A stretch of DNA of 64,000 nucleotides from Oceanimonas pelagia (GTDB lineage: Bacteria > Pseudomonadota > Gammaproteobacteria > Enterobacterales > Aeromonadaceae): positions 2,464,001 to 2,528,000 of the forward strand of contig NZ_CP118224.1 of the NCBI RefSeq assembly GCF_030849025.1, in the 5' to 3' direction. A program made the position numbers and the translations under genes. The notes below the pieces were generated by a model. That model saw only the letters and a program-made list of their open reading frames with translations. It searched no databases and had not been told where the DNA came from. This document shows, one piece after another, positions 1 through 64,000 of this stretch. The stretch's first letter is position 1. Every line of letters starts with the position of its first letter.

Positions 1-411
1 TCGCCCCAGTCTGCCCTGGCACAGGACCACCAGCGCCTGACGGAGAGCCCGGCGCTGCTCGACATCAGCAGCCTGACCGAGCCCGATCAGGAGGCCCTGC
101 TGCTGATGACGGTGCTGCTCAAGCAACACGGCACCGAGCTGGCCGACGACGATCCGCTGCACGTGTGCAACCAGCTGGAGATGATGGGCACCCTGGCCCT
201 GGCCGCCGCCGATACCGACAACGATGAGCAGCGCCTGCACCTGCTCGACCAGCAACGGGAGCTGGCCAACAGCCAGCTCATCGACTGGCTGCCGGCCTTT
301 GCCGAACGCTGTGGCGAGCGGGATGCCGGCGGCTTTTATAACGCCGCCGCCCAACTGCTGCTGGCGGTGTTTATCATGGATCTGCACTACCTCAACAACG
401 TGGCGGAATAG
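1..411 (+). CDS. TorD/DmsD-like molecular chaperone (5' end outside window)
   Basis: The frame is open from base 1 to the TAG at 409-411, so only the C-terminal ~136 residues are visible. The all-helical, Leu/Ala-rich sequence with a C-terminal segment of the type W-L-P-x-F-x-E-R ... F-Y-x-x-x-A-x-L-L-L-x-F-I resembles the TorD/DmsD/NarJ family, cytoplasmic chaperones that bind the twin-arginine signal and help cofactor insertion of molybdoenzymes. The next gene begins 9 bp later. The partner molybdoenzyme would be expected upstream, outside the window. The family call rests on overall pattern only. Confidence 0.6.
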   Translation, partial: SPQSALAQDHQRLTESPALLDISSLTEPDQEALLLMTVLLKQHGTELADDDPLHVCNQLEMMGTLALAAADTDNDEQRLHLLDQQRELANSQLIDWLPAFAERCGERDAGGFYNAAAQLLLAVFIMDLHYLNNVAE

Positions 412-419
412 GCGGCCCC

Positions 420-773
420 ATGCGTTACAGCAAACACAAAAAGGCCGAGGCCTCACCGGAAACCCGGGCCGAGGCCGAGCGCGTGGCCAGAGCTACCCAG
501 CGTCCGGGCCAGACCAAGGAGCAAACCCGGCTGATTGCCCAGGGGATCCAGAAGGGCATAGAGGAATATAAAAAGCAGCAAAAGGCCAGGGCCCGCGCCG
601 CCGACAAGGCCCGCCGGCAACAGCAACGCCAGCAAAATACCGAAATGCACGAAGATAATGAGCCGGACGCGGCGCCTTCCTGCAACGGGCCTGACAGGCT
701 GTTGCCCTGGGGGCTGCTGGCACTGAGCTGGGCCGGCTTCCTTCTATACTTGTGGCTGACCCGCCACGGCTGA
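420..773 (+). CDS. DUF2956 family protein, C-terminally membrane anchored
   Basis: A 117-residue protein with a strongly conserved-looking N-terminal block (ATQRPGQTKEQTRLIAQGIQ at about residues 26-45, then KGIEEYKKQQK) that I recognise from DUF2956. A Lys/Arg/Gln-rich, probably helical linker follows, and a single hydrophobic segment lies at about residues 92-113. The layout suggests a small inner-membrane protein with its N-terminus in the cytoplasm. Function is unknown. It sits between the TorD-like chaperone and the amidoligase gene with short gaps, so co-transcription is possible. Confidence 0.75.
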   Translation: MRYSKHKKAEASPETRAEAERVARATQRPGQTKEQTRLIAQGIQKGIEEYKKQQKARARAADKARRQQQRQQNTEMHEDNEPDAAPSCNGPDRLLPWGLLALSWAGFLLYLWLTRHG

Positions 774-785
774 TCAGGAGACGCC

Positions 786-1754
786 ATGCCGCTCACCATG
801 CCACCGCAACAACACACCCGGGAAGGCCAGGAACGCCGGCTGGGCGTGGAGCTGGAGCTGAGCGGCATTACCCTGCCGCAACTGGTGAGCCTGGTGGCCG
901 ACACCCTCGGCGGGGAAAGCCGGCCGGTGTCGGAATACGAGTTCAACATTCCCACGTCACTGGGCGACTTTCGGGCCGAACTCGACTTTGACTACCTCAA
1001 GCAACTGGCCCGGGCCCAGCGCCGGCACCCGCCCGGCGAGCTGGAGCAGGCCGCCACCGATCTGCTGGGCAGCCTGGCACGGCAACTGGTGCCCCTGGAG
1101 CTGGTGTGTCCGCCGCTGCCGCTGTCCCGGCTCGATCTGCTCAACCGGCTGTTTGAACGGCTGCGGGAATACGGCGCTCATGGCACCCGTCACGCCCTCT
1201 ATTACGCTTTTGGCCTGCACCTCAATCCCGAGCTGCCCGACACCGACATGGAGACCCTGCTGCGCTACTTTCGCGCCTACCTGTGCCTGCACGACTGGCT
1301 GGAGCAACACGAGGACATCGTCACCGCCCGCAAGCTGTCGCCCTACATTCGCGCCTTTCCCAAAGACTATGTGCGACTGGTGCTGAATAGCGGCTACCGG
1401 CCCGACATGGCCGGCTTTACCGCCGACTACCTGGCCTGGAACCCCACCCGCAACCGGGCCATGGATCTGTTGCCGCTGCTGGCCTGGCATGACGAACAAA
1501 AAGTGCAGGCGGTGGTGCAGGACGACAAGGTCAACAAACGCCCCACCCTGCACTACCGGCTGCCCAACTCCGATATCGACAACCCGGTATGGTCGCTGCG
1601 CCACGCCTGGGCCGGCTGGCTGCAGGTGGAGCGGCTGGCCAGCGACGAGCCGCGCCTGGCCGGGGCCTGCCGGGCCTACCTTAACCACCTGGAACAACTG
1701 ACCCCCGACTTTATGGATCCCTGGAGCCTGAAGGTGCGCCCATGGCTGCGCTGA
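786..1754 (+). CDS. Amidoligase family protein (glutamine-synthetase-like fold)
   Basis: A 322-residue protein whose N-terminus contains G-V-E-L-E-L-S (about residues 19-25), the short acidic strand typical of the predicted amidoligase_2 family, enzymes distantly related to glutamine synthetase and thought to make amide bonds from an acid and an amine using ATP. Later blocks such as E-F-N-I-P and A-E-L-D-F-D-Y fit the same family. Its stop overlaps the start of the C26 peptidase gene (1742), so the two are translationally coupled. A ligase with an amide-bond hydrolase is the arrangement described for these predicted peptide-tagging or gamma-glutamyl systems. The substrate is unknown. Confidence 0.75.
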   Translation: MPLTMPPQQHTREGQERRLGVELELSGITLPQLVSLVADTLGGESRPVSEYEFNIPTSLGDFRAELDFDYLKQLARAQRRHPPGELEQAATDLLGSLARQLVPLELVCPPLPLSRLDLLNRLFERLREYGAHGTRHALYYAFGLHLNPELPDTDMETLLRYFRAYLCLHDWLEQHEDIVTARKLSPYIRAFPKDYVRLVLNSGYRPDMAGFTADYLAWNPTRNRAMDLLPLLAWHDEQKVQAVVQDDKVNKRPTLHYRLPNSDIDNPVWSLRHAWAGWLQVERLASDEPRLAGACRAYLNHLEQLTPDFMDPWSLKVRPWLR

Positions 1755-2431
1755 TCGGCGTAACCGGCCCCAGCAGCCGCCTGCCCCTGGCCTGGTGGGC
1801 CACCCGGCTGGCCCTGCACCTGGCCGGGGGCCGGGGACGGCACCTGACGCCGGCCAACATGCACCGGCACAAGCGGGAGCAGTTGCAGGGCCTGATCATC
1901 GGCGGCGGCGACGACATCGACGCCGCCCTCTACGGCCACGACACCGGCCGGGCACCGGCGGATCCCGAACGGGACGCCTTTGAAATCGAGCTGATCGAGC
2001 ACGCCCTCGACACCAGTTTGCCGCTGCTCGGCATCTGCCGGGGCGCCCAGCTGATCAATGTGGTGCTGGGCGGCTCACTGCACGCCGACATTCGCCCGCA
2101 GCGACTGCACACCTCCAACCGGCGCACGCCGCTGCCCCGTAAAACCGCCATCGGCTGTGGCAACGGCCGGCTTAACCGCATCATGCAACAGCCGCGCTGG
2201 CGCATTAACAGCCTGCATCATCAGGCGGTGGACCGGCTCGGCAGCGGCCTGGCGGTGGTCGCCCGGGATCTCGACGGCTTTGTGCAGGCCATTGAAAGCA
2301 CCACCGACCACTACCTGCTGGGGGTGCAGTGGCACCCGGAGTACCTGCCCTACCTTTCCTGCCAGCGCCGGCTGTTTCGGCACCTGGTGCACGCCGCCGA
2401 GCAAAGCTGGCCCGAGGCCCTCTATGACTGA
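1742..2431 (+). CDS. Gamma-glutamyl-gamma-aminobutyrate hydrolase-like peptidase (C26 family)
   Basis: A 229-residue class I glutamine-amidotransferase-like hydrolase. The nucleophile motif G-I-C-R-G-A-Q places Cys99, and G-V-Q-W-H-P-E supplies His198 and Glu200, completing the triad. GGGDDIDAALYG near residue 54 is typical of PuuD-type gamma-glutamyl hydrolases. The start overlaps the amidoligase gene by 13 bp and the stop overlaps the YqaA-type gene by 8 bp. It probably trims or reverses the amide product of the amidoligase. That is inference from operon structure and family knowledge, not proof. Confidence 0.85.
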   Translation: MAALIGVTGPSSRLPLAWWATRLALHLAGGRGRHLTPANMHRHKREQLQGLIIGGGDDIDAALYGHDTGRAPADPERDAFEIELIEHALDTSLPLLGICRGAQLINVVLGGSLHADIRPQRLHTSNRRTPLPRKTAIGCGNGRLNRIMQQPRWRINSLHHQAVDRLGSGLAVVARDLDGFVQAIESTTDHYLLGVQWHPEYLPYLSCQRRLFRHLVHAAEQSWPEALYD

Positions 2432-2855
2432 TTACCTGCTGGTGTTTGGCAGCAGCCTGCTGGCCGCCACCATCGCCCCCTTTTATTCGGAAGTGGTGCT
2501 GGCGGCGGTACTGACCCGCCAGCCCGACGCCGCCCTGCTGCTGTGGACCCTGGCCAGCGTCGGCAATACCCTGGGCTCCATGGTCAACTGGTGGCTGGGC
2601 AAATACCTGCTGCACTACCGCCACAAGCGCTGGTTTCCGGTGAACGACAAGCAGCTCGAGCGGGCCCAGCGCTGGTTTCAGCGCTTTGGCGTGTGGTCGC
2701 TGCTGCTGGCCTGGGCGCCGGTGGGCGGCGACGCCCTCACCTTTATTGCCGGCATCATGCGGGTGCCGCTGGCACTGTTTACCCTGCTGGTGTTTATCGG
2801 CAAGGCCCTGCGCTACGCCGTGGTGATCTGGTTCGCCGATACCCTGCTGCTGTAA
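2424..2855 (+). CDS. yqaA: YqaA/DedA-type small membrane protein (SNARE-associated family)
   Basis: The ATG at 2424 sits inside the 3' end of the preceding gene and gives a 143-residue protein. It has several hydrophobic segments and the motif W-x-x-G-K-Y-L near residue 50. The later stretch W-A-P-V-G-G-D-A-L-T-F-I-A-G resembles the re-entrant loop of DedA-superfamily proteins. YqaA is a short member of this family of inner-membrane proteins linked to membrane homeostasis and possibly lipid-carrier transport. The 8-bp overlap with the upstream peptidase gene argues for one operon of three genes. Confidence 0.85.
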   Translation: MTDYLLVFGSSLLAATIAPFYSEVVLAAVLTRQPDAALLLWTLASVGNTLGSMVNWWLGKYLLHYRHKRWFPVNDKQLERAQRWFQRFGVWSLLLAWAPVGGDALTFIAGIMRVPLALFTLLVFIGKALRYAVVIWFADTLLL

Positions 2856-2932
2856 CCAGAGCCTTCGACCAAAGTCGGCTGGCAAACACCGTTTTCGCTG
2901 TAATACTGGGCTGATAACGGCAAGGAGGCCTT

Positions 2933-4723
2933 ATGCAGGATCAGTTCAACTTCGCTCACCCGCCCTTTGACACCCTGACCCCGGAGCAGCGCCAGGATCT
3001 GCTGGATCAGACCGACATCGCCTACTTCGCCCGGGGCGAAACCCTCCTTGAGCCGGGCCAGCTCGTCGACTGCCTGTACATCATTCTCAAGGGCGTGGTG
3101 GAAGAGCGCCACACAGAGCGTGGCGAGGTGTTTGCCCAGTACACCACCGACGATCTGTTCGACATTCGCGGCCAGTTCGACGGTGAGTGCCGCCATGGCT
3201 ATGTGGCGCTGGAAGAAACCCTGTGCTTTGTGCTGCCCACCCAGGCCTTTCTCACCCTGATGACCGACAACCCGGATTTTGCCGCCTGGTTTCAGCAGGA
3301 TCTCAAGGGCCGGCAGCAGACCACGGCACCGCGCAAGAATCTGTCGGAATTCATTCTCACCCGCATCGACAACAGCAACATTCAGCCGGCCATGGTGATC
3401 GACGGCCAGACCTCGATCTTGCAGGCCACCCGGCTGCTTAAAACTCATCACCTGGAGTCGCTGATCGTGGCCCACGACGGCAGCTTTGGCATGCTCACCG
3501 GCACCGATCTGCTCTATGGCGCCGTGCTCGACGCCCTGCCCGCCGGCGAGCCGGTGCACGTGCTGGCCAGCTTCAACCTGGTGTCGGTGCAAAAGGGCGA
3601 CTTTCTGTTCAACGCCCTGATGCTGATGGTGCAGCACAAGATTGAACGGGTGGCGGTGAAGGAAGGCGAGCAACTGGCGGGCATTCTGGAAATGACCCAG
3701 TTGCTCAGCCAGTTTTCCACCCACTCCCAGGTGCTGGGGCTGCGCATTCTGCGCGCCGAGACCATCGACGAACTGGCCGAGGCTGCCGCCACCCTCGGCA
3801 TGCTGGTGGAAAACCTGCACAACAACGGCGTGCGCCTGCCCTTTATCATGAAACTGCTGGCCAGCCTCAACGGCCAGCTGATGCGCAAGGCCTTTGAGTT
3901 CGCCTTTCCGCCCGAGCTGCACGACCGGCTGGCGCTGATGGTGCTGGGCAGCGAGGGCCGGTGCGAGCAGGTGCTGAAAACCGATCAGGACAACGCCCTG
4001 GTGCTGGATAACGACCTTGCCCCCGGCGAGGTACGGCCTTACGCCGAGCAGTTCAGCCGCCACCTGGAGCGACTCGGCTACCCGCCCTGCCCGGGCCGGG
4101 TCATGGTCAACAACCCCGACTGGGTCAGGCGCCTCGACGACTGGCAGCATTGCCTGACCGGCTGGGTGCGCCGCAACACCCCGGACAGCCACATGCAACT
4201 GGCCATTATCGCCGACCCGCACTTTATTGCCGGGCGCGAATCCCTGGTGCGGCGGTTTCAGAAGCACCTGCTGGCGGCGGTCAAGGGCCGGGAGCTGCTG
4301 CTCAGCGAGTTCGCCGCCCAGGCGCTGCGCTTTCATACTCCGCTCACCTTCTTCGGCGACATCAAGCAGTCCGACAAGGGCCTCGACATCAAGCGCGGCG
4401 GCATTTTTCCGGTGGTGCAGGGGGTACGGGCCCTGGCGCTGGAGCAGGGCGTGACCGAAACCAACACCCTGGAGCGCATTCGCCTGCTTACCGACCTGCG
4501 CATTTTCGAGCCGGAGCAGGCCGACAACCTGAGCGCGGCGCTGACCCTGTTCTGGCAATTGCGGCTGGAGCAGCAGCTGGCCCGGGGCGGCGATGGCCTC
4601 AGCCAGCGGCTGGACCCGGCGCGGCTGCCCCGGCACCAGCGGGATCTGCTGCGCCACGCCCTGCACGTGGTCAAGAAATTCAAGCAAAAGCTGGAAGTGC
4701 ATTTTCAGATCCGGAGTTTGTAA
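2933..4723 (+). CDS. DUF294 nucleotidyltransferase-like protein with cNMP-binding and CBS domains
   Basis: A 596-residue cytoplasmic protein. Residues ~15-125 form a cyclic-nucleotide-binding-type beta-barrel (L-D-Q-T-D-I-A-Y-F-A-R-G-E-T-L at 24-38), residues ~145-265 a CBS pair, and residues ~330 onward the DUF294 nucleotidyltransferase region with L-G-S-E-G-R and the acidic K-T-D-Q-D-N-A. The C-terminal region is the associated DUF294_C helical domain. Members resemble GlnD-type nucleotidyltransferases and are thought to be signalling proteins. AAGGAGG lies just before the ATG. The gene overlaps the exonuclease gene by 1 bp and lies upstream of acs, an arrangement common in marine gammaproteobacteria. 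Confidence 0.9.
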   Translation: MQDQFNFAHPPFDTLTPEQRQDLLDQTDIAYFARGETLLEPGQLVDCLYIILKGVVEERHTERGEVFAQYTTDDLFDIRGQFDGECRHGYVALEETLCFVLPTQAFLTLMTDNPDFAAWFQQDLKGRQQTTAPRKNLSEFILTRIDNSNIQPAMVIDGQTSILQATRLLKTHHLESLIVAHDGSFGMLTGTDLLYGAVLDALPAGEPVHVLASFNLVSVQKGDFLFNALMLMVQHKIERVAVKEGEQLAGILEMTQLLSQFSTHSQVLGLRILRAETIDELAEAAATLGMLVENLHNNGVRLPFIMKLLASLNGQLMRKAFEFAFPPELHDRLALMVLGSEGRCEQVLKTDQDNALVLDNDLAPGEVRPYAEQFSRHLERLGYPPCPGRVMVNNPDWVRRLDDWQHCLTGWVRRNTPDSHMQLAIIADPHFIAGRESLVRRFQKHLLAAVKGRELLLSEFAAQALRFHTPLTFFGDIKQSDKGLDIKRGGIFPVVQGVRALALEQGVTETNTLERIRLLTDLRIFEPEQADNLSAALTLFWQLRLEQQLARGGDGLSQRLDPARLPRHQRDLLRHALHVVKKFKQKLEVHFQIRSL

Positions 4724-5340
4724 TGCTGCCGCTGAAGCGCCTGTGGCTGGCGCGCAAGTTTGCCGGCAGCCCCTGGCATCACCTGTTCGAACCCTACCGG
4801 GGCGATGACATCATTGCCATCGACACCGAAACCACCGGGCTGGATCCGCGCCGGGCCGACGTGCTGACCATTGCCGCCGTGCCCATTCGCGGCCGCCGGG
4901 TGCTCACCAGCCAGCGGCTGGAGCTGACCCTGGGCGCCAGCCCCAGGCTCACCGGCGACAGCATTCGCATTCATGGTTTGCGCCATCAGGATCTGGGGGC
5001 GGGCTCGCCCCCCCACGAGGCCCTGGGCCGGCTGCTGGGCTTTATTCAGAACCGGCCGCTGCTGGGCTACCATGTGCGCTTCGATATCGCCATTCTCAGC
5101 CGGCTGACCCGGGAACAGTTCGGCTTTGAACTGCCCAACCGCCACATTGAGCTGGCCCACCTTTACCGACGGCGCCAGTTGCGGCAAAACCCCGACATTG
5201 AGCCCGACCTCGACTTTGAACGCATGGCCAGCCAACTCCGGGTGCCCCTGCTGGCCCGCCATACCGCCTTTGGCGATGCCCTCACCACGGCGCTGATGTA
5301 CCTGGCACTGGCACCGGATCACGCTTTAACCAATCGTTAA
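4723..5340 (+). CDS. DEDDh-type 3'-5' exonuclease (DnaQ/PolC epsilon-like)
   Basis: The ATG at 4723 overlaps the TAA of the upstream gene (TAATG). The 205-residue product has the Exo I motif D-T-E-T-T-G (about residues 35-40), Exo II G-Y-H-V-R-F-D and Exo III H-T-A-F-G-D-A, matching the DEDDh exonuclease fold of DNA polymerase proofreading subunits and RNase T. It lacks polymerase or other added domains, so it is a stand-alone exonuclease of unknown substrate. Coupling to the cNMP/CBS/nucleotidyltransferase gene suggests joint expression. Confidence 0.9.
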   Translation: MLPLKRLWLARKFAGSPWHHLFEPYRGDDIIAIDTETTGLDPRRADVLTIAAVPIRGRRVLTSQRLELTLGASPRLTGDSIRIHGLRHQDLGAGSPPHEALGRLLGFIQNRPLLGYHVRFDIAILSRLTREQFGFELPNRHIELAHLYRRRQLRQNPDIEPDLDFERMASQLRVPLLARHTAFGDALTTALMYLALAPDHALTNR

Positions 5341-5490
5341 AAGCAAGGTTCGTTCGGGCTGGCAAGCGCCTTCCAAGGCCGTATACTGGACGAGGAAACA
5401 TCATGCGCACGGCCCGGCCGGCCCCGGCTAGCCGAAAGTCTAATTGAGCGTAACGACCATCTGGGTCACCTTGTTAACCAATGGTTACAA
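5325..5490 (+). promoter_or_regulatory. acs upstream region with two related inverted repeats
   Basis: The 165-bp gap before acs contains TTTAAC-N5-GTTAAA at 5325-5341, overlapping the exonuclease stop, and TGTTAACC-AAT-GGTTACA at about 5472-5489, just before the acs ribosome-binding site (AAGGAG, 5493-5498). The similar half-sites could be operators. No regulator can be assigned and no clear -35/-10 pair was seen. Confidence 0.25.
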
Positions 5491-5505
5491 CCAAGGAGCG
5501 GAATA

Positions 5506-7455
5506 ATGAGTGAAGTAAAGGTTCATCCGGTCAAGCCCGAAATTGCAAAGACCGCATTGCTGGACGACGCCACCTATCAGGCCATGTATCAGCAGTCCAT
5601 CGACAACCCCGAAGCCTTCTGGGGTGAGCAGGGCAAGATTGTTGACTGGATCAAACCCTACACCAAGGTCAAGAACACCTCCTACGACCCCGGTCATATC
5701 AGCATCAAGTGGTTTGAAGACGGCACCCTGAACCTGTCTGCCAACTGTATCGACCGCCACCTGGCCACCAGGGCCGACGAGGTCGCCATCATCTGGGAAG
5801 GCGACAGCCCCGACGACGACAAGAAAGTGACCTACCGCGAGCTGCACGAGCAGGTCTGCCGCTTTGCCAACGTACTCAAGGCGCAGGGCGTGAAAAAAGG
5901 CGACGTGGTCAGCATTTACATGCCCATGGTGGTGGAAGCGGCCGTGGCCATGCTGGCCTGTACCCGCATCGGCGCCGTGCACTCGGTGGTGTTTGGTGGC
6001 TTTTCTCCCGATGCCCTCGCCAGCCGTATTATCGACTCCAAGGCCAAGGTAGTGATCACCGCCGACGAAGGTCTGCGCGGCGGTCGCAAGGTGGCGCTCA
6101 AGGCCAACGTCGACGAAGCCCTCGCCAACCCCGGCGTGACCACCATCACCAGCGTGATCGTGTATCGGCGCACCGGGGGTGACATCGCCTGGCACGATCA
6201 GCGCGATCTGTGGTGGCACGAGGCCACCGCCCAGGCGAGCGCCGACTGTCCGCCGGAAGAAATGAACGCCGAGGATCCGCTGTTCATTCTCTATACCTCC
6301 GGCTCCACCGGCACCCCCAAGGGCGTGCTGCACACCACCGGCGGTTACCTGGTGTACGCCACCATGACCTTCAAGTACATCTTCGACTACCACCCGGGCG
6401 ATGTGTACTGGTGCACCGCCGACGTGGGCTGGATCACCGGCCACACCTACCTGATCTACGGCCCGCTGGCCAATGGCGCCACTACCCTGCTGTTTGAAGG
6501 TGTGCCCAACTATCCCAAGACCAACCGCATGGCGCAGGTGGTGGACAAGCACCAGGTCAACATTCTGTATACCGCCCCCACCGCCATCCGTGCCTTTATG
6601 GCCAAGGGCGACGAAGCGGTGGAAGGCACCAGCCGCGCCAGCCTGCGGATCCTGGGCTCGGTGGGCGAGCCCATCAACCCGGAAGCCTGGGAATGGTACT
6701 ACCGGGTGATCGGCGACGAGCGCTGCCCCATCGTCGACACCTGGTGGCAGACCGAAACCGGCGGCATTCTGATCACCCCGCTGCCCGGCGCCACCGATCT
6801 CAAGCCCGGCTCCGCCACCCGCCCCTTCTTTGGCGTGCAACCGGCACTGGTAGACGGCGAAGGCAACATTCTGGACGGAGCCACCGACGGCAACCTGGTG
6901 ATCCTGGACTCCTGGCCCGGCCAGATGCGCACCGTATTTGGTGACCACGATCGCTTTGAGCAAACCTACTTCTCCACCTTCCCCGGCACCTACTTCAGTG
7001 GTGACGGCGCCCGCCGCGACGAAGACGGCTACTACTGGATCACCGGCCGGGTGGATGACGTACTCAACGTCTCCGGCCACCGCATGGGCACCGCCGAAAT
7101 CGAATCGGCGCTGGTGGCCCACCCCAAAATCGCCGAGGCCGCGGTGGTGGGCGTGCCCCACGACATCAAGGGCCAGGGCATTTACGCCTATGTGACGCTC
7201 AACGCCGGCGAAGTGCCGTCTGCCGAGCTGCACAAGGAAGTGAAGGACTGGGTGCGCAAGGAAATCGGCCCCATCGCCACCCCCGACGTGATCCACTGGG
7301 CCGAAGGCCTGCCCAAAACCCGCTCCGGCAAGATCATGCGCCGCATTCTGCGCAAGATCGCCACCGGCGACACCGACTCCCTGGGCGATACCTCGACCCT
7401 GGCGGATCCGGGCGTGGTGGATCGCCTGATCGAAGAGCGCAGCAAGGTCGCCTGA
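5506..7455 (+). CDS. acs: Acetyl-CoA synthetase (AMP-forming)
   Basis: A 649-residue enzyme of normal Acs length that converts acetate, ATP and CoA to acetyl-CoA through acetyl-AMP. It has the P-loop-like A3 motif [18 protein letters not shown] in the adenylate-binding region, [11 protein letters not shown] at the hinge, and the C-terminal [11 protein letters not shown], whose lysine is the known acetylation site in this family. The start has AAGGAG 7 bp upstream. It is probably transcribed alone, ending before the repeat and hairpin at 7.48-7.64 kb. Confidence 0.98.
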
Positions 7456-7486
7456 CGCTGACTCTTGTCATCCCCGCTCCCACCTT

Positions 7487-7551
7487 GTCATCCCCGCGAA
7501 GGCGGGGATCCATGGCAGACTGCACTGGACTCCCGCCTTCGCGGGAGTGAC
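7487..7551. repeat. Paired-hairpin intergenic repeat, copy 1
   Basis: Two hairpins are joined by a short linker. The first is TCCCCGC-GAA-GGCGGGGA, then CCATG and TGCACTGGA, then the second, CTCCCGC-CTTC-GCGGGAG. The same layout, with the TGCACTGGA linker, recurs at 13592-13660. This is a REP/BIME-like extragenic palindromic unit; GTCATCCCCGC also occurs once just upstream near 7467. Confidence 0.7.
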
Positions 7552-7611
7552 GAAGGTAAAGCCGCGGGAGTAATCAAGGTAAGCTGCAGGTGACGAAGTG
7601 CATCACCACGC

Positions 7612-7640
7612 AAAAACGCCGCTTTATGCGGCGTTTTTTT
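7612..7640 (+). terminator. Rho-independent terminator between acs and aroQ
   Basis: AAAAACGCCGC-TTTAT-GCGGCGTTTTTTT is a strong GC stem with a 5-nt loop followed by a run of T. The A-rich 5' side could also make it work in reverse. It follows acs and the repeat unit on the plus strand. Confidence 0.85.
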
Positions 7641-7775
7641 ATGCCCACGTTCCGGCCTCAGTCGCTTTTTGTCGCAGCAACAACAGTTTGCGGAACCTTT
7701 TGCCGTTAAACCTGCTCACACTCTGCGGTCGAGCGCCGCACGAGTCAAAAATTTATTAGTCATTAGACCAGTAAA

Positions 7776-7806
7776 TTGCTGCCAATTTTCATGAAATCAC
7801 TATAAT
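7776..7806 (+). promoter_or_regulatory. Putative sigma-70 promoter for aroQ-accB-accC
   Basis: A consensus -10 hexamer TATAAT lies at 7801-7806, with TTGCTG about 19 bp upstream as a possible -35. It is about 110 bp upstream of the aroQ start. The -10 is convincing; the -35 spacing is poor. Confidence 0.45.
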
Positions 7807-7917
7807 TGGGCGCACCGGGCCAAAATGCGTGATTTTATTTGCCAGCGACCGGCAAAAAACGCTAGGCTCCCTGTAACTCGACGTGAACACCGCAAGATTG
7901 ACGAGGATTACCGCACA

Positions 7918-8367
7918 ATGGCCGATAAATACCGAATTCTGCTGCTCAACGGGCCAAACCTCAACCTGCTGGGCCGGCGCGAACCGGGCATTTACGGCAA
8001 CAACAGCCTGAACGACATCGTGGCGCGGCTGACCGAGCAGGCCGCCGGACGCGACATCGAACTCAGCCATGTGCAATCCAATGCGGAACACGTTCTGCTC
8101 GACGCCATCCACCAGGCCGACGGCCGGCAGGATTTCATTATCATCAATCCCGCCGCCTTCACCCACACCAGTGTGGCCATTCGCGATGCCCTGCTGGGCG
8201 CCAACATTCCCTTCATTGAAGTGCATTTGTCGAATGTGCACGCCCGCGAGCCGTTCCGCCACCATTCCTATCTGGCGGACAAGGCGGTGGGCGTGATCTG
8301 CGGCCTGGGTGCCGATGGTTACGAATTTGCCCTTGAGGCGGCGGCCCGTTACCTGGCCCGTCGCTGA
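7918..8367 (+). CDS. aroQ: Type II 3-dehydroquinate dehydratase
   Basis: The ATG at 7918 gives 149 residues, normal for type II dehydroquinases, which convert 3-dehydroquinate to 3-dehydroshikimate in the shikimate pathway. N-G-P-N-L-N-L-L-G-x-R-E-P is at the N-terminus, and N-P-A-A-x-T-H-T-S with V-H-L-S-N-x-x-A-R-E are the later family signatures. Open frame continues upstream to 7825, but that part is not conserved-looking and overlaps the promoter. It sits directly before accB as in many gammaproteobacteria. Confidence 0.97.
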
Positions 8368-8403
8368 TTCATATCAGCATCAACAAAACTAAAGAGAACG
8401 CTC

Positions 8404-8868
8404 ATGGATATTCGTAAAATCAAGAAACTGATCGAACTGGTTGAAGAATCCGGCATCGCCGAGCTGGAAATCGCCGAAGGCGAAGAATCCGTACGCATCA
8501 GCCGCTACGGCGCCGCCGCGCCGGCCCCGATGATGCCCCAGTATCAGGTGCAGGCCGCGCCGGCTCCCGCCGCTGCCCCGGCCGCCGCTCCCGCTGCCGC
8601 CCCGGCCGCCGAAGCCGCTGCCCCCGAAATGAGCGGTCACGTAATGCGTTCTCCCATGGTGGGTACCTTCTACCGTGCCTCCAGCCCCGGCGCCAAAAAC
8701 TTCGTGGAAGTGGGCCAGACCGTGAACGTGGGCGACACCCTGTGCATTGTTGAAGCCATGAAGATGATGAACCAGATCGAGGCCGACAAGTCCGGCGTGG
8801 TCAAGGCCATTCTGGTCGACAACGCACAGCCGGTTGAATTCGACGAGCCCCTGTTCATCATCGAATAA
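8404..8868 (+). CDS. accB: Biotin carboxyl carrier protein of acetyl-CoA carboxylase
   Basis: A 154-residue BCCP. The N-terminal dimerisation region begins [10 protein letters not shown], an Ala/Pro-rich linker spans about residues 37-74, and the C-terminal biotinyl domain carries E-A-M-K-M with the biotinylated lysine at residue 120. It carries carboxybiotin between AccC and AccAD in the first step of fatty acid synthesis. The gene is followed 9 bp later by accC. Confidence 0.98.
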
Positions 8869-8877
8869 GGAATTCCC

Positions 8878-10218
8878 ATGCTGGATAAAGTAGTCATCGC
8901 CAACCGCGGTGAAATCGCCCTTCGCATTCTGCGCGCCTGCAAGGAGCTCGGGATCAAGACGGTTGCGGTGCACTCCACCGCCGACCGCGAACTCAAGCAC
9001 GTGCTGCTGGCCGACGAGTCCATCTGTATTGGTGGCAACCAGTCCTCCCAGTCTTATCTGAACGTGCCGTCCATCATCGCCGCCGCCGAAGTGACCGACG
9101 CCGTGGCCATTCACCCCGGTTACGGCTTTCTGGCGGAAAATGCCGACTTCGCCGACCAGGTGGAAAAGTCCGGCTTTATCTTCATCGGCCCGCGGGGCGA
9201 CACCATTCGCCTGATGGGTGACAAGGTATCTGCCATCGAGGCCATGAAGAAGGCCGGCGTGCCCTGCGTGCCGGGCTCCGACGGCCCCATCGGCTCTGAC
9301 GCCAAGAAAAACGCCGCCATTGCCAAGCGCATCGGCTATCCGGTGATCATCAAGGCCGCCGGTGGCGGTGGTGGTCGCGGCATGCGCGTGGTGCGCTCCG
9401 AAGCCGAGCTGGAAAAATCCATCGCCATGACCAAGGCCGAGGCCGGTGCCGCCTTTGGCAACGACATGGTGTATATGGAGAAATTCCTGGAAAACCCGCG
9501 CCATATCGAAATTCAGGTGCTGGCCGATGGCCAGGGCAACGCCATTCACCTGGCCGAGCGCGACTGCTCCATGCAGCGCCGTCACCAGAAGGTAGTAGAA
9601 GAAGCCCCGGCCCCGGGCATTACCACCGAAATGCGCAAGTTCATCGGTGAACGCTGCTGCAAGGCCTGTGTGGACATCGGCTACCGCGGCGCCGGCACCT
9701 TTGAGTTCCTCTATGAAAACGGCGAGTTCTACTTCATTGAAATGAACACCCGTATTCAGGTGGAGCACCCGGTCACCGAAATGATCACCGGTGTGGATCT
9801 GATCAAGGAACAGCTGCGCGTAGCCGCCGGCCTGCCCCTGTCCATCACTCAGGATCAGGTGGTGGTGCGTGGCCATGCCGTTGAGTGCCGCATCAACGCC
9901 GAAGACCCGCGCAGCTTTGTGCCGAGCCCGGGCGAAATCACCCGCTTCCACTCTCCGGGGGGTCTGGGTGTGCGCTGGGACTCCCACATTTATGCCGGCT
10001 ACCGGGTACCGCCCTACTACGACTCCATGATCGGCAAGCTGATCTGCTACGGCGAAAACCGCGATATCGCCATCGCCCGCATGAAGCACGCCCTCAATGA
10101 GCTGGTGATCGAAGGCATCAAGACCAACGTTCCGCTGCACAAGGAAATCATGAGCGATGAAAACTTCCGCAATGGCGGAACCAACATCCATTACCTTGAG
10201 AAGAAGCTGGGCCTGTAA
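8878..10218 (+). CDS. accC: Biotin carboxylase subunit of acetyl-CoA carboxylase
   Basis: A 446-residue ATP-grasp enzyme of standard length that carboxylates biotin on AccB using ATP and bicarbonate. Visible signatures are V-I-A-N-R-G-E-I-A at the N-terminus, the glycine-rich ATP-grasp loop [21 protein letters not shown] and R-I-N-A-E-D-P near the C-terminus. A strong terminator follows at 10236, so the aroQ-accB-accC unit ends here. Confidence 0.98.
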
Positions 10219-10235
10219 GGCTCACGCGGAATGAT

Positions 10236-10262
10236 AAAACGGCGCCGGATGGCGCCGTTTTT
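10236..10262 (+). terminator. Terminator after accC
   Basis: AAAACGGCGCC-GGAT-GGCGCCGTTTTT is a perfect GC-rich stem with a T tract, 18 bp after the accC stop. The A-rich left side makes bidirectional function possible. Confidence 0.85.
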
Positions 10263-10338
10263 GTTTTGCGAGTCCGGCGGTTTTTCTCACCCCCGCCAGC
10301 CGTTACACTATGCCCTCAGCCCACTGAGACAAAAGAAC

Positions 10339-10704
10339 ATGAAGATTCATCGCATCAACCCCTGCAAACGCTGGTCCGACATTACCATCTTCAACGGCAT
10401 CGCCCACTTCGTGGAAGTGCCCGAGGGCGACCTGTCCCTCGGCATTGAAGCTCAGACCCGGCAGGTGATGGCTCAGGCCGAGCAGGCCCTGGCCAAGATC
10501 GGCAGTGACAAGGGCCGGCTGCTGTCGGTGACCATTTACCTCACCGACTTCGCCAACCTGCCCGCCTTCAACGGCGTGTGGGACGAGTGGTTCCCGGAAG
10601 GCACCGCCCCCAGCCGCGCCTGCGTGAAAGCCGAGCTGGCCAACCCCGCTTACCTGGTGGAAATGGCCTTTGTCGCCGCCGCCGGCGAGGAATACCTGAA
10701 GTAA
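10339..10704 (+). CDS. RidA family protein
   Basis: From the ATG at 10339 the product has 121 residues. It shows the RidA/YjgF chorismate-mutase-like pattern: an N-terminal strand ending in F-N-G-I-A-H-F-V-E-V-P, a helix with T-R-Q-V-M-A-Q-A-E-Q-A-L-A-K-I-G, V-T-I-Y-L-T-D and a C-terminal R-A-C-V-K-A-E-L in the position of the substrate-binding arginine. RidA proteins hydrolyse reactive enamines or imines in the cytoplasm. This looks like a divergent subfamily member rather than canonical RidA. It lies between accC and yhdT with its own upstream gap. Confidence 0.85.
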   Translation: MKIHRINPCKRWSDITIFNGIAHFVEVPEGDLSLGIEAQTRQVMAQAEQALAKIGSDKGRLLSVTIYLTDFANLPAFNGVWDEWFPEGTAPSRACVKAELANPAYLVEMAFVAAAGEEYLK

Positions 10705-10735
10705 TGCCGTACCGGGTGCCGACCCGGTATCTTTC

Positions 10736-10815
10736 CTCGCTCCCACGCTCTGCGTGGGCATGCATATCGACACCTGAGCCCGGTATAGACTCCCACGCTG
10801 GAGCGTGGGAGCGAG
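10736..10815. repeat. Nested inverted repeat (REP/BIME-like)
   Basis: Outer arms CTCGCTCCCACGCT (10736-10749) and AGCGTGGGAGCGAG (10802-10815) are perfect inverted repeats, and each arm is itself the start of a small hairpin (10742-10758 and 10791-10810). This GCTCCCACGC...GCGTGGGAGC layout is a familiar intergenic palindrome in gammaproteobacteria. It is unrelated in sequence to the repeat at 7487 and 13592. Confidence 0.7.
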
Positions 10816-10896
10816 TGCGATCTCACTTTCCGTCCCCATGTTTGTCCCCTTATGCCCTCACTGGTATGCTTCGCCCCTTCCTGAAGGAGCCTTCAC

Positions 10897-11133
10897 ATGA
10901 ATTCCATCGTATCCATTGCCCGGCGCGAAGCCCTGCTCAGCGTGCTGCTGGCCCTGCTCTATCTGGCGGCCTGGGCGGCCTGTGCCTGGCTGGTGCCGCC
11001 GGCGCTGACCCTGGCCGGCTGGCCGCTGTGGTTTTTGCTGAGCTGCCTGTTCAACCCGCTGCTGTTTATAGTGCTGTGCGCGCTCATGGTGCGCTGGTGT
11101 TTCAGGGCGATTAACCTGGAAGCCACGTCATGA
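10897..11133 (+). CDS. yhdT: YhdT family small membrane protein
   Basis: A 78-residue protein with two predicted membrane segments (about residues 14-35 and 43-66) and a pattern typical of YhdT (DUF997): a short charged N-terminus, A-x-W-x-x-C-A-W between the helices and N-P-L-L-F-I in helix 2. The stop overlaps the panF start (ATGA, 11130-11133). The yhdT-panF pair is conserved in enterics, and YhdT is often regarded as a companion of PanF, though its function is not established. Confidence 0.9.
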   Translation: MNSIVSIARREALLSVLLALLYLAAWAACAWLVPPALTLAGWPLWFLLSCLFNPLLFIVLCALMVRWCFRAINLEATS

Positions 11134-12581
11134 ATGCCGCCTTAACCCTTCCCCTGCTGGCATACCTGGCCGTGATGATCGGCCTGGGGCTGTGGCTGGG
11201 CCGCCGCCGGCAGGCAAACGGCTTTGTGCAGGACTATTTTCTCGGCAGCCGCTCCATGGGCGGCTTTGTGCTGGCCATGACCATGGTGGCCACCTATGCC
11301 TCGGCCTCGTCCTTTATCGGCGGCCCCGGCGCGGCCTACCGCATGGGGCTGGGCTGGGTGTTACTGGCCATGATCCAGGTGCCCACTGTGTGGCTGACCC
11401 TGGGGGTGCTGGGCAAGCAGTTCGCCCATATTGCCCGGCGGGTCAATGCTCTCACCATCAACGACATGCTGCAGGCCCGCTATCAGAGTCCGCTGGTGGT
11501 ACTGCTGGCGGGCCTGGGCCTGCTGGCCGCCTTTGTCGCCATCATGGTGGTGCAGTTTATCGGCGGCGCCCGGCTGCTGGAAACCGTGACCGGGTTGTCA
11601 TACCAGAGCGGGTTAATGCTGTTTGCCGTCGCCGTGCTGCTCTACACCCTGGTGGGCGGTTTTCGTGCCGTGGTGGTGACCGACGCGGTGCAGGGCATTC
11701 TGATGCTGCTGGGCACTGTGGTGCTGCTGGCGGGCGTGCTGCACGCCGGCGGCGGCGCCGCGACCATGTTTGCCGGGCTGAAAGCCATCGATCCCGGGCT
11801 GGTGCAGCCCCGGGGCCCCGACGGCTTTCTCTCCATGAGCTTTATGCTGTCGTTCTGGGTGCTGGTGTGCTTCGGCGTGATCGGCCTGCCCCACTCGGCG
11901 GTGCGTTGCCTGGCCTATAAGGACAGCGCCGCCATGCACAGGGGCATTATTATCGGTACCCTGGTGGGCGCCGTGCTGATGTTTGGCATGCATTTCGCCG
12001 GGGCGCTGGGCCGGGTGCTGGTGCCCGAGCTGACCGTGCCCGACAAGGTGATGCCCACGCTCATGCTCACCGTGCTGCCGCCGCTGGTGGCCGGGCTGTT
12101 TCTGGCCGGGCCCATGGCCGCCATTATGTCCACCATCGACTCCCAGCTGATCCAGGCCGCCGCCACCCTGGTGAAGGATCTCTACCTCAACCACCTGTGC
12201 AAAACCCAGCCGGCGCCCGCCACCATCAAGCGCGCCAGCAAGCTGGTGACCCTGGGGCTGGGGCTGATTGTGCTGTGGGCGGCCCTGAGCCCGCCGGAGA
12301 TGATCATCTGGCTCAATCTGATGGCCTTTGGCGCCCTGCAGGCGATCTTTTTCTGGCCGCTGGTGCTGGGTCTGTACTGGTGGCGGGGCAACAGCGCCGG
12401 CGCGCTGGCCTCCATGCTCACCGGTGCCATCAGCTACAGCCTGCTGCTGCACTTTGGCATCAAGCCCCTGGGGCTGCACGCCATTGTGCCCAGCCTGGCG
12501 CTCTCGGGCATGGCCTATGTGGTGGGATCTCTGCTCACGCCGCCACCTTCCCCCGAGGTGCGCGCCCTGTTTGGCCGCTGA
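11130..12581 (+). CDS. panF: Sodium/pantothenate symporter
   Basis: A 483-residue sodium:solute symporter family (SSF) protein with about 13 membrane segments that imports pantothenate with Na+. Y-F-L-G-S-R-S-M-G-G-F and A-T-Y-A-S-A-S-S-F-I-G-G-P-G-A-A-Y near the N-terminus are PanF-type SSF signatures. The assignment is supported by overlap with yhdT and by prmA following, the conserved order in gammaproteobacteria. Confidence 0.96.
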   Translation: MNAALTLPLLAYLAVMIGLGLWLGRRRQANGFVQDYFLGSRSMGGFVLAMTMVATYASASSFIGGPGAAYRMGLGWVLLAMIQVPTVWLTLGVLGKQFAHIARRVNALTINDMLQARYQSPLVVLLAGLGLLAAFVAIMVVQFIGGARLLETVTGLSYQSGLMLFAVAVLLYTLVGGFRAVVVTDAVQGILMLLGTVVLLAGVLHAGGGAATMFAGLKAIDPGLVQPRGPDGFLSMSFMLSFWVLVCFGVIGLPHSAVRCLAYKDSAAMHRGIIIGTLVGAVLMFGMHFAGALGRVLVPELTVPDKVMPTLMLTVLPPLVAGLFLAGPMAAIMSTIDSQLIQAAATLVKDLYLNHLCKTQPAPATIKRASKLVTLGLGLIVLWAALSPPEMIIWLNLMAFGALQAIFFWPLVLGLYWWRGNSAGALASMLTGAISYSLLLHFGIKPLGLHAIVPSLALSGMAYVVGSLLTPPPSPEVRALFGR

Positions 12582-12627
12582 GCCAGTTCCCGGTGCCCGC
12601 GCCAGCGGACACCGGGGCCAGCTGTGT

Positions 12628-12633
12628 TAGAAT
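12628..12633 (+). promoter_or_regulatory. Possible -10 element for prmA
   Basis: TAGAAT at 12628-12633 lies 30 bp upstream of the prmA ATG in an otherwise GC-rich 80-bp gap. No convincing -35 is seen. Confidence 0.3.
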
Positions 12634-12662
12634 TGCGGTTTTAGCCCATAACGAAGACCGCC

Positions 12663-13538
12663 ATGCCCTGGATACAAATTCGCATCAACGCCACCGAAAA
12701 AACCGCCGACAAGGTCAGCAACATGCTCACCGGCCGCGGCGCCCAGGCGGTGACCTACATGGACGCCGAAGACAAGCCGGTGTTCGAGCCCCTGCCCGGA
12801 GAGACCCTGCTGTGGGACGACACCGTGGTAGTAGGCCTGTTCGACGCCGAAACCGATCCCGCGCCCATCATCGACTTTCTGAAGAAGTTCTACCGCAAGG
12901 ATCTGGTGTACAAGGTAGAGCAGCTGGAAGACAAGGACTGGGTGCGCGAATGGATGGACAGCTTTCATCCCATGCGCTTTGGCCAGCGGCTGTGGATTTG
13001 TCCCAGCTGGCGTGACGTACCGGATCCGAATGCAGTGAACGTGATGCTGGATCCGGGCCTGGCCTTTGGCACCGGCACCCACCCCACCACCGCCCTGTGC
13101 CTGGAATGGCTGGACGGTCAGGACTTAACCGGCAAAACCGTGATCGACTTTGGCTGCGGCTCCGGCATTCTGGCGCTGGCGGCACTCAAGCTGGGCGCGA
13201 AGGAAGTGATTGGCATCGACATCGATCCCCAGGCGCTGCAGGCCAGCCGCGACAACGCCGAGCGCAACGGCGTGGCCGATCGGCTGAGGGTGTATCTGCC
13301 CCAGGACCAGCCCGAGGAGCTGACCGCCGACGTGGTGGTGGCCAACATTCTGGCCGGCCCGCTGAAGGAGCTGTCTCCCATCATCAGCGGCCTGGTGCGT
13401 CCGGGCGGCCTGCTTGCCCTCTCCGGCATTCTGGAAACCCAGGCCGAGGGCCTGAACCAGGTCTATGACCAGTGGTTCGACATGGCCGAGCCCGAGTTCC
13501 GGGAAGAGTGGGCCCGCCTGAACGGCAGCAAACGCTGA
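12663..13538 (+). CDS. prmA: Ribosomal protein L11 methyltransferase
   Basis: A 291-residue SAM-dependent methyltransferase that trimethylates ribosomal protein L11. The N-terminal substrate-recognition domain ([10 protein letters not shown]) is followed by a linker with [14 protein letters not shown] and the SAM-binding motif [13 protein letters not shown] (about residues 160-171). Length and motifs are canonical, and the position between panF and dusB-fis is the conserved one. Confidence 0.98.
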
Positions 13539-13591
13539 CCATGTTTGCCTGCCACTTTACGCCAGATATTTTTCTCCACTTCTGCGAATAC

Positions 13592-13660
13592 ATGTCACCC
13601 CCGCAAAGGCGGGGGTCCATGAAATATTGCACTGGACTCCCGCCTGCACGGGAGTAACAA
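13592..13660. repeat. Paired-hairpin intergenic repeat, copy 2
   Basis: The same two-hairpin unit as at 7487: CCCCCGC-AAA-GGCGGGGG, then TCCATG and the TGCACTGGA linker, then CTCCCGC-CTGCAC-GGGAG with one disrupted arm. It occupies the prmA-dusB gap. Confidence 0.7.
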
Positions 13661-13706
13661 CAGAGAAAGTGGAACAGAAACAGAATGAAGCTTTGCCGGC
13701 AACCAG

Positions 13707-13729
13707 AAGGCTCCTTACGGGGCCTTTTT
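13707..13729 (+). terminator. Terminator before dusB-fis
   Basis: AAGGCTCC-TTAC-GGGGCCTTTTT forms an 8-bp stem with one G-T pair and a T tract. It separates prmA and its repeat from the dusB promoter. Confidence 0.65.
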
Positions 13730-13814
13730 AAGCCTTGAGCCGGCCTTAAAGTTGCGTAAAAAATGCACCAGAACCTTGACTTATAAAAAATTATGCGCCG
13801 GTCAATTTGTGAGC

Positions 13815-13843
13815 TTTTCAGCACCGTCAAAAATGCGTAAGAT
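13815..13843 (+). promoter_or_regulatory. Putative dusB-fis promoter with GC-rich discriminator
   Basis: TTTTCA (-35, 13815-13820), a 17-bp spacer and TAAGAT (-10, 13838-13843) are followed by a GC-rich start region (ACGCGACC). In enterics the dusB-fis promoter has a weak -35 and a GC-rich discriminator giving growth-rate and stringent control, and this matches that design. An AT-rich stretch with Fis-like sequence lies just upstream (13750-13810). Confidence 0.5.
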
Positions 13844-13875
13844 ACGCGACCCTGAGCCGAAGCAGCCTTAACCTC

Positions 13876-14865
13876 ATGGAAATTGGTCCTTACAAACTGG
13901 ACGCCCCCCTGCTGGTGGCGCCCATGGCGGGCGTAACCGACCGACCCTTCCGCTCCCTGTGCATGCGCATGGGGGCCGGCATGGCCGTGTCGGAAATGAT
14001 GTCGGTCAATCCCCGCTTGCGGGACTCCGAAAAGTCACGCCGGCGTATGGACCATGAAGGAGAAACCGGCATTCGCTCCGTGCAGATTGCCGGCGCCGAC
14101 CCGGCGTTGATGGCCGACGCCGCCCGATACAATGTGGATCAGGGCGCGCAGATCATCGACATCAACATGGGCTGCCCGGCAAAGAAAGTAAACAAGAAGA
14201 TGGCAGGCTCCGCCCTGCTGCAATACCCGGAGCTGGTGCAGGACATCGTCAGCGCCGTGGTCAATGCAGTGTCGGTGCCGGTTACCCTGAAAATTCGTAC
14301 CGGCTGGGATCCGGAACACCGCAACGGCGTGCACATTGCCCGCATTGCCGAAGACTGCGGTATTCGAGCCCTGGCCGTGCATGGCCGCACCCGCGCCTGC
14401 ATGTACAGGGGTGAAGCGGAATACGACACCATCAGGGCAATCAAACAGGCCGTCTCGATGCCCGTTGTCGCCAACGGAGACATCACCAGCCCGCAAAAGG
14501 CGCGGTTTGTGCTGGATTACACCGGCGCCGATGCCATTATGATTGGCCGGGCTGCCCAGGGACGACCGTGGATTTTCAGAGAAATCCGCCATTATCTTGA
14601 GCATGGCACCATGCCCGCCCCGCTCCCGAGGGAACAGGAGCAGGCAATGATTCGGGAGCACGTTACCGCGCTGCATGACTTTTATGGCGAGGTAATGGGC
14701 GCAAGGATTGCCCGTAAGCATGTGGGATGGTACCTGCAGGAAAGTGAGGCGGGCCGTGACTTTCGCCGTAATTTCAATGCTATCGAGGATGCCGGGCAAC
14801 AGCTCGACGCCCTGGAGCAGTTTTTCGCGAATAATAGCTTAACGAACAATAGAAGAGCCGACTGA
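13876..14865 (+). CDS. dusB: tRNA dihydrouridine synthase B
   Basis: A 329-residue FMN-dependent reductase that makes dihydrouridine in the D-loop of tRNA. The N-terminus [15 protein letters not shown] is the FMN-binding start of the Dus family, and N-M-G-C-P-A-K-K-V carries the catalytic cysteine. [18 protein letters not shown] is the C-terminal FMN-phosphate site. The gene is followed 2 bp later by fis, with which it forms the conserved operon. Confidence 0.98.
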
Positions 14866-14867
14866 AT

Positions 14868-15167
14868 ATGTTCGAACAAACTACGACTTCTGACGCACTG
14901 GTAACCACCACCAAATCTCCGACTTCCGAGCAGCCGACCCAGCGCCCGCTGCGCAACTCCGTGGAGCAGGCCCTGCGCAACTACCTGTCTCAACTCAACG
15001 GCCAGGAAGTCACCGAGCTGTATGAACTGGTTCTCTCCGAAGTCGAAGCGCCCATGCTGGACGTGATCATGCAGTACACCCGCGGCAACCAGACCCGCGC
15101 CGCCAACATGATGGGCATTAACCGCGGCACCCTGCGCAAAAAGCTCAAGAAATACGGCATGAACTGA
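14868..15167 (+). CDS. fis: DNA-binding protein Fis
   Basis: A 99-residue nucleoid-associated protein and regulator. The C-terminal helix-turn-helix reads [21 protein letters not shown], essentially that of enteric Fis. Residues ~22-50 form the activation and dimerisation region. It is the second gene of dusB-fis and marks the end of the conserved core block; the phosphorothioation island begins after it. Confidence 0.98.
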
Positions 15168-15194
15168 TAACAATCAGTCAAAGTATTGATTTTT

Positions 15195-15228
15195 AAGGCG
15201 TTAATCTAGTCTGGTTAGCGCCTTTTTC
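15195..15228 (+). terminator. Terminator of dusB-fis
   Basis: AAGGCGTTAA ... TTAGCGCCTTTTT is a stem with one G-T pair and a 10-nt loop followed by a T tract, 28 bp after the fis stop. Confidence 0.75.
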
Positions 15229-15322
15229 TTTATACGTGATACACCGCGCGATCTGTCAGCATTTTTGTCCATCACTTTTACTCTATCTGAACACCCTCTC
15301 ACCAGCCCTTCACAGGTCCAGA

Positions 15323-15535
15323 TCAGGCGACTTGCTTGTGTTCGGACCGGTATACGCCGGCCACCTTGTTGTCCACCACGTTCAGGCCCGCCTGAGACAC
15401 CGCCAGCACCGGACTGGCCAAGGTAAACGCCAGCAGCGCCGCCGCGGCAGTGAGTAGTTTGTTTATATCGTGCTCCTTGTTGTTTTTATCTTCCCAGCCA
15501 AGTGTCACGGCATTTCTATGCCAATGACTGACCAT
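15323..15535 (-). CDS. Small putative secreted protein, uncertain start
   Basis: The minus-strand frame encodes a clear signal-peptide-like segment (N-K-L-L-T-A-A-A-A-L-L-A-F-T-L-A-S-P-V-L-A, cleavage expected after the final A) and a 25-residue mature part ending S-E-H-K-Q-V-A. The only ATG (15535) adds 23 charged, unlikely residues. The good Shine-Dalgarno AAGGAG instead lies 6 bp before an ATA codon at 15464-15466, exactly where Met would begin the signal peptide. Either this gene uses a rare AUA start or an ATG has mutated to ATA and the gene is decaying. The product family was not recognised. Confidence 0.4.
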   Translation of the reverse strand: MVSHWHRNAVTLGWEDKNNKEHDINKLLTAAAALLAFTLASPVLAVSQAGLNVVDNKVAGVYRSEHKQVA

Positions 15536-15639
15536 GATTATTGACCCTTGCTCTTTCCCATCTCTTGAATCTTATGCAGCCAGACATCAGTATCAATAGG
15601 GTATTAACTAACCTTGAGCCAAGCGATTAGCAGACATTC

Positions 15640-16179
15640 ATGCAACTGACAGACGCCTGCAGCGATTATTTTACCTTCGAGATGCTGTTTCACTGTGGTG
15701 AAACCTGGCGGCATGTGCGATGTGATAATGAACCGAGTGAGAGCAGCAGCTGGCTGGCGTATCAGGCATTAGCCAAGTCAGTTCTCGACCCTTTGGTTAA
15801 AGAGTTTGGTCAGCCAGAGCTGACCTTTGGCTTTTGTGGCCATGGCCTGCGCCGGGCCATACTGCGGCACCCCAAACCAGGCATTGCGCCCAGGCTGGAT
15901 CAGCATGCCGCCAGCGAGCGTAACCGTGCCGGTCAGCTGGTTTGCCCTCGCATGGGCGCAGCCGTTGATCTCATCTACCCCACCATTAGCAGCGCACACA
16001 TTGCCCACTGGCTGGCCAGCCATACCCCCTTTGACCGCATCTATTTTTACTGTAATGACCGCCCGGTGCACATAAGCCATGGCCCTTTGCAGAGTCGGGC
16101 CATGGCTCATTTGATTGAACAGCAGGGCCGGCGCCTGCCCCGTGCGCTTTCGCTTTCAACCCTGCAAGGATGGCTTTAA
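15640..16179 (+). CDS. Peptidase M15-like protein of the phosphorothioation island
   Basis: A 179-residue protein. G-H-G-L-R-R (about residue 68) and the region D-Q-H-A-A-S-E-R ... M-G-A-A-V-D-L resemble the S-x-H-x-x-G-x-A-x-D-L zinc-binding pattern of M15-type D-Ala-D-Ala carboxypeptidase folds, but the residues are partly changed, so peptidase activity is doubtful. Its TAA overlaps the ATG of the downstream methyltransferase gene (TAATG at 16177-16181), which ties it to the Dnd locus. Such proteins beside Dnd-associated methyltransferases have no assigned role that I know of. Confidence 0.55.
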   Translation: MQLTDACSDYFTFEMLFHCGETWRHVRCDNEPSESSSWLAYQALAKSVLDPLVKEFGQPELTFGFCGHGLRRAILRHPKPGIAPRLDQHAASERNRAGQLVCPRMGAAVDLIYPTISSAHIAHWLASHTPFDRIYFYCNDRPVHISHGPLQSRAMAHLIEQQGRRLPRALSLSTLQGWL

Positions 16180-18203
16180 TGTTGACCCCTACCCGTTTCA
16201 GCGAGCTGGTTGCAACCCTTCCCTATAAAAAGGATCTGCCTGAAGCGGTATATCTGCACCGGGAAACATTGCAGCAAACCTGCCCGCTCTTGAGCGAGTT
16301 TGTGTGTGCCGTGGCAAAGGCGCTCAAGCTTGCCGACGAGGAATGGCACCTGGTTAAACTCTCCAAGCGGGATTTTCGGCTTTCGCTGCTCAGCTATCCT
16401 ACCTTTTTTGAAGAGGCTTACCCCAGCCTGACACAGAGTGTGACGGTAGATCTGGCCAAGCTCAAACAGACCGTAACCCGCTATAAAGAGCACGATAATC
16501 CTCCCATTCTGCACCGGAAAGAAACCATGCTGGTGCCGGACCATCCCATGGCCGAGCAGTGCCGACAGATAACAGAAGAAGGTGAACTCGCGGGCCTGTA
16601 TGAGCAGTCGCGCATGATTGGGTTTAAACAATCCTGGCTACGGCTGATTGCCCGCCATGGCTACCAGCTGGTTGATGGCCGGCTGTTCCGGCAAAGCGCT
16701 TTACCCGAGGCAGCCGATGAGCCTCAGATTGACCGCCATAAAACCGCCCTGACCCGCTACCAGCTTTCGGCCCCGATGAAAATGCTGGCCCGACACGGTT
16801 ACCTGAATGGAGACTATTCCCTCTTTGACTACGGCTGTGGTCGCGGTGATGATCTGCGTGAGCTGGAGGCTCATGGCATTGCTGCTTTGGGCTGGGATCC
16901 CAACTTTCGGCCGGACGGCGAGTTGATGCCCTCACAGCTGGTTAACCTGGGTTACGTCATTAATGTAATTGAAGACAAGGACGAACGAACAGAGGCATTG
17001 CTGAAAGCCTGGGAGCTTGCCCAGAGCCTGCTGGTGGTGTCGGCCATGCTGGCCAACGATGACTTTATTGCCCAGTTTACTCCCTACCGGGACGGTGTAG
17101 TAACCTCACGCAATACCTTTCAGAAGTACTACAACCAGAGCGAGTTGCGCGGCTTTATTGAGCGCACTCTGGACGAAGTGCCACTCGCCGTTGGTCCCGG
17201 TCTCTTCTACGTGTTTAAAGACAAGGAAGAAGAGCAGCGTTTTCTCAGTGAGCGGCAACGGCGTCACCATGGCTGGCGTCAGCTCAGCAGCCCGCCGCTG
17301 GAGCGAATAAGCAAACAGCAGCACTTGCTTCAGACGCACAGCAAACTGTTTGAAGCCTTCTGGCAGCAAACCCTGAGCCTGGGACGACTGCCGGCCAGCG
17401 AAGAGTTTGAGCAGATGGAAGAGCTCAAGCAGGTGATTGGCTCCCCCACCAAGGCACTGCGCCTGATTGAAACTCAGGAAGGAAAAGAGCAACTTGAGCA
17501 GGCTCGTAAGGAGCGTACCGAAGACCTGAGTGTTTATCTGGCCCTGACACTGTTTGAAAAACGCCGTCCCTACAGCCGCCTGAATGCGCAGTTAAAGCGC
17601 GATATCAAAGCCTTCTTTGGTGATTACCGCTCCGCTCTGGAGCAGAGCAAAGACCTGCTTTACGCCATTGCTGACCAGGAACAGATTGAGGCAGCCTGCA
17701 TTGAGGCCCACAACAACCTGCCGGCCTCACTACTGCACCGCGGCCACTCGCTGATTTTGCACAAAGACTACCTGCAACAACTGCCGGCCTTGCTCAGGGT
17801 ATATGTGGGGGCTGCAACCCAGCTGTATGGCGAGCTTGAAGACATAGACCTTATCAAGGTGCATATCACCTCCGGCAAGGTAAGCCTGATGGGGTATGAC
17901 GACTTTGAGAAACCCATTCCACACCTGGTGGAGCGGGTGAAGATCAAAATGGCGGAGCAAGATGTAGACTTCTTTGACTATGTAGACGAGCCCAAACGCC
18001 CTCCTCTGCTGAACAAAAGCTACCTAATGGCACCGGATCACCCCAATACGGCCAAACAACGCTCACTGGAGCTGCGCCTTGGAAAGCTGTTGGGGGTGGA
18101 TTTGTCGCAAGACCTCAACCTGAGCAGAATAGAGCTTAGGACGCAGTTAAACCGTCTTGGGAAGCAAGTTCAAGGGTTCAGAATTTGCGCTATTAAGACG
18201 TAA
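16179..18203 (+). CDS. DNA phosphorothioation-associated putative methyltransferase
   Basis: A 674-residue protein from the ATG at 16179 (AAGGA 8 bp upstream); an in-frame ATG at 16170 would add three residues. It has a central SAM-binding motif F-D-Y-G-C-G-R-G-D-D-L (about residues 210-220) followed by L-G-W-D-P-N-F-R-P, a large N-terminal region and a charged helical C-terminal half. This matches the long putative methyltransferase found repeatedly beside dnd genes. The target is unknown. It precedes dndB by a 77-bp gap that contains the dnd operator. Confidence 0.85.
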   Translation: MLTPTRFSELVATLPYKKDLPEAVYLHRETLQQTCPLLSEFVCAVAKALKLADEEWHLVKLSKRDFRLSLLSYPTFFEEAYPSLTQSVTVDLAKLKQTVTRYKEHDNPPILHRKETMLVPDHPMAEQCRQITEEGELAGLYEQSRMIGFKQSWLRLIARHGYQLVDGRLFRQSALPEAADEPQIDRHKTALTRYQLSAPMKMLARHGYLNGDYSLFDYGCGRGDDLRELEAHGIAALGWDPNFRPDGELMPSQLVNLGYVINVIEDKDERTEALLKAWELAQSLLVVSAMLANDDFIAQFTPYRDGVVTSRNTFQKYYNQSELRGFIERTLDEVPLAVGPGLFYVFKDKEEEQRFLSERQRRHHGWRQLSSPPLERISKQQHLLQTHSKLFEAFWQQTLSLGRLPASEEFEQMEELKQVIGSPTKALRLIETQEGKEQLEQARKERTEDLSVYLALTLFEKRRPYSRLNAQLKRDIKAFFGDYRSALEQSKDLLYAIADQEQIEAACIEAHNNLPASLLHRGHSLILHKDYLQQLPALLRVYVGAATQLYGELEDIDLIKVHITSGKVSLMGYDDFEKPIPHLVERVKIKMAEQDVDFFDYVDEPKRPPLLNKSYLMAPDHPNTAKQRSLELRLGKLLGVDLSQDLNLSRIELRTQLNRLGKQVQGFRICAIKT

Positions 18204-18217
18204 AAATACATTCCGCA

Positions 18218-18247
18218 TTGCCTTTTACGTCAAAAATGACGTAAAAT
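18218..18247 (+). promoter_or_regulatory. dndBCDE promoter with a DndB-type operator in the spacer
   Basis: A perfect palindrome with 10-bp arms (TTTTACGTCA at 18223-18232 and TGACGTAAAA at 18237-18246, 4-nt spacer) contains TACG-N10-CGTA, which from memory is the motif reported for autorepression by DndB in Salmonella. TTGCCT (18218-18223) and TAAAAT (18242-18247) can serve as -35 and -10, which puts the operator across the spacer. Further half-sites GACGTAAAA (18197-18205) and TTTTAACGTAA (18246-18256) flank it. Confidence 0.65.
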
Positions 18248-18280
18248 TTTAACGTAACTTGCTCTAGCTGAATCCACATT

Positions 18281-19366
18281 ATGAGTACATTTGACTCCCA
18301 TTATTGCTACGCCTTTCCGGCAGTGCGTGGTATACAAGCTGGCAGGCCATTTTATATTGCCACCTGCCCACTCCGCATTATTCCCAAAATCTTCAGTTTT
18401 GATGAGCGAGAAGTGCCGCCTGAACTCAGGGCACAGCGTATTCTCAATAGAGCTCGTATCCCAGAGATGGTGCGCTACCTGCTGGAAAATCCGAAGGATT
18501 ATGTTTTCTCTGCATTAACTGCATCAATTGCTGTGGATGTAGAGTTTGACGAGCATGAAAATTCCAACAATCTGGGCATTCTCCGCATTCCCATGGATGC
18601 CCAAATTCTGATCAACGATGGCCAACACAGACGAAAAGCCATTGAAGAAGCAATAGAAGAGCGGCCTGAGCTTGGGCAGGACAACATACCAGTTTTGTTC
18701 TTTGTTGATGAAGGACTACAACGCAGCCAGCAGATGTTTGCCGATCTCAACAAATATGCCGTTAAGCCAAGTCCTTCTTTGGGCACGTTATACGATCACA
18801 GGGATCCTTCTTCGAGTTTAGCTCGCCACCTGGCCACTTCCATAGAGCCATTCGTCGGCCTAACCGAGCTGGAAAAATCGAGCATATCCACCCTGTCAAA
18901 CAAATTGTTTACCCTGAGTAGCATCAAGCAGGCCACACGTGCATTACTTGGAAAAGGTGCCAAAGAGGGCTTTTCCGATGAAGAGGCTACTTTGGCATGT
19001 GACTACTGGCAAACGGTTTATCGCAATATGCCTGACTGGCAGATGGCTAATAAGAAAGAAGTTTCACCCGCCCAGCTCAGACAGGAATATATTCATGCAC
19101 ACGGTGTAGGTCTTCACGCGCTGGGCATGTTAGGTCGTAGCCTGGTATCTGAACATCCGGATACATGGCAACAAGATCTTCAAAAACTTAAAAGTATAGA
19201 TTGGCGCAAAAGTAACCCAGAGTGGCTGCGCCGTACCATGTTGCACGGCAAGCTGAGTAAATCTACAACGGCTATTCAGCTAACCTGTAACGCCCTTAAA
19301 CAAGCACTGACGCTCCCACTCACACCAGAGGAAAAAGTGCTCGAAGACCAGGTTGTACAAAAATGA
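18281..19366 (+). CDS. dndB: DNA sulfur modification protein DndB (repressor)
   Basis: A 361-residue DGQHR-domain protein; the motif I-N-D-G-Q-H-R-R-K-A-I-E-E-A-I is at about residues 110-124. DndB proteins are non-essential for modification and repress the dnd operon, and a matching operator lies immediately upstream. The stop overlaps the dndC start (ATGA, 19363-19366), so dndBCDE are translationally coupled. Confidence 0.95.
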   Translation: MSTFDSHYCYAFPAVRGIQAGRPFYIATCPLRIIPKIFSFDEREVPPELRAQRILNRARIPEMVRYLLENPKDYVFSALTASIAVDVEFDEHENSNNLGILRIPMDAQILINDGQHRRKAIEEAIEERPELGQDNIPVLFFVDEGLQRSQQMFADLNKYAVKPSPSLGTLYDHRDPSSSLARHLATSIEPFVGLTELEKSSISTLSNKLFTLSSIKQATRALLGKGAKEGFSDEEATLACDYWQTVYRNMPDWQMANKKEVSPAQLRQEYIHAHGVGLHALGMLGRSLVSEHPDTWQQDLQKLKSIDWRKSNPEWLRRTMLHGKLSKSTTAIQLTCNALKQALTLPLTPEEKVLEDQVVQK

Positions 19367-20997
19367 GCACCTTACAAATGGTCCATGATCTGGACGATTA
19401 CGAAGACTTTATTAACCTTGAATCTTTCGCAGGTAGACCTCTTGCTGATTATGTAGCCGAGGTTCAGCGTACTTACTGCGCAGATAAGCGTCCTTGGGTT
19501 ATTGGCTACAGTGGTGGAAAAGACTCATCGGCAGTAGTGACGCTTGTGTACCTTGCACTCCTTGGGCTACCACCTGAACAGCGCACCAAGCAGGTGTTTA
19601 TCGTCTCCTCCGATACTTTGGTAGAAACTCCCGTGGTTGTGGATTTGATCATCAGAACCATGAATCAAATTGAAGCTGGTGCCAAACGTGATGGACTTCC
19701 CATAACCAGCCATCCGGTTATTCCCAAAACTAATGAAACATTCTGGGTTAACCTGCTTGGTAAAGGCTACCCTGCTCCCACCCGCAGTTTCCGCTGGTGT
19801 ACTGAGCGAATGAAAATCAACCCGGTCAGTGACTTTATCAAAGACAAAGTCAGTCAGTATGAAGAAGTGATTGTTGTTCTGGGATCACGCAGCAGCGAAA
19901 GCGCATCGCGCGCTCAGGTAATAGCCAAGCATAAAATTGATGGCACCCGCCTGGCACGACATACCACCCTTGCCAACGCCTTTATCTACACTCCCATTGA
20001 CACATGGAATGTTGAAGACGTATGGAAGCTACTTCGTGGCGCTTTTAAATATGCTCCAGATGATATTGAAGAATGGGAAACACCATGGGCTGGTAACAAC
20101 CGTCCATTATGGACGCTATATATGGATTCATCAGATCAAGGTGAATGCCCTCTGGTCATAGATGACAGTACCCCTTCATGTGGTAATTCTCGTTTTGGCT
20201 GCTGGACCTGTACCGTTGTTACCAAAGACAGAGCCATGGAGAGCCTGATAAAGAACGGTGAAGACTGGATGCTTCCGTTGCTTAAATTTCGTGATGAACT
20301 GGCTAAAACTACAGATCCCAATCAAAAAAGTACCTACCGCAACTTCAAGCGCCGGACAGGAAAAGTCAGCTATCAATATGCCAAAGAAGGCGAGGATATA
20401 ACCGACGAACGTAAGTTTGTGCCTGGGCCTTACTGGTTAGAATATCGCCAAAAATGGCTGAGGCAGCTGCTGAGCATGGAGAAAGAGCTCAACGAAAAAG
20501 GTCATGAGATTAAACTCATCACCGAGAAGGAGCTGCATGCCATACGCCAGCAATGGCTAAAAGATCCCAATGAGCCAGATTGGAATGACAGCCTCCCACA
20601 GATTTACCGCGATGTGTATGGTCAGGATCTCAACTGGGTAATTGATGATCAGTCTCGCTTTGATGCCAGTGATGCTGAACTACTTGCTCAATTGTCTTTT
20701 CATTACGACGTAAAACCTGAGATGGTGATGAAGCTTATTGAGCTGGAAATATCGCTCGAAGGGTTGAGTAAGCGCCAAGGTGTGTTTGAAAAAATTGGCA
20801 GCATTCTTAAACAAGACTGGGGAACCCTCGAAGAAATTCAGCAAAAACAAGCCTCATTGCAAAAGCGAAATGAACGGGATATACATCAAGAAACGATTGA
20901 ATCGATAGAGATAGAGATGAAAAAAGTTCAGGCACAGTTGGCCGCTGCAGATCAACTCAGCACTCTGCTTGACGAGGTAAAACACAATGATAATTAA
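19363..20997 (+). CDS. dndC: DNA phosphorothioation sulfurtransferase DndC
   Basis: A 544-residue PAPS-reductase-type ATP pyrophosphatase. The PP-loop G-Y-S-G-G-K-D-S-S is at residues 48-56, and cysteines in R-W-C-T-E and the cluster C-G-N-S-R-F-G-C-W-T-C are the expected iron-sulfur ligands. DndC activates the DNA backbone and uses persulfide sulfur from a cysteine desulfurase to replace a non-bridging oxygen. It overlaps dndB by 4 bp and dndD by 11 bp. The C-terminal ~60 residues are coiled-coil-like. Confidence 0.97.
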   Translation: MSTLQMVHDLDDYEDFINLESFAGRPLADYVAEVQRTYCADKRPWVIGYSGGKDSSAVVTLVYLALLGLPPEQRTKQVFIVSSDTLVETPVVVDLIIRTMNQIEAGAKRDGLPITSHPVIPKTNETFWVNLLGKGYPAPTRSFRWCTERMKINPVSDFIKDKVSQYEEVIVVLGSRSSESASRAQVIAKHKIDGTRLARHTTLANAFIYTPIDTWNVEDVWKLLRGAFKYAPDDIEEWETPWAGNNRPLWTLYMDSSDQGECPLVIDDSTPSCGNSRFGCWTCTVVTKDRAMESLIKNGEDWMLPLLKFRDELAKTTDPNQKSTYRNFKRRTGKVSYQYAKEGEDITDERKFVPGPYWLEYRQKWLRQLLSMEKELNEKGHEIKLITEKELHAIRQQWLKDPNEPDWNDSLPQIYRDVYGQDLNWVIDDQSRFDASDAELLAQLSFHYDVKPEMVMKLIELEISLEGLSKRQGVFEKIGSILKQDWGTLEEIQQKQASLQKRNERDIHQETIESIEIEMKKVQAQLAAADQLSTLLDEVKHNDN

Positions 20998-22996
20998 AAG
21001 CCTTTCATTACACAACTTTCGTGTTTTCCGTGGCAGCCACGTAATTGATCTCGCTCCCCGTCCTGCTTTATTAAAAGATGGAAGCAAACTTCATGACCGT
21101 CCTATCGTGCTGTTTGGTGGCCTGAATGGTGCTGGAAAAACCAGTATTCTTACAGCTATAAGACTAGCTCTTTATGGTCGCCTCGCCTTTGAAGGTGTTC
21201 ACAGCCAACAAGATTATATTAATAACTTGGCTGCACTGGTTCATAACGGTGTCAGCTCCGCCCAACAACCTGATGAAGCCAGCATTGAACTTTGCTTTAG
21301 CTACAATAAAAGTGGTGTGGAGTCTGACTTCACTGTCATCCGCAGTTGGAAGCGTGGAAAAAAAGATCGACTTGCACTCTTTCAGGACGGTGAAGAAAAA
21401 GAAGAACTTAGCTATGAACAGTGCCAAGGGTTTCTTAACGAACTTATACCAAATGGAATTGCCGATCTCTTCTTCTTTGACGGTGAAAAAATAGCTGAAC
21501 TCGCCGAAGATGAGTCAGGAAAGGTTTTAAAAACGGCGGTACGGCGTTTACTTGGACTTGATCTTGTAAGCAAGTTACGTAGTGATCTTAGCATCTATTT
21601 AAAAAGAGCAGATGCCAAGTCTCTTGGCAGCCAGCAACAAAAAAAACTGGAAGCTCTAGAAGAAGAGTGTGAACACTACAAGAATGAGGCCGAGCATCTT
21701 AGATTTGAAGCAGACATTCACAAGGCTCGTATAGAGCTACTTACAACTGATATCAATAAATATGAAGCTCAGCTTGCAGCTGAAGGTGGCGCTTTCGCCC
21801 TGACGAAGACACAAGAACAACAGCGTGTTAATGAGCTAATAAAAGAAAAAGAATTGCTGGAAAAGCAGATCAGACAGGAAATGGACTCCACCCTTCCTCT
21901 GTCATTAGCACCAAATACATTATCGAACCTTCTTAACCAGCTCGTAAAAGAAGCAGGTATAAAGCAAACTCGTCATTTCACTAATGAGCTTGAGTGTTTT
22001 TTAGGTACTTTGCATGCAGAGATGTCATTTCAATCTGCTCAAGCAGGTAAAATTGCAGCTGAAGCCATTGAAAGTAAGTTAACAGAATATCTGGCCAACA
22101 AGCCACAAGGTGATATTAAGCTCGACATATCAGAGCGCGAAACAGGCATAATCGAGCAGCTAGTTAAGCGTGATAGCCAAAATTCTAAAAAGCGCTTTGA
22201 ATCTGCGCGTTCTCGCCTTAAAGAAGTTGAGAATTCTTTAGAGCAGGCTGCTGCCAATATAGCCAGAGCGCCAGATGAAGAACAGCTGATCGATATCTTT
22301 AGCACCCTTCGTGATCTTGATAAAAAAAGGCAGAATGAGATTCACCAATATAAACTAGCGCTTGAAGCTGCCAAGCAAGCTCTTAATAAACAAATGCAAG
22401 CTGCCCGCGAAATACAAAAACTTCATGATAAAGAGCGAGAACTGTTCAATAATAATAGTGCAAACCAAAATGCTTATGACGCCATCAGACTCTTGGATGA
22501 ATATACCAAGGTATTAACCTTGGCCAGAGTAAACCGGCTGGAGAATGCATTTTCATTGGCCTACCGCAAACTGGCACGAAAAGAAGATCTCCAGATCCAG
22601 GCCAGAATCAACCCTGAAACCTTTGATGTAGAATTGATTGATGAAAATGGGGTGACTATAAATCGCAAGTTACTCTCTGCAGGTGAAAAACAGATATATG
22701 CCATAGCCATATTGGAAGCACTAGCCAAGACTTCAGGCCGCCAATTACCTGTTATTATTGATACGCCTTTAGGTCGCCTTGACTCTCATCATCGTGACAA
22801 ACTTATTGAACATTACTTTCCCGAGGCCAGTCATCAGGTTGTTCTGCTTTCGACTGATACAGAAGTTAATCAACGTTATTTTGCTGAGCAGTTATCAGAT
22901 GACATTTCTCATGCCTATCAAATAGAGTTTGATAGCCTGATGAAGTCTTCTTACCTCAAAAATGGCTACTTCTGGAATAAAAAGGAGGCATGCTAA
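20987..22996 (+). CDS. dndD: DNA sulfur modification protein DndD (SMC-like ATPase)
   Basis: A 669-residue ABC/SMC-type ATPase. Walker A is G-L-N-G-A-G-K-T-S at residues 45-53, long coiled-coil regions span roughly residues 210-300 and 380-510, and the C-terminal head has the signature L-S-A-G-E-K-Q and Walker B P-V-I-I-D-T-P-L-G-R-L-D. DndD partners DndC and DndE and is thought to open or nick DNA for sulfur incorporation. The TAA overlaps the dndE ATG. Confidence 0.97.
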   Translation: MIIKSLSLHNFRVFRGSHVIDLAPRPALLKDGSKLHDRPIVLFGGLNGAGKTSILTAIRLALYGRLAFEGVHSQQDYINNLAALVHNGVSSAQQPDEASIELCFSYNKSGVESDFTVIRSWKRGKKDRLALFQDGEEKEELSYEQCQGFLNELIPNGIADLFFFDGEKIAELAEDESGKVLKTAVRRLLGLDLVSKLRSDLSIYLKRADAKSLGSQQQKKLEALEEECEHYKNEAEHLRFEADIHKARIELLTTDINKYEAQLAAEGGAFALTKTQEQQRVNELIKEKELLEKQIRQEMDSTLPLSLAPNTLSNLLNQLVKEAGIKQTRHFTNELECFLGTLHAEMSFQSAQAGKIAAEAIESKLTEYLANKPQGDIKLDISERETGIIEQLVKRDSQNSKKRFESARSRLKEVENSLEQAAANIARAPDEEQLIDIFSTLRDLDKKRQNEIHQYKLALEAAKQALNKQMQAAREIQKLHDKERELFNNNSANQNAYDAIRLLDEYTKVLTLARVNRLENAFSLAYRKLARKEDLQIQARINPETFDVELIDENGVTINRKLLSAGEKQIYAIAILEALAKTSGRQLPVIIDTPLGRLDSHHRDKLIEHYFPEASHQVVLLSTDTEVNQRYFAEQLSDDISHAYQIEFDSLMKSSYLKNGYFWNKKEAC

Positions 22997-23343
22997 TGCT
23001 ACCAAACCGTATGCAACTGAGGCAGCAAACAGAAGAGCAGCTTAAACGCCTCAAAAGCTTTACCGGTATCACACCTAATGTTGCTGCACGTATTGCCTTC
23101 TTTCGATCTATAGAGTCCGGGCTACGCTATACCGGCGATCAGCGTAAGCTAGATGGTAATTTAGTACTGGATAAAATAACCTGGCTTGGTGATACCGTCC
23201 AGGTGACAGAGTTACTACTGCAACTTACTTATCCTGATCTGGATCAAAAAGAAATGATGAAAGCCTGGGCTTTTCATGTAGAAGATGGTATAGCTGCACT
23301 ACGTAACCATAAAAATCTACATGATTTTTCTCAAGCTATTTGA
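22996..23343 (+). CDS. dndE: DNA sulfur modification protein DndE
   Basis: I place the start at the ATG overlapping the dndD stop (TAATG), because AAAGGAGG ends 7 bp before it; the ATG at 22990 is only 2 bp from that site. The product has 115 residues, normal for DndE, a small helical protein that forms tetramers and binds nicked DNA within the DndCDE complex. L-R-Q-Q-T-E-E-Q-L-K-R-L and T-G-I-T-P-N-V-A-A-R-I-A-F are typical of the family. Confidence 0.95.
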   Translation: MLPNRMQLRQQTEEQLKRLKSFTGITPNVAARIAFFRSIESGLRYTGDQRKLDGNLVLDKITWLGDTVQVTELLLQLTYPDLDQKEMMKAWAFHVEDGIAALRNHKNLHDFSQAI

Positions 23344-23378
23344 GAATATGAAATTTATCTGCAGTAATTCAAACCCAC

Positions 23379-23416
23379 TCTGACAGTTACCGGAATTTTC
23401 GTTTGTTACTGTCAGA
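23379..23416. terminator. Inverted repeat after dndE
   Basis: TCTGACAGTTAC and GTTACTGTCAGA are near-perfect arms (one mismatch) around a 14-nt loop, 35 bp after the dndE stop. The stem has few GC pairs and no T run, so termination is uncertain. Confidence 0.35.
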
Positions 23417-23446
23417 TCTTAATTTATCACTTTACATTAAAAACTT

Positions 23447-23475
23447 AGTTATGCGTGAATTAATCACGCATAACT
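23447..23475. terminator. Inverted repeat between convergent operons
   Basis: AGTTATGCGTGA - ATTAA - TCACGCATAACT is a perfect 12-bp stem with a 5-nt loop, midway between the convergent ends of dndE and the DUF262 gene. It could terminate both directions, though it lacks long T tracts. Confidence 0.5.
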
Positions 23476-23499
23476 TAAACCAAAGAAGTTGATACCTAA

Positions 23500-25395
23500 C
23501 TATGAAACCACTGGTTCAACAACACTCTTATCACTATTTGACAAAGCTAGTAACGAGCCAGATTTATTTTTATTTAATTTGCCTAGCTCCACACCTAACC
23601 CAAATACATTCACAATATCATCAAGTAATCTCTCTTTCCTTGAATTTAAACAGTCAACATTCCAACTATTCAACTTAGATAATACTATAGTAGAGTTAAG
23701 TCTAGATTTTGCATATTCTTTTCTTTTTTCAGAGAATGATAAGTTAGTAAATGACTCGTTATCCTGACCATAAAGAATAGCCAAATTTGATATGCTATTT
23801 TTCACTTCTTCTAAGCTAGGGTCGACATTTTCTACTTTCGCATTCCGAGGATATATGTGCTCAATCGTAAAAACAAAATAGTCATCGGTCAAACCTTTAA
23901 ATGCATGCCTATACATAGTTACAGCATGTCTTTTATTTAATTCAAGGTACTTCCAAGACTCCTCAATTGAGGAAAGAATGTACTTTATATGTCTGTTATC
24001 TCCACCTGGGATATAGTTCAGCTTTAAAATATAATTCTCTATATCTAATGCTGTTACATTACGTTTAAAGATTGCTTGGAGTTCAGATATCAAGTACTTA
24101 ACTTGATATGTGCTTGGCTGCTTATTTATAGATAATATTGATGAATGATATAGTTTCGTAACACCAGTCATCCTTTTCTCCAAAGCGACTCTAAAAATAA
24201 AAAAGAAACGCTCTAAGAAAAACACAATTTGATAAAACTTTTTCTCAGGAAGTTGAGTGGCAGCCATTAGTAAAGGGATGCAGTGTGTATGTTTAAAGGT
24301 AACTACTAGGTTATATAGTTTCCTTTTTTGAAAACCAGTTAGTTTACTCTTATCATAAGGCCAGACACCAGATTTCAATTTATCATAAACGTCAATCCCC
24401 ATCTGAAGAGACTTAATTTCACTCGTGACATTTTCAGGATCCGAGAAGAAAGAGTTATTAAAAGTTTCAAATAAAGACGTTTTTTTACAAGATTTCCCAA
24501 TCTTAGATGTATAATATGCAATCAATTTATCATCAGTTGATTTTGAGCTTTGAGATGTAATTCCATCCCAAACCGCTTCCAATTCATGAATTGTATCATC
24601 ATCAACACCTATTGAGTCTATAGCACCAAGAGAAGAAGCTCTAAGTAAGTCGCTAGCAGTCAATGATCTTCCTCTATCATTAATAACTTGAAAGAGCTTA
24701 TAAGCATCATTGACATCAGACATTCTTATCACAAGTATCTTACAAAACTTAGATACCACTTTATACAAATGATCAGCTTGAGTTAACTTATCTGATGGTG
24801 ACAACGATGACGGAAACAATGATTTAAGCCAAGCGTCTATTTTCTTAGCAGCTTTAATCAATAAATCATGAGATTCTATTTCCGCTATTGTAAATTCACC
24901 ACCAGTTATCAACTTATCATAAAACTCATAATCTCGTTTAGAAAGACTAATTCTAGGATAAGAGATCAACTTATCATTTTCTTCAGTAGTGAAGTGAATG
25001 AATCCATTCCTATACTTTTCAATACGTCGTTCTCTAATACCAGAGTAATGCTCATCTAACTTTAACTCTTTGATATATTCAATCAATCTTGAAATAAGCA
25101 AAACCGTTGTAGACAAGCGCTGCTGACCATCTACTAGCAGATATACTGCCTTATCATCAAGGCTATCTTTATTTTTAATCTTTACGCAAACAATGCCACC
25201 AAAAAAATGTGTGCACTCATTACCATCATCAGCTCCGCCGTCTTCAAAGCTACTCCAAAGAGCCGCGATATCAGAAGTAAATTGTTCTATATTTTTGTCA
25301 TACCAGGAGTACGCTCTCTGGTATTTAGGCACTTTATATATAGCTGAGTCAGCAAAAAGTGACTCCATCGAACAATAGTTTGGCTTTACATCCAT
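23500..25395 (-). CDS. DUF262/DUF1524 protein, SspE-like restriction effector
   Basis: A 631-residue protein from the ATG at 25393-25395 (GAGG 5 bp upstream; the longer frame to 25431 overlaps dptH). The N-terminal DUF262 domain has V-P-K-Y-Q-R-A-Y-S-W (about 22-31) and the nucleotide-binding motif D-G-Q-Q-R (89-93). The C-terminal DUF1524 HNH nuclease domain has E-H-I-Y-P-R-N (His about 513) with conserved asparagines after it. This is the architecture of SspE, which senses phosphorothioates and nicks unmodified DNA, and of GmrSD and BrxU type enzymes. It follows dptH by about 8 bp, so it is probably co-expressed with the Dpt restriction genes. It is more AT-rich than its neighbours. Confidence 0.8.
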   Translation of the reverse strand: MDVKPNYCSMESLFADSAIYKVPKYQRAYSWYDKNIEQFTSDIAALWSSFEDGGADDGNECTHFFGGIVCVKIKNKDSLDDKAVYLLVDGQQRLSTTVLLISRLIEYIKELKLDEHYSGIRERRIEKYRNGFIHFTTEENDKLISYPRISLSKRDYEFYDKLITGGEFTIAEIESHDLLIKAAKKIDAWLKSLFPSSLSPSDKLTQADHLYKVVSKFCKILVIRMSDVNDAYKLFQVINDRGRSLTASDLLRASSLGAIDSIGVDDDTIHELEAVWDGITSQSSKSTDDKLIAYYTSKIGKSCKKTSLFETFNNSFFSDPENVTSEIKSLQMGIDVYDKLKSGVWPYDKSKLTGFQKRKLYNLVVTFKHTHCIPLLMAATQLPEKKFYQIVFFLERFFFIFRVALEKRMTGVTKLYHSSILSINKQPSTYQVKYLISELQAIFKRNVTALDIENYILKLNYIPGGDNRHIKYILSSIEESWKYLELNKRHAVTMYRHAFKGLTDDYFVFTIEHIYPRNAKVENVDPSLEEVKNSISNLAILYGQDNESFTNLSFSEKRKEYAKSRLNSTIVLSKLNSWNVDCLNSRKERLLDDIVNVFGLGVELGKLNKNKSGSLLALSNSDKSVVEPVVS

Positions 25396-25402
25396 AACAA
25401 CC

Positions 25403-28400
25403 TCAAAACAATTCCCAAAATGCTTTATCACGCATCATAAACACTTTCTTATCACCATCAATATAAAGACTAAAGTGTTTATCCAGCTTTCTTATAGTTT
25501 CCATCAGTTGTTCTTGTTCATTTTTATCATCTTTATTGAAAATAGCTTTTATATCGGCATTTTTAATCTCGGAGACACGATGTACCACCCAGGTTAGAAC
25601 ATAAGATCCGTAATTGTTTTCGCCGGTTTTGAAATGACTCAGATCCTGCGTGGAGAGGATCACCCCTACCCCATACTCACGGCCTTCTTTAAGGATCTTT
25701 CGCAGGCTGGGAAAGTCCTGAGACATAAAGTTGTCGGCTTCATCCACCAGGATCATTTTGGTGATTTGCCGATAGTCTCCATCAATCTGTGGCTTGCCAC
25801 GTTTTTGCATTTGCGAGTAGAAGAGATCGATCGTTAACGCCACTACCAGATTCTGGATCTGGGGGGAGTAACCTGCCAGTTCAATCACGGTTACGCCTTC
25901 AAGCAGATCATACAGAGAGGTAACTGCGTCTGGCTTTTTTTCAAATATCTCGTAGGTCACCAGAGAATCAAGTGCCGCATAGAGTGAGTCTTCTTCCACC
26001 TTTTCCTGCTCAAGGAAAAGGTCCCATACCTGCTCCAGGGTTGGTGCCGGCCGTTGCCAGGTGCTGGGATCAGCTTTGCTGATGCCAGCCAGTTCATAAG
26101 CATCCAGGATCAACTTACGCAGTTTCAGTTGCTGCTTTGGGCCCAGCCCAAAGGCTTTGGCCAGAGTTTCAGCAAACCCTGTGGCTGTATGCACTGGCAA
26201 CATGGGCATATCACCATAGAGCGACAACGGATTGTAAGGCAGCCGGTGCAGTCTTAACCTGTTGCTCTGGTTGACATTACTGAACTCATCATCCACATAG
26301 TCCGACTTGTAGTCAAAAATCAGCAAGCCGATTGGGGCTGCATTTACATTATTGCCCTGCTCTCGCATCAGCTGCGTGATCAGCGACTTGGTAAACTGGG
26401 TCTTGCCAGTACCCATGGTGCCAATAATGCCGGTATTGGTATTCATAAAGCGGGCGGTATTGGTTGGCTCCCAGTAGAGCGGTGTTTTTTTCATCGCCTC
26501 ATGGCCAAAGAGCACTTGCAGTGGCTTACGCTCTTCTTTAGCACCAGACTCAATCGACGGAGTTATCTCAGGGTAATCCTCTGTTTTACCTGCCCCTTCT
26601 TTTGTTTCTTCAATCAACTCAACGATCGCGTTGACTGGCTTTTCCTTGGTCGGACGCGCTTCCAGGCAATATTCAGCAGGCACATGGCACAGACTCACCA
26701 GATCGTTAAGTGATTCCCACGCTTTGCTTTCTATCAGAGCCGGCAACAGCGAATAAGGCAGTTCAACCTGCAAAATACCCTCAGCTGTGGTCTTGTAGCT
26801 GGGCACAAAGCAGCTGTCGTTCTCTACATGCGCCACTACTATGCCTTCCACATAGTCAGGTACCATTGCCAACTCATAATCACCACGCATCCACCATTCA
26901 CGCTCCGCCAACAGGGGCTGCAACTGCTGCTGGTTCATCACCCCGTAAAGGCAAAGCTTGTCGATTTGCATCAGCACCTGGCGAATAAACAACCCGCGAT
27001 AAAGCCTGCTGGCCAATGTTTGAAGGCCCAGCACTTCTTCTGTTAAGTAACGCTTCAGCTCCAGGGCCTGCTGACCAGCATACTTATAGTCGGGCCGCAC
27101 GCCAGTTTTAACCTCAAGGGGCATCAGGTAGAGCTGCTTATCCTTAAAGCCCACAAACAGCACATCATCGGAAATGGCCCCCTTACGATAACCCTGCACC
27201 TGGCGGGAAAACTCGCTGTCGCTCATTTTGAGGCCCACGTTACCCGATACTCGAATCATCTCGGCAACCGACAGCGGCACCCAGCAAATGTCCGACTTGC
27301 CCAGCAGTGCCGATACAAACTTGTAGGCACCGATAATGCCATTTTTCTCTTTACGCTCTTTAGGGTTGGAGGTGAGCATCTTCAGCAGCCACTCTCCATT
27401 AAAGGCGTTGAACTCAGAGAGCAACACCTCCCCTTGCCCGTGACCGTCTTTTTGCAGCAAGCGTTTGAACAAGTCGATTTGCTTGGTCACTGTAATGGCG
27501 TCATAGCCAGCAGCACTGGTGTACTGATCCGAGTAGTGAATCAGCACTACATCCTGCTGCCGGGTAAAGAAGTCGAGGGTCACTTTCGGATCAATAATGG
27601 TTGTCCATAGCGCGCTGTCGTAAGAACGCTCCAGCAACGACTGGAAACTGGCACTTACCGCCAGTCCCATACTGGTTTCCAGATACTGGGCGTTACTCTG
27701 AGTGGCAGGCTGCCACAGGTTGCCCAGCAAGCGGGCCAGTCTTAATGACTGTACCGATGCATAATCAACGCCACGCAAGCCAAAGGCGGTGAAGTAGGCC
27801 CCGCCCAGAGTCTCTGCTGCTTCACCGGCAATCAGGCCATCGCACAGCACACCACTCAGAGACTCATCGGTCTTGATGGCCCGGCATTCCACTGGCTCCT
27901 TGTTACGGAAAAACGCCAGATGGGCGTAAGCAAAGGTTTCCTGCCCCTTGGGGAGGGTAAACTTGCTGTAGGTTAAACGGCTTCTGATCACATCGATCAA
28001 CATGTCGGCCTCGGCACGCAAAGCACCACTATTCAGGCCCAGCCACTCTTTCAGCTCGTCATAGGCCTCGGTTTCGGCAAAGCGATCAAGTTCGTTGAAC
28101 TGCAGCCGCTCGTCGTAGCAGTTCACATGAATGGCTATGGCCTGCTCCTTGTGCCGCTTGAAGTGCTCTATAAGACCAAGAAACAGCTCGTCACTTTCTC
28201 CCTGATTTATGGCATTCACGGTCAGGCTGCTTTTAGTCCCAGCACTGAAAAGACGAGCATAGGCCTGGGTAAATTCAGCCAGCTTGTCACGTACCAGGCG
28301 CTTGATGTAGCCATGACTTTCCTGCTTTTGAGGTACAACATCCAGCCAAAAGCAGTTTTCACGCACCGGCTGAAGGTGGGCATAACCAGAGTCGTTGTCG

Positions 28401-30472
28401 TACACAAAGGGCAAGAGACCGGAAGCGACCAGGCGTTCACGGGTTACCTCGGGAAGTTCCCCAAAGCTGCAAACGCCTTCTTCGTTTTTCTCGGCGTTAA
28501 TGGCCGACACCAGTTGCAGGTGATACGCCAGCACCAAAGGATGGAAAGGCGAAAACATCAGCTGATGTTCCGGCCTGCACAGGCCTATTTGCATCAACTT
28601 TTTGTGTTCATAAGTCAGCACGGCATGTGGCTCAATGGAGGTCAGGGCTGCCTCATAGGCATCAAGCACTCCTTGAACCAAACTACAGAAATCAGGCCCC
28701 CAGGCCACTAGGCTGGGCAAGGTTTTTGCTCGCTGAAAATAAGAGAAAAGTTCACGGTAAGCAGCATGAAGATCCGGATAGGAGCTGGTAATTGCGCCCA
28801 GTTTGATAGGCTCTCCCACACTGCTGACAGACAGAAGCTCTTCATCTACCATCTGAGATTCGAGATTGAGCAATTTCTGCCTGACTCCGACAGCAGCGCT
28901 CTCTGCGTTGTCAAAGATGATTTTACCTTTAGCCCGGTTATATTCGGCATTACGCTGATCATTCAGCAACTTGCCAAAACGTGCTTGATCAAACAGCAGA
29001 GGAACGGTTATTCCTTCATCGGCAGCCGGACCTTCTACGTTGATCGCCAGCGAGCGCTCTCCGTTTTGCAGGGTAAAAAGTGTCTGCTCGCTATGCTCAG
29101 CCAACATTTCAAAGTCAACCCAGCCAAACTGAGTGCAGTCTACTCCACTGTTGTCATCAGTCAGCCTGCTACAGGCATCTTGCTGTGGGTTTACTCGTAA
29201 ACGGTTTTCTTCAAGCAGCAAGGTCAGCCAGCGCTTTCCTGGCTCCACCCGAAAACGATGAAGAACTTCATCAAAGTAGAAGTCTCCTTCCTCCACCACC
29301 AGGCAGCGCAACTTGTATTCTTCAGCACGATTATCCCGTTTCAGTTCAAGGCTGAAGAAGGCAGGTTCGCCAGTAACAGGAAAAGTAACACCAGCACGGC
29401 AACGCTTTCCTCCTGCACGGCTCACTGTAATCTGAGCCTGCTTTGTGAGAGTGCGATGATGCTTAACCTGAAGCTGGCTTGCTTCCAGATCGTTACCGGT
29501 AAAGGTCAATGAAAGCTGACACTCTTGAGCGCCTGCTGGTTGCACAATAATCAAACTCAGCTCGCGCTGTCCGGCTGTGCTCTGAGACCTGGCCCGTTGA
29601 TGAACCAGGCTTCCATCTACAGAAACTTCTTCCAGCAATAATTTTTGTGCTTTGTTGGCGTCAATTTCCTGAATGAAGGCTTCAAACTCCAGCCTACGCC
29701 AGCTGTCATCCTGAAAGTGCTTGCGAATGAACTTTGAGCTGAACTCTTTAAGCACATGCTCAAGCTGGTCAACATCGTAGTGTTCTACCGCTTCTTCAAT
29801 ATCGCGGCGCAGCTCCCGGTTCTTTTGCAGTCGGTTACTGATTTGCGCTTTATTACCGCTCCAGTTCAGCAAGGCAGGATCGTCCAGCAGATTGAGCTCG
29901 TCGAAGTCGAGGGCACCGTCTTTGTCTATAGCATCGAACAGGGCCTTAAAACCAAATACAGTGGCATCTTCATCTTTAATGACCTTAAGCTGCTCTTCTA
30001 GCAAACAGTAAGAAAGCGCTTTATGAGGACTGTTGATATCAATCAAGCCAGCAAGTTGCTCCGAGAGTACATCCGGATGCCATACGGCACCGGCAGCCCC
30101 CAAATCAAAAGCACTGTTGATCAGGGTGTCGAGCATACTGTTATGAATAACCAGCAGTGCGGTCTGGGAGAAGTCACCACTACGGCTGGCTACCAAATCA
30201 CGCAGGCGGGAAATGTAATTTTCGGTAAACCCCTCATCTCCCTCATCATGCAATACCGGCAATATTCTCACGCCATTGCAGAGCACGTAAGGGAGCTCAA
30301 TGTCATCCTGGGTGTGCAGGCTGCCTTCTTTCTGAGCGAGCAAAGCCCGATACAGTGCCAGACCATTCTCGGCACTGGGCGACTTAAACTGATAGCGGAA
30401 GCCAGGCTCAATATCGTTGGCGACCCATTCGATAAAGGTTTGAGTTAAAAACTGTTCAAAGGGTCTTGCGGA
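25403..30472 (-). CDS. dptH: Phosphorothioation-dependent restriction protein DptH (DndH)
   Basis: A 1,689-residue protein from the ATG at 30472 (M-S-A-R-P-F-E-Q-F; GGAG 9 bp upstream); the longer start at 30496 would overlap dptG further. The large N-terminal part has no recognisable motif. The C-terminal ATPase has Walker A G-T-M-G-T-G-K-T-Q near residue 1350 and Walker B M-I-L-V-D-E-A-D-N-F near residue 1570, of the HerA/FtsK-like translocase type. DptF-DptG-DptH restrict DNA that lacks phosphorothioation. The start overlaps dptG by 17 bp. Confidence 0.95.
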   Translation of the reverse strand, partial: SARPFEQFLTQTFIEWVANDIEPGFRYQFKSPSAENGLALYRALLAQKEGSLHTQDDIELPYVLCNGVRILPVLHDEGDEGFTENYISRLRDLVASRSGDFSQTALLVIHNSMLDTLINSAFDLGAAGAVWHPDVLSEQLAGLIDINSPHKALSYCLLEEQLKVIKDEDATVFGFKALFDAIDKDGALDFDELNLLDDPALLNWSGNKAQISNRLQKNRELRRDIEEAVEHYDVDQLEHVLKEFSSKFIRKHFQDDSWRRLEFEAFIQEIDANKAQKLLLEEVSVDGSLVHQRARSQSTAGQRELSLIIVQPAGAQECQLSLTFTGNDLEASQLQVKHHRTLTKQAQITVSRAGGKRCRAGVTFPVTGEPAFFSLELKRDNRAEEYKLRCLVVEEGDFYFDEVLHRFRVEPGKRWLTLLLEENRLRVNPQQDACSRLTDDNSGVDCTQFGWVDFEMLAEHSEQTLFTLQNGERSLAINVEGPAADEGITVPLLFDQARFGKLLNDQRNAEYNRAKGKIIFDNAESAAVGVRQKLLNLESQMVDEELLSVSSVGEPIKLGAITSSYPDLHAAYRELFSYFQRAKTLPSLVAWGPDFCSLVQGVLDAYEAALTSIEPHAVLTYEHKKLMQIGLCRPEHQLMFSPFHPLVLAYHLQLVSAINAEKNEEGVCSFGELPEVTRERLVASGLLPFVYDNDSGYAHLQPVRENCFWLDVVPQKQESHGYIKRLVRDKLAEFTQAYARLFSAGTKSSLTVNAINQGESDELFLGLIEHFKRHKEQAIAIHVNCYDERLQFNELDRFAETEAYDELKEWLGLNSGALRAEADMLIDVIRSRLTYSKFTLPKGQETFAYAHLAFFRNKEPVECRAIKTDESLSGVLCDGLIAGEAAETLGGAYFTAFGLRGVDYASVQSLRLARLLGNLWQPATQSNAQYLETSMGLAVSASFQSLLERSYDSALWTTIIDPKVTLDFFTRQQDVVLIHYSDQYTSAAGYDAITVTKQIDLFKRLLQKDGHGQGEVLLSEFNAFNGEWLLKMLTSNPKERKEKNGIIGAYKFVSALLGKSDICWVPLSVAEMIRVSGNVGLKMSDSEFSRQVQGYRKGAISDDVLFVGFKDKQLYLMPLEVKTGVRPDYKYAGQQALELKRYLTEEVLGLQTLASRLYRGLFIRQVLMQIDKLCLYGVMNQQQLQPLLAEREWWMRGDYELAMVPDYVEGIVVAHVENDSCFVPSYKTTAEGILQVELPYSLLPALIESKAWESLNDLVSLCHVPAEYCLEARPTKEKPVNAIVELIEETKEGAGKTEDYPEITPSIESGAKEERKPLQVLFGHEAMKKTPLYWEPTNTARFMNTNTGIIGTMGTGKTQFTKSLITQLMREQGNNVNAAPIGLLIFDYKSDYVDDEFSNVNQSNRLRLHRLPYNPLSLYGDMPMLPVHTATGFAETLAKAFGLGPKQQLKLRKLILDAYELAGISKADPSTWQRPAPTLEQVWDLFLEQEKVEEDSLYAALDSLVTYEIFEKKPDAVTSLYDLLEGVTVIELAGYSPQIQNLVVALTIDLFYSQMQKRGKPQIDGDYRQITKMILVDEADNFMSQDFPSLRKILKEGREYGVGVILSTQDLSHFKTGENNYGSYVLTWVVHRVSEIKNADIKAIFNKDDKNEQEQLMETIRKLDKHFSLYIDGDKKVFMMRDKAFWELF

Positions 30473-31772
30473 CATACACGGCGTCTCCACTGTCACTCAT
30501 TCGCTCAACATTTCCCATGCGCTCATAAAAATCTACTAACGCCTGCAGGGTCTGGTTATCAAGATAAAACCCCCGTTGTTCAAAGCCCTTGCGTAGCTCA
30601 TGCAAGCGCAACTTGTCGGCCTTGCCAATGGTCAAGTTGGTCAGCAACAAAACCTGATCCTGGTTAAGTACCAAGGTGCGACCCGCAGCACCACGGGCCT
30701 GAATGAAATCACTGAGCAGTTGCTGCTCCAGCTCCTTAACGTACTTCTTGTTCACGCCACCACGAGTGGTTCTGGCATCACGAAACTGTTCAATCGCCAG
30801 CTCTTTAAGCTGTTCAAAGGCTTCCGATACATCGTGGGCTTCAGCTCTTGGCACCAGCTCTCTTTTTTCAATAAAGGCTTGCAGATAGGTGTTAAGCTCA
30901 TTCAGCAATTTGGGTTGATCGTAATACTCGAGTGCTTCTTGATAGATCTGCCACAGTGGACGGGCCGGTTTTTCCGGAAGTTGCAGTGCATCAAGTGCGG
31001 ACAATAGCGGGAAAACTCGCTCACATGCTGCCGCCAACAACTTGTAACCTGAGCGCTTTACCGAGGTACGCTCCGAACTCGCTTTTTCGGTCTCAAGAAT
31101 AAAGTACAGCGGCCTGCTTTTGGGCTCCTGCCAGTCAGTAATATTCAACGCCAGCTGGGCACAGTAGGAGAAGGCATACAACCTGAGCGTTTTCGGCAGG
31201 GCCTGTAGCAGATACTGAGGATGCTTTGCCAAAAACTCGATATCTTCACGAAATACCTTGTTAAGAAATGGCAGATACGGGTGTTCATCGTTCTCTATTG
31301 CTGTGCCTGGCTGCAAATTTTTCCGTAGCACGGACAGCATTTCCTGCTCTACAAAATTGAGATGATCATCGAGTGCATCCTGCAGAAAAAAGTTCCCCAT
31401 CAGCCCGGCAAAGAGTTTGCACAACCTGAGATCCGGGGCACTGGCATCCAGTCGTCCGCTTTGGCGACCTCTGGCCTTGAACAGCAAGAAAAGCGGCGAA
31501 ATATTATAAAGTGCCTGACTGGAAAAGTAGCTTCGCTCCAGCACAGTCCAGAACTCCGGCTCATCCAGCTTTGCAAAAAAGCGCTGCTTGCAATCTTCCT
31601 GATAGTCTGTCAGCTCATAGGTTTTTACCTGTTTTCGCAGTGCCAGGCTCAGCACAACGCCAGTGATGGTTTCCCAGTCAAAATCATTTCCCTTGTTACG
31701 GATGGGCCAATAATTAGACAGCTTATTCTTATCAGTGGGGGTCAGCCCTTCGGGTAATGGGTATTGATACAT
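30456..31772 (-). CDS. dptG: Phosphorothioation-dependent restriction protein DptG (DndG)
   Basis: A 438-residue protein of usual DptG length and position. Motifs are few: an N-terminal L-S-N-Y-W-P-I-R-N-K-G-N-D-F-D-W-E block and a mostly helical rest. The start lies 2 bp after the dptF stop and the end overlaps dptH, so the three genes are coupled. Identification rests on length, context and the N-terminal block. Confidence 0.9.
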   Translation of the reverse strand: MYQYPLPEGLTPTDKNKLSNYWPIRNKGNDFDWETITGVVLSLALRKQVKTYELTDYQEDCKQRFFAKLDEPEFWTVLERSYFSSQALYNISPLFLLFKARGRQSGRLDASAPDLRLCKLFAGLMGNFFLQDALDDHLNFVEQEMLSVLRKNLQPGTAIENDEHPYLPFLNKVFREDIEFLAKHPQYLLQALPKTLRLYAFSYCAQLALNITDWQEPKSRPLYFILETEKASSERTSVKRSGYKLLAAACERVFPLLSALDALQLPEKPARPLWQIYQEALEYYDQPKLLNELNTYLQAFIEKRELVPRAEAHDVSEAFEQLKELAIEQFRDARTTRGGVNKKYVKELEQQLLSDFIQARGAAGRTLVLNQDQVLLLTNLTIGKADKLRLHELRKGFEQRGFYLDNQTLQALVDFYERMGNVERMSDSGDAVYVRKTL

Positions 31773-31774
31773 TC

Positions 31775-33388
31775 TTAGAATGCTCCCTCAACAGTGATCA
31801 TTCCGTCATCTTGCTCAAGACGATAAACCTTTGCTCCCTCGTAGTATTTTAGGGATGTACTATCTTTAGCCACGGTGCGGATTTGCTCGACCATCTCATC
31901 CAGTAAAATAATGGCGTTCTTGTCGTATTTGTTGGGCCGATAACCGCTGTTGATTTTTGTGATGAGTTCAAAAAGGTTTAGCCCTATCTCCATGGGCCTG
32001 AGAGCTTGCTCACCCACCTTAAGGTAAGCACTAAAACTATCATGTTTTTCAACATGAAGGTTATGAATACTCTTGAAGTCGACTTTTAGATCCAGTGGCG
32101 CCGCCACCTTGCAGCGACCAAATTGCCCAAGTAAAAGCTCACGCTTACCAAGCTCGGTTGCATGACGGTTAGCATAGGTAAAAATTGCTGGGATCAGCTC
32201 CTTCATATAGAAATTTCTGAGTGCAGCCTGCTTTTCTGGTGTACCGTCATACTCACCATGCATAAGCCAGACACTGGCGTAGCGCTCAAGCAGCAGCTCT
32301 TCAAAGTCAGCTCCAAACTGATGGTGGTAATTGTTACCCACCTCACACTTTTTAAGCAGATAAAAGAGGCGCAGCATCGATGCCGCCTGACCATCCCTGG
32401 AGCCGTCATAGCGAATACCCAGCTTACTCAACCCAGCCATAAACTCATCCAGTTCAGGATCTGGTAATGACAGCTCGTAACGAAGAATAAACTGGTCAAT
32501 AGATTGGGTGTGGATTAGTGCAGGATCAAACTCAAGCATTTTCTGGGACAGTTCATTGCTTCCTCCCAGGAAGAGGTTGTCGTACAAAAAAAACTCACCC
32601 GTTAATAGCTGATGCAAGAAATCGAGTAAAGCCCGGGTAGTAATAAACTGATCCTTGATCAGGCGGGTCTTGAACAGTGTTGTGATAATGGCATCTTGCA
32701 CCCTTGGATTACCGAGCAGACGAAAATTAGCTGTTAGCCTCTCGTCTTGCTCGCGCAGCTCATCCTTAGTGGCAATCTCATGGAACGGGTTTTCACCTGA
32801 AGGCTCTGTCAGTCGTTGACAAAGCTGCCGCACAAAGCCGGAGTAACACTCTGACTCATCGTTAAAACGAAATTTGGGATAAGCTTCGAAGTCCAGAAAG
32901 CGGTACTGTCCTTCAGAACGAATACCTTCTTCTAGGAAGCGCTCGATAACAGATCTCAGCTCGATATGCCGTGCATGCCCTTCCTTGGCGTAGTTGGCCA
33001 ACATCCCAATGTTAATGCCAACCACCAGGGGCCGGTTATCTTCAGCTCTTTTATCAAACAGCTCATCAAGCGCTTCAATTGCAGACTGATGTGGTGCAAA
33101 ACTGTGAGTTGCATCCAGATGGAAATGATAACGCTGCTTGTAGCGCTCATAACTGCGTGAAAGGATTTCGGACTTCCCATCACCGCTACTGCCACACAAA
33201 AATACGCACTCTCCTGGCTGCAAAGAGCTGAGTACGCGCTCAAAATCGAGTTCAATGTCTGGCTTGATGTAGAGGTAGTCTTTTAGATCATCGTAAATAT
33301 CTCGTGGCCGCTCGGTCGTAGTTTTAACCGAAAACGGCGAAGATTTCGCCAAGACCCCAAGGGCCTTTCTGAGGGTAACGGAGCTCAT
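31775..33388 (-). CDS. dptF: Phosphorothioation-dependent restriction protein DptF (DndF)
   Basis: The start at 33388 (M-S-S-V-T-L-R-K-A-L) is preferred over 33412 because the family begins near ...A-L-x-V-L-A-K-S-S-P and an AGGA lies about 8 bp upstream; it gives 537 residues. A P-loop C-G-S-S-G-D-G-K-S-E is at about 65-74, so this is an ATPase of the restriction complex. It is the first gene of the minus-strand dptFGH-DUF262 operon. Its upstream region is cut short by the IS903-type element 143 bp away. Confidence 0.95.
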   Translation of the reverse strand: MSSVTLRKALGVLAKSSPFSVKTTTERPRDIYDDLKDYLYIKPDIELDFERVLSSLQPGECVFLCGSSGDGKSEILSRSYERYKQRYHFHLDATHSFAPHQSAIEALDELFDKRAEDNRPLVVGINIGMLANYAKEGHARHIELRSVIERFLEEGIRSEGQYRFLDFEAYPKFRFNDESECYSGFVRQLCQRLTEPSGENPFHEIATKDELREQDERLTANFRLLGNPRVQDAIITTLFKTRLIKDQFITTRALLDFLHQLLTGEFFLYDNLFLGGSNELSQKMLEFDPALIHTQSIDQFILRYELSLPDPELDEFMAGLSKLGIRYDGSRDGQAASMLRLFYLLKKCEVGNNYHHQFGADFEELLLERYASVWLMHGEYDGTPEKQAALRNFYMKELIPAIFTYANRHATELGKRELLLGQFGRCKVAAPLDLKVDFKSIHNLHVEKHDSFSAYLKVGEQALRPMEIGLNLFELITKINSGYRPNKYDKNAIILLDEMVEQIRTVAKDSTSLKYYEGAKVYRLEQDDGMITVEGAF

Positions 33389-33967
33389 GGGAATATCCTG
33401 CCGATCATGCAATTAGAGAATATTAACCATTGAACTCAAAAGAGGCCAGCTCAAGGTGTGTGAAAAACAAGCTATGCACCTTAATATTAATTTTCGCTCC
33501 AACTTGCTTTCATAGATTGTTGGGTATAGACGGCGTTGTTTCCTAAATCAGTGAACTATCTGTCCTACCCATGATCTGATCATCTGACGAACGGAATCGG
33601 AGGCAGACCGATGGGCAAAGCACGACACAACATCAGCAACTGGCGGCAGTACAACCGGGCCTTGGTCAATCGCGGTTCACTAACCTTCTGGATCGATGAG
33701 CAAGCCATCAAGCAATGGAATTGCCATCAGCCATGGCCGCCGCGGGCGTGGCTTCCACTACAGTGATAGTGCCATTGAAACGGCACTGATGCTCAAGGCT
33801 TTCTTCGGCTTGCCGTTACGGGCGCTGGAAGGGTTCATCAACTCCATTTTTCAGCTGATGGATGTGCCACTGATCTCGCTTGGTTACAGCAGTATCAGCA
33901 AACGCGCCCAGACCGTGAACGTAAAGTACCGCTTGCCCAGCAAGGCAGAAACGGCGATGTGTAGTGG

Positions 33968-35140
<1,173 letters not shown>

Positions 35141-35482
35141 GGAACACCTCTTGTTACGGTGGTGACTGTACCACCTTAAATGGTGTCCAGAAGCATTAGA
35201 CCACTACAATGTCCCGTTACAAACAGCTGGTGAGTCCCAAGCTTAGTCTGCGTAACTACAACGGCCAGGTCGGTGAAATCCTGGCCGGGGTTAAGGTCAT
35301 GAACAGAGTCATAGGACTAGGTATGCCTGTTCGCCAGCCGGTCAGTTAAGGGCATCAAGCCCAATAGAGACAGGCTCTCTCGGCTCTGATTTGATCAACA
35401 ACGCCGGTATAGACAACAAAACTCATGGGTAACATCGCTACAAGCATTATCTGCAGTGGTTTTTCTGCCGTACAATACGTCC

Positions 35483-37144
35483 ATGACCAAAGCGCCCATC
35501 ACGCCCACCCCGCTGGACGACCCTTTCTATTACCTGCGCAATATGCAACAGGTAGTGCAGTTCTGCCTGGCCCGTTATCACGATTTATGGCTTGCGGAAG
35601 AACGTGCGCAGCTGAAGGCGTTACTGGCCCTGAGCGAACCGGCTCAGGGCCTGCTGGTGCGGCTGGTAATGCGCAAGGGCTGTCTGTTTAGGCCCGACAA
35701 GCTGGTGTATGCCGAGATTCAGGATTTGGAGCAGGCCCTGGCCGAGCTGGCCGGTGCCGGCTTTGTTGAGCTAAACCCCAGCCTTGGCTTAAGCGAGGTC
35801 TGTGCCCTGGCCCGGCGTGAGGAATGTGTGCAGCTGGCCCTGTATCGGTTACCGGCGCAGACCATTGCCGCTTCCGCCCGCAAGCAGGAGCTGGAAAAAG
35901 CGCTGTTAAACGGCCCGGCGCAACTCCCGCAGCCTCTGGCCGGCTGGTGGCCGAATGCGCCCTTTACGGTGATTGAGCTGGCATGCGGCGAGTTGTTTAC
36001 CCGGCTGCGGCTGATGTTTTTTGGCAACCTGCATCAGGACTGGTCGGAATTTGTGCTTACCGGGCTGGGTCTGCAGCGTTTTGAACCGGTGCCGCTGAAC
36101 GAGGCGTCTCGTCCGTTTCAACGCCGGGCCGAGCTCAATGCCATGCTGGCGCTTTATAAGTTGCAGGAGCGCCTGGCCACCGAACCGGTGGCCAGGCTGG
36201 CTAGCGGCTTGCCCGAGACGGTGAACTGTGAATGGATCGAGTACCGCCGCCACAAGCTGGTGTTTCGGCTGGGGCGGGAAGCAGAGCGTCAGGGTCATGC
36301 CGCCCTCGCCCTGACATTGCATGAACAAAGCCAGCACCGGGAGGCGCGCATTCGCGCCCTGCGTCTGCGGGAAAAGTTCGATGATCCGGCCAGCGTAGCC
36401 ACCCTGGCGCAGCAGGCCCTTGAAGAGGTCAGTCAGCCGGAAGCCCGCATTAGCCTTGGCCGTATTCTGCGCCGCTGCGCCAGAAAGGCCGGATTAACGG
36501 TGCCCGCCGCCCCTGCCCTGCGGGTGCCCACCACCAGGCTGATGCTGAACAGGCCCGAAAACGCTCGAGTGGAAGCCGCAGTCATGGCGCATCTTGCCAA
36601 TACGCATACCCGACTGTTTCATGTGGAGAACCGGCTGTTTAACGGCCTGTTTGCACTGCTGTTCTGGCCCGCCCTGTTTGCGCCGGTGCGCGGTGCCTTT
36701 TTTAATCCCTTTCAGGCGGGCCCGGCGGACTTGTACCGCCCGGGCTTTGCCGAGGCACGCCGTGAGTTGATTAACGCCGGCTTTGCTGCGCTTGCCAATG
36801 GCGACTACCGCCGGCTTGTGCTGGAGCGTCACCGGCAAAAACAGGGCATCAGCTGTGCCTTAGTGCACTGGCCCGGCCTGCCCCTTGAACTGGTGGAGCT
36901 GGCGCTGGCGGTGATCCCCGCTGCACATCTGGAGGCGGTATTTCGCCACCTGCTGCTGGACCTGAGCCATCACCGCCGGGGCATGCCGGACCTGATTGCG
37001 CTGAATACAAAAACCGGCAGCTACCGGCTGATAGAGGTGAAGGGGCCCGGTGACCGGCTGCAGGATCATCAGCGGCTGTGGATAGAGGCCATGCGGGCCC
37101 ACGGGCTGCCGGTGAGTGTGTGTGAAGTACGCTGGCAGGCATAA
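35483..37144 (+). CDS. VRR-NUC domain nuclease (FAN1-like)
   Basis: The start at ATG 35483 gives a 553-residue protein beginning with a family-typical D-D-P-F-Y-Y-L-R-N-M-Q-Q-V-V. The C-terminal VRR-NUC nuclease has G-M-P-D-L-I (catalytic Asp) and Y-R-L-I-E-V-K-G-P-G-D-R-L (catalytic E-x-K) followed by Q-x-x-W. The helical N-terminal region fits bacterial FAN1-type structure-specific nucleases acting on branched DNA in repair. No ribosome-binding site is seen, and a -10-like TACAAT ends 6 bp before the ATG, so the mRNA may be leaderless. It lies just beyond the IS903-type element. Confidence 0.85.
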   Translation: MTKAPITPTPLDDPFYYLRNMQQVVQFCLARYHDLWLAEERAQLKALLALSEPAQGLLVRLVMRKGCLFRPDKLVYAEIQDLEQALAELAGAGFVELNPSLGLSEVCALARREECVQLALYRLPAQTIAASARKQELEKALLNGPAQLPQPLAGWWPNAPFTVIELACGELFTRLRLMFFGNLHQDWSEFVLTGLGLQRFEPVPLNEASRPFQRRAELNAMLALYKLQERLATEPVARLASGLPETVNCEWIEYRRHKLVFRLGREAERQGHAALALTLHEQSQHREARIRALRLREKFDDPASVATLAQQALEEVSQPEARISLGRILRRCARKAGLTVPAAPALRVPTTRLMLNRPENARVEAAVMAHLANTHTRLFHVENRLFNGLFALLFWPALFAPVRGAFFNPFQAGPADLYRPGFAEARRELINAGFAALANGDYRRLVLERHRQKQGISCALVHWPGLPLELVELALAVIPAAHLEAVFRHLLLDLSHHRRGMPDLIALNTKTGSYRLIEVKGPGDRLQDHQRLWIEAMRAHGLPVSVCEVRWQA

Positions 37145-37264
37145 CCCTGCCGCCAGCGTGCAGCTCGGTAACCCATGCTGTAATCGGTACCGGGCTCACC
37201 GCAGAGGCAAAGAGCCAGCACCCACCCTAAACTGATTAATATTTCAACAAAAGGAAACAAGACC

Positions 37265-38116
37265 ATGGCCAGGAAGGCAAACAGGCAACGGGGCCTGACC
37301 ACGGTGGAGTATGCCCTTGCCGGCGCCCTGGTGGGAGGCATGGTGGCGGCCAGCTTTGCCGGTCTGGGCAATACCCTGGGCGACACGGTGCAGGATCTCG
37401 CCCAGGCGGTGAAGCAAATCGGCCCGGGCAACGATAACAACACCGGCAGCCATGCCGGTGGTTCCGCCACGGCCGGCAACGGCGGCGGTGACTCCGGCAC
37501 AGGCAGTAATTCCGGCAACAATGGCGACACGACCACGGGCGGCAGCAACGGCAGCAATGGCGGCGCTACCACGGGCGGCAACACCGGCAACAATGGCGGC
37601 ATTACCACAGGCGGCAGCACCGGCAGCAATGGCGACACGACCACGGGCGGCAGCAACGGCAACAATGGCGGCGCCACCACGGGCGGAAGCACGAGCAGCG
37701 GCGGTGGTAGCAGTACCGCAGCAAACAATCCCACCGGTGGAGGCTCCGGCGGCGGCAACACCACCACGAGTAATAATGTCGGCAGCCATGCGGCGGGCGA
37801 CAATTCCGCCGGCGATGGCTCAGGCAGCACTGCCGGCAGTGGCAGCACCGCCGCAGGCTCTGCCCTGAGTACGAATGGCGATGCCGGTGGCGAAGATGCC
37901 GCCAGAAAGCAAACCACAGCCCTGCTGGCGGCCAACACCGGCAGCACCGGCGCTCCGAGGGAGCAAGCCGGCAGCACCAGCGCACAAGGCAAAGCCCCCA
38001 CCTCACCGGCTCAACATGAACGGCCACACTGGCTGTGGTGGCTGTTGCCACTGCTGGCGGCCTGGCTTTTCTGGCGCCGGCCCAGGAAAAAGCACAGCGA
38101 CGCCTCCGCTTCCTGA
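37265..38116 (+). CDS. Flp-pilin-like protein with Gly/Thr/Asn repeats and C-terminal membrane anchor
   Basis: A 283-residue protein. Residues ~8-34 (R-G-L-T-T-V-E-Y-A-L-A-G-A-L-V-G-G-M) look like the class IVb prepilin (Flp) start: Gly before the cleavage site, Glu at +5 and a hydrophobic helix. A long low-complexity region of Gly, Thr, Asn and Ser follows, containing 12-residue repeats. The C-terminus is W-L-W-W-L-L-P-L-L-A-A-W-L-F-W followed by R-R-P-R-K-K, like a tripartite sorting or anchor signal, but without LPXTG, PEP or GlyGly motifs. It is probably a surface or periplasmic protein with membrane segments at both ends. No family is certain. Confidence 0.7.
   Translation: MARKANRQRGLTTVEYALAGALVGGMVAASFAGLGNTLGDTVQDLAQAVKQIGPGNDNNTGSHAGGSATAGNGGGDSGTGSNSGNNGDTTTGGSNGSNGGATTGGNTGNNGGITTGGSTGSNGDTTTGGSNGNNGGATTGGSTSSGGGSSTAANNPTGGGSGGGNTTTSNNVGSHAAGDNSAGDGSGSTAGSGSTAAGSALSTNGDAGGEDAARKQTTALLAANTGSTGAPREQAGSTSAQGKAPTSPAQHERPHWLWWLLPLLAAWLFWRRPRKKHSDASAS
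37523..37702 (+). repeat. 36-bp coding tandem repeat, about five units
   Basis: Five consecutive units start GGCGACACGACCACGGGCGG or variants of it, each 36 bp (12 residues of the form G-x-T-T-T-G-G-S-x-G-x-N). The last unit is divergent. The repeat lies within the Flp-like gene, so it is in-frame and could vary in copy number. Confidence 0.85.
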
Positions 38117-38134
38117 GGCGTACCACCCTTTCAC

Positions 38135-38186
38135 TGCAAAATGCACACGGGCTGATGAATCTGCCGGCCCCAGTGCATTTTGCACA
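38135..38186. promoter_or_regulatory. Paired operator upstream of the sulfotransferase gene
   Basis: TGCA-AAA-TGCACA at 38135-38147 and TGCA-TTT-TGCACA at 38174-38186 are 39 bp apart, with a further TGCACA half-site at 38193-38198. The same motif recurs at 43735, 43776 and 49117. Each site is upstream of a sigma-54-type promoter, as expected for activator-binding sites. Confidence 0.7.
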
Positions 38187-38272
38187 GGCAAGTGCACACC
38201 GCCGCTTTTACTTCACCAGAGCACTTGCTGCTCATCTTGCCCAAGACCCCGCCACCGCCGGTATGGCGGTCA

Positions 38273-38289
38273 CTGGCACGGGGCTTGCT
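38273..38289 (+). promoter_or_regulatory. Sigma-54 promoter for the sulfotransferase gene
   Basis: CTGGCACG-GGGC-TTGCT matches the sigma-54 consensus YTGGCACG-N4-TTGCW at every fixed position. It lies 47 bp before the ATG at 38336 and 87 bp after the nearer operator. Confidence 0.8.
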
Positions 38290-38335
38290 GTGCATTCTGC
38301 TGAACCATTATGTTCACGAATGACAGGAGGTCTTC

Positions 38336-38998
38336 ATGCTTATCAACGATCACGACGGCTGGGTGTTTATTCACAACCCCAAGTGCGCCGGCACCACGGT
38401 GCGCCAGAGCCTGATGCAATATGAAACCCGGAACGATTATTACTGGCTGTTCGACATGCTTGACGGTCGTCAGATCGACAAGGCCCACCTGCCGCTGGCG
38501 CTGCTGAAACGCTACGCGCCGTCCGACTTTGCGCTGTTGTCTGACTACCGGGTGTTTGGCTTTGTGCGGGATCCCGTTACCCGCATGGTGTCGTCCTACA
38601 ACGAAAGCCACCCGCGCATCTACCAGAAATTCAGCCAGGGCCGGCTGTCGCTGGATGACTATCGCCAGGGGCTGAACCAGTTTTGTTACGGCCTTGAAGC
38701 TCAGGCGCTGAAGGGCTGGGACTTCGACTACCGGCATTGCATTCCCCAGCGTGACATGTTTTATCTGCGCGGCAAATGCTATGCCGATGTGCTGATCAAA
38801 ATGGAGAGCCTGGAGCGGCAGGTAAACAAGCTGGCGGCCATCGATCACCGCCTGCCTGCTGCCCTGGTGCTGAAAAACAAGCGGGCCAACAGCAAAACCC
38901 TGCCGGTGGCACACAACGAGCTGCTCGACCAAAAGGCCCTCGCCAGTGTGAAAGCCATTTATCACGACGACTTTGTGCTGTTCGATTATGTGCACTGA
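38336..38998 (+). CDS. Sulfotransferase family 2 protein
   Basis: 220 residues. The 5'-phosphosulfate-binding loop H-N-P-K-C-A-G-T-T-V-R is at 13-23, and the 3'-phosphate motif F-G-F-V-R-D-P-V-T-R-M-V-S-S-Y is near residues 75-89. These are typical of PAPS-dependent carbohydrate sulfotransferases (family 2). It would transfer sulfate to a sugar hydroxyl in the cytoplasm or at the membrane. It is a single-gene unit in front of the sensor kinase, with its own sigma-54 promoter and operators of the same type as the polysaccharide operons, so sulfation of that polysaccharide is a reasonable inference. Confidence 0.85.
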   Translation: MLINDHDGWVFIHNPKCAGTTVRQSLMQYETRNDYYWLFDMLDGRQIDKAHLPLALLKRYAPSDFALLSDYRVFGFVRDPVTRMVSSYNESHPRIYQKFSQGRLSLDDYRQGLNQFCYGLEAQALKGWDFDYRHCIPQRDMFYLRGKCYADVLIKMESLERQVNKLAAIDHRLPAALVLKNKRANSKTLPVAHNELLDQKALASVKAIYHDDFVLFDYVH

Positions 38999-39079
38999 AT
39001 TGAAAGGCACGGGAAAAGAGCGGGCACAAACGGCACTCAGTGTGGTATATCTGGAGTGTCGTGATGAAGGGACATCGTC

Positions 39080-39268
39080 ATGAAAGTCATCATAAAAACA
39101 TTGTTTTTACTGTATCTGCCCGGCCCGTCGGTGCCGAGCCAGCCGGAGCGGGAAGCCGGTGCCCGCCTCGTGTTTGGCCCCGCCCCGACATTCCCTCCTT
39201 GGAACACCGGAACGACGAGCGCGGGCTCGATATTCGGCTTGCCCCTGGCATCACGGAAGAGGAGGGCA
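39080..39268 (+). pseudogene. Possible remnant of a PhnD-like substrate-binding protein
   Basis: An ATG at 39080 begins a signal-peptide-like start (M-K-V-I-I-K-T-L-F-L-L-Y-L), followed by A-R-L-V-F-G-P-A-P-T-F-P-P-W. A one-base shift would continue with L-E-H-R-N-D-E-R-G-L-D-I-R-L-A-P-G-I. This resembles the start of phosphonate-type substrate-binding proteins often paired with sensor kinases. The frame is broken and the rest is missing. The reading is tentative. Confidence 0.3.
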
Positions 39269-39270
39269 GC

Positions 39271-42200
39271 ATGTCCTTTCGCCTGAAAACCATGCTCGGT
39301 GTGGCCCTGATCGTGGGCAGCCTGTTGTTGCTGCTGATATGGAGCAGCCTTCGCTATCTGCAGGACGCCAGCCACCAGGAGGCCGTTCTGCGTGCCGAAA
39401 CCACCTCAAGCCTGTTTGCAGAACTGGTGCGGGAGGCGGTGCTGGCGTCCGATCTGGCCCGGCTGGAAAGCCTGGCCAGCCAGGCGCTGGCGGCCTCCGA
39501 CATGGCCTATGTGCGCATTATGGACAACGAGCAATGGCTGGTGGAAGCCGGCGATACCGCCGCGCGCGGGACTATGGTTCACGCCGGAGCCGATGTACTG
39601 GTGAATGACCGGCGCTACGGCCGGGTGGAGCTGGGCCTTCGCACCGAGCGGGCAGAAGGCGTGATTGCCGGTGCCCGGCACCACCTGCTGTTGCTGGCCG
39701 CCGGCGGAATGATACTGGTGGCACTGTTCTCCCTGGCGCTGGGCGCCTGCCTCACCCGGGGCCTGAGCCGGCTCACTCAGGCCGCCGAAGCCATCAGCCG
39801 GGGGGAGGATCCCGCGCCCATCGCGGTCAGTGGCAACGGCGAGCTGGCCATTACCAGCCGGGCCTTTAACACCATGGCCGAACAACTGACCCGCTCCCGC
39901 CGGGACATGGAGGAACGGCTGCAGATAAGACAGGAGTCCCGCCGCCATGCCGCCATCAGCGCCGCCCTGGTTGAGGCCAACATGGATGCGGTAGTGATCA
40001 TCGATCTGGACGACACCATAGTGGAGTTCAGCAGCATGGCGGAAAAGCTGTTTGGCTACACCCGCGCCGAGGCCATTGGCCGCTCCATGGCCGAGCTGCT
40101 GATCCCGCCCGAAGTGCGGGATCATCACCGCCGGGGCATGCAGCATTATCGCGATACCGGCCACGGCCCCATTCTGGGCAAGCACATCGAGCTGGACGCC
40201 ATGCGTGCCGGGGGCGAGCTGTTTCCGGCGGAGCTGACGGTACAGACCATTCAGCTTGAGGGCTCGGTGCTGTTTGCCGGCTTTATGCGCGACATCAGCG
40301 AGCGCAAGGCCGCCGAGCAGGCACTGAAGGATGCCCGGGTGCGCGCCGAGGCCGCGTCCCGGGCCAAGTCCCGTTTTCTGGCCCACATGAGCCATGAAAT
40401 ACGATCACCCCTCAACGCCGTGCTGGGCTCGGTCAGCCTGCTGCTGGAAGACAAACTCACCCGGGAGCAGCGGCTCTATGCCCAGACCGCCGAATCGTCG
40501 GGCAAGGCACTGCTGGGGCTGATCAACAATATTCTCGACTTTTCCCGCATCGAGGCCGGCCAGCTGCAGCCCGACAAACAACAGTTTCGGCTGGACGAGC
40601 TGCTGTCGGACATCGCCGCCCATATCGCCCTTTGCGCCCGGGAAAAACAGCTGCAAACCGCGCTGATCGCCGAGCCCGGGCTGCCCGTGCAACTGACTGG
40701 CGATGCCACCCGGCTGCGGCAAATTCTGATCAACCTGCTCGACAACGCCCTCAAGTTTACCGACACCGGCGCGGTCAGCCTGCTGATCACCCTGGAAGCC
40801 AAAACCAACAATGGCGTGGAGCTCGCCTTTACCGTGCAGGACAGCGGCATCGGCATACCTGCCGAGGAGCAATCCGCCCTGTTTGAGGAGTTTCAGCAGG
40901 TGGACAGCTCCGACTCCACCCGCCACGGCGGCAGCGGCCTGGGGCTGTCCATCAGCCGGGGGCTGTGCCGGGCCATGGGCGGCGAGCTGGTGTTTGCCCA
41001 CGCCAGCCAGGCCGGCTCCGTGTTTGTGGCCACCCTGCCACTTGAGTACGCCGGGCCGGTACCTGCGGTGCCCCAGCACGGCGGCATAGTGCTGTGTGCC
41101 GGGCTGCACCCGCTGCTGCTCAATGCCGTGCGCCTCGCCTGCCAGCCCAGGGGTATGAGCGTGGCCGAATGGCGCCCCGACGAACCCCTGCCCGCAGCGG
41201 GAGAACAGGCCATGGCGCTGCTGCTGCACCATGATCTGCCGGCACCGGCACGGAGCTCTCTGCTGACCCAGGCCGCTCAGCAGGGCCTTGAACACATTAT
41301 TGAACTGGGCCGGGAAGACGCCTCGCCCCTTGAACCGGCCATAACCGACCGGCTGCCCCTGCCCCTGCTGGCCGGCCCCCTGCTGCGCCGGCTGGGGCGG
41401 GAGCGCAGCAGGCCGGCGCAGGCCGTGCCGGCAGACACCTTCCCGTCGGCATCTGCTCCACAGCAAGGCGGCCGGTTACTGCTGGCGGAAGACAGCCCGG
41501 CCAATCAGCTGGTGGCCCGGGCCATGCTGGAGCGGGCCGGTTATCGGGTGACCATTGCCAACAACGGCCTGGAAGCCCTCGAGGCCTGTGCCCGCCAGCC
41601 CTTTGACCTGATCCTGATGGACCTGCGCATGCCGCAAATGGACGGGCTGGAAGCCACCCGGCGCCTGCGCACGCAAAGCAGCATGGCTCAGGTGCCCATA
41701 GTGGCGCTGACCGCCAATGTCAGCCAGCAGGACATAGAGCGCTGCCTGGCCGCCGGCATGGATGACTTTATTCCCAAACCCATCAACAGCGAACGGTTGC
41801 TGGCAACCCTGGTCCGGCATCTGTCACCCGGCACTCGGCAGGCCGGGGCAGGCACCTCCCCCGCACCGGTGGAGCCCCCCCGGCCACTGCCGCTGCTGGA
41901 CGAGGCGGCGGTACACAGCCTGTTCGAGGCCATGGGCGCCGATCGTTTTGCCGGCACCATGGGACTGTTTCTTGATGAAAACCGCGAGCGGCTGGCACGG
42001 CTGGAGCAGGCCATTGCCCGGCAGGACATGGAATCGGCCACCCTTGAAGCCCATACCATCAAGGGCTGTGCCGGCACCTTTGGTGCGCCGCAACTGCAGG
42101 ACTGGGCCAGGCAAATGGAAGCCGCCTGCCGCAGCCAGGATGACACAAGCATCCATCGGCTGGCGGCGCACATTGACGCCCTCGGCCGCCAGACCGAAAC

Positions 42201-42297
42201 CCGGTTTCAGCATCAAATCACGTCGCTGACAGGAGAGCAGCATGACTCAGAGAGCACTCAAGGAACGCCCCCGGCAGGCGCGCATTCTGCTGGTTGA
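39271..42297 (+). CDS. Hybrid sensor histidine kinase (HAMP-PAS-HisKA-HATPase-REC-Hpt), SypF-like
   Basis: The start at 39271 has GGAGG 5 bp upstream; it gives 1,008 residues. In order: a membrane segment (~9-26), a periplasmic loop, a second membrane segment (~135-160), HAMP, PAS (~230-350), HisKA with H375 in M-S-H-E-I-R-S-P-L-N, HATPase with L-L-D-N-A-L-K-F-T-D and G-G-S-G-L-G-L-S-I, REC with D784 in L-M-D-L-R-M-P, and Hpt with H928 in A-H-T-I-K-G-C-A-G. The domain order resembles RscS/SypF kinases that control syp polysaccharide. Its 3' end overlaps the response-regulator gene by 56 bp, so the two are surely partners. Confidence 0.95.
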   Translation: MSFRLKTMLGVALIVGSLLLLLIWSSLRYLQDASHQEAVLRAETTSSLFAELVREAVLASDLARLESLASQALAASDMAYVRIMDNEQWLVEAGDTAARGTMVHAGADVLVNDRRYGRVELGLRTERAEGVIAGARHHLLLLAAGGMILVALFSLALGACLTRGLSRLTQAAEAISRGEDPAPIAVSGNGELAITSRAFNTMAEQLTRSRRDMEERLQIRQESRRHAAISAALVEANMDAVVIIDLDDTIVEFSSMAEKLFGYTRAEAIGRSMAELLIPPEVRDHHRRGMQHYRDTGHGPILGKHIELDAMRAGGELFPAELTVQTIQLEGSVLFAGFMRDISERKAAEQALKDARVRAEAASRAKSRFLAHMSHEIRSPLNAVLGSVSLLLEDKLTREQRLYAQTAESSGKALLGLINNILDFSRIEAGQLQPDKQQFRLDELLSDIAAHIALCAREKQLQTALIAEPGLPVQLTGDATRLRQILINLLDNALKFTDTGAVSLLITLEAKTNNGVELAFTVQDSGIGIPAEEQSALFEEFQQVDSSDSTRHGGSGLGLSISRGLCRAMGGELVFAHASQAGSVFVATLPLEYAGPVPAVPQHGGIVLCAGLHPLLLNAVRLACQPRGMSVAEWRPDEPLPAAGEQAMALLLHHDLPAPARSSLLTQAAQQGLEHIIELGREDASPLEPAITDRLPLPLLAGPLLRRLGRERSRPAQAVPADTFPSASAPQQGGRLLLAEDSPANQLVARAMLERAGYRVTIANNGLEALEACARQPFDLILMDLRMPQMDGLEATRRLRTQSSMAQVPIVALTANVSQQDIERCLAAGMDDFIPKPINSERLLATLVRHLSPGTRQAGAGTSPAPVEPPRPLPLLDEAAVHSLFEAMGADRFAGTMGLFLDENRERLARLEQAIARQDMESATLEAHTIKGCAGTFGAPQLQDWARQMEAACRSQDDTSIHRLAAHIDALGRQTETRFQHQITSLTGEQHDSESTQGTPPAGAHSAG

Positions 42298-43723
42298 AGA
42301 CAGTCCGGCCATGGCCGCCGTGTATCAGAGCTATCTGGAGGCGGAGCAGCACAGTGTGCGCGTGGCCGGCACCGGCGCCGCGGCGCTGTCCGAGCTGAAC
42401 GAGGCCCTGCCGGATCTGGTGCTGCTCGACCTGCACCTGCCGGACATGCCGGGCATGGCCATTTTGCAGCACATTCACGACCACGCCCTTCATTGCGCCG
42501 TGGTGATCATCACCGCCCATGGCTCCCTCGATATTGCCAGCGAAGCCATGCGCCTGGGCGCCAGCGATTTTGTCAGCAAGCCCTTTGACGCCGCCCGCCT
42601 CAACCTGACCGTGGCCAACACCCTGGAAAAACGCCACCTCAGCCGGGTGGTGAACCAGTACCGGCGCACCTTCACCCGCAACCGCTTTCACGGCTTTATC
42701 GGCTCATCTCTGGCCATGCAGGCGGTGTTCCGCATTATTGAAAGCGCCGCTCCCAGCAAGGCCACTGTGTTTATTACCGGTGAAAGCGGCACCGGCAAGG
42801 AGCTGTGCGCCGAGGCCATTCATCAGGAAAGCCCCCGCCGCAAGGGCCCGCTGGTGGCGCTGAACTGCGCCGCCATTCCCGCCGATTTGATGGAAAGCGA
42901 GATCTTCGGCCATGTCAAAGGGGCCTTTACCGGTGCCGTGAGCCAGCGGGAAGGCGCCGCCAGCCGGGCCGACGGTGGTACCCTGTTTCTGGATGAAGTG
43001 TGCGAAATGGACCTGGATCTGCAAAGCAAGCTGCTGCGCTTTATTCAGAGCCGGCGCTATACCCGGGTGGGCGACAACAAGGAGCAACAGGCAGACATTC
43101 GCATTGTGTGTGCCACCAACCGGGATCCGCTGGAAGAAGTGCGCGCCGGCCGCTTTCGGGAAGATCTCTACTACCGGCTGAACGTCATTCCCCTGCCGCT
43201 GCCGCCCCTGCGGGAGCGCGGCGACGACATTCTGCTGATTGCCGAGCACCTGCTGGAAACCATGGTGGAAGAAGAGCAAAAAAGCTTTCGCGGTTTCAGC
43301 GAGGCCGCCGCCGATGCCCTGCTTGGCTACGACTGGCCCGGCAATGTGCGCGAGCTGGAAAACGTGCTGCGCAACATGGTGGTGCTGAACGAGGGCACCC
43401 TGCTCGACACCCCCATGCTGCCCGCGCACCTGCAGACATCGGTCGGTGCGACAGTCAGTGCGGTGCCACCGGCTCTGCCCGCCGCTCCCGTCGTCCCTTA
43501 CGCGCCGGCGGTGACCGGTGAGCCGCCTGCCGCCCTGACCATACAGCCGGAAGACCAGGCCATGGCCGGCATTCGCCCGCTGTGGCTGCAGGAAAAGGAG
43601 ATCATCGAGCGCAGCATACGGCTGTGCGACGGCAACATTCCCCGCGCCGCCGCCCTGCTGGAGATCAGCCCTTCCACCATTTACCGCAAGCGCATGGGCT
43701 GGGAGAAAATGCAGGAGCAATAA
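42242..43723 (+). CDS. Sigma-54-dependent response regulator, SypG/NtrC-like
   Basis: 493 residues: REC domain with D63 (L-L-D-L-H-L-P), AAA+ domain with Walker A G-E-S-G-T-G-K-E (180-187), the sigma-54 contact loop G-A-F-T-G-A (227-232) and Walker B-type G-G-T-L-F-L-D-E, then an Ala/Pro-rich linker and a C-terminal Fis-type helix-turn-helix (A-A-A-L-L-E-I-S-P-S-T-I-Y-R-K). It would bind enhancer sites and activate the three -24/-12 promoters of this locus. AGGAG precedes the ATG, within the end of the kinase gene. Confidence 0.95.
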   Translation: MTQRALKERPRQARILLVEDSPAMAAVYQSYLEAEQHSVRVAGTGAAALSELNEALPDLVLLDLHLPDMPGMAILQHIHDHALHCAVVIITAHGSLDIASEAMRLGASDFVSKPFDAARLNLTVANTLEKRHLSRVVNQYRRTFTRNRFHGFIGSSLAMQAVFRIIESAAPSKATVFITGESGTGKELCAEAIHQESPRRKGPLVALNCAAIPADLMESEIFGHVKGAFTGAVSQREGAASRADGGTLFLDEVCEMDLDLQSKLLRFIQSRRYTRVGDNKEQQADIRIVCATNRDPLEEVRAGRFREDLYYRLNVIPLPLPPLRERGDDILLIAEHLLETMVEEEQKSFRGFSEAAADALLGYDWPGNVRELENVLRNMVVLNEGTLLDTPMLPAHLQTSVGATVSAVPPALPAAPVVPYAPAVTGEPPAALTIQPEDQAMAGIRPLWLQEKEIIERSIRLCDGNIPRAAALLEISPSTIYRKRMGWEKMQEQ

Positions 43724-43734
43724 ACCGGACACTT

Positions 43735-43788
43735 TGCATATTGCACAGGCCCCTTCACAGCCCGCTCAGGCGGGCTGCAAAATGCACA
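43735..43788. promoter_or_regulatory. Paired operator upstream of the STAS-wza operon
   Basis: TGCA-TAT-TGCACA at 43735-43747 and TGCA-AAA-TGCACA at 43776-43788 are 41 bp apart. Between them CAGCCCGC-TCAG-GCGGGCTG (43758-43777) forms a hairpin that could terminate the regulator transcript and that runs into the second operator. Confidence 0.7.
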
Positions 43789-43838
43789 CCGCTTTCACGA
43801 AATCACATCAAACCATTGATATAAAAGAAAATTAATAA

Positions 43839-43855
43839 CTGGCACCGTTTCTGCA
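43839..43855 (+). promoter_or_regulatory. Sigma-54 promoter for the STAS-wza operon
   Basis: CTGGCACC-GTTT-CTGCA keeps the essential GG and GC elements with correct spacing. It lies 34 bp before the STAS gene and 51 bp after the nearer operator. Confidence 0.75.
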
Positions 43856-43888
43856 TTCTTCTTGTCAGGTCATCAAGGAGAAGACGCC

Positions 43889-44224
43889 ATGTTAGTAGCC
43901 CATCAGCAGCAAGGATGCCGCAGCCTGATCACCCTGCCCGCCCGCATGGACCGGGCCCGGGCACCCGCCCTGCGCCGGCAGCTTCAGCAGTTTATCGAAC
44001 AGGGGCAGCGCCATCTGGTGCTGGATCTGCATCAGGTGCAGTTTGTGGATGCCAGTGGCCTGTCGGTGCTGCTCAGCGCCTATTTTGCCCTGCAGCCTCA
44101 CGGCGGCCGGCTGGTCTTGCTGAGCCCCTCGCCCCTGATGCGCACTCATCTGGTTACCGCCCGGCTACACCGGCTGTTTGCGGTGTATGACAGTGCCGAA
44201 TCCGCCCTTGCCGCTCAGGACTGA
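43889..44224 (+). CDS. STAS domain protein (SypA-like anti-sigma-antagonist fold)
   Basis: The start at ATG 43889 has AAGGAG 8 bp upstream; the product has 111 residues. The STAS core carries V-D-A-S-G-L-S-V-L-L with Ser56 at the usual phosphorylation position. In the V. fischeri syp locus the first gene encodes such a STAS protein, whose phosphorylation state controls biofilm output. No SypE-like kinase/phosphatase was seen here, so how Ser56 would be modified is open. It is the first gene of the export operon. Confidence 0.85.
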   Translation: MLVAHQQQGCRSLITLPARMDRARAPALRRQLQQFIEQGQRHLVLDLHQVQFVDASGLSVLLSAYFALQPHGGRLVLLSPSPLMRTHLVTARLHRLFAVYDSAESALAAQD

Positions 44225-44236
44225 CAGGAGAACCTT

Positions 44237-45391
44237 ATGCTAAAGCCCCTTGATTTTCTGCCCCTGCTGACGCTGCTGGGAGCCTGCACCCCGCTGCATC
44301 AGGTGCATATCAATCAGCAGCCGCCGGCGGCCATTGAGGCCGGCCGGGAGCACCCACTGGGCCCGGGCCGGAGTACGCCGATAGCTGCGGCTCAATCACT
44401 GCCACTCACGCCACTGCCCCGCTGGGCCGCCGCGCCGCCGCTGTCGCCGGGCGACCGGCTGCAGATTGAAGTGGTCGACGGCGAGGACTTCAGCGGCCGT
44501 TTTGAAGTGAACACCAACGGCACCCTGACCCTGCCCTTTTTGCCGCCGCTGGCGGTGGCCGGAGGCAGCCTGCAGGACGCCGAAAAGCAAATTGCCGAGG
44601 CCCTGGTGGCGGAGCGCTTTTTTCGCCCGCAGCGGGTGGAAGTGAGCCTGCGCCTGCACGAGTGGGGCCATGCCCAGGTGCATGTGAGCGGTGCCGTATT
44701 TAACCCGGGTATGGTCACGGTGAACGCCCGGGGCGTGGAAGAGCGGGCCCTGAAGGACAGGCTGAGCACCGGCGACTTTGCCTCGGAGCGGCTGCTGGCC
44801 ACCGCCCTGCGCGCCGCCGGCGGTGTGCGCCCCGATGCGGACCTGAGCCGCATTCGGCTTACCCGCGGCGAGCAGACCCTGGTGCTCGACTACCGCCCCC
44901 TGCTGCAGGGCCGGGCGGTACGCCAGGTAGCGCTGATGAGCGGCGATGTGATTGAGGTGCCGGAAAGCGGCCGCTTTCAGCGGGACCTGATGACATTGTC
45001 GCCGATCACGCCGCCGGGCATTCGCGTGTTTCTCTCCAACCTCACCGTGCCCGCCACCGGCAACGCCATTTCGGCGGTGGGCCGGGACGCCAGCAGCCTG
45101 CCCTACGGCGCCCGCCTGCTTACCGCCGGCACCTCCGCCAACTGTCTGGGCGGTACCCGCCTGACCAACGCGGATCGCTATCTGGTGCTGGTGCGCACCG
45201 ATCCGCTCACCGGTCAGCCCCAGACCCTGGAACGCTCGGTGCAGGAGCTGCTGGCGGCCCCTCAGCGGGATGATCTCAACCCTTACCTGATGCCCAACGA
45301 TGCCGTCAGCTGCTACGACTCGGGAGTGACCAACCTGCGGGATCTGGCCCGTACCCTGACCGAGCTGCTGCTGCCGCTGTCGCTGCTGTAA
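44237..45391 (+). CDS. Polysaccharide export lipoprotein, Wza-like
   Basis: 384 residues with a lipoprotein signal (lipobox L-L-G-A-C, Cys17). A poly-export domain follows (L-S-P-G-D-R-L-Q-I-E-V ... F-E-V-N-T-N-G-T-L-T-L-P-F-L), then SLBB-like repeats (V-H-V-S-G-A-V-F-N-P-G-M-V-T-V). Wza-type proteins form the outer-membrane polysaccharide channel. It is close to the STAS gene (12-bp gap) and to the Wzz-like gene (11-bp gap). The C-terminal part is longer than in minimal Wza and ends in a hydrophobic helix. Confidence 0.92.
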   Translation: MLKPLDFLPLLTLLGACTPLHQVHINQQPPAAIEAGREHPLGPGRSTPIAAAQSLPLTPLPRWAAAPPLSPGDRLQIEVVDGEDFSGRFEVNTNGTLTLPFLPPLAVAGGSLQDAEKQIAEALVAERFFRPQRVEVSLRLHEWGHAQVHVSGAVFNPGMVTVNARGVEERALKDRLSTGDFASERLLATALRAAGGVRPDADLSRIRLTRGEQTLVLDYRPLLQGRAVRQVALMSGDVIEVPESGRFQRDLMTLSPITPPGIRVFLSNLTVPATGNAISAVGRDASSLPYGARLLTAGTSANCLGGTRLTNADRYLVLVRTDPLTGQPQTLERSVQELLAAPQRDDLNPYLMPNDAVSCYDSGVTNLRDLARTLTELLLPLSLL

Positions 45392-45402
45392 CCGGAGCCG
45401 CC

Positions 45403-46818
45403 ATGAGCCACGATACCGCCGCTTTCACCCCTACCGCCGGTCAGCGCCTGTTGCGCATGCTGACCCACGGCACCAGCCTGCCCACCGCGGCCCGGCTGCG
45501 GCTCTATGCCCTGGTGGCGGCGGTGGCTCTGGCCATGATCTGGCTGCCCTTTACCCTGTTTATGTGGGTCAAGCCGGTGTCGTTCACCAGCAACTGGATC
45601 CTGATTCTGCCCGGTACCGGTGCCGGCTATGCGGTGTCCCTCGACAGCGTGGGCCAGGCCTCGGCCTCGGCCACCTCGCCCTACAACAGCCATTCGGTCG
45701 ATCCACGCGTCAACTACAAGGCCATTGCCACCAGCGCCCCTGTGCTGGATGCCGCCGCCGCCGACGTCGGCCTGAGCCGGGCTCAGTTTGGCAAGCCCGA
45801 CATCAGGCTGGTGGATCAGACCGCGCTGATGAAGTTCCGGCTGTCGGCTCCCAGCGCCGGACTGGCACTGCGCAAGGCCGAGGCGCTGGACCGCGCCCTG
45901 CAGCAAGAGCTGGAGCGGCTGCGCCGGGATGAGTTCAGCCAGCGCGAGCACAGCCTGGATACCATGCTCAACGACTTCAGCAGCAAGCTGGGCCAGGCCC
46001 GCCAGCGCATTCTGGAATACCAGTCCGGGGCGCGCATTGTGTCGCTGGAGCAGTTCAACGAGCTGACTCTGTCTTTGGAGCGCATGCGCGGTCAGTTGCG
46101 TGAACTCAAGGCCAGTGCCGCCGGGGTGGACGGTCGCCGCCGGGCGCTGCAGCAGGCGCTGGCCATCGACGCCCGCCAGGCCGCCGAGCTGCTTACCCTG
46201 CAGCAGGACGTGCTGTTCCGGGAGCTGGCCACCGCCTGGGCCGCGGCCGCCACCGAGCTCAAACGCAACCTCACTCACTGGGGCGAGCGCCACCGCAAGG
46301 TGGTGGCGGCCCGGGACGAAGAGCGCCAGCTGCGCCGGGCCATGCACCGGCGGGTAAAGCAACTGGCCCCCAGCCTGCCCCAGGACGAAGACCGCTTGCT
46401 GTCCCGGGTGACCGACAACATTGCTCTTTATAGCCAGCTGGTGGAGCTGATGGTGGAAAGCCAGGGCCTGAACGCCCAGATTGCCGCCCTCGGCCACAGC
46501 ATTGACGAGCAGCAGCAACTGCTGGAGCAAAGCACCCAGGAGGCCAGCCTGCTGGAAGATCTCAAGCGCAAGCATCAGGTGGCCACCGCCGTGTTTGGCA
46601 CGGGTCTGGCCAAGCTGGATATCGGCAAGGGCGACAAGTTCAGCGCCTATCCCATGACCCAGTTGCTGTCGCCGCCCTCGCGGCCGGACCGGCCCGATAC
46701 CCTTGGGCGCAACCTGGCCCTGCTGGGCTGCGGAGCCGCTTCACTGTTCATTTTTCTTGGTCTGGTGTTGCTATGGATACGCAAACCCTATCTCCAGAAA
46801 CATCTGAAGAACGCCTGA
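45403..46818 (+). CDS. Wzz/PCP-type chain-length or export co-polymerase, no kinase domain
   Basis: 471 residues with a first membrane segment at ~27-52 and a second near 440-462. Between them is a long periplasmic coiled-coil region (about residues 150-390, rich in Glu, Arg, Leu and Gln). This is the polysaccharide co-polymerase layout that sets chain length and contacts the Wza channel. No Walker motifs or tyrosine-rich tail follow, so any kinase would be separate. It overlaps the downstream ligase/polymerase gene by 46 bp. Confidence 0.85.
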   Translation: MSHDTAAFTPTAGQRLLRMLTHGTSLPTAARLRLYALVAAVALAMIWLPFTLFMWVKPVSFTSNWILILPGTGAGYAVSLDSVGQASASATSPYNSHSVDPRVNYKAIATSAPVLDAAAADVGLSRAQFGKPDIRLVDQTALMKFRLSAPSAGLALRKAEALDRALQQELERLRRDEFSQREHSLDTMLNDFSSKLGQARQRILEYQSGARIVSLEQFNELTLSLERMRGQLRELKASAAGVDGRRRALQQALAIDARQAAELLTLQQDVLFRELATAWAAAATELKRNLTHWGERHRKVVAARDEERQLRRAMHRRVKQLAPSLPQDEDRLLSRVTDNIALYSQLVELMVESQGLNAQIAALGHSIDEQQQLLEQSTQEASLLEDLKRKHQVATAVFGTGLAKLDIGKGDKFSAYPMTQLLSPPSRPDRPDTLGRNLALLGCGAASLFIFLGLVLLWIRKPYLQKHLKNA

Positions 46819-48056
46819 TCTGGCACAGCATACGGCTGACCTACGGCTTCTATGTGCTGGGTGCCGTCTACCTGGTGGCACCGGTGCTGGCCTGGTCGCT
46901 GCTGCTGGCCCAGTGCTGGAAGCTGCTGCGCCGGCCCCAGCCCCTGCCAGGCCTGAGTGCTTTGCCGGTGGCCATTCGCTGGTGGCTGGGCGGCATGCTG
47001 CTGATGCTGGTGGCGCTGGTAGTGGGCCATCTGCAACAACAGCTGGGCATGACCCAGCTTATCAAGTCGACCATCGGCTGGGCCAAGGGCTGGGCGCTGC
47101 TGGCGGTGTTTCCGCTGCTGGGCTGCCTGAACATTCGCCCGGCCATTGTGTACCGGGCCTGCATGCATGTGTGCCTGCATACCCTGCTGCTGCTGCCGGT
47201 GTTTGTGGGCGCCTGGCTGGTGGGGCTGCCGCAAACCCTGTATGTGTCGCCGCTGCAGGCGGTAGGCGGCCCGGGGCCGGAGTTTTTTGCGGTCAGCCTG
47301 TATGAAATCGACCCGGGCAGCGGCCTGCCCCGCTGGCGGCTGTTTACCCCCTGGGCGCCGGCGCTGGGCTTTATGGCCAATATCTTTTTTGTGTTTGCGC
47401 TGCAGGAGCAAAGCCGGCGCTGGCAGGCCATTGGCATCAGCGCCAGTGTGCTGATGGCGCTGATGTCGGCGTCACGGCTGGCGCTGGTGGCGATGCTCAG
47501 CATCTGGATCATCAGCGGCGTAATAAGCCGGCTGCGTTCGCCGCTCACGCCCTTTGTGGCCGCCGCCGGCTGCACGGTATTGGGCCTGCTGGGGCACCCG
47601 CTGCTGACCGCCGCCGAGCAGTTCTGGCAGTCGTTTCGCAGCGCCCGCGCCGGCTCCACCCGGGTACGGGAAACCCTGGCCCGCATCGCCCTCGACCGCT
47701 GGCAGGCGGAAGCCTTTACCTGGGGCCACGGCGTGGTGGAGCGGGGCCCGCATCTGGTGGAATTTATGCCCATCGGCTCCCACCACAGCTGGTATGGCCT
47801 GCTGTTCGTCAAGGGGCTGGTGGGTGCCCTGGCGCTGGCCGGCCCGCTGCTGCTGAGCCTGCTGCAGCTGGCCTGGTGGAGCGGTGTGCTGCCCCTGGCC
47901 CGGGTGGGCCTGGCCATGGGCCTGCTGCTGTTGATGTACACCTTTGGCGAGAACCTGGAAATTCTCGCCTATCTGATCTGGCCGGCCCTGCTGATCATCG
48001 GCAGGGCGCATCACGGCATTGTTTATGCAAAATCTTCATTACTTCACCCCTCATAA
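46773..48056 (+). CDS. O-antigen ligase/polymerase family protein (Wzy-like)
   Basis: 427 residues with about 10-12 membrane segments. A large loop near residue 300-340 (T-W-G-H-G-V-V-E-R-G-P ... G-S-H-H-S-W-Y-G-L) has the G-S-H-N/H-x-x-Y/W-like signature of Wzy_C/O-antigen ligase proteins. It probably polymerises or ligates the repeat unit in the periplasm. The start lies inside the co-polymerase gene, and no other start is better supported. Confidence 0.85.
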   Translation: MDTQTLSPETSEERLIWHSIRLTYGFYVLGAVYLVAPVLAWSLLLAQCWKLLRRPQPLPGLSALPVAIRWWLGGMLLMLVALVVGHLQQQLGMTQLIKSTIGWAKGWALLAVFPLLGCLNIRPAIVYRACMHVCLHTLLLLPVFVGAWLVGLPQTLYVSPLQAVGGPGPEFFAVSLYEIDPGSGLPRWRLFTPWAPALGFMANIFFVFALQEQSRRWQAIGISASVLMALMSASRLALVAMLSIWIISGVISRLRSPLTPFVAAAGCTVLGLLGHPLLTAAEQFWQSFRSARAGSTRVRETLARIALDRWQAEAFTWGHGVVERGPHLVEFMPIGSHHSWYGLLFVKGLVGALALAGPLLLSLLQLAWWSGVLPLARVGLAMGLLLLMYTFGENLEILAYLIWPALLIIGRAHHGIVYAKSSLLHPS

Positions 48057-48066
48057 GGAAGCCATT

Positions 48067-49098
48067 ATGACTGCCATCAGTGTGATTATGCCCGTTTACC
48101 AGGTTGAGCAATTTGTCGCCGACGCCGTGCGCTCGGTGCTGGCCCAGACCTTTACCGACTTTGAGCTGCTGATTATCGACGACTGCTCGCCCGACAACAG
48201 CATCGCCCTGTGCGAGCAATTTGATGATCCGCGCATTCGCATTATTCGCCACAGCGCCAACCGGGGCCTGGCCGGCGCCCGCAACACCGGCATTCGCCAT
48301 GCCAAAGGACGGCTGCTGGCCTTTCTCGACTCGGACGATCTCTGGCGGCCGGAAAAGCTGGAACGCCACGCCGCTCATCTGGCCGGGCGCCCCGAGGTGG
48401 GCGTGTCGTTCAGCCGCTCGGCCTTTATCAATGAAGACGGCAGCGCCACCCATTGCTACCAGATGCCGCGGCTGACCGACATAGAGCCCGGCTATTACCT
48501 GTGCCGCAACCCCATTGGCAACGGCTCGGCGCCGGTGATCCGCACCGAGGTATTTGAACAGATCCGTTACCCCCTGCCCAGTGAAAGCGACGAGTACGGT
48601 TATTTCGACGAAGCCCTGCGCCGCTCGGAAGACATTGAATGCTGGATTCGTATCGCCCTCACCACCGGCTGGAACATAGAGGGCATTCCCGAGCCGCTGA
48701 CCCTGTACCGGCTTAACGCCGGCGGGCTGTCCGCCAGCCTGCTGGAGCAGCTGGCATCCTGGGAGCAGGTGATTCAGAAGACCCGCCGCTATGCCCCCGA
48801 GTTTGTGGCCCGATGGGAAAACACCGCCCGGGCCTACCAGCTGCGCTATCTGTCGCGTCAGGCCATTCGCCTGCACGACGGCCCCATGGCCTGGCGTCTG
48901 TGCCGCCGGGCCCTGGCCACGGATGCGCGCATTCTGTGGCAGGAGCCGGGCCGCACCCTGCTGACCCTGGCCGCCGCCACCCTGCTCAGCCTGTCGCCCA
49001 ATCTGCTGGCACCGCCCCTGACTCGGCTGGCCCAGCACTGGGTGGGCAGACTGCAGGCCCGGCGTATTGATCGCGATATGCAATCGCCTCAGTCCTGA
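48067..49098 (+). CDS. Family 2 glycosyltransferase
   Basis: The start at ATG 48067 (M-T-A-I-S-V-I-M-P-V-Y; AAGGAA 6 bp upstream) gives 343 residues; the longer frame to 48019 overlaps the upstream gene. The GT-A fold is visible as S-V-I-M-P-V-Y-Q-V-E, I-I-D-D-C-S-P-D-N-S, N-R-G-L-A-G-A-R-N-T-G and the metal-binding L-D-S-D-D. The sugar specificity cannot be read. It is the last gene of the STAS-led operon. Confidence 0.93.
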   Translation: MTAISVIMPVYQVEQFVADAVRSVLAQTFTDFELLIIDDCSPDNSIALCEQFDDPRIRIIRHSANRGLAGARNTGIRHAKGRLLAFLDSDDLWRPEKLERHAAHLAGRPEVGVSFSRSAFINEDGSATHCYQMPRLTDIEPGYYLCRNPIGNGSAPVIRTEVFEQIRYPLPSESDEYGYFDEALRRSEDIECWIRIALTTGWNIEGIPEPLTLYRLNAGGLSASLLEQLASWEQVIQKTRRYAPEFVARWENTARAYQLRYLSRQAIRLHDGPMAWRLCRRALATDARILWQEPGRTLLTLAAATLLSLSPNLLAPPLTRLAQHWVGRLQARRIDRDMQSPQS

Positions 49099-49116
49099 GC
49101 CACAGGCAGACTCGTG

Positions 49117-49151
49117 TGCAAATTGCACAGCCCCCTGCCGGCAGGGGGCTG
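49117..49151. promoter_or_regulatory. Operator fused to a hairpin, upstream of the third operon
   Basis: TGTGCA-AAT-TGCACA (49115-49129) is the most symmetric copy of the operator. A perfect inverted repeat with 12-bp arms (49128-49151) starts in its last bases and could terminate the glycosyltransferase transcript. Confidence 0.65.
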
Positions 49152-49220
49152 CGGCCTCAAAAACCTCTCCACACCCCCACCAAAGCCATACAAATCAGCA
49201 AGTTAACAAAAAACAACAAG

Positions 49221-49237
49221 TTGGCACGGCATTCGCA
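49221..49237 (+). promoter_or_regulatory. Sigma-54 promoter for the GT26-fusion operon
   Basis: TTGGCACG-GCAT-TCGCA keeps GG and GC at consensus spacing, with one change in TTGCA. It lies 40 bp before the ATG at 49277 and 92 bp after the operator. Confidence 0.8.
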
Positions 49238-49276
49238 TTAGTCAGGTTACATCAACCGAGCACGCCAGGAGGTGCC

Positions 49277-50758
49277 ATGATGTTTTCACACCTGATGCCC
49301 CGTTTGCTGCGCTCACGCGCCGAAGAAACCGCCCCCCTGCCCATGCCCGCCGAGGTGCGCCTGTTTGGCCTGACGATTAACAACGTCGGCCTGAACGAGG
49401 CCATGGCCGACCTGATGCGCCGGGCGCAAGGCCCCCGGCCGTCGCTGGTGAACTTTGTAAACGCCCACTGCTGCAACCTGACGGTGACCGACGCCGACTA
49501 TTACCGGGTGCTGCAACACAGTGATCGCCTGCTGCCCGACGGCAGTGGCGTACGCCTGGCGCTGAAACTGAACGGCCTGGGGCTGAGAGAAAACCTCAAC
49601 GGCACCGATCTGCTGCCTCACCTGTGCCGGGCCGCCGCCGCCAACGGCCATTCCCTCTACCTGCTGGGGGGCGAGCCGGGCATTGCCGCCAGCGCCGCGC
49701 GTCGGCTGCAACGGGAGCATCCCGGACTCAGGATTGCCGGCACCCGGGACGGCTTTTTTACCGCCGAACAGGAGCCGGCGGTGATTCGGGACATCAACGA
49801 CTCCGGCGCCGCCATTTTGCTGGTGGCCATGGGCGTACCCCGTCAGGAGCTGTGGCTGGCCCGCCATCTGCCGGCCCTTAATACCCGGCTCAATATGGGA
49901 GTCGGCGGCCTGTTTGATTTTTATGCCGACAAGGTCAGCCGCTCGCCGCTGTGGCTGCGCCGGCTGGGCAGTGAGTGGATCTGGCGGCTGTTGCAGGAGC
50001 CGGGCCGCATGTGGCGTCGCTATCTGCTGGGCAACCCACTGTTTGTATGGCGGGCCTGGCGCGATGCCCGCCGTAACAAGCCTCAACAAAGTCCGTCTGT
50101 GTTCGCCCGGCTGGCCGCCGGCTGGCACCGGCTGGGCTGGAAACTGGGGCTGACCCTGCCGGCCCTGGCCAAGCGCAGCCTGGACGCCTCGGTGGCAGCC
50201 ACGGCGCTGGCGCTGCTCAGCCCGCTGCTGCTGGTCACGGCGCTGGCCATTCGGCTGGAGTCCCCCGGTGCCGTGCTGTTTGGCCAGACCCGCATCGGGC
50301 TGAACGGCCGGCCCTTTCGCTGCTGGAAGCTGCGCTCCATGTATCGGGATGCGGAGCAACGACTGCAGGCGCTGCAGCAGGCCGGCACCCTGAGCGGCGA
50401 GGTGCGCTTCAAGATGAAGCAGGATCCACGCATCACGCGGGTGGGCCGGGTGATCCGCAAGTTGTCCATCGACGAGCTGCCCCAGCTGTGGAACGTGCTG
50501 CGCGGTGACATGTCGCTGGTGGGCCCCCGCCCGGCTCTGCCCCGGGAGGTGGCGGCCTACGGTGCCACCGAGCGCCAGCGGCTGCTGGCCACGCCGGGCA
50601 TTACCTGCACCTGGCAGGTGTCGGGCCGCTCCGACATTCCCTTTGCCCAACAGGTAACCATGGACCGGGAATATGTGTTTAACGGCTCCCTTACCACGGA
50701 TCTGCGGCTGCTGCTGAAAACCGTGCCCGCCGTGCTGAGCGGACGGGGCGCCTACTGA
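49277..50758 (+). CDS. Fused WecG/TagA glycosyltransferase and bacterial priming sugar transferase
   Basis: 493 residues from ATG 49277 (AGGAGG 4 bp upstream). Residues ~28-230 form a GT26 domain (V-N-F-V-N-A-H-C-C-N, L-L-P-D-G-S-G-V, L-Y-L-L-G-G-E-P-G and G-V-G-G-L-F-D-F). Residues ~295-493 form the polyprenyl-phosphate sugar transferase (L-F-G-Q-T-R-I-G, F-R-C-W-K-L-R-S-M, L-S-I-D-E-L-P-Q-L-W-N-V and D-M-S-L-V-G-P-R-P). The fusion would prime undecaprenyl phosphate with one sugar and add the next. It heads the third operon. Confidence 0.9.
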   Translation: MMFSHLMPRLLRSRAEETAPLPMPAEVRLFGLTINNVGLNEAMADLMRRAQGPRPSLVNFVNAHCCNLTVTDADYYRVLQHSDRLLPDGSGVRLALKLNGLGLRENLNGTDLLPHLCRAAAANGHSLYLLGGEPGIAASAARRLQREHPGLRIAGTRDGFFTAEQEPAVIRDINDSGAAILLVAMGVPRQELWLARHLPALNTRLNMGVGGLFDFYADKVSRSPLWLRRLGSEWIWRLLQEPGRMWRRYLLGNPLFVWRAWRDARRNKPQQSPSVFARLAAGWHRLGWKLGLTLPALAKRSLDASVAATALALLSPLLLVTALAIRLESPGAVLFGQTRIGLNGRPFRCWKLRSMYRDAEQRLQALQQAGTLSGEVRFKMKQDPRITRVGRVIRKLSIDELPQLWNVLRGDMSLVGPRPALPREVAAYGATERQRLLATPGITCTWQVSGRSDIPFAQQVTMDREYVFNGSLTTDLRLLLKTVPAVLSGRGAY

Positions 50759-50774
50759 GCGCAAGGAGAACATC

Positions 50775-52181
50775 ATGCAAGCCATTATTTTTGCCGACCG
50801 GCGGGGCGACGAGCTGTTCCCCCTCAATGAAACTCAGGGCCCGGCGCTGCTGCCGGTAGCCAACCAGCCACTGCTGCAATACGCCATTGAGGATCTGGCG
50901 GCGGCGGGCATCAGCCACATACTGGTGGTGGCCGCCGATGAACTGCCGCAACTGGAGGCACACTTTGGTAACGGCGAGCGCATGGGCGTGCAGCTGGATT
51001 ATGCCCTGTCCCGGGGGGAGGAAGCGGCCGATGCCCTGCTGGCGCGGCTGGCAGGCCGGCTGCAGCCGCCCTTTGTGGCCCTGCGCGGCGACATGCTGCG
51101 CTCGCCCTGCTGCGCCGCCTTTTTGCAGGCCTGTGCCGGCTCTCCCCATGAAACACTGATCCACGCCCGGGCCGGCCGGGCCAACGCCGGCCTGTGCCTG
51201 GTGCGCGACCGGAGCGCGTCTCTGGCCGGACTGAGCTGGCCGCTGGCCACCCCCGGTGCACACTGGCTGGATCTGCCCGATACCGAAGTGAATGCCGTAG
51301 CCAGTCTGCGCCAGTTGTTCGAGGCCAATATGACCGCCATGGCGCGGGTACTGGCCGATGACAACGCGCCGGGCTGGCTGGTTAGGCCCGGCGTCAAGGC
51401 CGGTCGTCAGTGCCAGCTGGCCGGCAAGGCCGAAGGGCCGACGCTGCTGGGAGCGCAGAGCCGCACCGAGGCCGGCGCTCGCCTGCTGGGAGGCTGTGTG
51501 ATCGGCGAGCGTTGCCTGCTGGATCGGGACTGCCGGCTGCAGCGGGTGCTGGTGCTGCCAAATACCCATATCGGCCCCGGCCAGCGACTGGCCGACTGCA
51601 TTGTCAGCGGTCACTGGCGCATTCCCCTGGCCACCCTCAGGCCCGAGCGCATTACCGACACCGCGGTGCAGGCCAGCCTGGCGCCCACCGCCGGGGCCAG
51701 CTCCTGGCCCGAGCGGCTGCTGGCGCTGGTGCTGCTGCTGCTGTCGCTGCCGTTGTGGCCGCTGGCGCTGGCGCTGTCGTTGCTGCGGGCACCGCGCCAG
51801 CCCCGCCTGGAGCGCTGGCTGCCATCGCTGCGGGCCCCGGCAGAAAGCTTTGTGTGCGCCCGCTTGTTTGCCACTCCGATGCCGCTGTTGCGCCACCTGC
51901 CGCTGCTGGGGCTGGTGGTGACCGGGCGGCTGCGGCTGTTTGGCGCGGCCCTGACCCCGGCCACCGCTGTGCTGCCCCTGCCCGCCGCCGCTCCCGGCCT
52001 GCTCAGCCCGCAGCTGGTGGAGCTGGACGCCGGTGCCCCGCCGGAAGAAGTGGCGCTGGCGGAGCTGGCGTTCACCACCGAATGCAGCCCCGGCCTGCTG
52101 CTGCGCCGGCTGGCCCGGGCCGCCCGGCTGCTGTGCTCGGCCAGGGCATGGCGTGCCCCGCAGGAGCCGGCCCATGACTGA
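50775..52181 (+). CDS. Nucleotidyltransferase-like protein with degenerate active site and priming-transferase-like tail
   Basis: 468 residues. The N-terminal part follows NDP-sugar pyrophosphorylases (A-I-I-F-A-D-R-R-G-D-E-L-F-P-L ... A-L-L-P-V-A-N-Q-P-L-L), but the G-x-G-T-R loop reads R-R-G-D-E and the P-K is G-P-A. Hexapeptide-like repeats follow (~215-285). The C-terminal third has two membrane segments (~315-335) and L-R-H-L-P-L-L-G-L-V-V-T-G-R-L-R-L-F-G, a faded copy of the sugar-transferase signature. It is probably catalytically inactive or altered, perhaps a regulator of the priming enzyme before it. Confidence 0.6.
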   Translation: MQAIIFADRRGDELFPLNETQGPALLPVANQPLLQYAIEDLAAAGISHILVVAADELPQLEAHFGNGERMGVQLDYALSRGEEAADALLARLAGRLQPPFVALRGDMLRSPCCAAFLQACAGSPHETLIHARAGRANAGLCLVRDRSASLAGLSWPLATPGAHWLDLPDTEVNAVASLRQLFEANMTAMARVLADDNAPGWLVRPGVKAGRQCQLAGKAEGPTLLGAQSRTEAGARLLGGCVIGERCLLDRDCRLQRVLVLPNTHIGPGQRLADCIVSGHWRIPLATLRPERITDTAVQASLAPTAGASSWPERLLALVLLLLSLPLWPLALALSLLRAPRQPRLERWLPSLRAPAESFVCARLFATPMPLLRHLPLLGLVVTGRLRLFGAALTPATAVLPLPAAAPGLLSPQLVELDAGAPPEEVALAELAFTTECSPGLLLRRLARAARLLCSARAWRAPQEPAHD

Positions 52182-53466
52182 TGCCACTCTTTCACGGCCG
52201 GTCATGAGCCTGCTGTTGAGCGCCGGCACCAGCCTGCTGCTGCGCGCCCTGGGGCCGGCCAGCGCCTTTGCCCTGACCCTGCTGCTGGCGCGCCAGCTGG
52301 GGGCCGAGAACACCGGGCGTTTTTTTTCGGGCATGACCCTGATCACCGCCCTGGCCATGGTGGCCCGCTGCGGCCTGGATACCGCCCTGCAACGGCTGGT
52401 GGGTCAGGCCGGAAGCTGCCCGCACCGGCTGGCGGGCATTGGCCGGCGGGCCTGGCAAACGGTGCTGCTGCTGGCGCTGCCCCTGACCGGCCTGTGCTGG
52501 CTGACGGCCCCGCTGATCGCCGGCGCGCTGCTGCAAAATGCAGATCTTGCCGGGCTGGTGCGGCTGCAGGGGCTGATGATACTGCCGCTGGCCCTGCTGA
52601 GTGTGCATGCCGCCCTGCTCAAGGCGCTGGAATATCCGGCGCTGGGCACGGCGCTGGAGGTGACCGCCTGGCCCGCCCTGACCCTGCTGTTGTTGCTGGT
52701 GCTGCCGGTCGCCGGTGAACTGACCGGCCTGGCCAGCTTGTATCTGCTGGCAGTTACCCTGGCCGCCGCCATCAGTGCCCGGCTGGTGGCGCGCCGGCTG
52801 CCGGCCACCCGGCAGGTGACCGCCCTGCCCTGGCGCACCCTCTGGCAGCGCGCCCTGCCGCTGGCGGGAGTGGATCTGATGAACTTCGCCCTGCTGTGGC
52901 TGCCCTTTCTGCTGCTGCCGCTGCTGGCCAATGCCGCCGAAGCGGGCGTCTACAACGTCAGTCACCGGCTGGCGGCCCTGCCCGGCCTGCTGATGCCGGT
53001 GTGCGCCGCCATCACCTCGGTACGCTTTGCCCGTTACTGGCAACAGGGAGACACCACGGCCCTGAGCCGGCTGGCGGGACACAGCACCCGGCTGATGACG
53101 TTGCTGGCGCTGCCGCCGGTGCTGCTGATGCTAGGCCTGCCCGATCCGTTGCTGGGGCTGTTTGGTGAGGAATTTGTGGCCGGAGCCGGACCGCTGGCGG
53201 TGCTGGCGCTGGGTCAGCTGGGGCTGCTGGCACTGGGCCCGGCAGGCTATCTGCTGGCCATGAGCGGCCATGAAAAACAGCTGCGCAACCTGACCCTGAT
53301 CACCACCCTGCTGAGCCTGCCGCTGTGCCTGTGGCTGCTGCCGGCATTCGGGGCCTGGGGCGCGGCCTGGGTGGTTACCCTGACCCGCCTCGGCAACGCT
53401 CTGCTCTGCGCCCGGCTGGTGCGACGCCGGCTGCCACTGCCCGGCTGGCTGTTATGGTCCCGGTGA
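52174..53466 (+). CDS. Oligosaccharide flippase, Wzx-like (MATE/MOP superfamily)
   Basis: The start at ATG 52174 overlaps the previous gene by 8 bp, with AGGAG upstream; the product has 430 residues. There are about 12 membrane segments, beginning with S-L-L-L-R-A-L-G-P-A-S-A-F-A-L-T-L-L-L-A-R-Q-L-G, which is typical of polysaccharide-synthesis flippases. It would move the lipid-linked repeat unit across the inner membrane before polymerisation. It is the last gene of the third operon. Confidence 0.88.
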   Translation: MTDATLSRPVMSLLLSAGTSLLLRALGPASAFALTLLLARQLGAENTGRFFSGMTLITALAMVARCGLDTALQRLVGQAGSCPHRLAGIGRRAWQTVLLLALPLTGLCWLTAPLIAGALLQNADLAGLVRLQGLMILPLALLSVHAALLKALEYPALGTALEVTAWPALTLLLLLVLPVAGELTGLASLYLLAVTLAAAISARLVARRLPATRQVTALPWRTLWQRALPLAGVDLMNFALLWLPFLLLPLLANAAEAGVYNVSHRLAALPGLLMPVCAAITSVRFARYWQQGDTTALSRLAGHSTRLMTLLALPPVLLMLGLPDPLLGLFGEEFVAGAGPLAVLALGQLGLLALGPAGYLLAMSGHEKQLRNLTLITTLLSLPLCLWLLPAFGAWGAAWVVTLTRLGNALLCARLVRRRLPLPGWLLWSR

Positions 53467-53620
53467 GATGACACCTCCGAGAAGCCTCGTCCCCCCGTAA
53501 AGGCGCTGAGGGCTTAAGTCGGTTTCACCGTGCCTCAGCTGCTCAAAATTCAAGCAAATCATACTATTAAAATTTAAAAACTATGTCATTAATATATGAG
53601 AGCCATATCAGTAAAGCCAC

Positions 53621-54046
53621 CTATTCAACCCCCATCAACTGCTGAGGCAGGAATAATGACAATTCCGGTATAAAGGTCACCAGAAACACCATGGGAAGAT
53701 GCCCGAACACAAGAAATTTTAACGTGGGCGCAATATATTTATCTAGTGAGAGCTTACTTACCCCTCCTGCCATATAAAGCATTGGCGCACAAGGCGGTGA
53801 AACATTACCCAACCCAAGATTCACGCCAACAATAGCCGCAAAGTGGATCGGGTGAATACCCAACTGATTAATGACCGGCAGAAAAATAACCGCGGCCAAC
53901 ACGCTACCTGATATGTCATCCACAATCATCCCAATAAGCAACAAAAGAAAGTTGATGAGTAACAGAATGATATATTTGTTGTCGGACACTTGCAGCAGAA
54001 AGTCGGCGAGCTGTTTCGGAATCTGCTCCATAATCATTGCCCGACT
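53621..54046 (-). pseudogene. C-terminal fragment of a TRAP transporter large permease (DctM)
   Basis: About 140 residues of the end of DctM are readable: I-P-K-Q-L-A-D-F-L-L, M-I-V-D-D-I-S-G-S-V-L-A-A-V and G-L-G-N-V-S-P-P-C-A-P-M-L-Y-M. The gene is cut at 54046 by the IS1595 copy, and neither its N-terminus nor other TRAP genes appear on the far side, where mmsA follows at once. The upstream part was therefore lost, probably by an IS-adjacent deletion. The surrounding 53.55-54.05 kb is more AT-rich than the polysaccharide locus. Confidence 0.85.
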
Positions 54047-55081
54047 GGCTATGTTCGCTTTAATTGTTGAAAACGCGGCTGGATCGCGCACTGCCATATA
54101 AAATCAATGGGTTGAGCATCAGACTTCCTGGTCTGCTCAAACCACCTGAACCAACCAAGATAACGGTGAAGGTACTTGGTGGCGACACCGTGAAAACGCA
54201 TCATCCATTGCTTTAGTCGGCTGTGATAAGCATTCACACCCTGGATATGGAATATCTCTTCCCGTACCCGCTGGCCGGCACTGCTGTTAACCGGTTTGTG
54301 AAGCAAATAATGTTTGGCTGCCAACGCTTCGTAGTTCAGGTGTCCATCGCTACAGAGCACAGCGCCAGGTTGTAATCGCGGGAGCAAACAACGCTCCAGC
54401 TTTCGGAGCGTAAAGCGTTTCATGACAAAATCAGCTTCGTTGTGGTTGCGGTCGCGCAGCACCATCACTTTGACCCATTTGACGTTTTTCTTATCGTTAC
54501 CACGGCGGTGAGGCTTTCTCTGGCTGAGTTTCCGTTTACCTTTGAAGGACTCACGTATCATGGTTTCGTCGGCTTCGATGATGCCACCGAGCTCAGAAGA
54601 TTTAAGATAATCAACCAGTTGCAGGAAGCGGTGTCGCCACCGGAATGAGGTTCCCAGATTTATCTGGCACTGTTTGGCAGCGTTGCGAAGGGTCATCGAG
54701 GCCATCATTCGCTCTGCGTACGCCAACCAGCGCTCAGCCATTCTGAGCCGGGAAAGTGGTGTCCCGGTCAAAGAAGTGAACGTCTTCTTGCAAGCCCGGC
54801 AACGATAACGCTGCCTGCTGTTCATGCTTCCCCACTTATAGGGAGTATCATCATGGCAATGCGGACACGTTGGATGCGAAGCGGTCAGCTCTTCTAGCCA
54901 GGCAATGAGCTCTGGAAAGGAGTCTGGTTGCTGAAGCAACATCAGCAGCTCATGGCGCTGCCGGGGCTGGAGTTCAGTCAGGTGGCATTTGAGTTGGGCG
55001 AAATCTGTACTTTTCATCGTTCAGCCTCCTTGGAGGTGACTAATTCAAGTATAGCTTTCAACGATTAACTCAAACATAGCC
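54047..55081 (-). mobile_element. IS1595-family insertion sequence, copy 1
   Basis: 1,035 bp with inverted ends GGCTATGTTCGCTTTAATTG and, from the other side, GGCTATGTTTGAGTTAATCG. It is the same length as copy 2 at 58592 and in the same orientation. The flanking 8 bases (GCCCGACT and GTGTCCAT) do not match, so no target duplication remains. Confidence 0.9.
54049..55017 (-). CDS. IS1595-family transposase, copy 1
   Basis: 322 residues: an N-terminal zinc ribbon (C-P-H-C ... C-R-A-C), a helix-turn-helix-like region and the ISXO2-type DDE domain (I-I-E-A-D-E-T-M, S-D-G-H-L-N-Y). The frame is intact, and the TAG lies within the terminal repeat. The product is identical to that of copy 2. Confidence 0.93.
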   Translation of the reverse strand: MKSTDFAQLKCHLTELQPRQRHELLMLLQQPDSFPELIAWLEELTASHPTCPHCHDDTPYKWGSMNSRQRYRCRACKKTFTSLTGTPLSRLRMAERWLAYAERMMASMTLRNAAKQCQINLGTSFRWRHRFLQLVDYLKSSELGGIIEADETMIRESFKGKRKLSQRKPHRRGNDKKNVKWVKVMVLRDRNHNEADFVMKRFTLRKLERCLLPRLQPGAVLCSDGHLNYEALAAKHYLLHKPVNSSAGQRVREEIFHIQGVNAYHSRLKQWMMRFHGVATKYLHRYLGWFRWFEQTRKSDAQPIDFIWQCAIQPRFQQLKRT

Positions 55082-55109
55082 GTGTCCATCACTGATCGTG
55101 CCTGATGGG

Positions 55110-55132
55110 AAGGGCCACCCGGAGTGGCCCTT
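55110..55132 (-). terminator. Hairpin after mmsA
   Basis: AAGGGCCAC-CCGGA-GTGGCCCTT is a perfect 9-bp stem just beyond the mmsA stop on the minus strand. It lacks a long T run. Confidence 0.6.
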
Positions 55133-55140
55133 CTGAGTAA

Positions 55141-56631
55141 TTAGCTTGGAAAGGCGAACTGGGCGCCTTCACGCACACCGGCCGAGGGCCAGCGCTGGGT
55201 GACGGTTTTGCGGCGGGTGTAAAAACGCACCGCATCGGGACCGTAGGCATAGAGATCACCGAACAGTGAGCGCTTCCAGCCACCAAAGGAGTGATAGGCC
55301 ACGGGCACCGGCAGCGGTACGTTGATACCGACCATGCCTACCTGAATGTTGTCGCTGAAGTAACGGGCCGCTTCGCCGTCTCGAGTAAAGATGCAGGTGC
55401 CATTGCCGTATTCATGGGCATCAATCAAATCCATGGCTTCCTGCATGGTTTCCACACGCACCACCAGCAACACAGGACCGAAGATCTCTTCCCGGTAGCA
55501 CAGCATCTCGGGAGTGACCCGGTCGATCAGGGTGCCGCCCACGAAGAAGCCCTGCTCGTAGCCAGGCACGGACGGGTTGCGGCCATCGACCACGATCTCG
55601 GCGCCCTGCTTCTCGGCACTGTTGATATAGCCCACCACTTTTTCCATGTGTGCCTGGGTGATCACCGGACCAAAGTCGTTCTGCTTGTCGTGAAAGGCAC
55701 CCACCTTAAGGCTCTGCATCTGTGCCTGCATTTTCTCTATTAGGGCATCGGCGGCCGCATCGCCCACCGCCACCGCCACCGACAGTGCCATACAGCGTTC
55801 ACCGGAAGAGCCAAAGGCGGCGCCAGTCAGGGCGCTGACGGCGTTGTCCATATCGGCATCGGGCATCACAATGGCGTGGTTCTTGGCGCCACCCAGGGCC
55901 TGGCAACGCTTGCCGTTGGCACTGGCGCGGCTGTAGATGTATTCGGCAATGGGGGTGGATCCCACAAAGCTCACCGCCTGCACGCGCGCGTCGTCCAGCA
56001 GGGTATCGACCGCTTCCTTGTCGCCGTTCACCACGTTGATGACGCCGGCGGGCAAACCCGCTTCCATCAGCAGCTGGGCGATAAACAGGGTTGAGCCCGG
56101 ATCCCGCTCCGACGGCTTGAGCACAAAGGTGTTGCCGCAGGCGATGGCCATGGGAAACATCCACAGCGGCACCATGGCCGGAAAGTTGAAGGGAGTAATG
56201 CCGGCGACCACCCCCAGGGGCTGAAACTCGCTCCAAGAGTCGATGGCCGGCCCCACGTTCTTGCTGTGCTCTCCCTTGAGCAGCTCGGGCACGCCGCAGG
56301 CGTATTCCACGTTCTCAATGCCCCGGGACAGCTCCCCCATGGCGTCGTGCACTATCTTGCCGTGCTCTTCGCCGATCATTTGGCAGATTTTCTCGGCATT
56401 CTGCTCCAGCAGTTCCTTGAACCGGAACATGACCCGGGCACGCTTGAGCGGCGGCGTATTGCGCCAGGCCGGAAAGGCGGCCTGGGCGGCGGCAATGGCT
56501 TCTTCTACGGTGGCCTTGCTGGCCAGTGCCACCTGTTTGGACACCTCGCCGGTAGAGGGGTTGTAAACGTCCTGGGTGCGGCCGCTGTCGTTAACAATGG
56601 TGCCGTTGATCAAATGACCTATGGTGTTCAT
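55141..56631 (-). CDS. mmsA: CoA-acylating methylmalonate/malonate-semialdehyde dehydrogenase
   Basis: 496 residues with the aldehyde dehydrogenase fold. Catalytic Cys280 lies in G-S-S-G-E-R-C-M-A, F-V-G-S-T-P-I is the cofactor loop, and G-G-A-K-N-H-A-I-V-M-P-D-A-D replaces the usual glutamate region, as is typical of MmsA/IolA. It oxidises malonate semialdehyde or methylmalonate semialdehyde to acetyl- or propionyl-CoA with NAD+ and CoA. AAGAGG precedes the ATG. It follows the omega-transaminase gene by 84 bp, which points to a beta-alanine or beta-amino acid breakdown pair. Confidence 0.93.
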   Translation of the reverse strand: MNTIGHLINGTIVNDSGRTQDVYNPSTGEVSKQVALASKATVEEAIAAAQAAFPAWRNTPPLKRARVMFRFKELLEQNAEKICQMIGEEHGKIVHDAMGELSRGIENVEYACGVPELLKGEHSKNVGPAIDSWSEFQPLGVVAGITPFNFPAMVPLWMFPMAIACGNTFVLKPSERDPGSTLFIAQLLMEAGLPAGVINVVNGDKEAVDTLLDDARVQAVSFVGSTPIAEYIYSRASANGKRCQALGGAKNHAIVMPDADMDNAVSALTGAAFGSSGERCMALSVAVAVGDAAADALIEKMQAQMQSLKVGAFHDKQNDFGPVITQAHMEKVVGYINSAEKQGAEIVVDGRNPSVPGYEQGFFVGGTLIDRVTPEMLCYREEIFGPVLLVVRVETMQEAMDLIDAHEYGNGTCIFTRDGEAARYFSDNIQVGMVGINVPLPVPVAYHSFGGWKRSLFGDLYAYGPDAVRFYTRRKTVTQRWPSAGVREGAQFAFPS

Positions 56632-56715
56632 TCAATATACCTCTTTGAGTTTCAAATACTGTGGTTAACGCCGGCGGCCGGACCTGAGCGCTTTGCCCGG
56701 CCGCCGGCCACTGAT

Positions 56716-58059
<1,344 letters not shown>

Positions 58060-58204
58060 ATTCCATCCCATCCTGCTGTTGAGGGGTAACCGCTGATGGA
58101 ATGATTGTGTCGCTGGTGTTAATAAAGTTAAATACAAACTTAATCAACAAAAGGTAAATGAAAACTCAACTTAAACCTCTTCAGGCTAGAATTCTATCCG
58201 TATC

Positions 58205-58591
58205 CCAAAAAGAGTAGACAGATGGATGAAGCACAGTACAACATCATCTACTGTCGACAGTTCAACATGGCTTTGGTTAATCACGATTCACCGACCTGCT
58301 GAACTATGAACAAACCATCGAACAATAACATTTTCATCAGCGCCGGGGCGCGTTTTCCAATACAGGGATAACGCCATTAACGGCACTGATGCTTAAGGCC
58401 TTCCTTGGCTTGTCGCTACGAGAAAAAAAAGGTTTATCAATTCCACTTTTCAGCTGATACATGTACTGCTAAGTACGCCCGGATAAACCAGCATCTGCCA
58501 CTGAGATCTGGCTGTAAGCGTCAAAACCGCTTGCCCAGCAAAGGTTGCATCACTCACTGGACATCGATGCCACCGGATTCAAGCTGTTGGG
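58205..58591 (+). mobile_element. IS903-type remnant A (5' part)
   Basis: A strongly decayed copy of the transposase 5' region, starting near A-T-G-A-A-G-C-A-C (compare 33611). It carries stops and frameshifts up to the equivalent of residue ~130 (G-x-D-A-T-G-F-K-L-L), where IS1595 copy 2 abuts it. Similarity is visible at DNA level only. Confidence 0.6.
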
Positions 58592-59626
58592 GGCTATGTT
58601 CGCTTTAATTGTTGAAAACGCGGCTGGATCGCGCACTGCCATATAAAATCAATGGGTTGAGCATCAGACTTCCTGGTCTGCTCAAACCACCTGAACCAAC
58701 CAAGATAACGGTGAAGGTACTTGGTGGCGACACCGTGAAAACGCATCATCCATTGCTTTAGTCGGCTGTGATAAGCATTCACACCCTGGATATGGAATAT
58801 CTCTTCCCGTACCCGCTGGCCGGCACTGCTGTTAACCGGTTTGTGAAGCAAATAATGTTTGGCTGCCAACGCTTCGTAGTTCAGGTGTCCATCGCTACAG
58901 AGCACAGCGCCAGGTTGTAATCGCGGGAGCAAACAACGCTCCAGCTTTCGGAGCGTAAAGCGTTTCATGACAAAATCAGCTTCGTTGTGGTTGCGGTCGC
59001 GCAGCACCATCACTTTGACCCATTTGACGTTTTTCTTATCGTTACCACGGCGGTGAGGCTTTCTCTGGCTGAGTTTCCGTTTACCTTTGAAGGACTCACG
59101 TATCATGGTTTCGTCGGCTTCGATGATGCCACCGAGCTCAGAAGATTTAAGATAATCAACCAGTTGCAGGAAGCGGTGTCGCCACCGGAATGAGGTTCCC
59201 AGATTTATCTGGCACTGTTTGGCAGCGTTGCGAAGGGTCATCGAGGCCATCATTCGCTCTGCGTACGCCAACCAGCGCTCAGCCATTCTGAGCCGGGAAA
59301 GTGGTGTCCCGGTCAAAGAAGTGAACGTCTTCTTGCAAGCCCGGCAACGATAACGCTGCCTGCTGTTCATGCTTCCCCACTTATAGGGAGTATCATCATG
59401 GCAATGCGGACACGTTGGATGCGAAGCGGTCAGCTCTTCTAGCCAGGCAATGAGCTCTGGAAAGGAGTCTGGTTGCTGAAGCAACATCAGCAGCTCATGG
59501 CGCTGCCGGGGCTGGAGTTCAGTCAGGTGGCATTTGAGTTGGGCGAAATCTGTACTTTTCATCGTTCAGCCTCCTTGGAGGTGACTAATTCAAGTATAGC
59601 TTTCAACGATTAACTCAAACATAGCC
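58592..59626 (-). mobile_element. IS1595-family insertion sequence, copy 2
   Basis: 1,035 bp, same ends, length and orientation as copy 1. The flanking bases CTGTTGGG and GATAGCGC do not match, and the IS903-type sequences on its two sides overlap each other, so they are not the halves of one element. Confidence 0.9.
58594..59562 (-). CDS. IS1595-family transposase, copy 2
   Basis: 322 residues, intact and identical in protein sequence to copy 1 (zinc ribbon plus ISXO2-type DDE domain). The two genes are direct repeats about 4.5 kb apart. Confidence 0.93.
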   Translation of the reverse strand: MKSTDFAQLKCHLTELQPRQRHELLMLLQQPDSFPELIAWLEELTASHPTCPHCHDDTPYKWGSMNSRQRYRCRACKKTFTSLTGTPLSRLRMAERWLAYAERMMASMTLRNAAKQCQINLGTSFRWRHRFLQLVDYLKSSELGGIIEADETMIRESFKGKRKLSQRKPHRRGNDKKNVKWVKVMVLRDRNHNEADFVMKRFTLRKLERCLLPRLQPGAVLCSDGHLNYEALAAKHYLLHKPVNSSAGQRVREEIFHIQGVNAYHSRLKQWMMRFHGVATKYLHRYLGWFRWFEQTRKSDAQPIDFIWQCAIQPRFQQLKRT

Positions 59627-60443
59627 GATAGCGCTATTGAAACGGCACTCATGCTCAAGGCCTTCTTCGGCTTGCCGTTACGGGCACTGGAAGGATTTAT
59701 CAATTCCGTTTTTCAGCTGATTGACGTCCTGCTGACCTCACCGGGATACAGCAACATCAGCAAGCGCGCACAAACGGTAAACGTGAAATACCGATTGCCC
59801 AGCAAAGAGGCTGTCACTCACCTGGTTATTGATGCCACCGGGCTGAAGGCGTTTGGTGAGGCAAGTGGAAACAGCGCAAACATGGCAAGGATAAACGGCG
59901 GGTCTGGCGCAAGTTGCACCTTGCTGTAGATGCCCATAGCCATGAGGTCATCGCCGCTGAGGTCAGCCTGGAAAACGTGGCGGATAGCGAGGTCTTACCC
60001 ACCTTGCTCAACCCGCTTCGGTGCCGGTTACATCAGGTCTCGGGCGATGGCGCTTACGATACTAGGGAATGCCAGCAACTGTTGATCAGGAAAGGCAGTA
60101 AAGCGACCATCCCGCCCCGCAAGAATGCGGGCTATTGGGGAGAAGGCCATCCGAGAAACGACGTCATCACAGTACTGAAATCAGAGTATCAGCACGAATG
60201 GAAAATCACATCTGGCGACCATTAGTGGCCGCTGGCAGATACGGCGATGTCCCGTTACAAACAGCTGGTGAGCTCCCAGCTCAGCCTGCGTAAATACAAC
60301 AGTCAAGTCGACGAAATTTTAGCCAGCGTGAAGGTTATGAACAAAGTCATCGGGCTCGGTATGCCTGTTCGCCAGCCGGTCAGTTAAGAGTATCAAGCCC
60401 AGAAGGGACAGGCTGTCCCAGCTCTGATTTGATCAACAGCGCC
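59627..60443 (+). mobile_element. IS903-type remnant B (3' part)
   Basis: It begins in the transposase at D-S-A-I-E-T-A-L-M-L-K-A-F-F and runs to the right end TGATTTGATCAACAGCGCC. The transposase is in pieces (59651-59929, 59914-60225, then 60247-60387) because of two frameshifts. H-L-A-V-D-A-H-S-H-E-V-I-A-A-E, S-G-D-G-A-Y-D-T-R and P-P-R-K-N-A are DDE-domain blocks. The 5' part is missing. Confidence 0.75.
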
Positions 60444-60544
60444 GTTACCGAACAGACTCAACTACCAAGCTGAACAAGACATTAAAAGCCGAGTACTATA
60501 CCAGTGAGAGCACTCGAGCTCGACAGAAAGCTCGAAAGCCTTGT

Positions 60545-61201
60545 TCAACTATTACTCGAGCTGGCTAACAGTACACCAGCACAGATAAACATCCCACCTG
60601 TTGCTCTATTGATATGCATAACTCCTCTTGATGTCTTAACAAACCGGACTATGCTCATCCCAAACAATGCATACATAGCTGCGGCACTATACTCTGTCAT
60701 GAGATAAAGAGTACCAAGCACCATGAATTGATTATTCACCAGCGTGGTTGGATCTATGAACTGAGGAAAAACAGAAGAAAAAAGCAGAATAGCTTTGGGA
60801 TTACTGATGGCAATGAGAAAATCTTGTTTCGCTAGGGCTGCATATTCAGATAGAGTTAGTGATCGCTTACAATTTGTTTTTGCATTATCATAGACAGGGC
60901 TTTCACTTTGACCGACAGTACGAGAATTCCAGGCTTTAAAACCCAGGTAAACAAGGTAAGCAGCACCTAGCCACTTAATTATAGTGAAGGCAATGTAGGA
61001 CGAAGCAAGCATTGCGCCTAGCCCCATAGCTGTGAGCAGGATAAGAAAACCAAAGCCTACCACTCTCCCTGTCGCAGATACTACAGCAGCCATCATCCCT
61101 GACTGAACACCAATACGCATAGATAAAAAGTTATTGGGACCAGGCGTTAAAGATATTAGCTGAGCTATGGGTAAAAAAAGAAAAGCATCTATTAATGTCA
61201 A
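60545..61201 (-). CDS. LysE/RhtB family amino acid exporter
   Basis: 218 residues with about six membrane segments. The N-terminal S-L-T-P-G-P-N-N-F-L-S-M-R-I-G-V-Q is the LysE/RhtB signature, and I-S-N-P-K-A-I-L-L-F occurs in the middle. Such proteins export amino acids or related metabolites. No good ribosome-binding site is seen before the ATG. It lies next to the IS903-type remnant, in an AT-richer region. Confidence 0.9.
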   Translation of the reverse strand: MTLIDAFLFLPIAQLISLTPGPNNFLSMRIGVQSGMMAAVVSATGRVVGFGFLILLTAMGLGAMLASSYIAFTIIKWLGAAYLVYLGFKAWNSRTVGQSESPVYDNAKTNCKRSLTLSEYAALAKQDFLIAISNPKAILLFSSVFPQFIDPTTLVNNQFMVLGTLYLMTEYSAAAMYALFGMSIVRFVKTSRGVMHINRATGGMFICAGVLLASSSNS

Positions 61202-61427
61202 CTGCAGTTCCTCTTATATTCTTAAAGCGTGAAATCGAGAAATTTTCAATATTACCATTACCGGTTTATGGATAGAGCAGAGGTAAGGCTTGTAGATTTT
61301 TTTGTATATAGTGCACAAAAGATGTTTTTTAGTAAATTCGCTTCGATATGATCGTTGTGTATACATGTCACTCTCAGCAAACAACACTAAAGGTAACACC
61401 CTCACCTTTAATAAAAGGTTGCGTATT

Positions 61428-61460
61428 GTACCGATGAGACAGGGCACTCATCGGTACTTT
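61428..61460. terminator. Hairpin between the nhaC-like gene and the LysE-type gene
   Basis: GTACCGATGAG and CTCATCGGTAC are perfect 11-bp arms around an 8-9-nt loop. A T run follows on the plus strand, while the genes read on the minus strand, so its main direction is unclear. Confidence 0.55.
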
Positions 61461-61467
61461 TTCATGG

Positions 61468-62982
61468 TTAAGCTTGTGGCAATACACTTTTGTTAATTTG
61501 TGAGCCTGAAGTTAAAACACCATCAATCAGGATAGCCTCATCACGTTCCTGCCATTGAAGATAATCCTCTTCGGTTGCTTTAGGAATAAACATTCCGGTT
61601 ACCGAATAAATAACATCGATAAACAGTGAGCACCAGCAAGCGATAGCCCATGGCAAGTAGTCAAGTGTTGCCACACCAAGAGCGCCAGTGACAAAGACAG
61701 CACCAGAGCTCCAAGGTATCAAAGGGGCAGTTAATGTTCCAGCATCTTCCATTGAGCGAGAAAGGGCTGTCACATGAATGCCTTTACCTCGAAAGGCTGG
61801 AGCTAACATACGACCGGGTAGAGCCATGGCAATAAATACATCACCTGTAACTACATGAACGCCAAACACGGATGCCAGTCCAGACAGCATTGTCTTGGCT
61901 TGTGTTTTAGCAAACTGCATAATTCTGTCAAGAATAGTCTCTAAACAACGGGTTGATTCAAGAATTCCGCCGAAAGAGAATGCAATTAATATCAAGGTGA
62001 TAGTCCAGTTCATCGACATGACCCCACCCTTTGAGAGCAGTGAGTCTACCTCGGCCACACCAGTGTTACTTTTGTAACCATTCAGCATTGCGTTAAAAAC
62101 TTCGTGAACGGTAACACCTTGAAAAATCATAGCACAGGCCGCACCAATTATTACCCCGGTAAAAAGTCCTGGTATTGCAGGCATTTTCATTACAGCCAGT
62201 ATGGTAACTATAATCGCAGGTATTAATAGTAGAGGTGATAAAGAGAATTGAGACTCAAGTGATTGCATGGTGATATCGAGTTTTGTCTGCTCAATAACTC
62301 CGTCACCGAATGACATTCCTACATAAAGATAGACTCCAAGTGCAATAACCATTGCTGGCAAAGTAACTGGAATCATATTTTTTATATGAGTAAATAAATC
62401 ACTTCCAACAACTGCTGGTGATAGGTTAGTAGTGTCGGACAAGGGAGATATTTTATCTCCAAAGAATGCTCCAGAAACTACGGCACCCGCAGTCATATAT
62501 GAAGGAACACCTAGGCCCTCCCCAATTCCAATTAGCGCTAACCCCATTGTACCAGTTGTCCCCCATGAGGTGCCTGTTGTTACTGATACAACAGAACATA
62601 GTAAGCATGCACTGAACAAAAACAAACTTGGATCTAGTACCTGAAGTCCATAATAAATCATGAGTGGCACTGTGCCTGACTGAATCCAAACACCAATGAT
62701 CATGCCAATTATATAGATAATGAAAATTGCAGGAAGACCAACATGTATAACATTAAACATGCCTTCCTGCATATCTTTCCATTTATACCCCCTATACCAT
62801 CCAAAAAGTGCTGTTATAACTACACCTATTGCTAATGGAATATGTGGTGACACATCATCGTAATAGAAAACCTGCATTGCAACTAAAATAATTGTCAGTA
62901 CTATAGGGGCTAAGGCGAAAAAAAGTGATGGTTTCTCTATTTTATCTGGGTAAGAGGTTTTTTTATCAAGCTCTTCAGTCAT
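61468..62982 (-). CDS. NhaC-family Na+/H+ (or organic anion/Na+) antiporter
   Basis: From the ATG at 62982 (AAGGA 7 bp upstream) the product has 504 residues; upstream in-frame ATGs at 62997 and 63027 are possible. It has about 12 membrane segments with the NhaC signatures T-G-T-S-W-G-T-T-G-T-M-G, G-D-K-I-S-P-L-S-D-T-T and G-A-L-T/T-A-P-L-I-P-W-S-S-G. The family exchanges Na+ for H+, and some members exchange malate for lactate. It is divergent from a LysR-type gene about 0.8 kb away. Confidence 0.9.
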   Translation of the reverse strand: MTEELDKKTSYPDKIEKPSLFFALAPIVLTIILVAMQVFYYDDVSPHIPLAIGVVITALFGWYRGYKWKDMQEGMFNVIHVGLPAIFIIYIIGMIIGVWIQSGTVPLMIYYGLQVLDPSLFLFSACLLCSVVSVTTGTSWGTTGTMGLALIGIGEGLGVPSYMTAGAVVSGAFFGDKISPLSDTTNLSPAVVGSDLFTHIKNMIPVTLPAMVIALGVYLYVGMSFGDGVIEQTKLDITMQSLESQFSLSPLLLIPAIIVTILAVMKMPAIPGLFTGVIIGAACAMIFQGVTVHEVFNAMLNGYKSNTGVAEVDSLLSKGGVMSMNWTITLILIAFSFGGILESTRCLETILDRIMQFAKTQAKTMLSGLASVFGVHVVTGDVFIAMALPGRMLAPAFRGKGIHVTALSRSMEDAGTLTAPLIPWSSGAVFVTGALGVATLDYLPWAIACWCSLFIDVIYSVTGMFIPKATEEDYLQWQERDEAILIDGVLTSGSQINKSVLPQA

Positions 62983-63027
62983 GGTTGTTTCCTTCATTTT
63001 ATCTTCATCCTGAATTTTCTTTCCCAT

Positions 63028-63800
63028 GAACCTTCGGTTACACCTTGGGTAAGTGATGTCATTTAAAACGATACAAATAGTCTCTAGGGTAGTGCATGGG
63101 TGGCACCAACTTTCACTCTACTCCCTCATGCTGCAGCCAGAACTACTCCTGCACTAGTCATAGAGTTTTATCTTTAAGTACATCTCTGACTAAAAACAGA
63201 AACCATTACCATGACCTCTGAATCATAAGAGGGTAATCAGCTATGACACTCAAGATTTGTCCGATATTGCAGCAGATTAATAGGTGAGTTAAATATGAAT
63301 TTACTTATGTTTAGTTTGTAAAATGCAAAACAAATTATGTGGATAATGTGCTATGTAGATCCAGAGACTTCGCTCTTTGCTTGCTAGGGTTGTCCATACC
63401 AGTTGTTGAGTGGGGGCTATCGCTTTAATCCCCTCATCCATCCTGGACTATGGTATGTACTATGAGAAAAAATTGAGCCCACACCAACGCAACAAACACT
63501 TTTATGTTTAAGTTATTAATAGTTAAGGTTTTTATTGTTTCCTTTTGATTGTTTGATTGAGTCCCTTCCTTGGCTCCTCGGAGCGCCTTTAGTCCCCTGG
63601 TCGTACAGGTCTAATCTATAGTTTCAGCTCTTCAGGCGTCCCCGATGATTGTAAAAATCATGTTGACAATTGATATGATCAAAAATTAAGATGTGCACAT
63701 TAATGCATTCATTGTGTGTTGTGTGCTAAGCTGTGATGCAGATTAATATCCAGCCTAGGAGAAGCTTGGAACTTGAAATAGTAGGGGTTGTGAGGTTGTA
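63028..63800. other. Intergenic region without recognisable genes
   Basis: 770 bp of AT-rich sequence between the divergent NhaC-type and LysR-type genes. Only short unsupported frames were found. It holds the likely LysR promoter (63663-63692) and must hold the NhaC promoter near 63030-63100; no clear palindromic LysR site was identified. Confidence 0.6.
63663..63692 (+). promoter_or_regulatory. Putative promoter of the LysR-type gene
   Basis: A perfect -35 TTGACA (63663-63668) is followed after 18 bp by TAAGAT (63687-63692), leaving a leader of about 100 nt. Confidence 0.5.
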
Positions 63801-64000
63801 ATGAAACGTTGGGGGACACGTGGTGGGCTATTGCCAACACTTAATAACCTCATAGCTCTTGAGGCGATAGCAAGGCTGGGGAGTTTTCGAGCGGCAGCCG
63901 ATGAGATGTCGTTAACCCAGGGGGCTGTTGCACAGCAGGTGCGAATGTTAGAAGAAGAGTTGGGGTGTTCGCTCTTTGAGCGCTTACCGCGGGGGGTAAC
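63801..64000 (+). CDS. LysR-family transcriptional regulator (3' end outside window)
   Basis: The first 66 residues are visible: L-P-T-L-N-N-L-I-A-L-E-A-I-A-R-L-G-S-F followed by R-A-A-A-D-E-M-S-L-T-Q-G-A-V-A-Q-Q-V-R-M-L-E-E-E-L-G, the winged helix-turn-helix of LysR regulators, close to the GcvA-like subgroup (L-P-x-L-N-x-L). It is divergent from the NhaC-type antiporter gene, its likely target. The ATG at 63801 lacks a strong ribosome-binding site. Confidence 0.9.
   Translation, partial: MKRWGTRGGLLPTLNNLIALEAIARLGSFRAAADEMSLTQGAVAQQVRMLEEELGCSLFERLPRGV

Follow-up and report, generated by a model that had tools for sequence, protein, structure and literature searches.

Two questions are raised by a sulfotransferase gene (ST) beside an exopolysaccharide locus: is it under the regulator of that locus, and what does its product sulfate? 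The gene lies in the window, by which we mean the whole 64-kb stretch of DNA analysed here (2.46-2.53 Mb of the genome). Our reading, to which we give a probability of roughly 0.6, is that ST heads the operon of the response regulator, is co-regulated with the neighbouring polysaccharide operons, and sulfates the polysaccharide of the locus. The features on which the argument draws are listed here.

38135-38145, plus strand: distal operator TGCAAAATGCA, then C; aligns with an identical operator in Oceanimonas marisflavi
38174-38184, minus strand: proximal operator TGCAAAATGCA (GTGCATTTTGCAC on the plus strand); kept in O. marisflavi
38274-38289, plus strand: sigma-54 promoter TGGCACGGGGCTTGCT (-24/-12), exact consensus; aligns with TGGCATGGTACTTGCT in O. 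marisflavi
38336-38998, plus strand: ST, Sulfotransfer_2 family, intact open reading frame of 220 aa with a PF03567 match and conserved PAPS motifs
39081-39270, plus strand: decayed remnant of a gene for a PhnD-like periplasmic substrate-binding protein; O. marisflavi has this gene intact, between ST and the kinase
39271-42297, plus strand: SypF-like hybrid histidine kinase, HAMP-PAS-HisKA-HATPase-REC-Hpt; 69% identical in O. marisflavi
42242-43723, plus strand: sigma-54-dependent response regulator, SypG/LuxO-like
43735-43786, plus strand: two operators, TGCATATTGCA (43735) and TGCAAAATGCA (43776), ahead of the polysaccharide operon; O. marisflavi retains both
43840-43855, plus strand: sigma-54 promoter TGGCACCGTTTCTGCA of the polysaccharide operon
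43889-44224, plus strand: STAS-domain protein, SypA-like (TIGR00377, 3.2e-17)
44237-49098, plus strand: Wza-type export (44237), chain-length-like (45403), polymerase-like (46773) and GT2 glycosyltransferase (48019) genes
49117-49127, plus strand: operator TGCAAATTGCA of the third unit; TGCAATATGCA at the equivalent place in O. marisflavi
49222-49237, plus strand: sigma-54 promoter TGGCACGGCATTCGCA of the third unit
49277-53466, plus strand: WecG/sugar-transferase fusion (49277), nucleotidyltransferase-like (50775) and Wzx flippase (52033) genes

The ST protein matches the PF03567 Sulfotransfer_2 profile with E=3.6e-16 (60.5 bits; cut-off 22), and the alignment is full-length, spanning residues 2-218 of the protein and positions 4-251 of the 252 in the profile. 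Its 5'-phosphosulfate loop reads HNPKCAGTT, its 3'-phosphate motif, of the RDP..R..S type, is FVRDPVTRMVSSY, and the residues H13, P15, K16, G19, R78, P80 and S86 are invariant in an alignment of ten homologues. The profile match and the PAPS motifs bear out the proposal of an earlier note on this DNA that a PAPS-dependent sulfotransferase is encoded here. The sequence AGGAGGT (38325-38331) lies upstream of the ST start at 38336. One other PF03567 protein is encoded in the genome, at 1852480, no PF00685 sulfotransferase was found in the genome, and a search for phage relatives of ST returned none. Sequence and profile searches of the PDB gave no significant match; the best, to a heparan sulfate 3-O-sulfotransferase (E=0.07-0.09), is confined to some 50-60 residues surrounding the RDP motif and is no guide to the substrate. 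A structure model built from two orthologue sequences had a mean pLDDT of 40.6, too low for use in a fold search. PAPS synthesis genes, a hallmark of sulfated polysaccharide clusters (PMC11641403), are not in the ST locus; the genome has two APS kinase genes, at 1.41 and 1.87 Mb, so that the supply of PAPS is assured. As part of the best explanation, ST is predicted to be a cytoplasmic PAPS-dependent carbohydrate sulfotransferase.

The sigma-54 site at 38274 is the sole exact match to TGGCAC-N5-TTGCW within the window, and the description of this promoter as the best of the locus holds, as does the claim that its operators are of the same type, TGCAWWWTGCA, as those upstream of the sigma-54 sites at 43840 and 49222. 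In pattern searches of the 3,592,406-base genome, TGCAAANTGCA was found 8 times, with 5 of these copies (38135, 38174, 43776, 49117 and 52532) inside 14.4 kb at the locus; the chance of finding five of the eight in some 14.4-kb stretch is ~7e-8. The copy at 52532 is not counted as a functional site because it is coding sequence inside the Wzx gene, where it is conserved as such and probably coincidental, and when only the four intergenic operators are used the chance is ~8e-6. The occurrence of two TGCAN3TGCA motifs in the 219-bp spacer upstream of ST has a probability of ~0.25% under a Markov model. Both of these operators and the sigma-54 site align across the two species; the O. marisflavi spacer, which retains the sigma-54 site and three operators, has otherwise diverged.

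ST had been described as a lone gene, forming a unit by itself. This is probably wrong, because ST, the PhnD-like gene, the kinase and the response regulator are collinear and in one direction in O. marisflavi, the window keeps a remnant of the PhnD-like gene, and no terminator-like site was found on the plus strand downstream of ST, where the spacer folds no better than shuffled sequences. The remnant aligns to the N-terminal part of the PhnD-like protein, and the intact O. marisflavi gene is 53% identical to that of a relative, G726. Most likely, ST heads a regulatory operon ST-(PhnD remnant)-kinase-regulator, with cotranscription predicted from this gene order. In G726, an operator and a sigma-54 site in the same layout lie upstream of the PhnD-kinase-regulator operon; in the four other relatives inspected the operator, the sigma-54 site or both are not clear in that orientation (clear in 1/5). 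An economical reading would be that a regulatory operon which already activated itself acquired ST as its leading gene. Given the decay of the PhnD-like gene (39081-39270), the sensor input of the kinase in the window strain may have changed.

The locus downstream has the hallmarks of the syp/rbd/scv type, namely a hybrid kinase, a SypG-like sigma-54 regulator and STAS, Wza, GT2, sugar-transferase and Wzx genes, and by its gene content and the published description (PMC8941931) we class it as syp/rbd/scv-like. The polymerase-like gene at 46773 has no family match and was assigned from its position and hydrophobicity. A tblastn search of the window for a SypE-like phosphatase or an RsbW-like kinase found no homologue, only matches to receiver domains; SypE is not obligatory, because the scv locus of V. 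parahaemolyticus is also without it (PMC8941931). Homologues of the locus genes occur in 8 genera of the order, and relatives of the polymerase-like gene in 21 of 394 order genomes, including two Oceanimonas-type genomes. At 20 other such loci (19 and that of G245), no sulfotransferase was detected with tblastn, using six sulfotransferases, or with the profile search, in retrieved flanking sequence of up to 20 kb, which contig ends shortened in several cases; the profile search did recover the copies in the window, in O. marisflavi and in the O-antigen-type cluster. Since these 20 loci are without a detected sulfotransferase, sulfation is evidently not needed by this polymer type. G358 was rejected as a further comparable locus, as it resembles only the sugar-transferase fusion.

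The earlier note had proposed a search of related genomes for co-occurrence of ST with the locus. Of 23 congeneric genomes, two (the window genome and O. marisflavi) have both ST and the polymerase-like gene and the other 21 have neither, a pattern that amounts to little more than one event because the two positives may be sister species. At the thresholds used, ST was found in no other of the 75 family genomes and in 0 of 368 other genomes of the class. The view that ST and the polysaccharide genes share a regulatory context only was therefore too weak, since they are also present or missing together. In O. marisflavi 102-Na3 (G047), the gene order equals that of the window, FAN1-pilin-ST-kinase-regulator-STAS-Wza and on to Wzx. 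Between the regulator and the STAS gene, O. marisflavi also encodes on the minus strand (G047:C64:100475-102280) a receiver-EAL-like protein absent from the window, a possible c-di-GMP phosphodiesterase as judged from its translation.

The genome also encodes a LuxO paralog, 58% identical to the response regulator in the window. LuxO and SypG act through TTGCAWWWTGCAA, the LuxO consensus (PMC10162802), to which two sites outside the locus, at 828293 and 1887700, conform. The outer bases of this consensus were not found at the locus, whose intergenic sites all have C as their outer 3' base; counting both species, 11 of 11 intergenic operators are TGCAWWWTGCA followed by C. This constant C, set against TTGCAWWWTGCAA elsewhere in a genome with a LuxO paralog, suggests that the locus operators belong to the locus regulator; the paralog could share them. 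The regulatory link of ST to the polysaccharide regulator, as claimed originally, is well supported by the operator statistics, phylogenetic footprinting and co-occurrence, with the operators predicted to be occupied by that regulator. One of the two LuxO-type boxes lies upstream of a small H-NS-like gene, and an Rfam search found no Qrr RNA near the two sites or the LuxO gene.

As to the substrate, all seven distant plasmid relatives of ST (Rhodobacterales, 21-29% identical) are in polysaccharide or glycan clusters, where their neighbours are glycosyltransferases, flippases, export genes or UDP-galactopyranose mutase, and cysND is near two of the seven. These contexts, together with the shared regulator, make the neighbouring polysaccharide the likeliest acceptor. 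With ST apparently under the same switch as the biofilm polysaccharide, the latter is probably sulfated when made. The suggestion that the exopolysaccharide is sulfated thus remains the best reading, favoured by the plasmid relatives and by a genome that makes PAPS, with the polymer as the presumed substrate. In the model that we favour, ST would open the transcript ST-(PhnD remnant)-kinase-regulator. The SypG/LuxO-like regulator, once phosphorylated, would occupy the operator pair that lies ~100 and 140 bp before the promoter and so stimulate the sigma-54 polymerase at 38274. The same regulator would switch on the STAS-Wza and WecG-sugar-transferase operons, such that sulfation and polymer synthesis would begin together while the regulator reinforces itself. 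The target of ST would be the repeat unit of the syp/scv-type polysaccharide that the neighbouring operons produce, with the sulfate probably being added to the lipid-linked unit before Wzx flips it out. A more elaborate version, in which a biofilm polysaccharide of the syp/scv type is sulfated intracellularly, the enzyme having been captured into the lead position of the regulator's own self-activating operon, and in which divergence of the operators at the outer base keeps the locus regulator and the LuxO paralog apart, is offered tentatively, and we would rate it somewhat below an even chance.

The ST might instead sulfate a different surface glycan, O-antigen or another envelope glycan, and be merely co-induced with the biofilm programme. 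Relatives of this family are found in varied glycan clusters, and the genome does have an O-antigen-type cluster at 1.852-1.870 Mb; that cluster (1.852-1.871 Mb) has a PF03567 gene (1852480), a CysNC gene and a CysQ-like gene of its own, however, and the window ST is never found without the syp-like locus, so we consider this reading unlikely, if worth keeping in mind. It is improbable that ST makes a sulfated signal or ligand read by the PhnD-like sensor and the kinase, as part of a sensory module and not of polymer synthesis. While ST directly precedes PhnD-kinase-regulator in O. marisflavi, the window genome lost PhnD yet kept ST, relatives with PhnD-kinase-regulator have no ST, and the distant relatives of ST are in polysaccharide clusters.

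The gene at 37265-38116, immediately upstream of ST in both species, encodes a pilin-like protein of Ser/Thr/Asn-rich low complexity that might, as protein or glycoprotein, be what ST sulfates; yet it is without an operator or sigma-54 promoter of its own, the repeats of its product are very different between the two species, and the plasmid relatives of ST have glycosyltransferases as neighbours, all of which makes protein sulfation very doubtful. Alternatively, the operator and promoter may belong to the regulatory operon, with ST a passenger at its head that has no role linked to the polymer. The promoter position may indeed be inherited, as G726 has an operator and a sigma-54 site before PhnD-kinase-regulator, and the overall GC of ST is 56.9% against 63-67% for its neighbours, though at third codon positions its GC (76%) is unremarkable. 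Against this, ST is intact and 88% identical between the window genome and O. marisflavi while the adjacent PhnD-like gene decayed in one of them, and the ST promoter was retained, with three operators in O. marisflavi; there is little chance that ST is such a passenger. The preferred reading remains that ST modifies the polysaccharide of its own locus.

Several other observations were made along the way. The pilin-like protein (37265-38116) has a pilin-like N-terminus that is 81% identical in O. marisflavi, a long Gly/Ser/Asn/Thr low-complexity middle and a hydrophobic-basic C-terminal tail, and matches no family above cut-off. The PF03567 sulfotransferase, CysNC fusion and CysQ-like gene at 1852480-1870935 suggest a separately sulfated glycan. 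An island at 15640-33412, with DndB (GC 47.5%), a PAPS-reductase-domain protein, an AAA protein and a GmrSD-type restriction protein, is a defence system of the DNA phosphorothioation type. Downstream of the polysaccharide locus, open reading frames of equal length (322 aa) at 54049-55017 and 58594-59562 flank an aldehyde dehydrogenase region, and that at 54049-55017 is an IS1595-type transposase.

Sulfated polysaccharides are valued, and genetically defined bacterial producers are few. If our reading is true, the locus would show in compact form how a single regulator starts both a polymer and its sulfation, in a locus type known from host and surface colonisation, and would be a readable example of a modifying enzyme recruited to an existing regulon by entry at the promoter of the regulator. 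Loci of the syp/rbd/scv type have been reported from 28 genera, and in the scv of V. parahaemolyticus the sigma-54 regulator ScvE was experimentally shown to activate its own locus (PMC8941931); our literature search found no paper mentioning both a sulfotransferase and the syp locus.

The Oceanimonas locus resembles syp (Aliivibrio fischeri), rbd (V. vulnificus) and scv (V. parahaemolyticus) in its hybrid kinase with Hpt, SypG/LuxO-like sigma-54 regulator, STAS protein, Wza-type export, GT2, sugar transferase and several sigma-54 promoters activated together, but differs in that a sulfotransferase probably heads the regulatory operon and that the locus yielded neither a SypE-like phosphatase nor an RsbW-like kinase. 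With LuxO-qrr of Vibrionaceae, where SypG and LuxO can share sites (PMC10162802), it has in common the operator core TGCAWWWTGCA and sigma-54, whereas every intergenic operator of the locus has the 3' outer C (TGCAWWWTGCAC) and the LuxO consensus is TTGCAWWWTGCAA. The sulfated capsules of Vibrio sp. KMM 8419 (PMC11641403) and Cobetia marina KMM 1449 (PMC11766843), in which sulfation of the polymer was chemically proven, likewise come from polysaccharide clusters with a sulfotransferase; those are capsules of the ABC-transporter type, whose clusters include the PAPS-synthesis genes, while the Oceanimonas locus looks Wzx/Wzy-type and has its PAPS genes elsewhere. In the xss cluster for synechan, a sulfated exopolysaccharide of Synechocystis, a dedicated regulator jointly controls glycosyltransferase and sulfotransferase genes (PMC13125312). 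This is the common control envisaged here, although XssQ, the direct regulator, is cyanobacteria-specific and not a sigma-54 response regulator, and the phylum is a different one. Given these documented capsules and exopolysaccharides (PMC11641403, PMC11766843, PMC13125312), the rarity that the earlier note ascribed to sulfated bacterial exopolysaccharides is only relative. Sulfated bacterial polysaccharides being already known, a sulfotransferase at the head of the regulator operon is a new arrangement of familiar parts.
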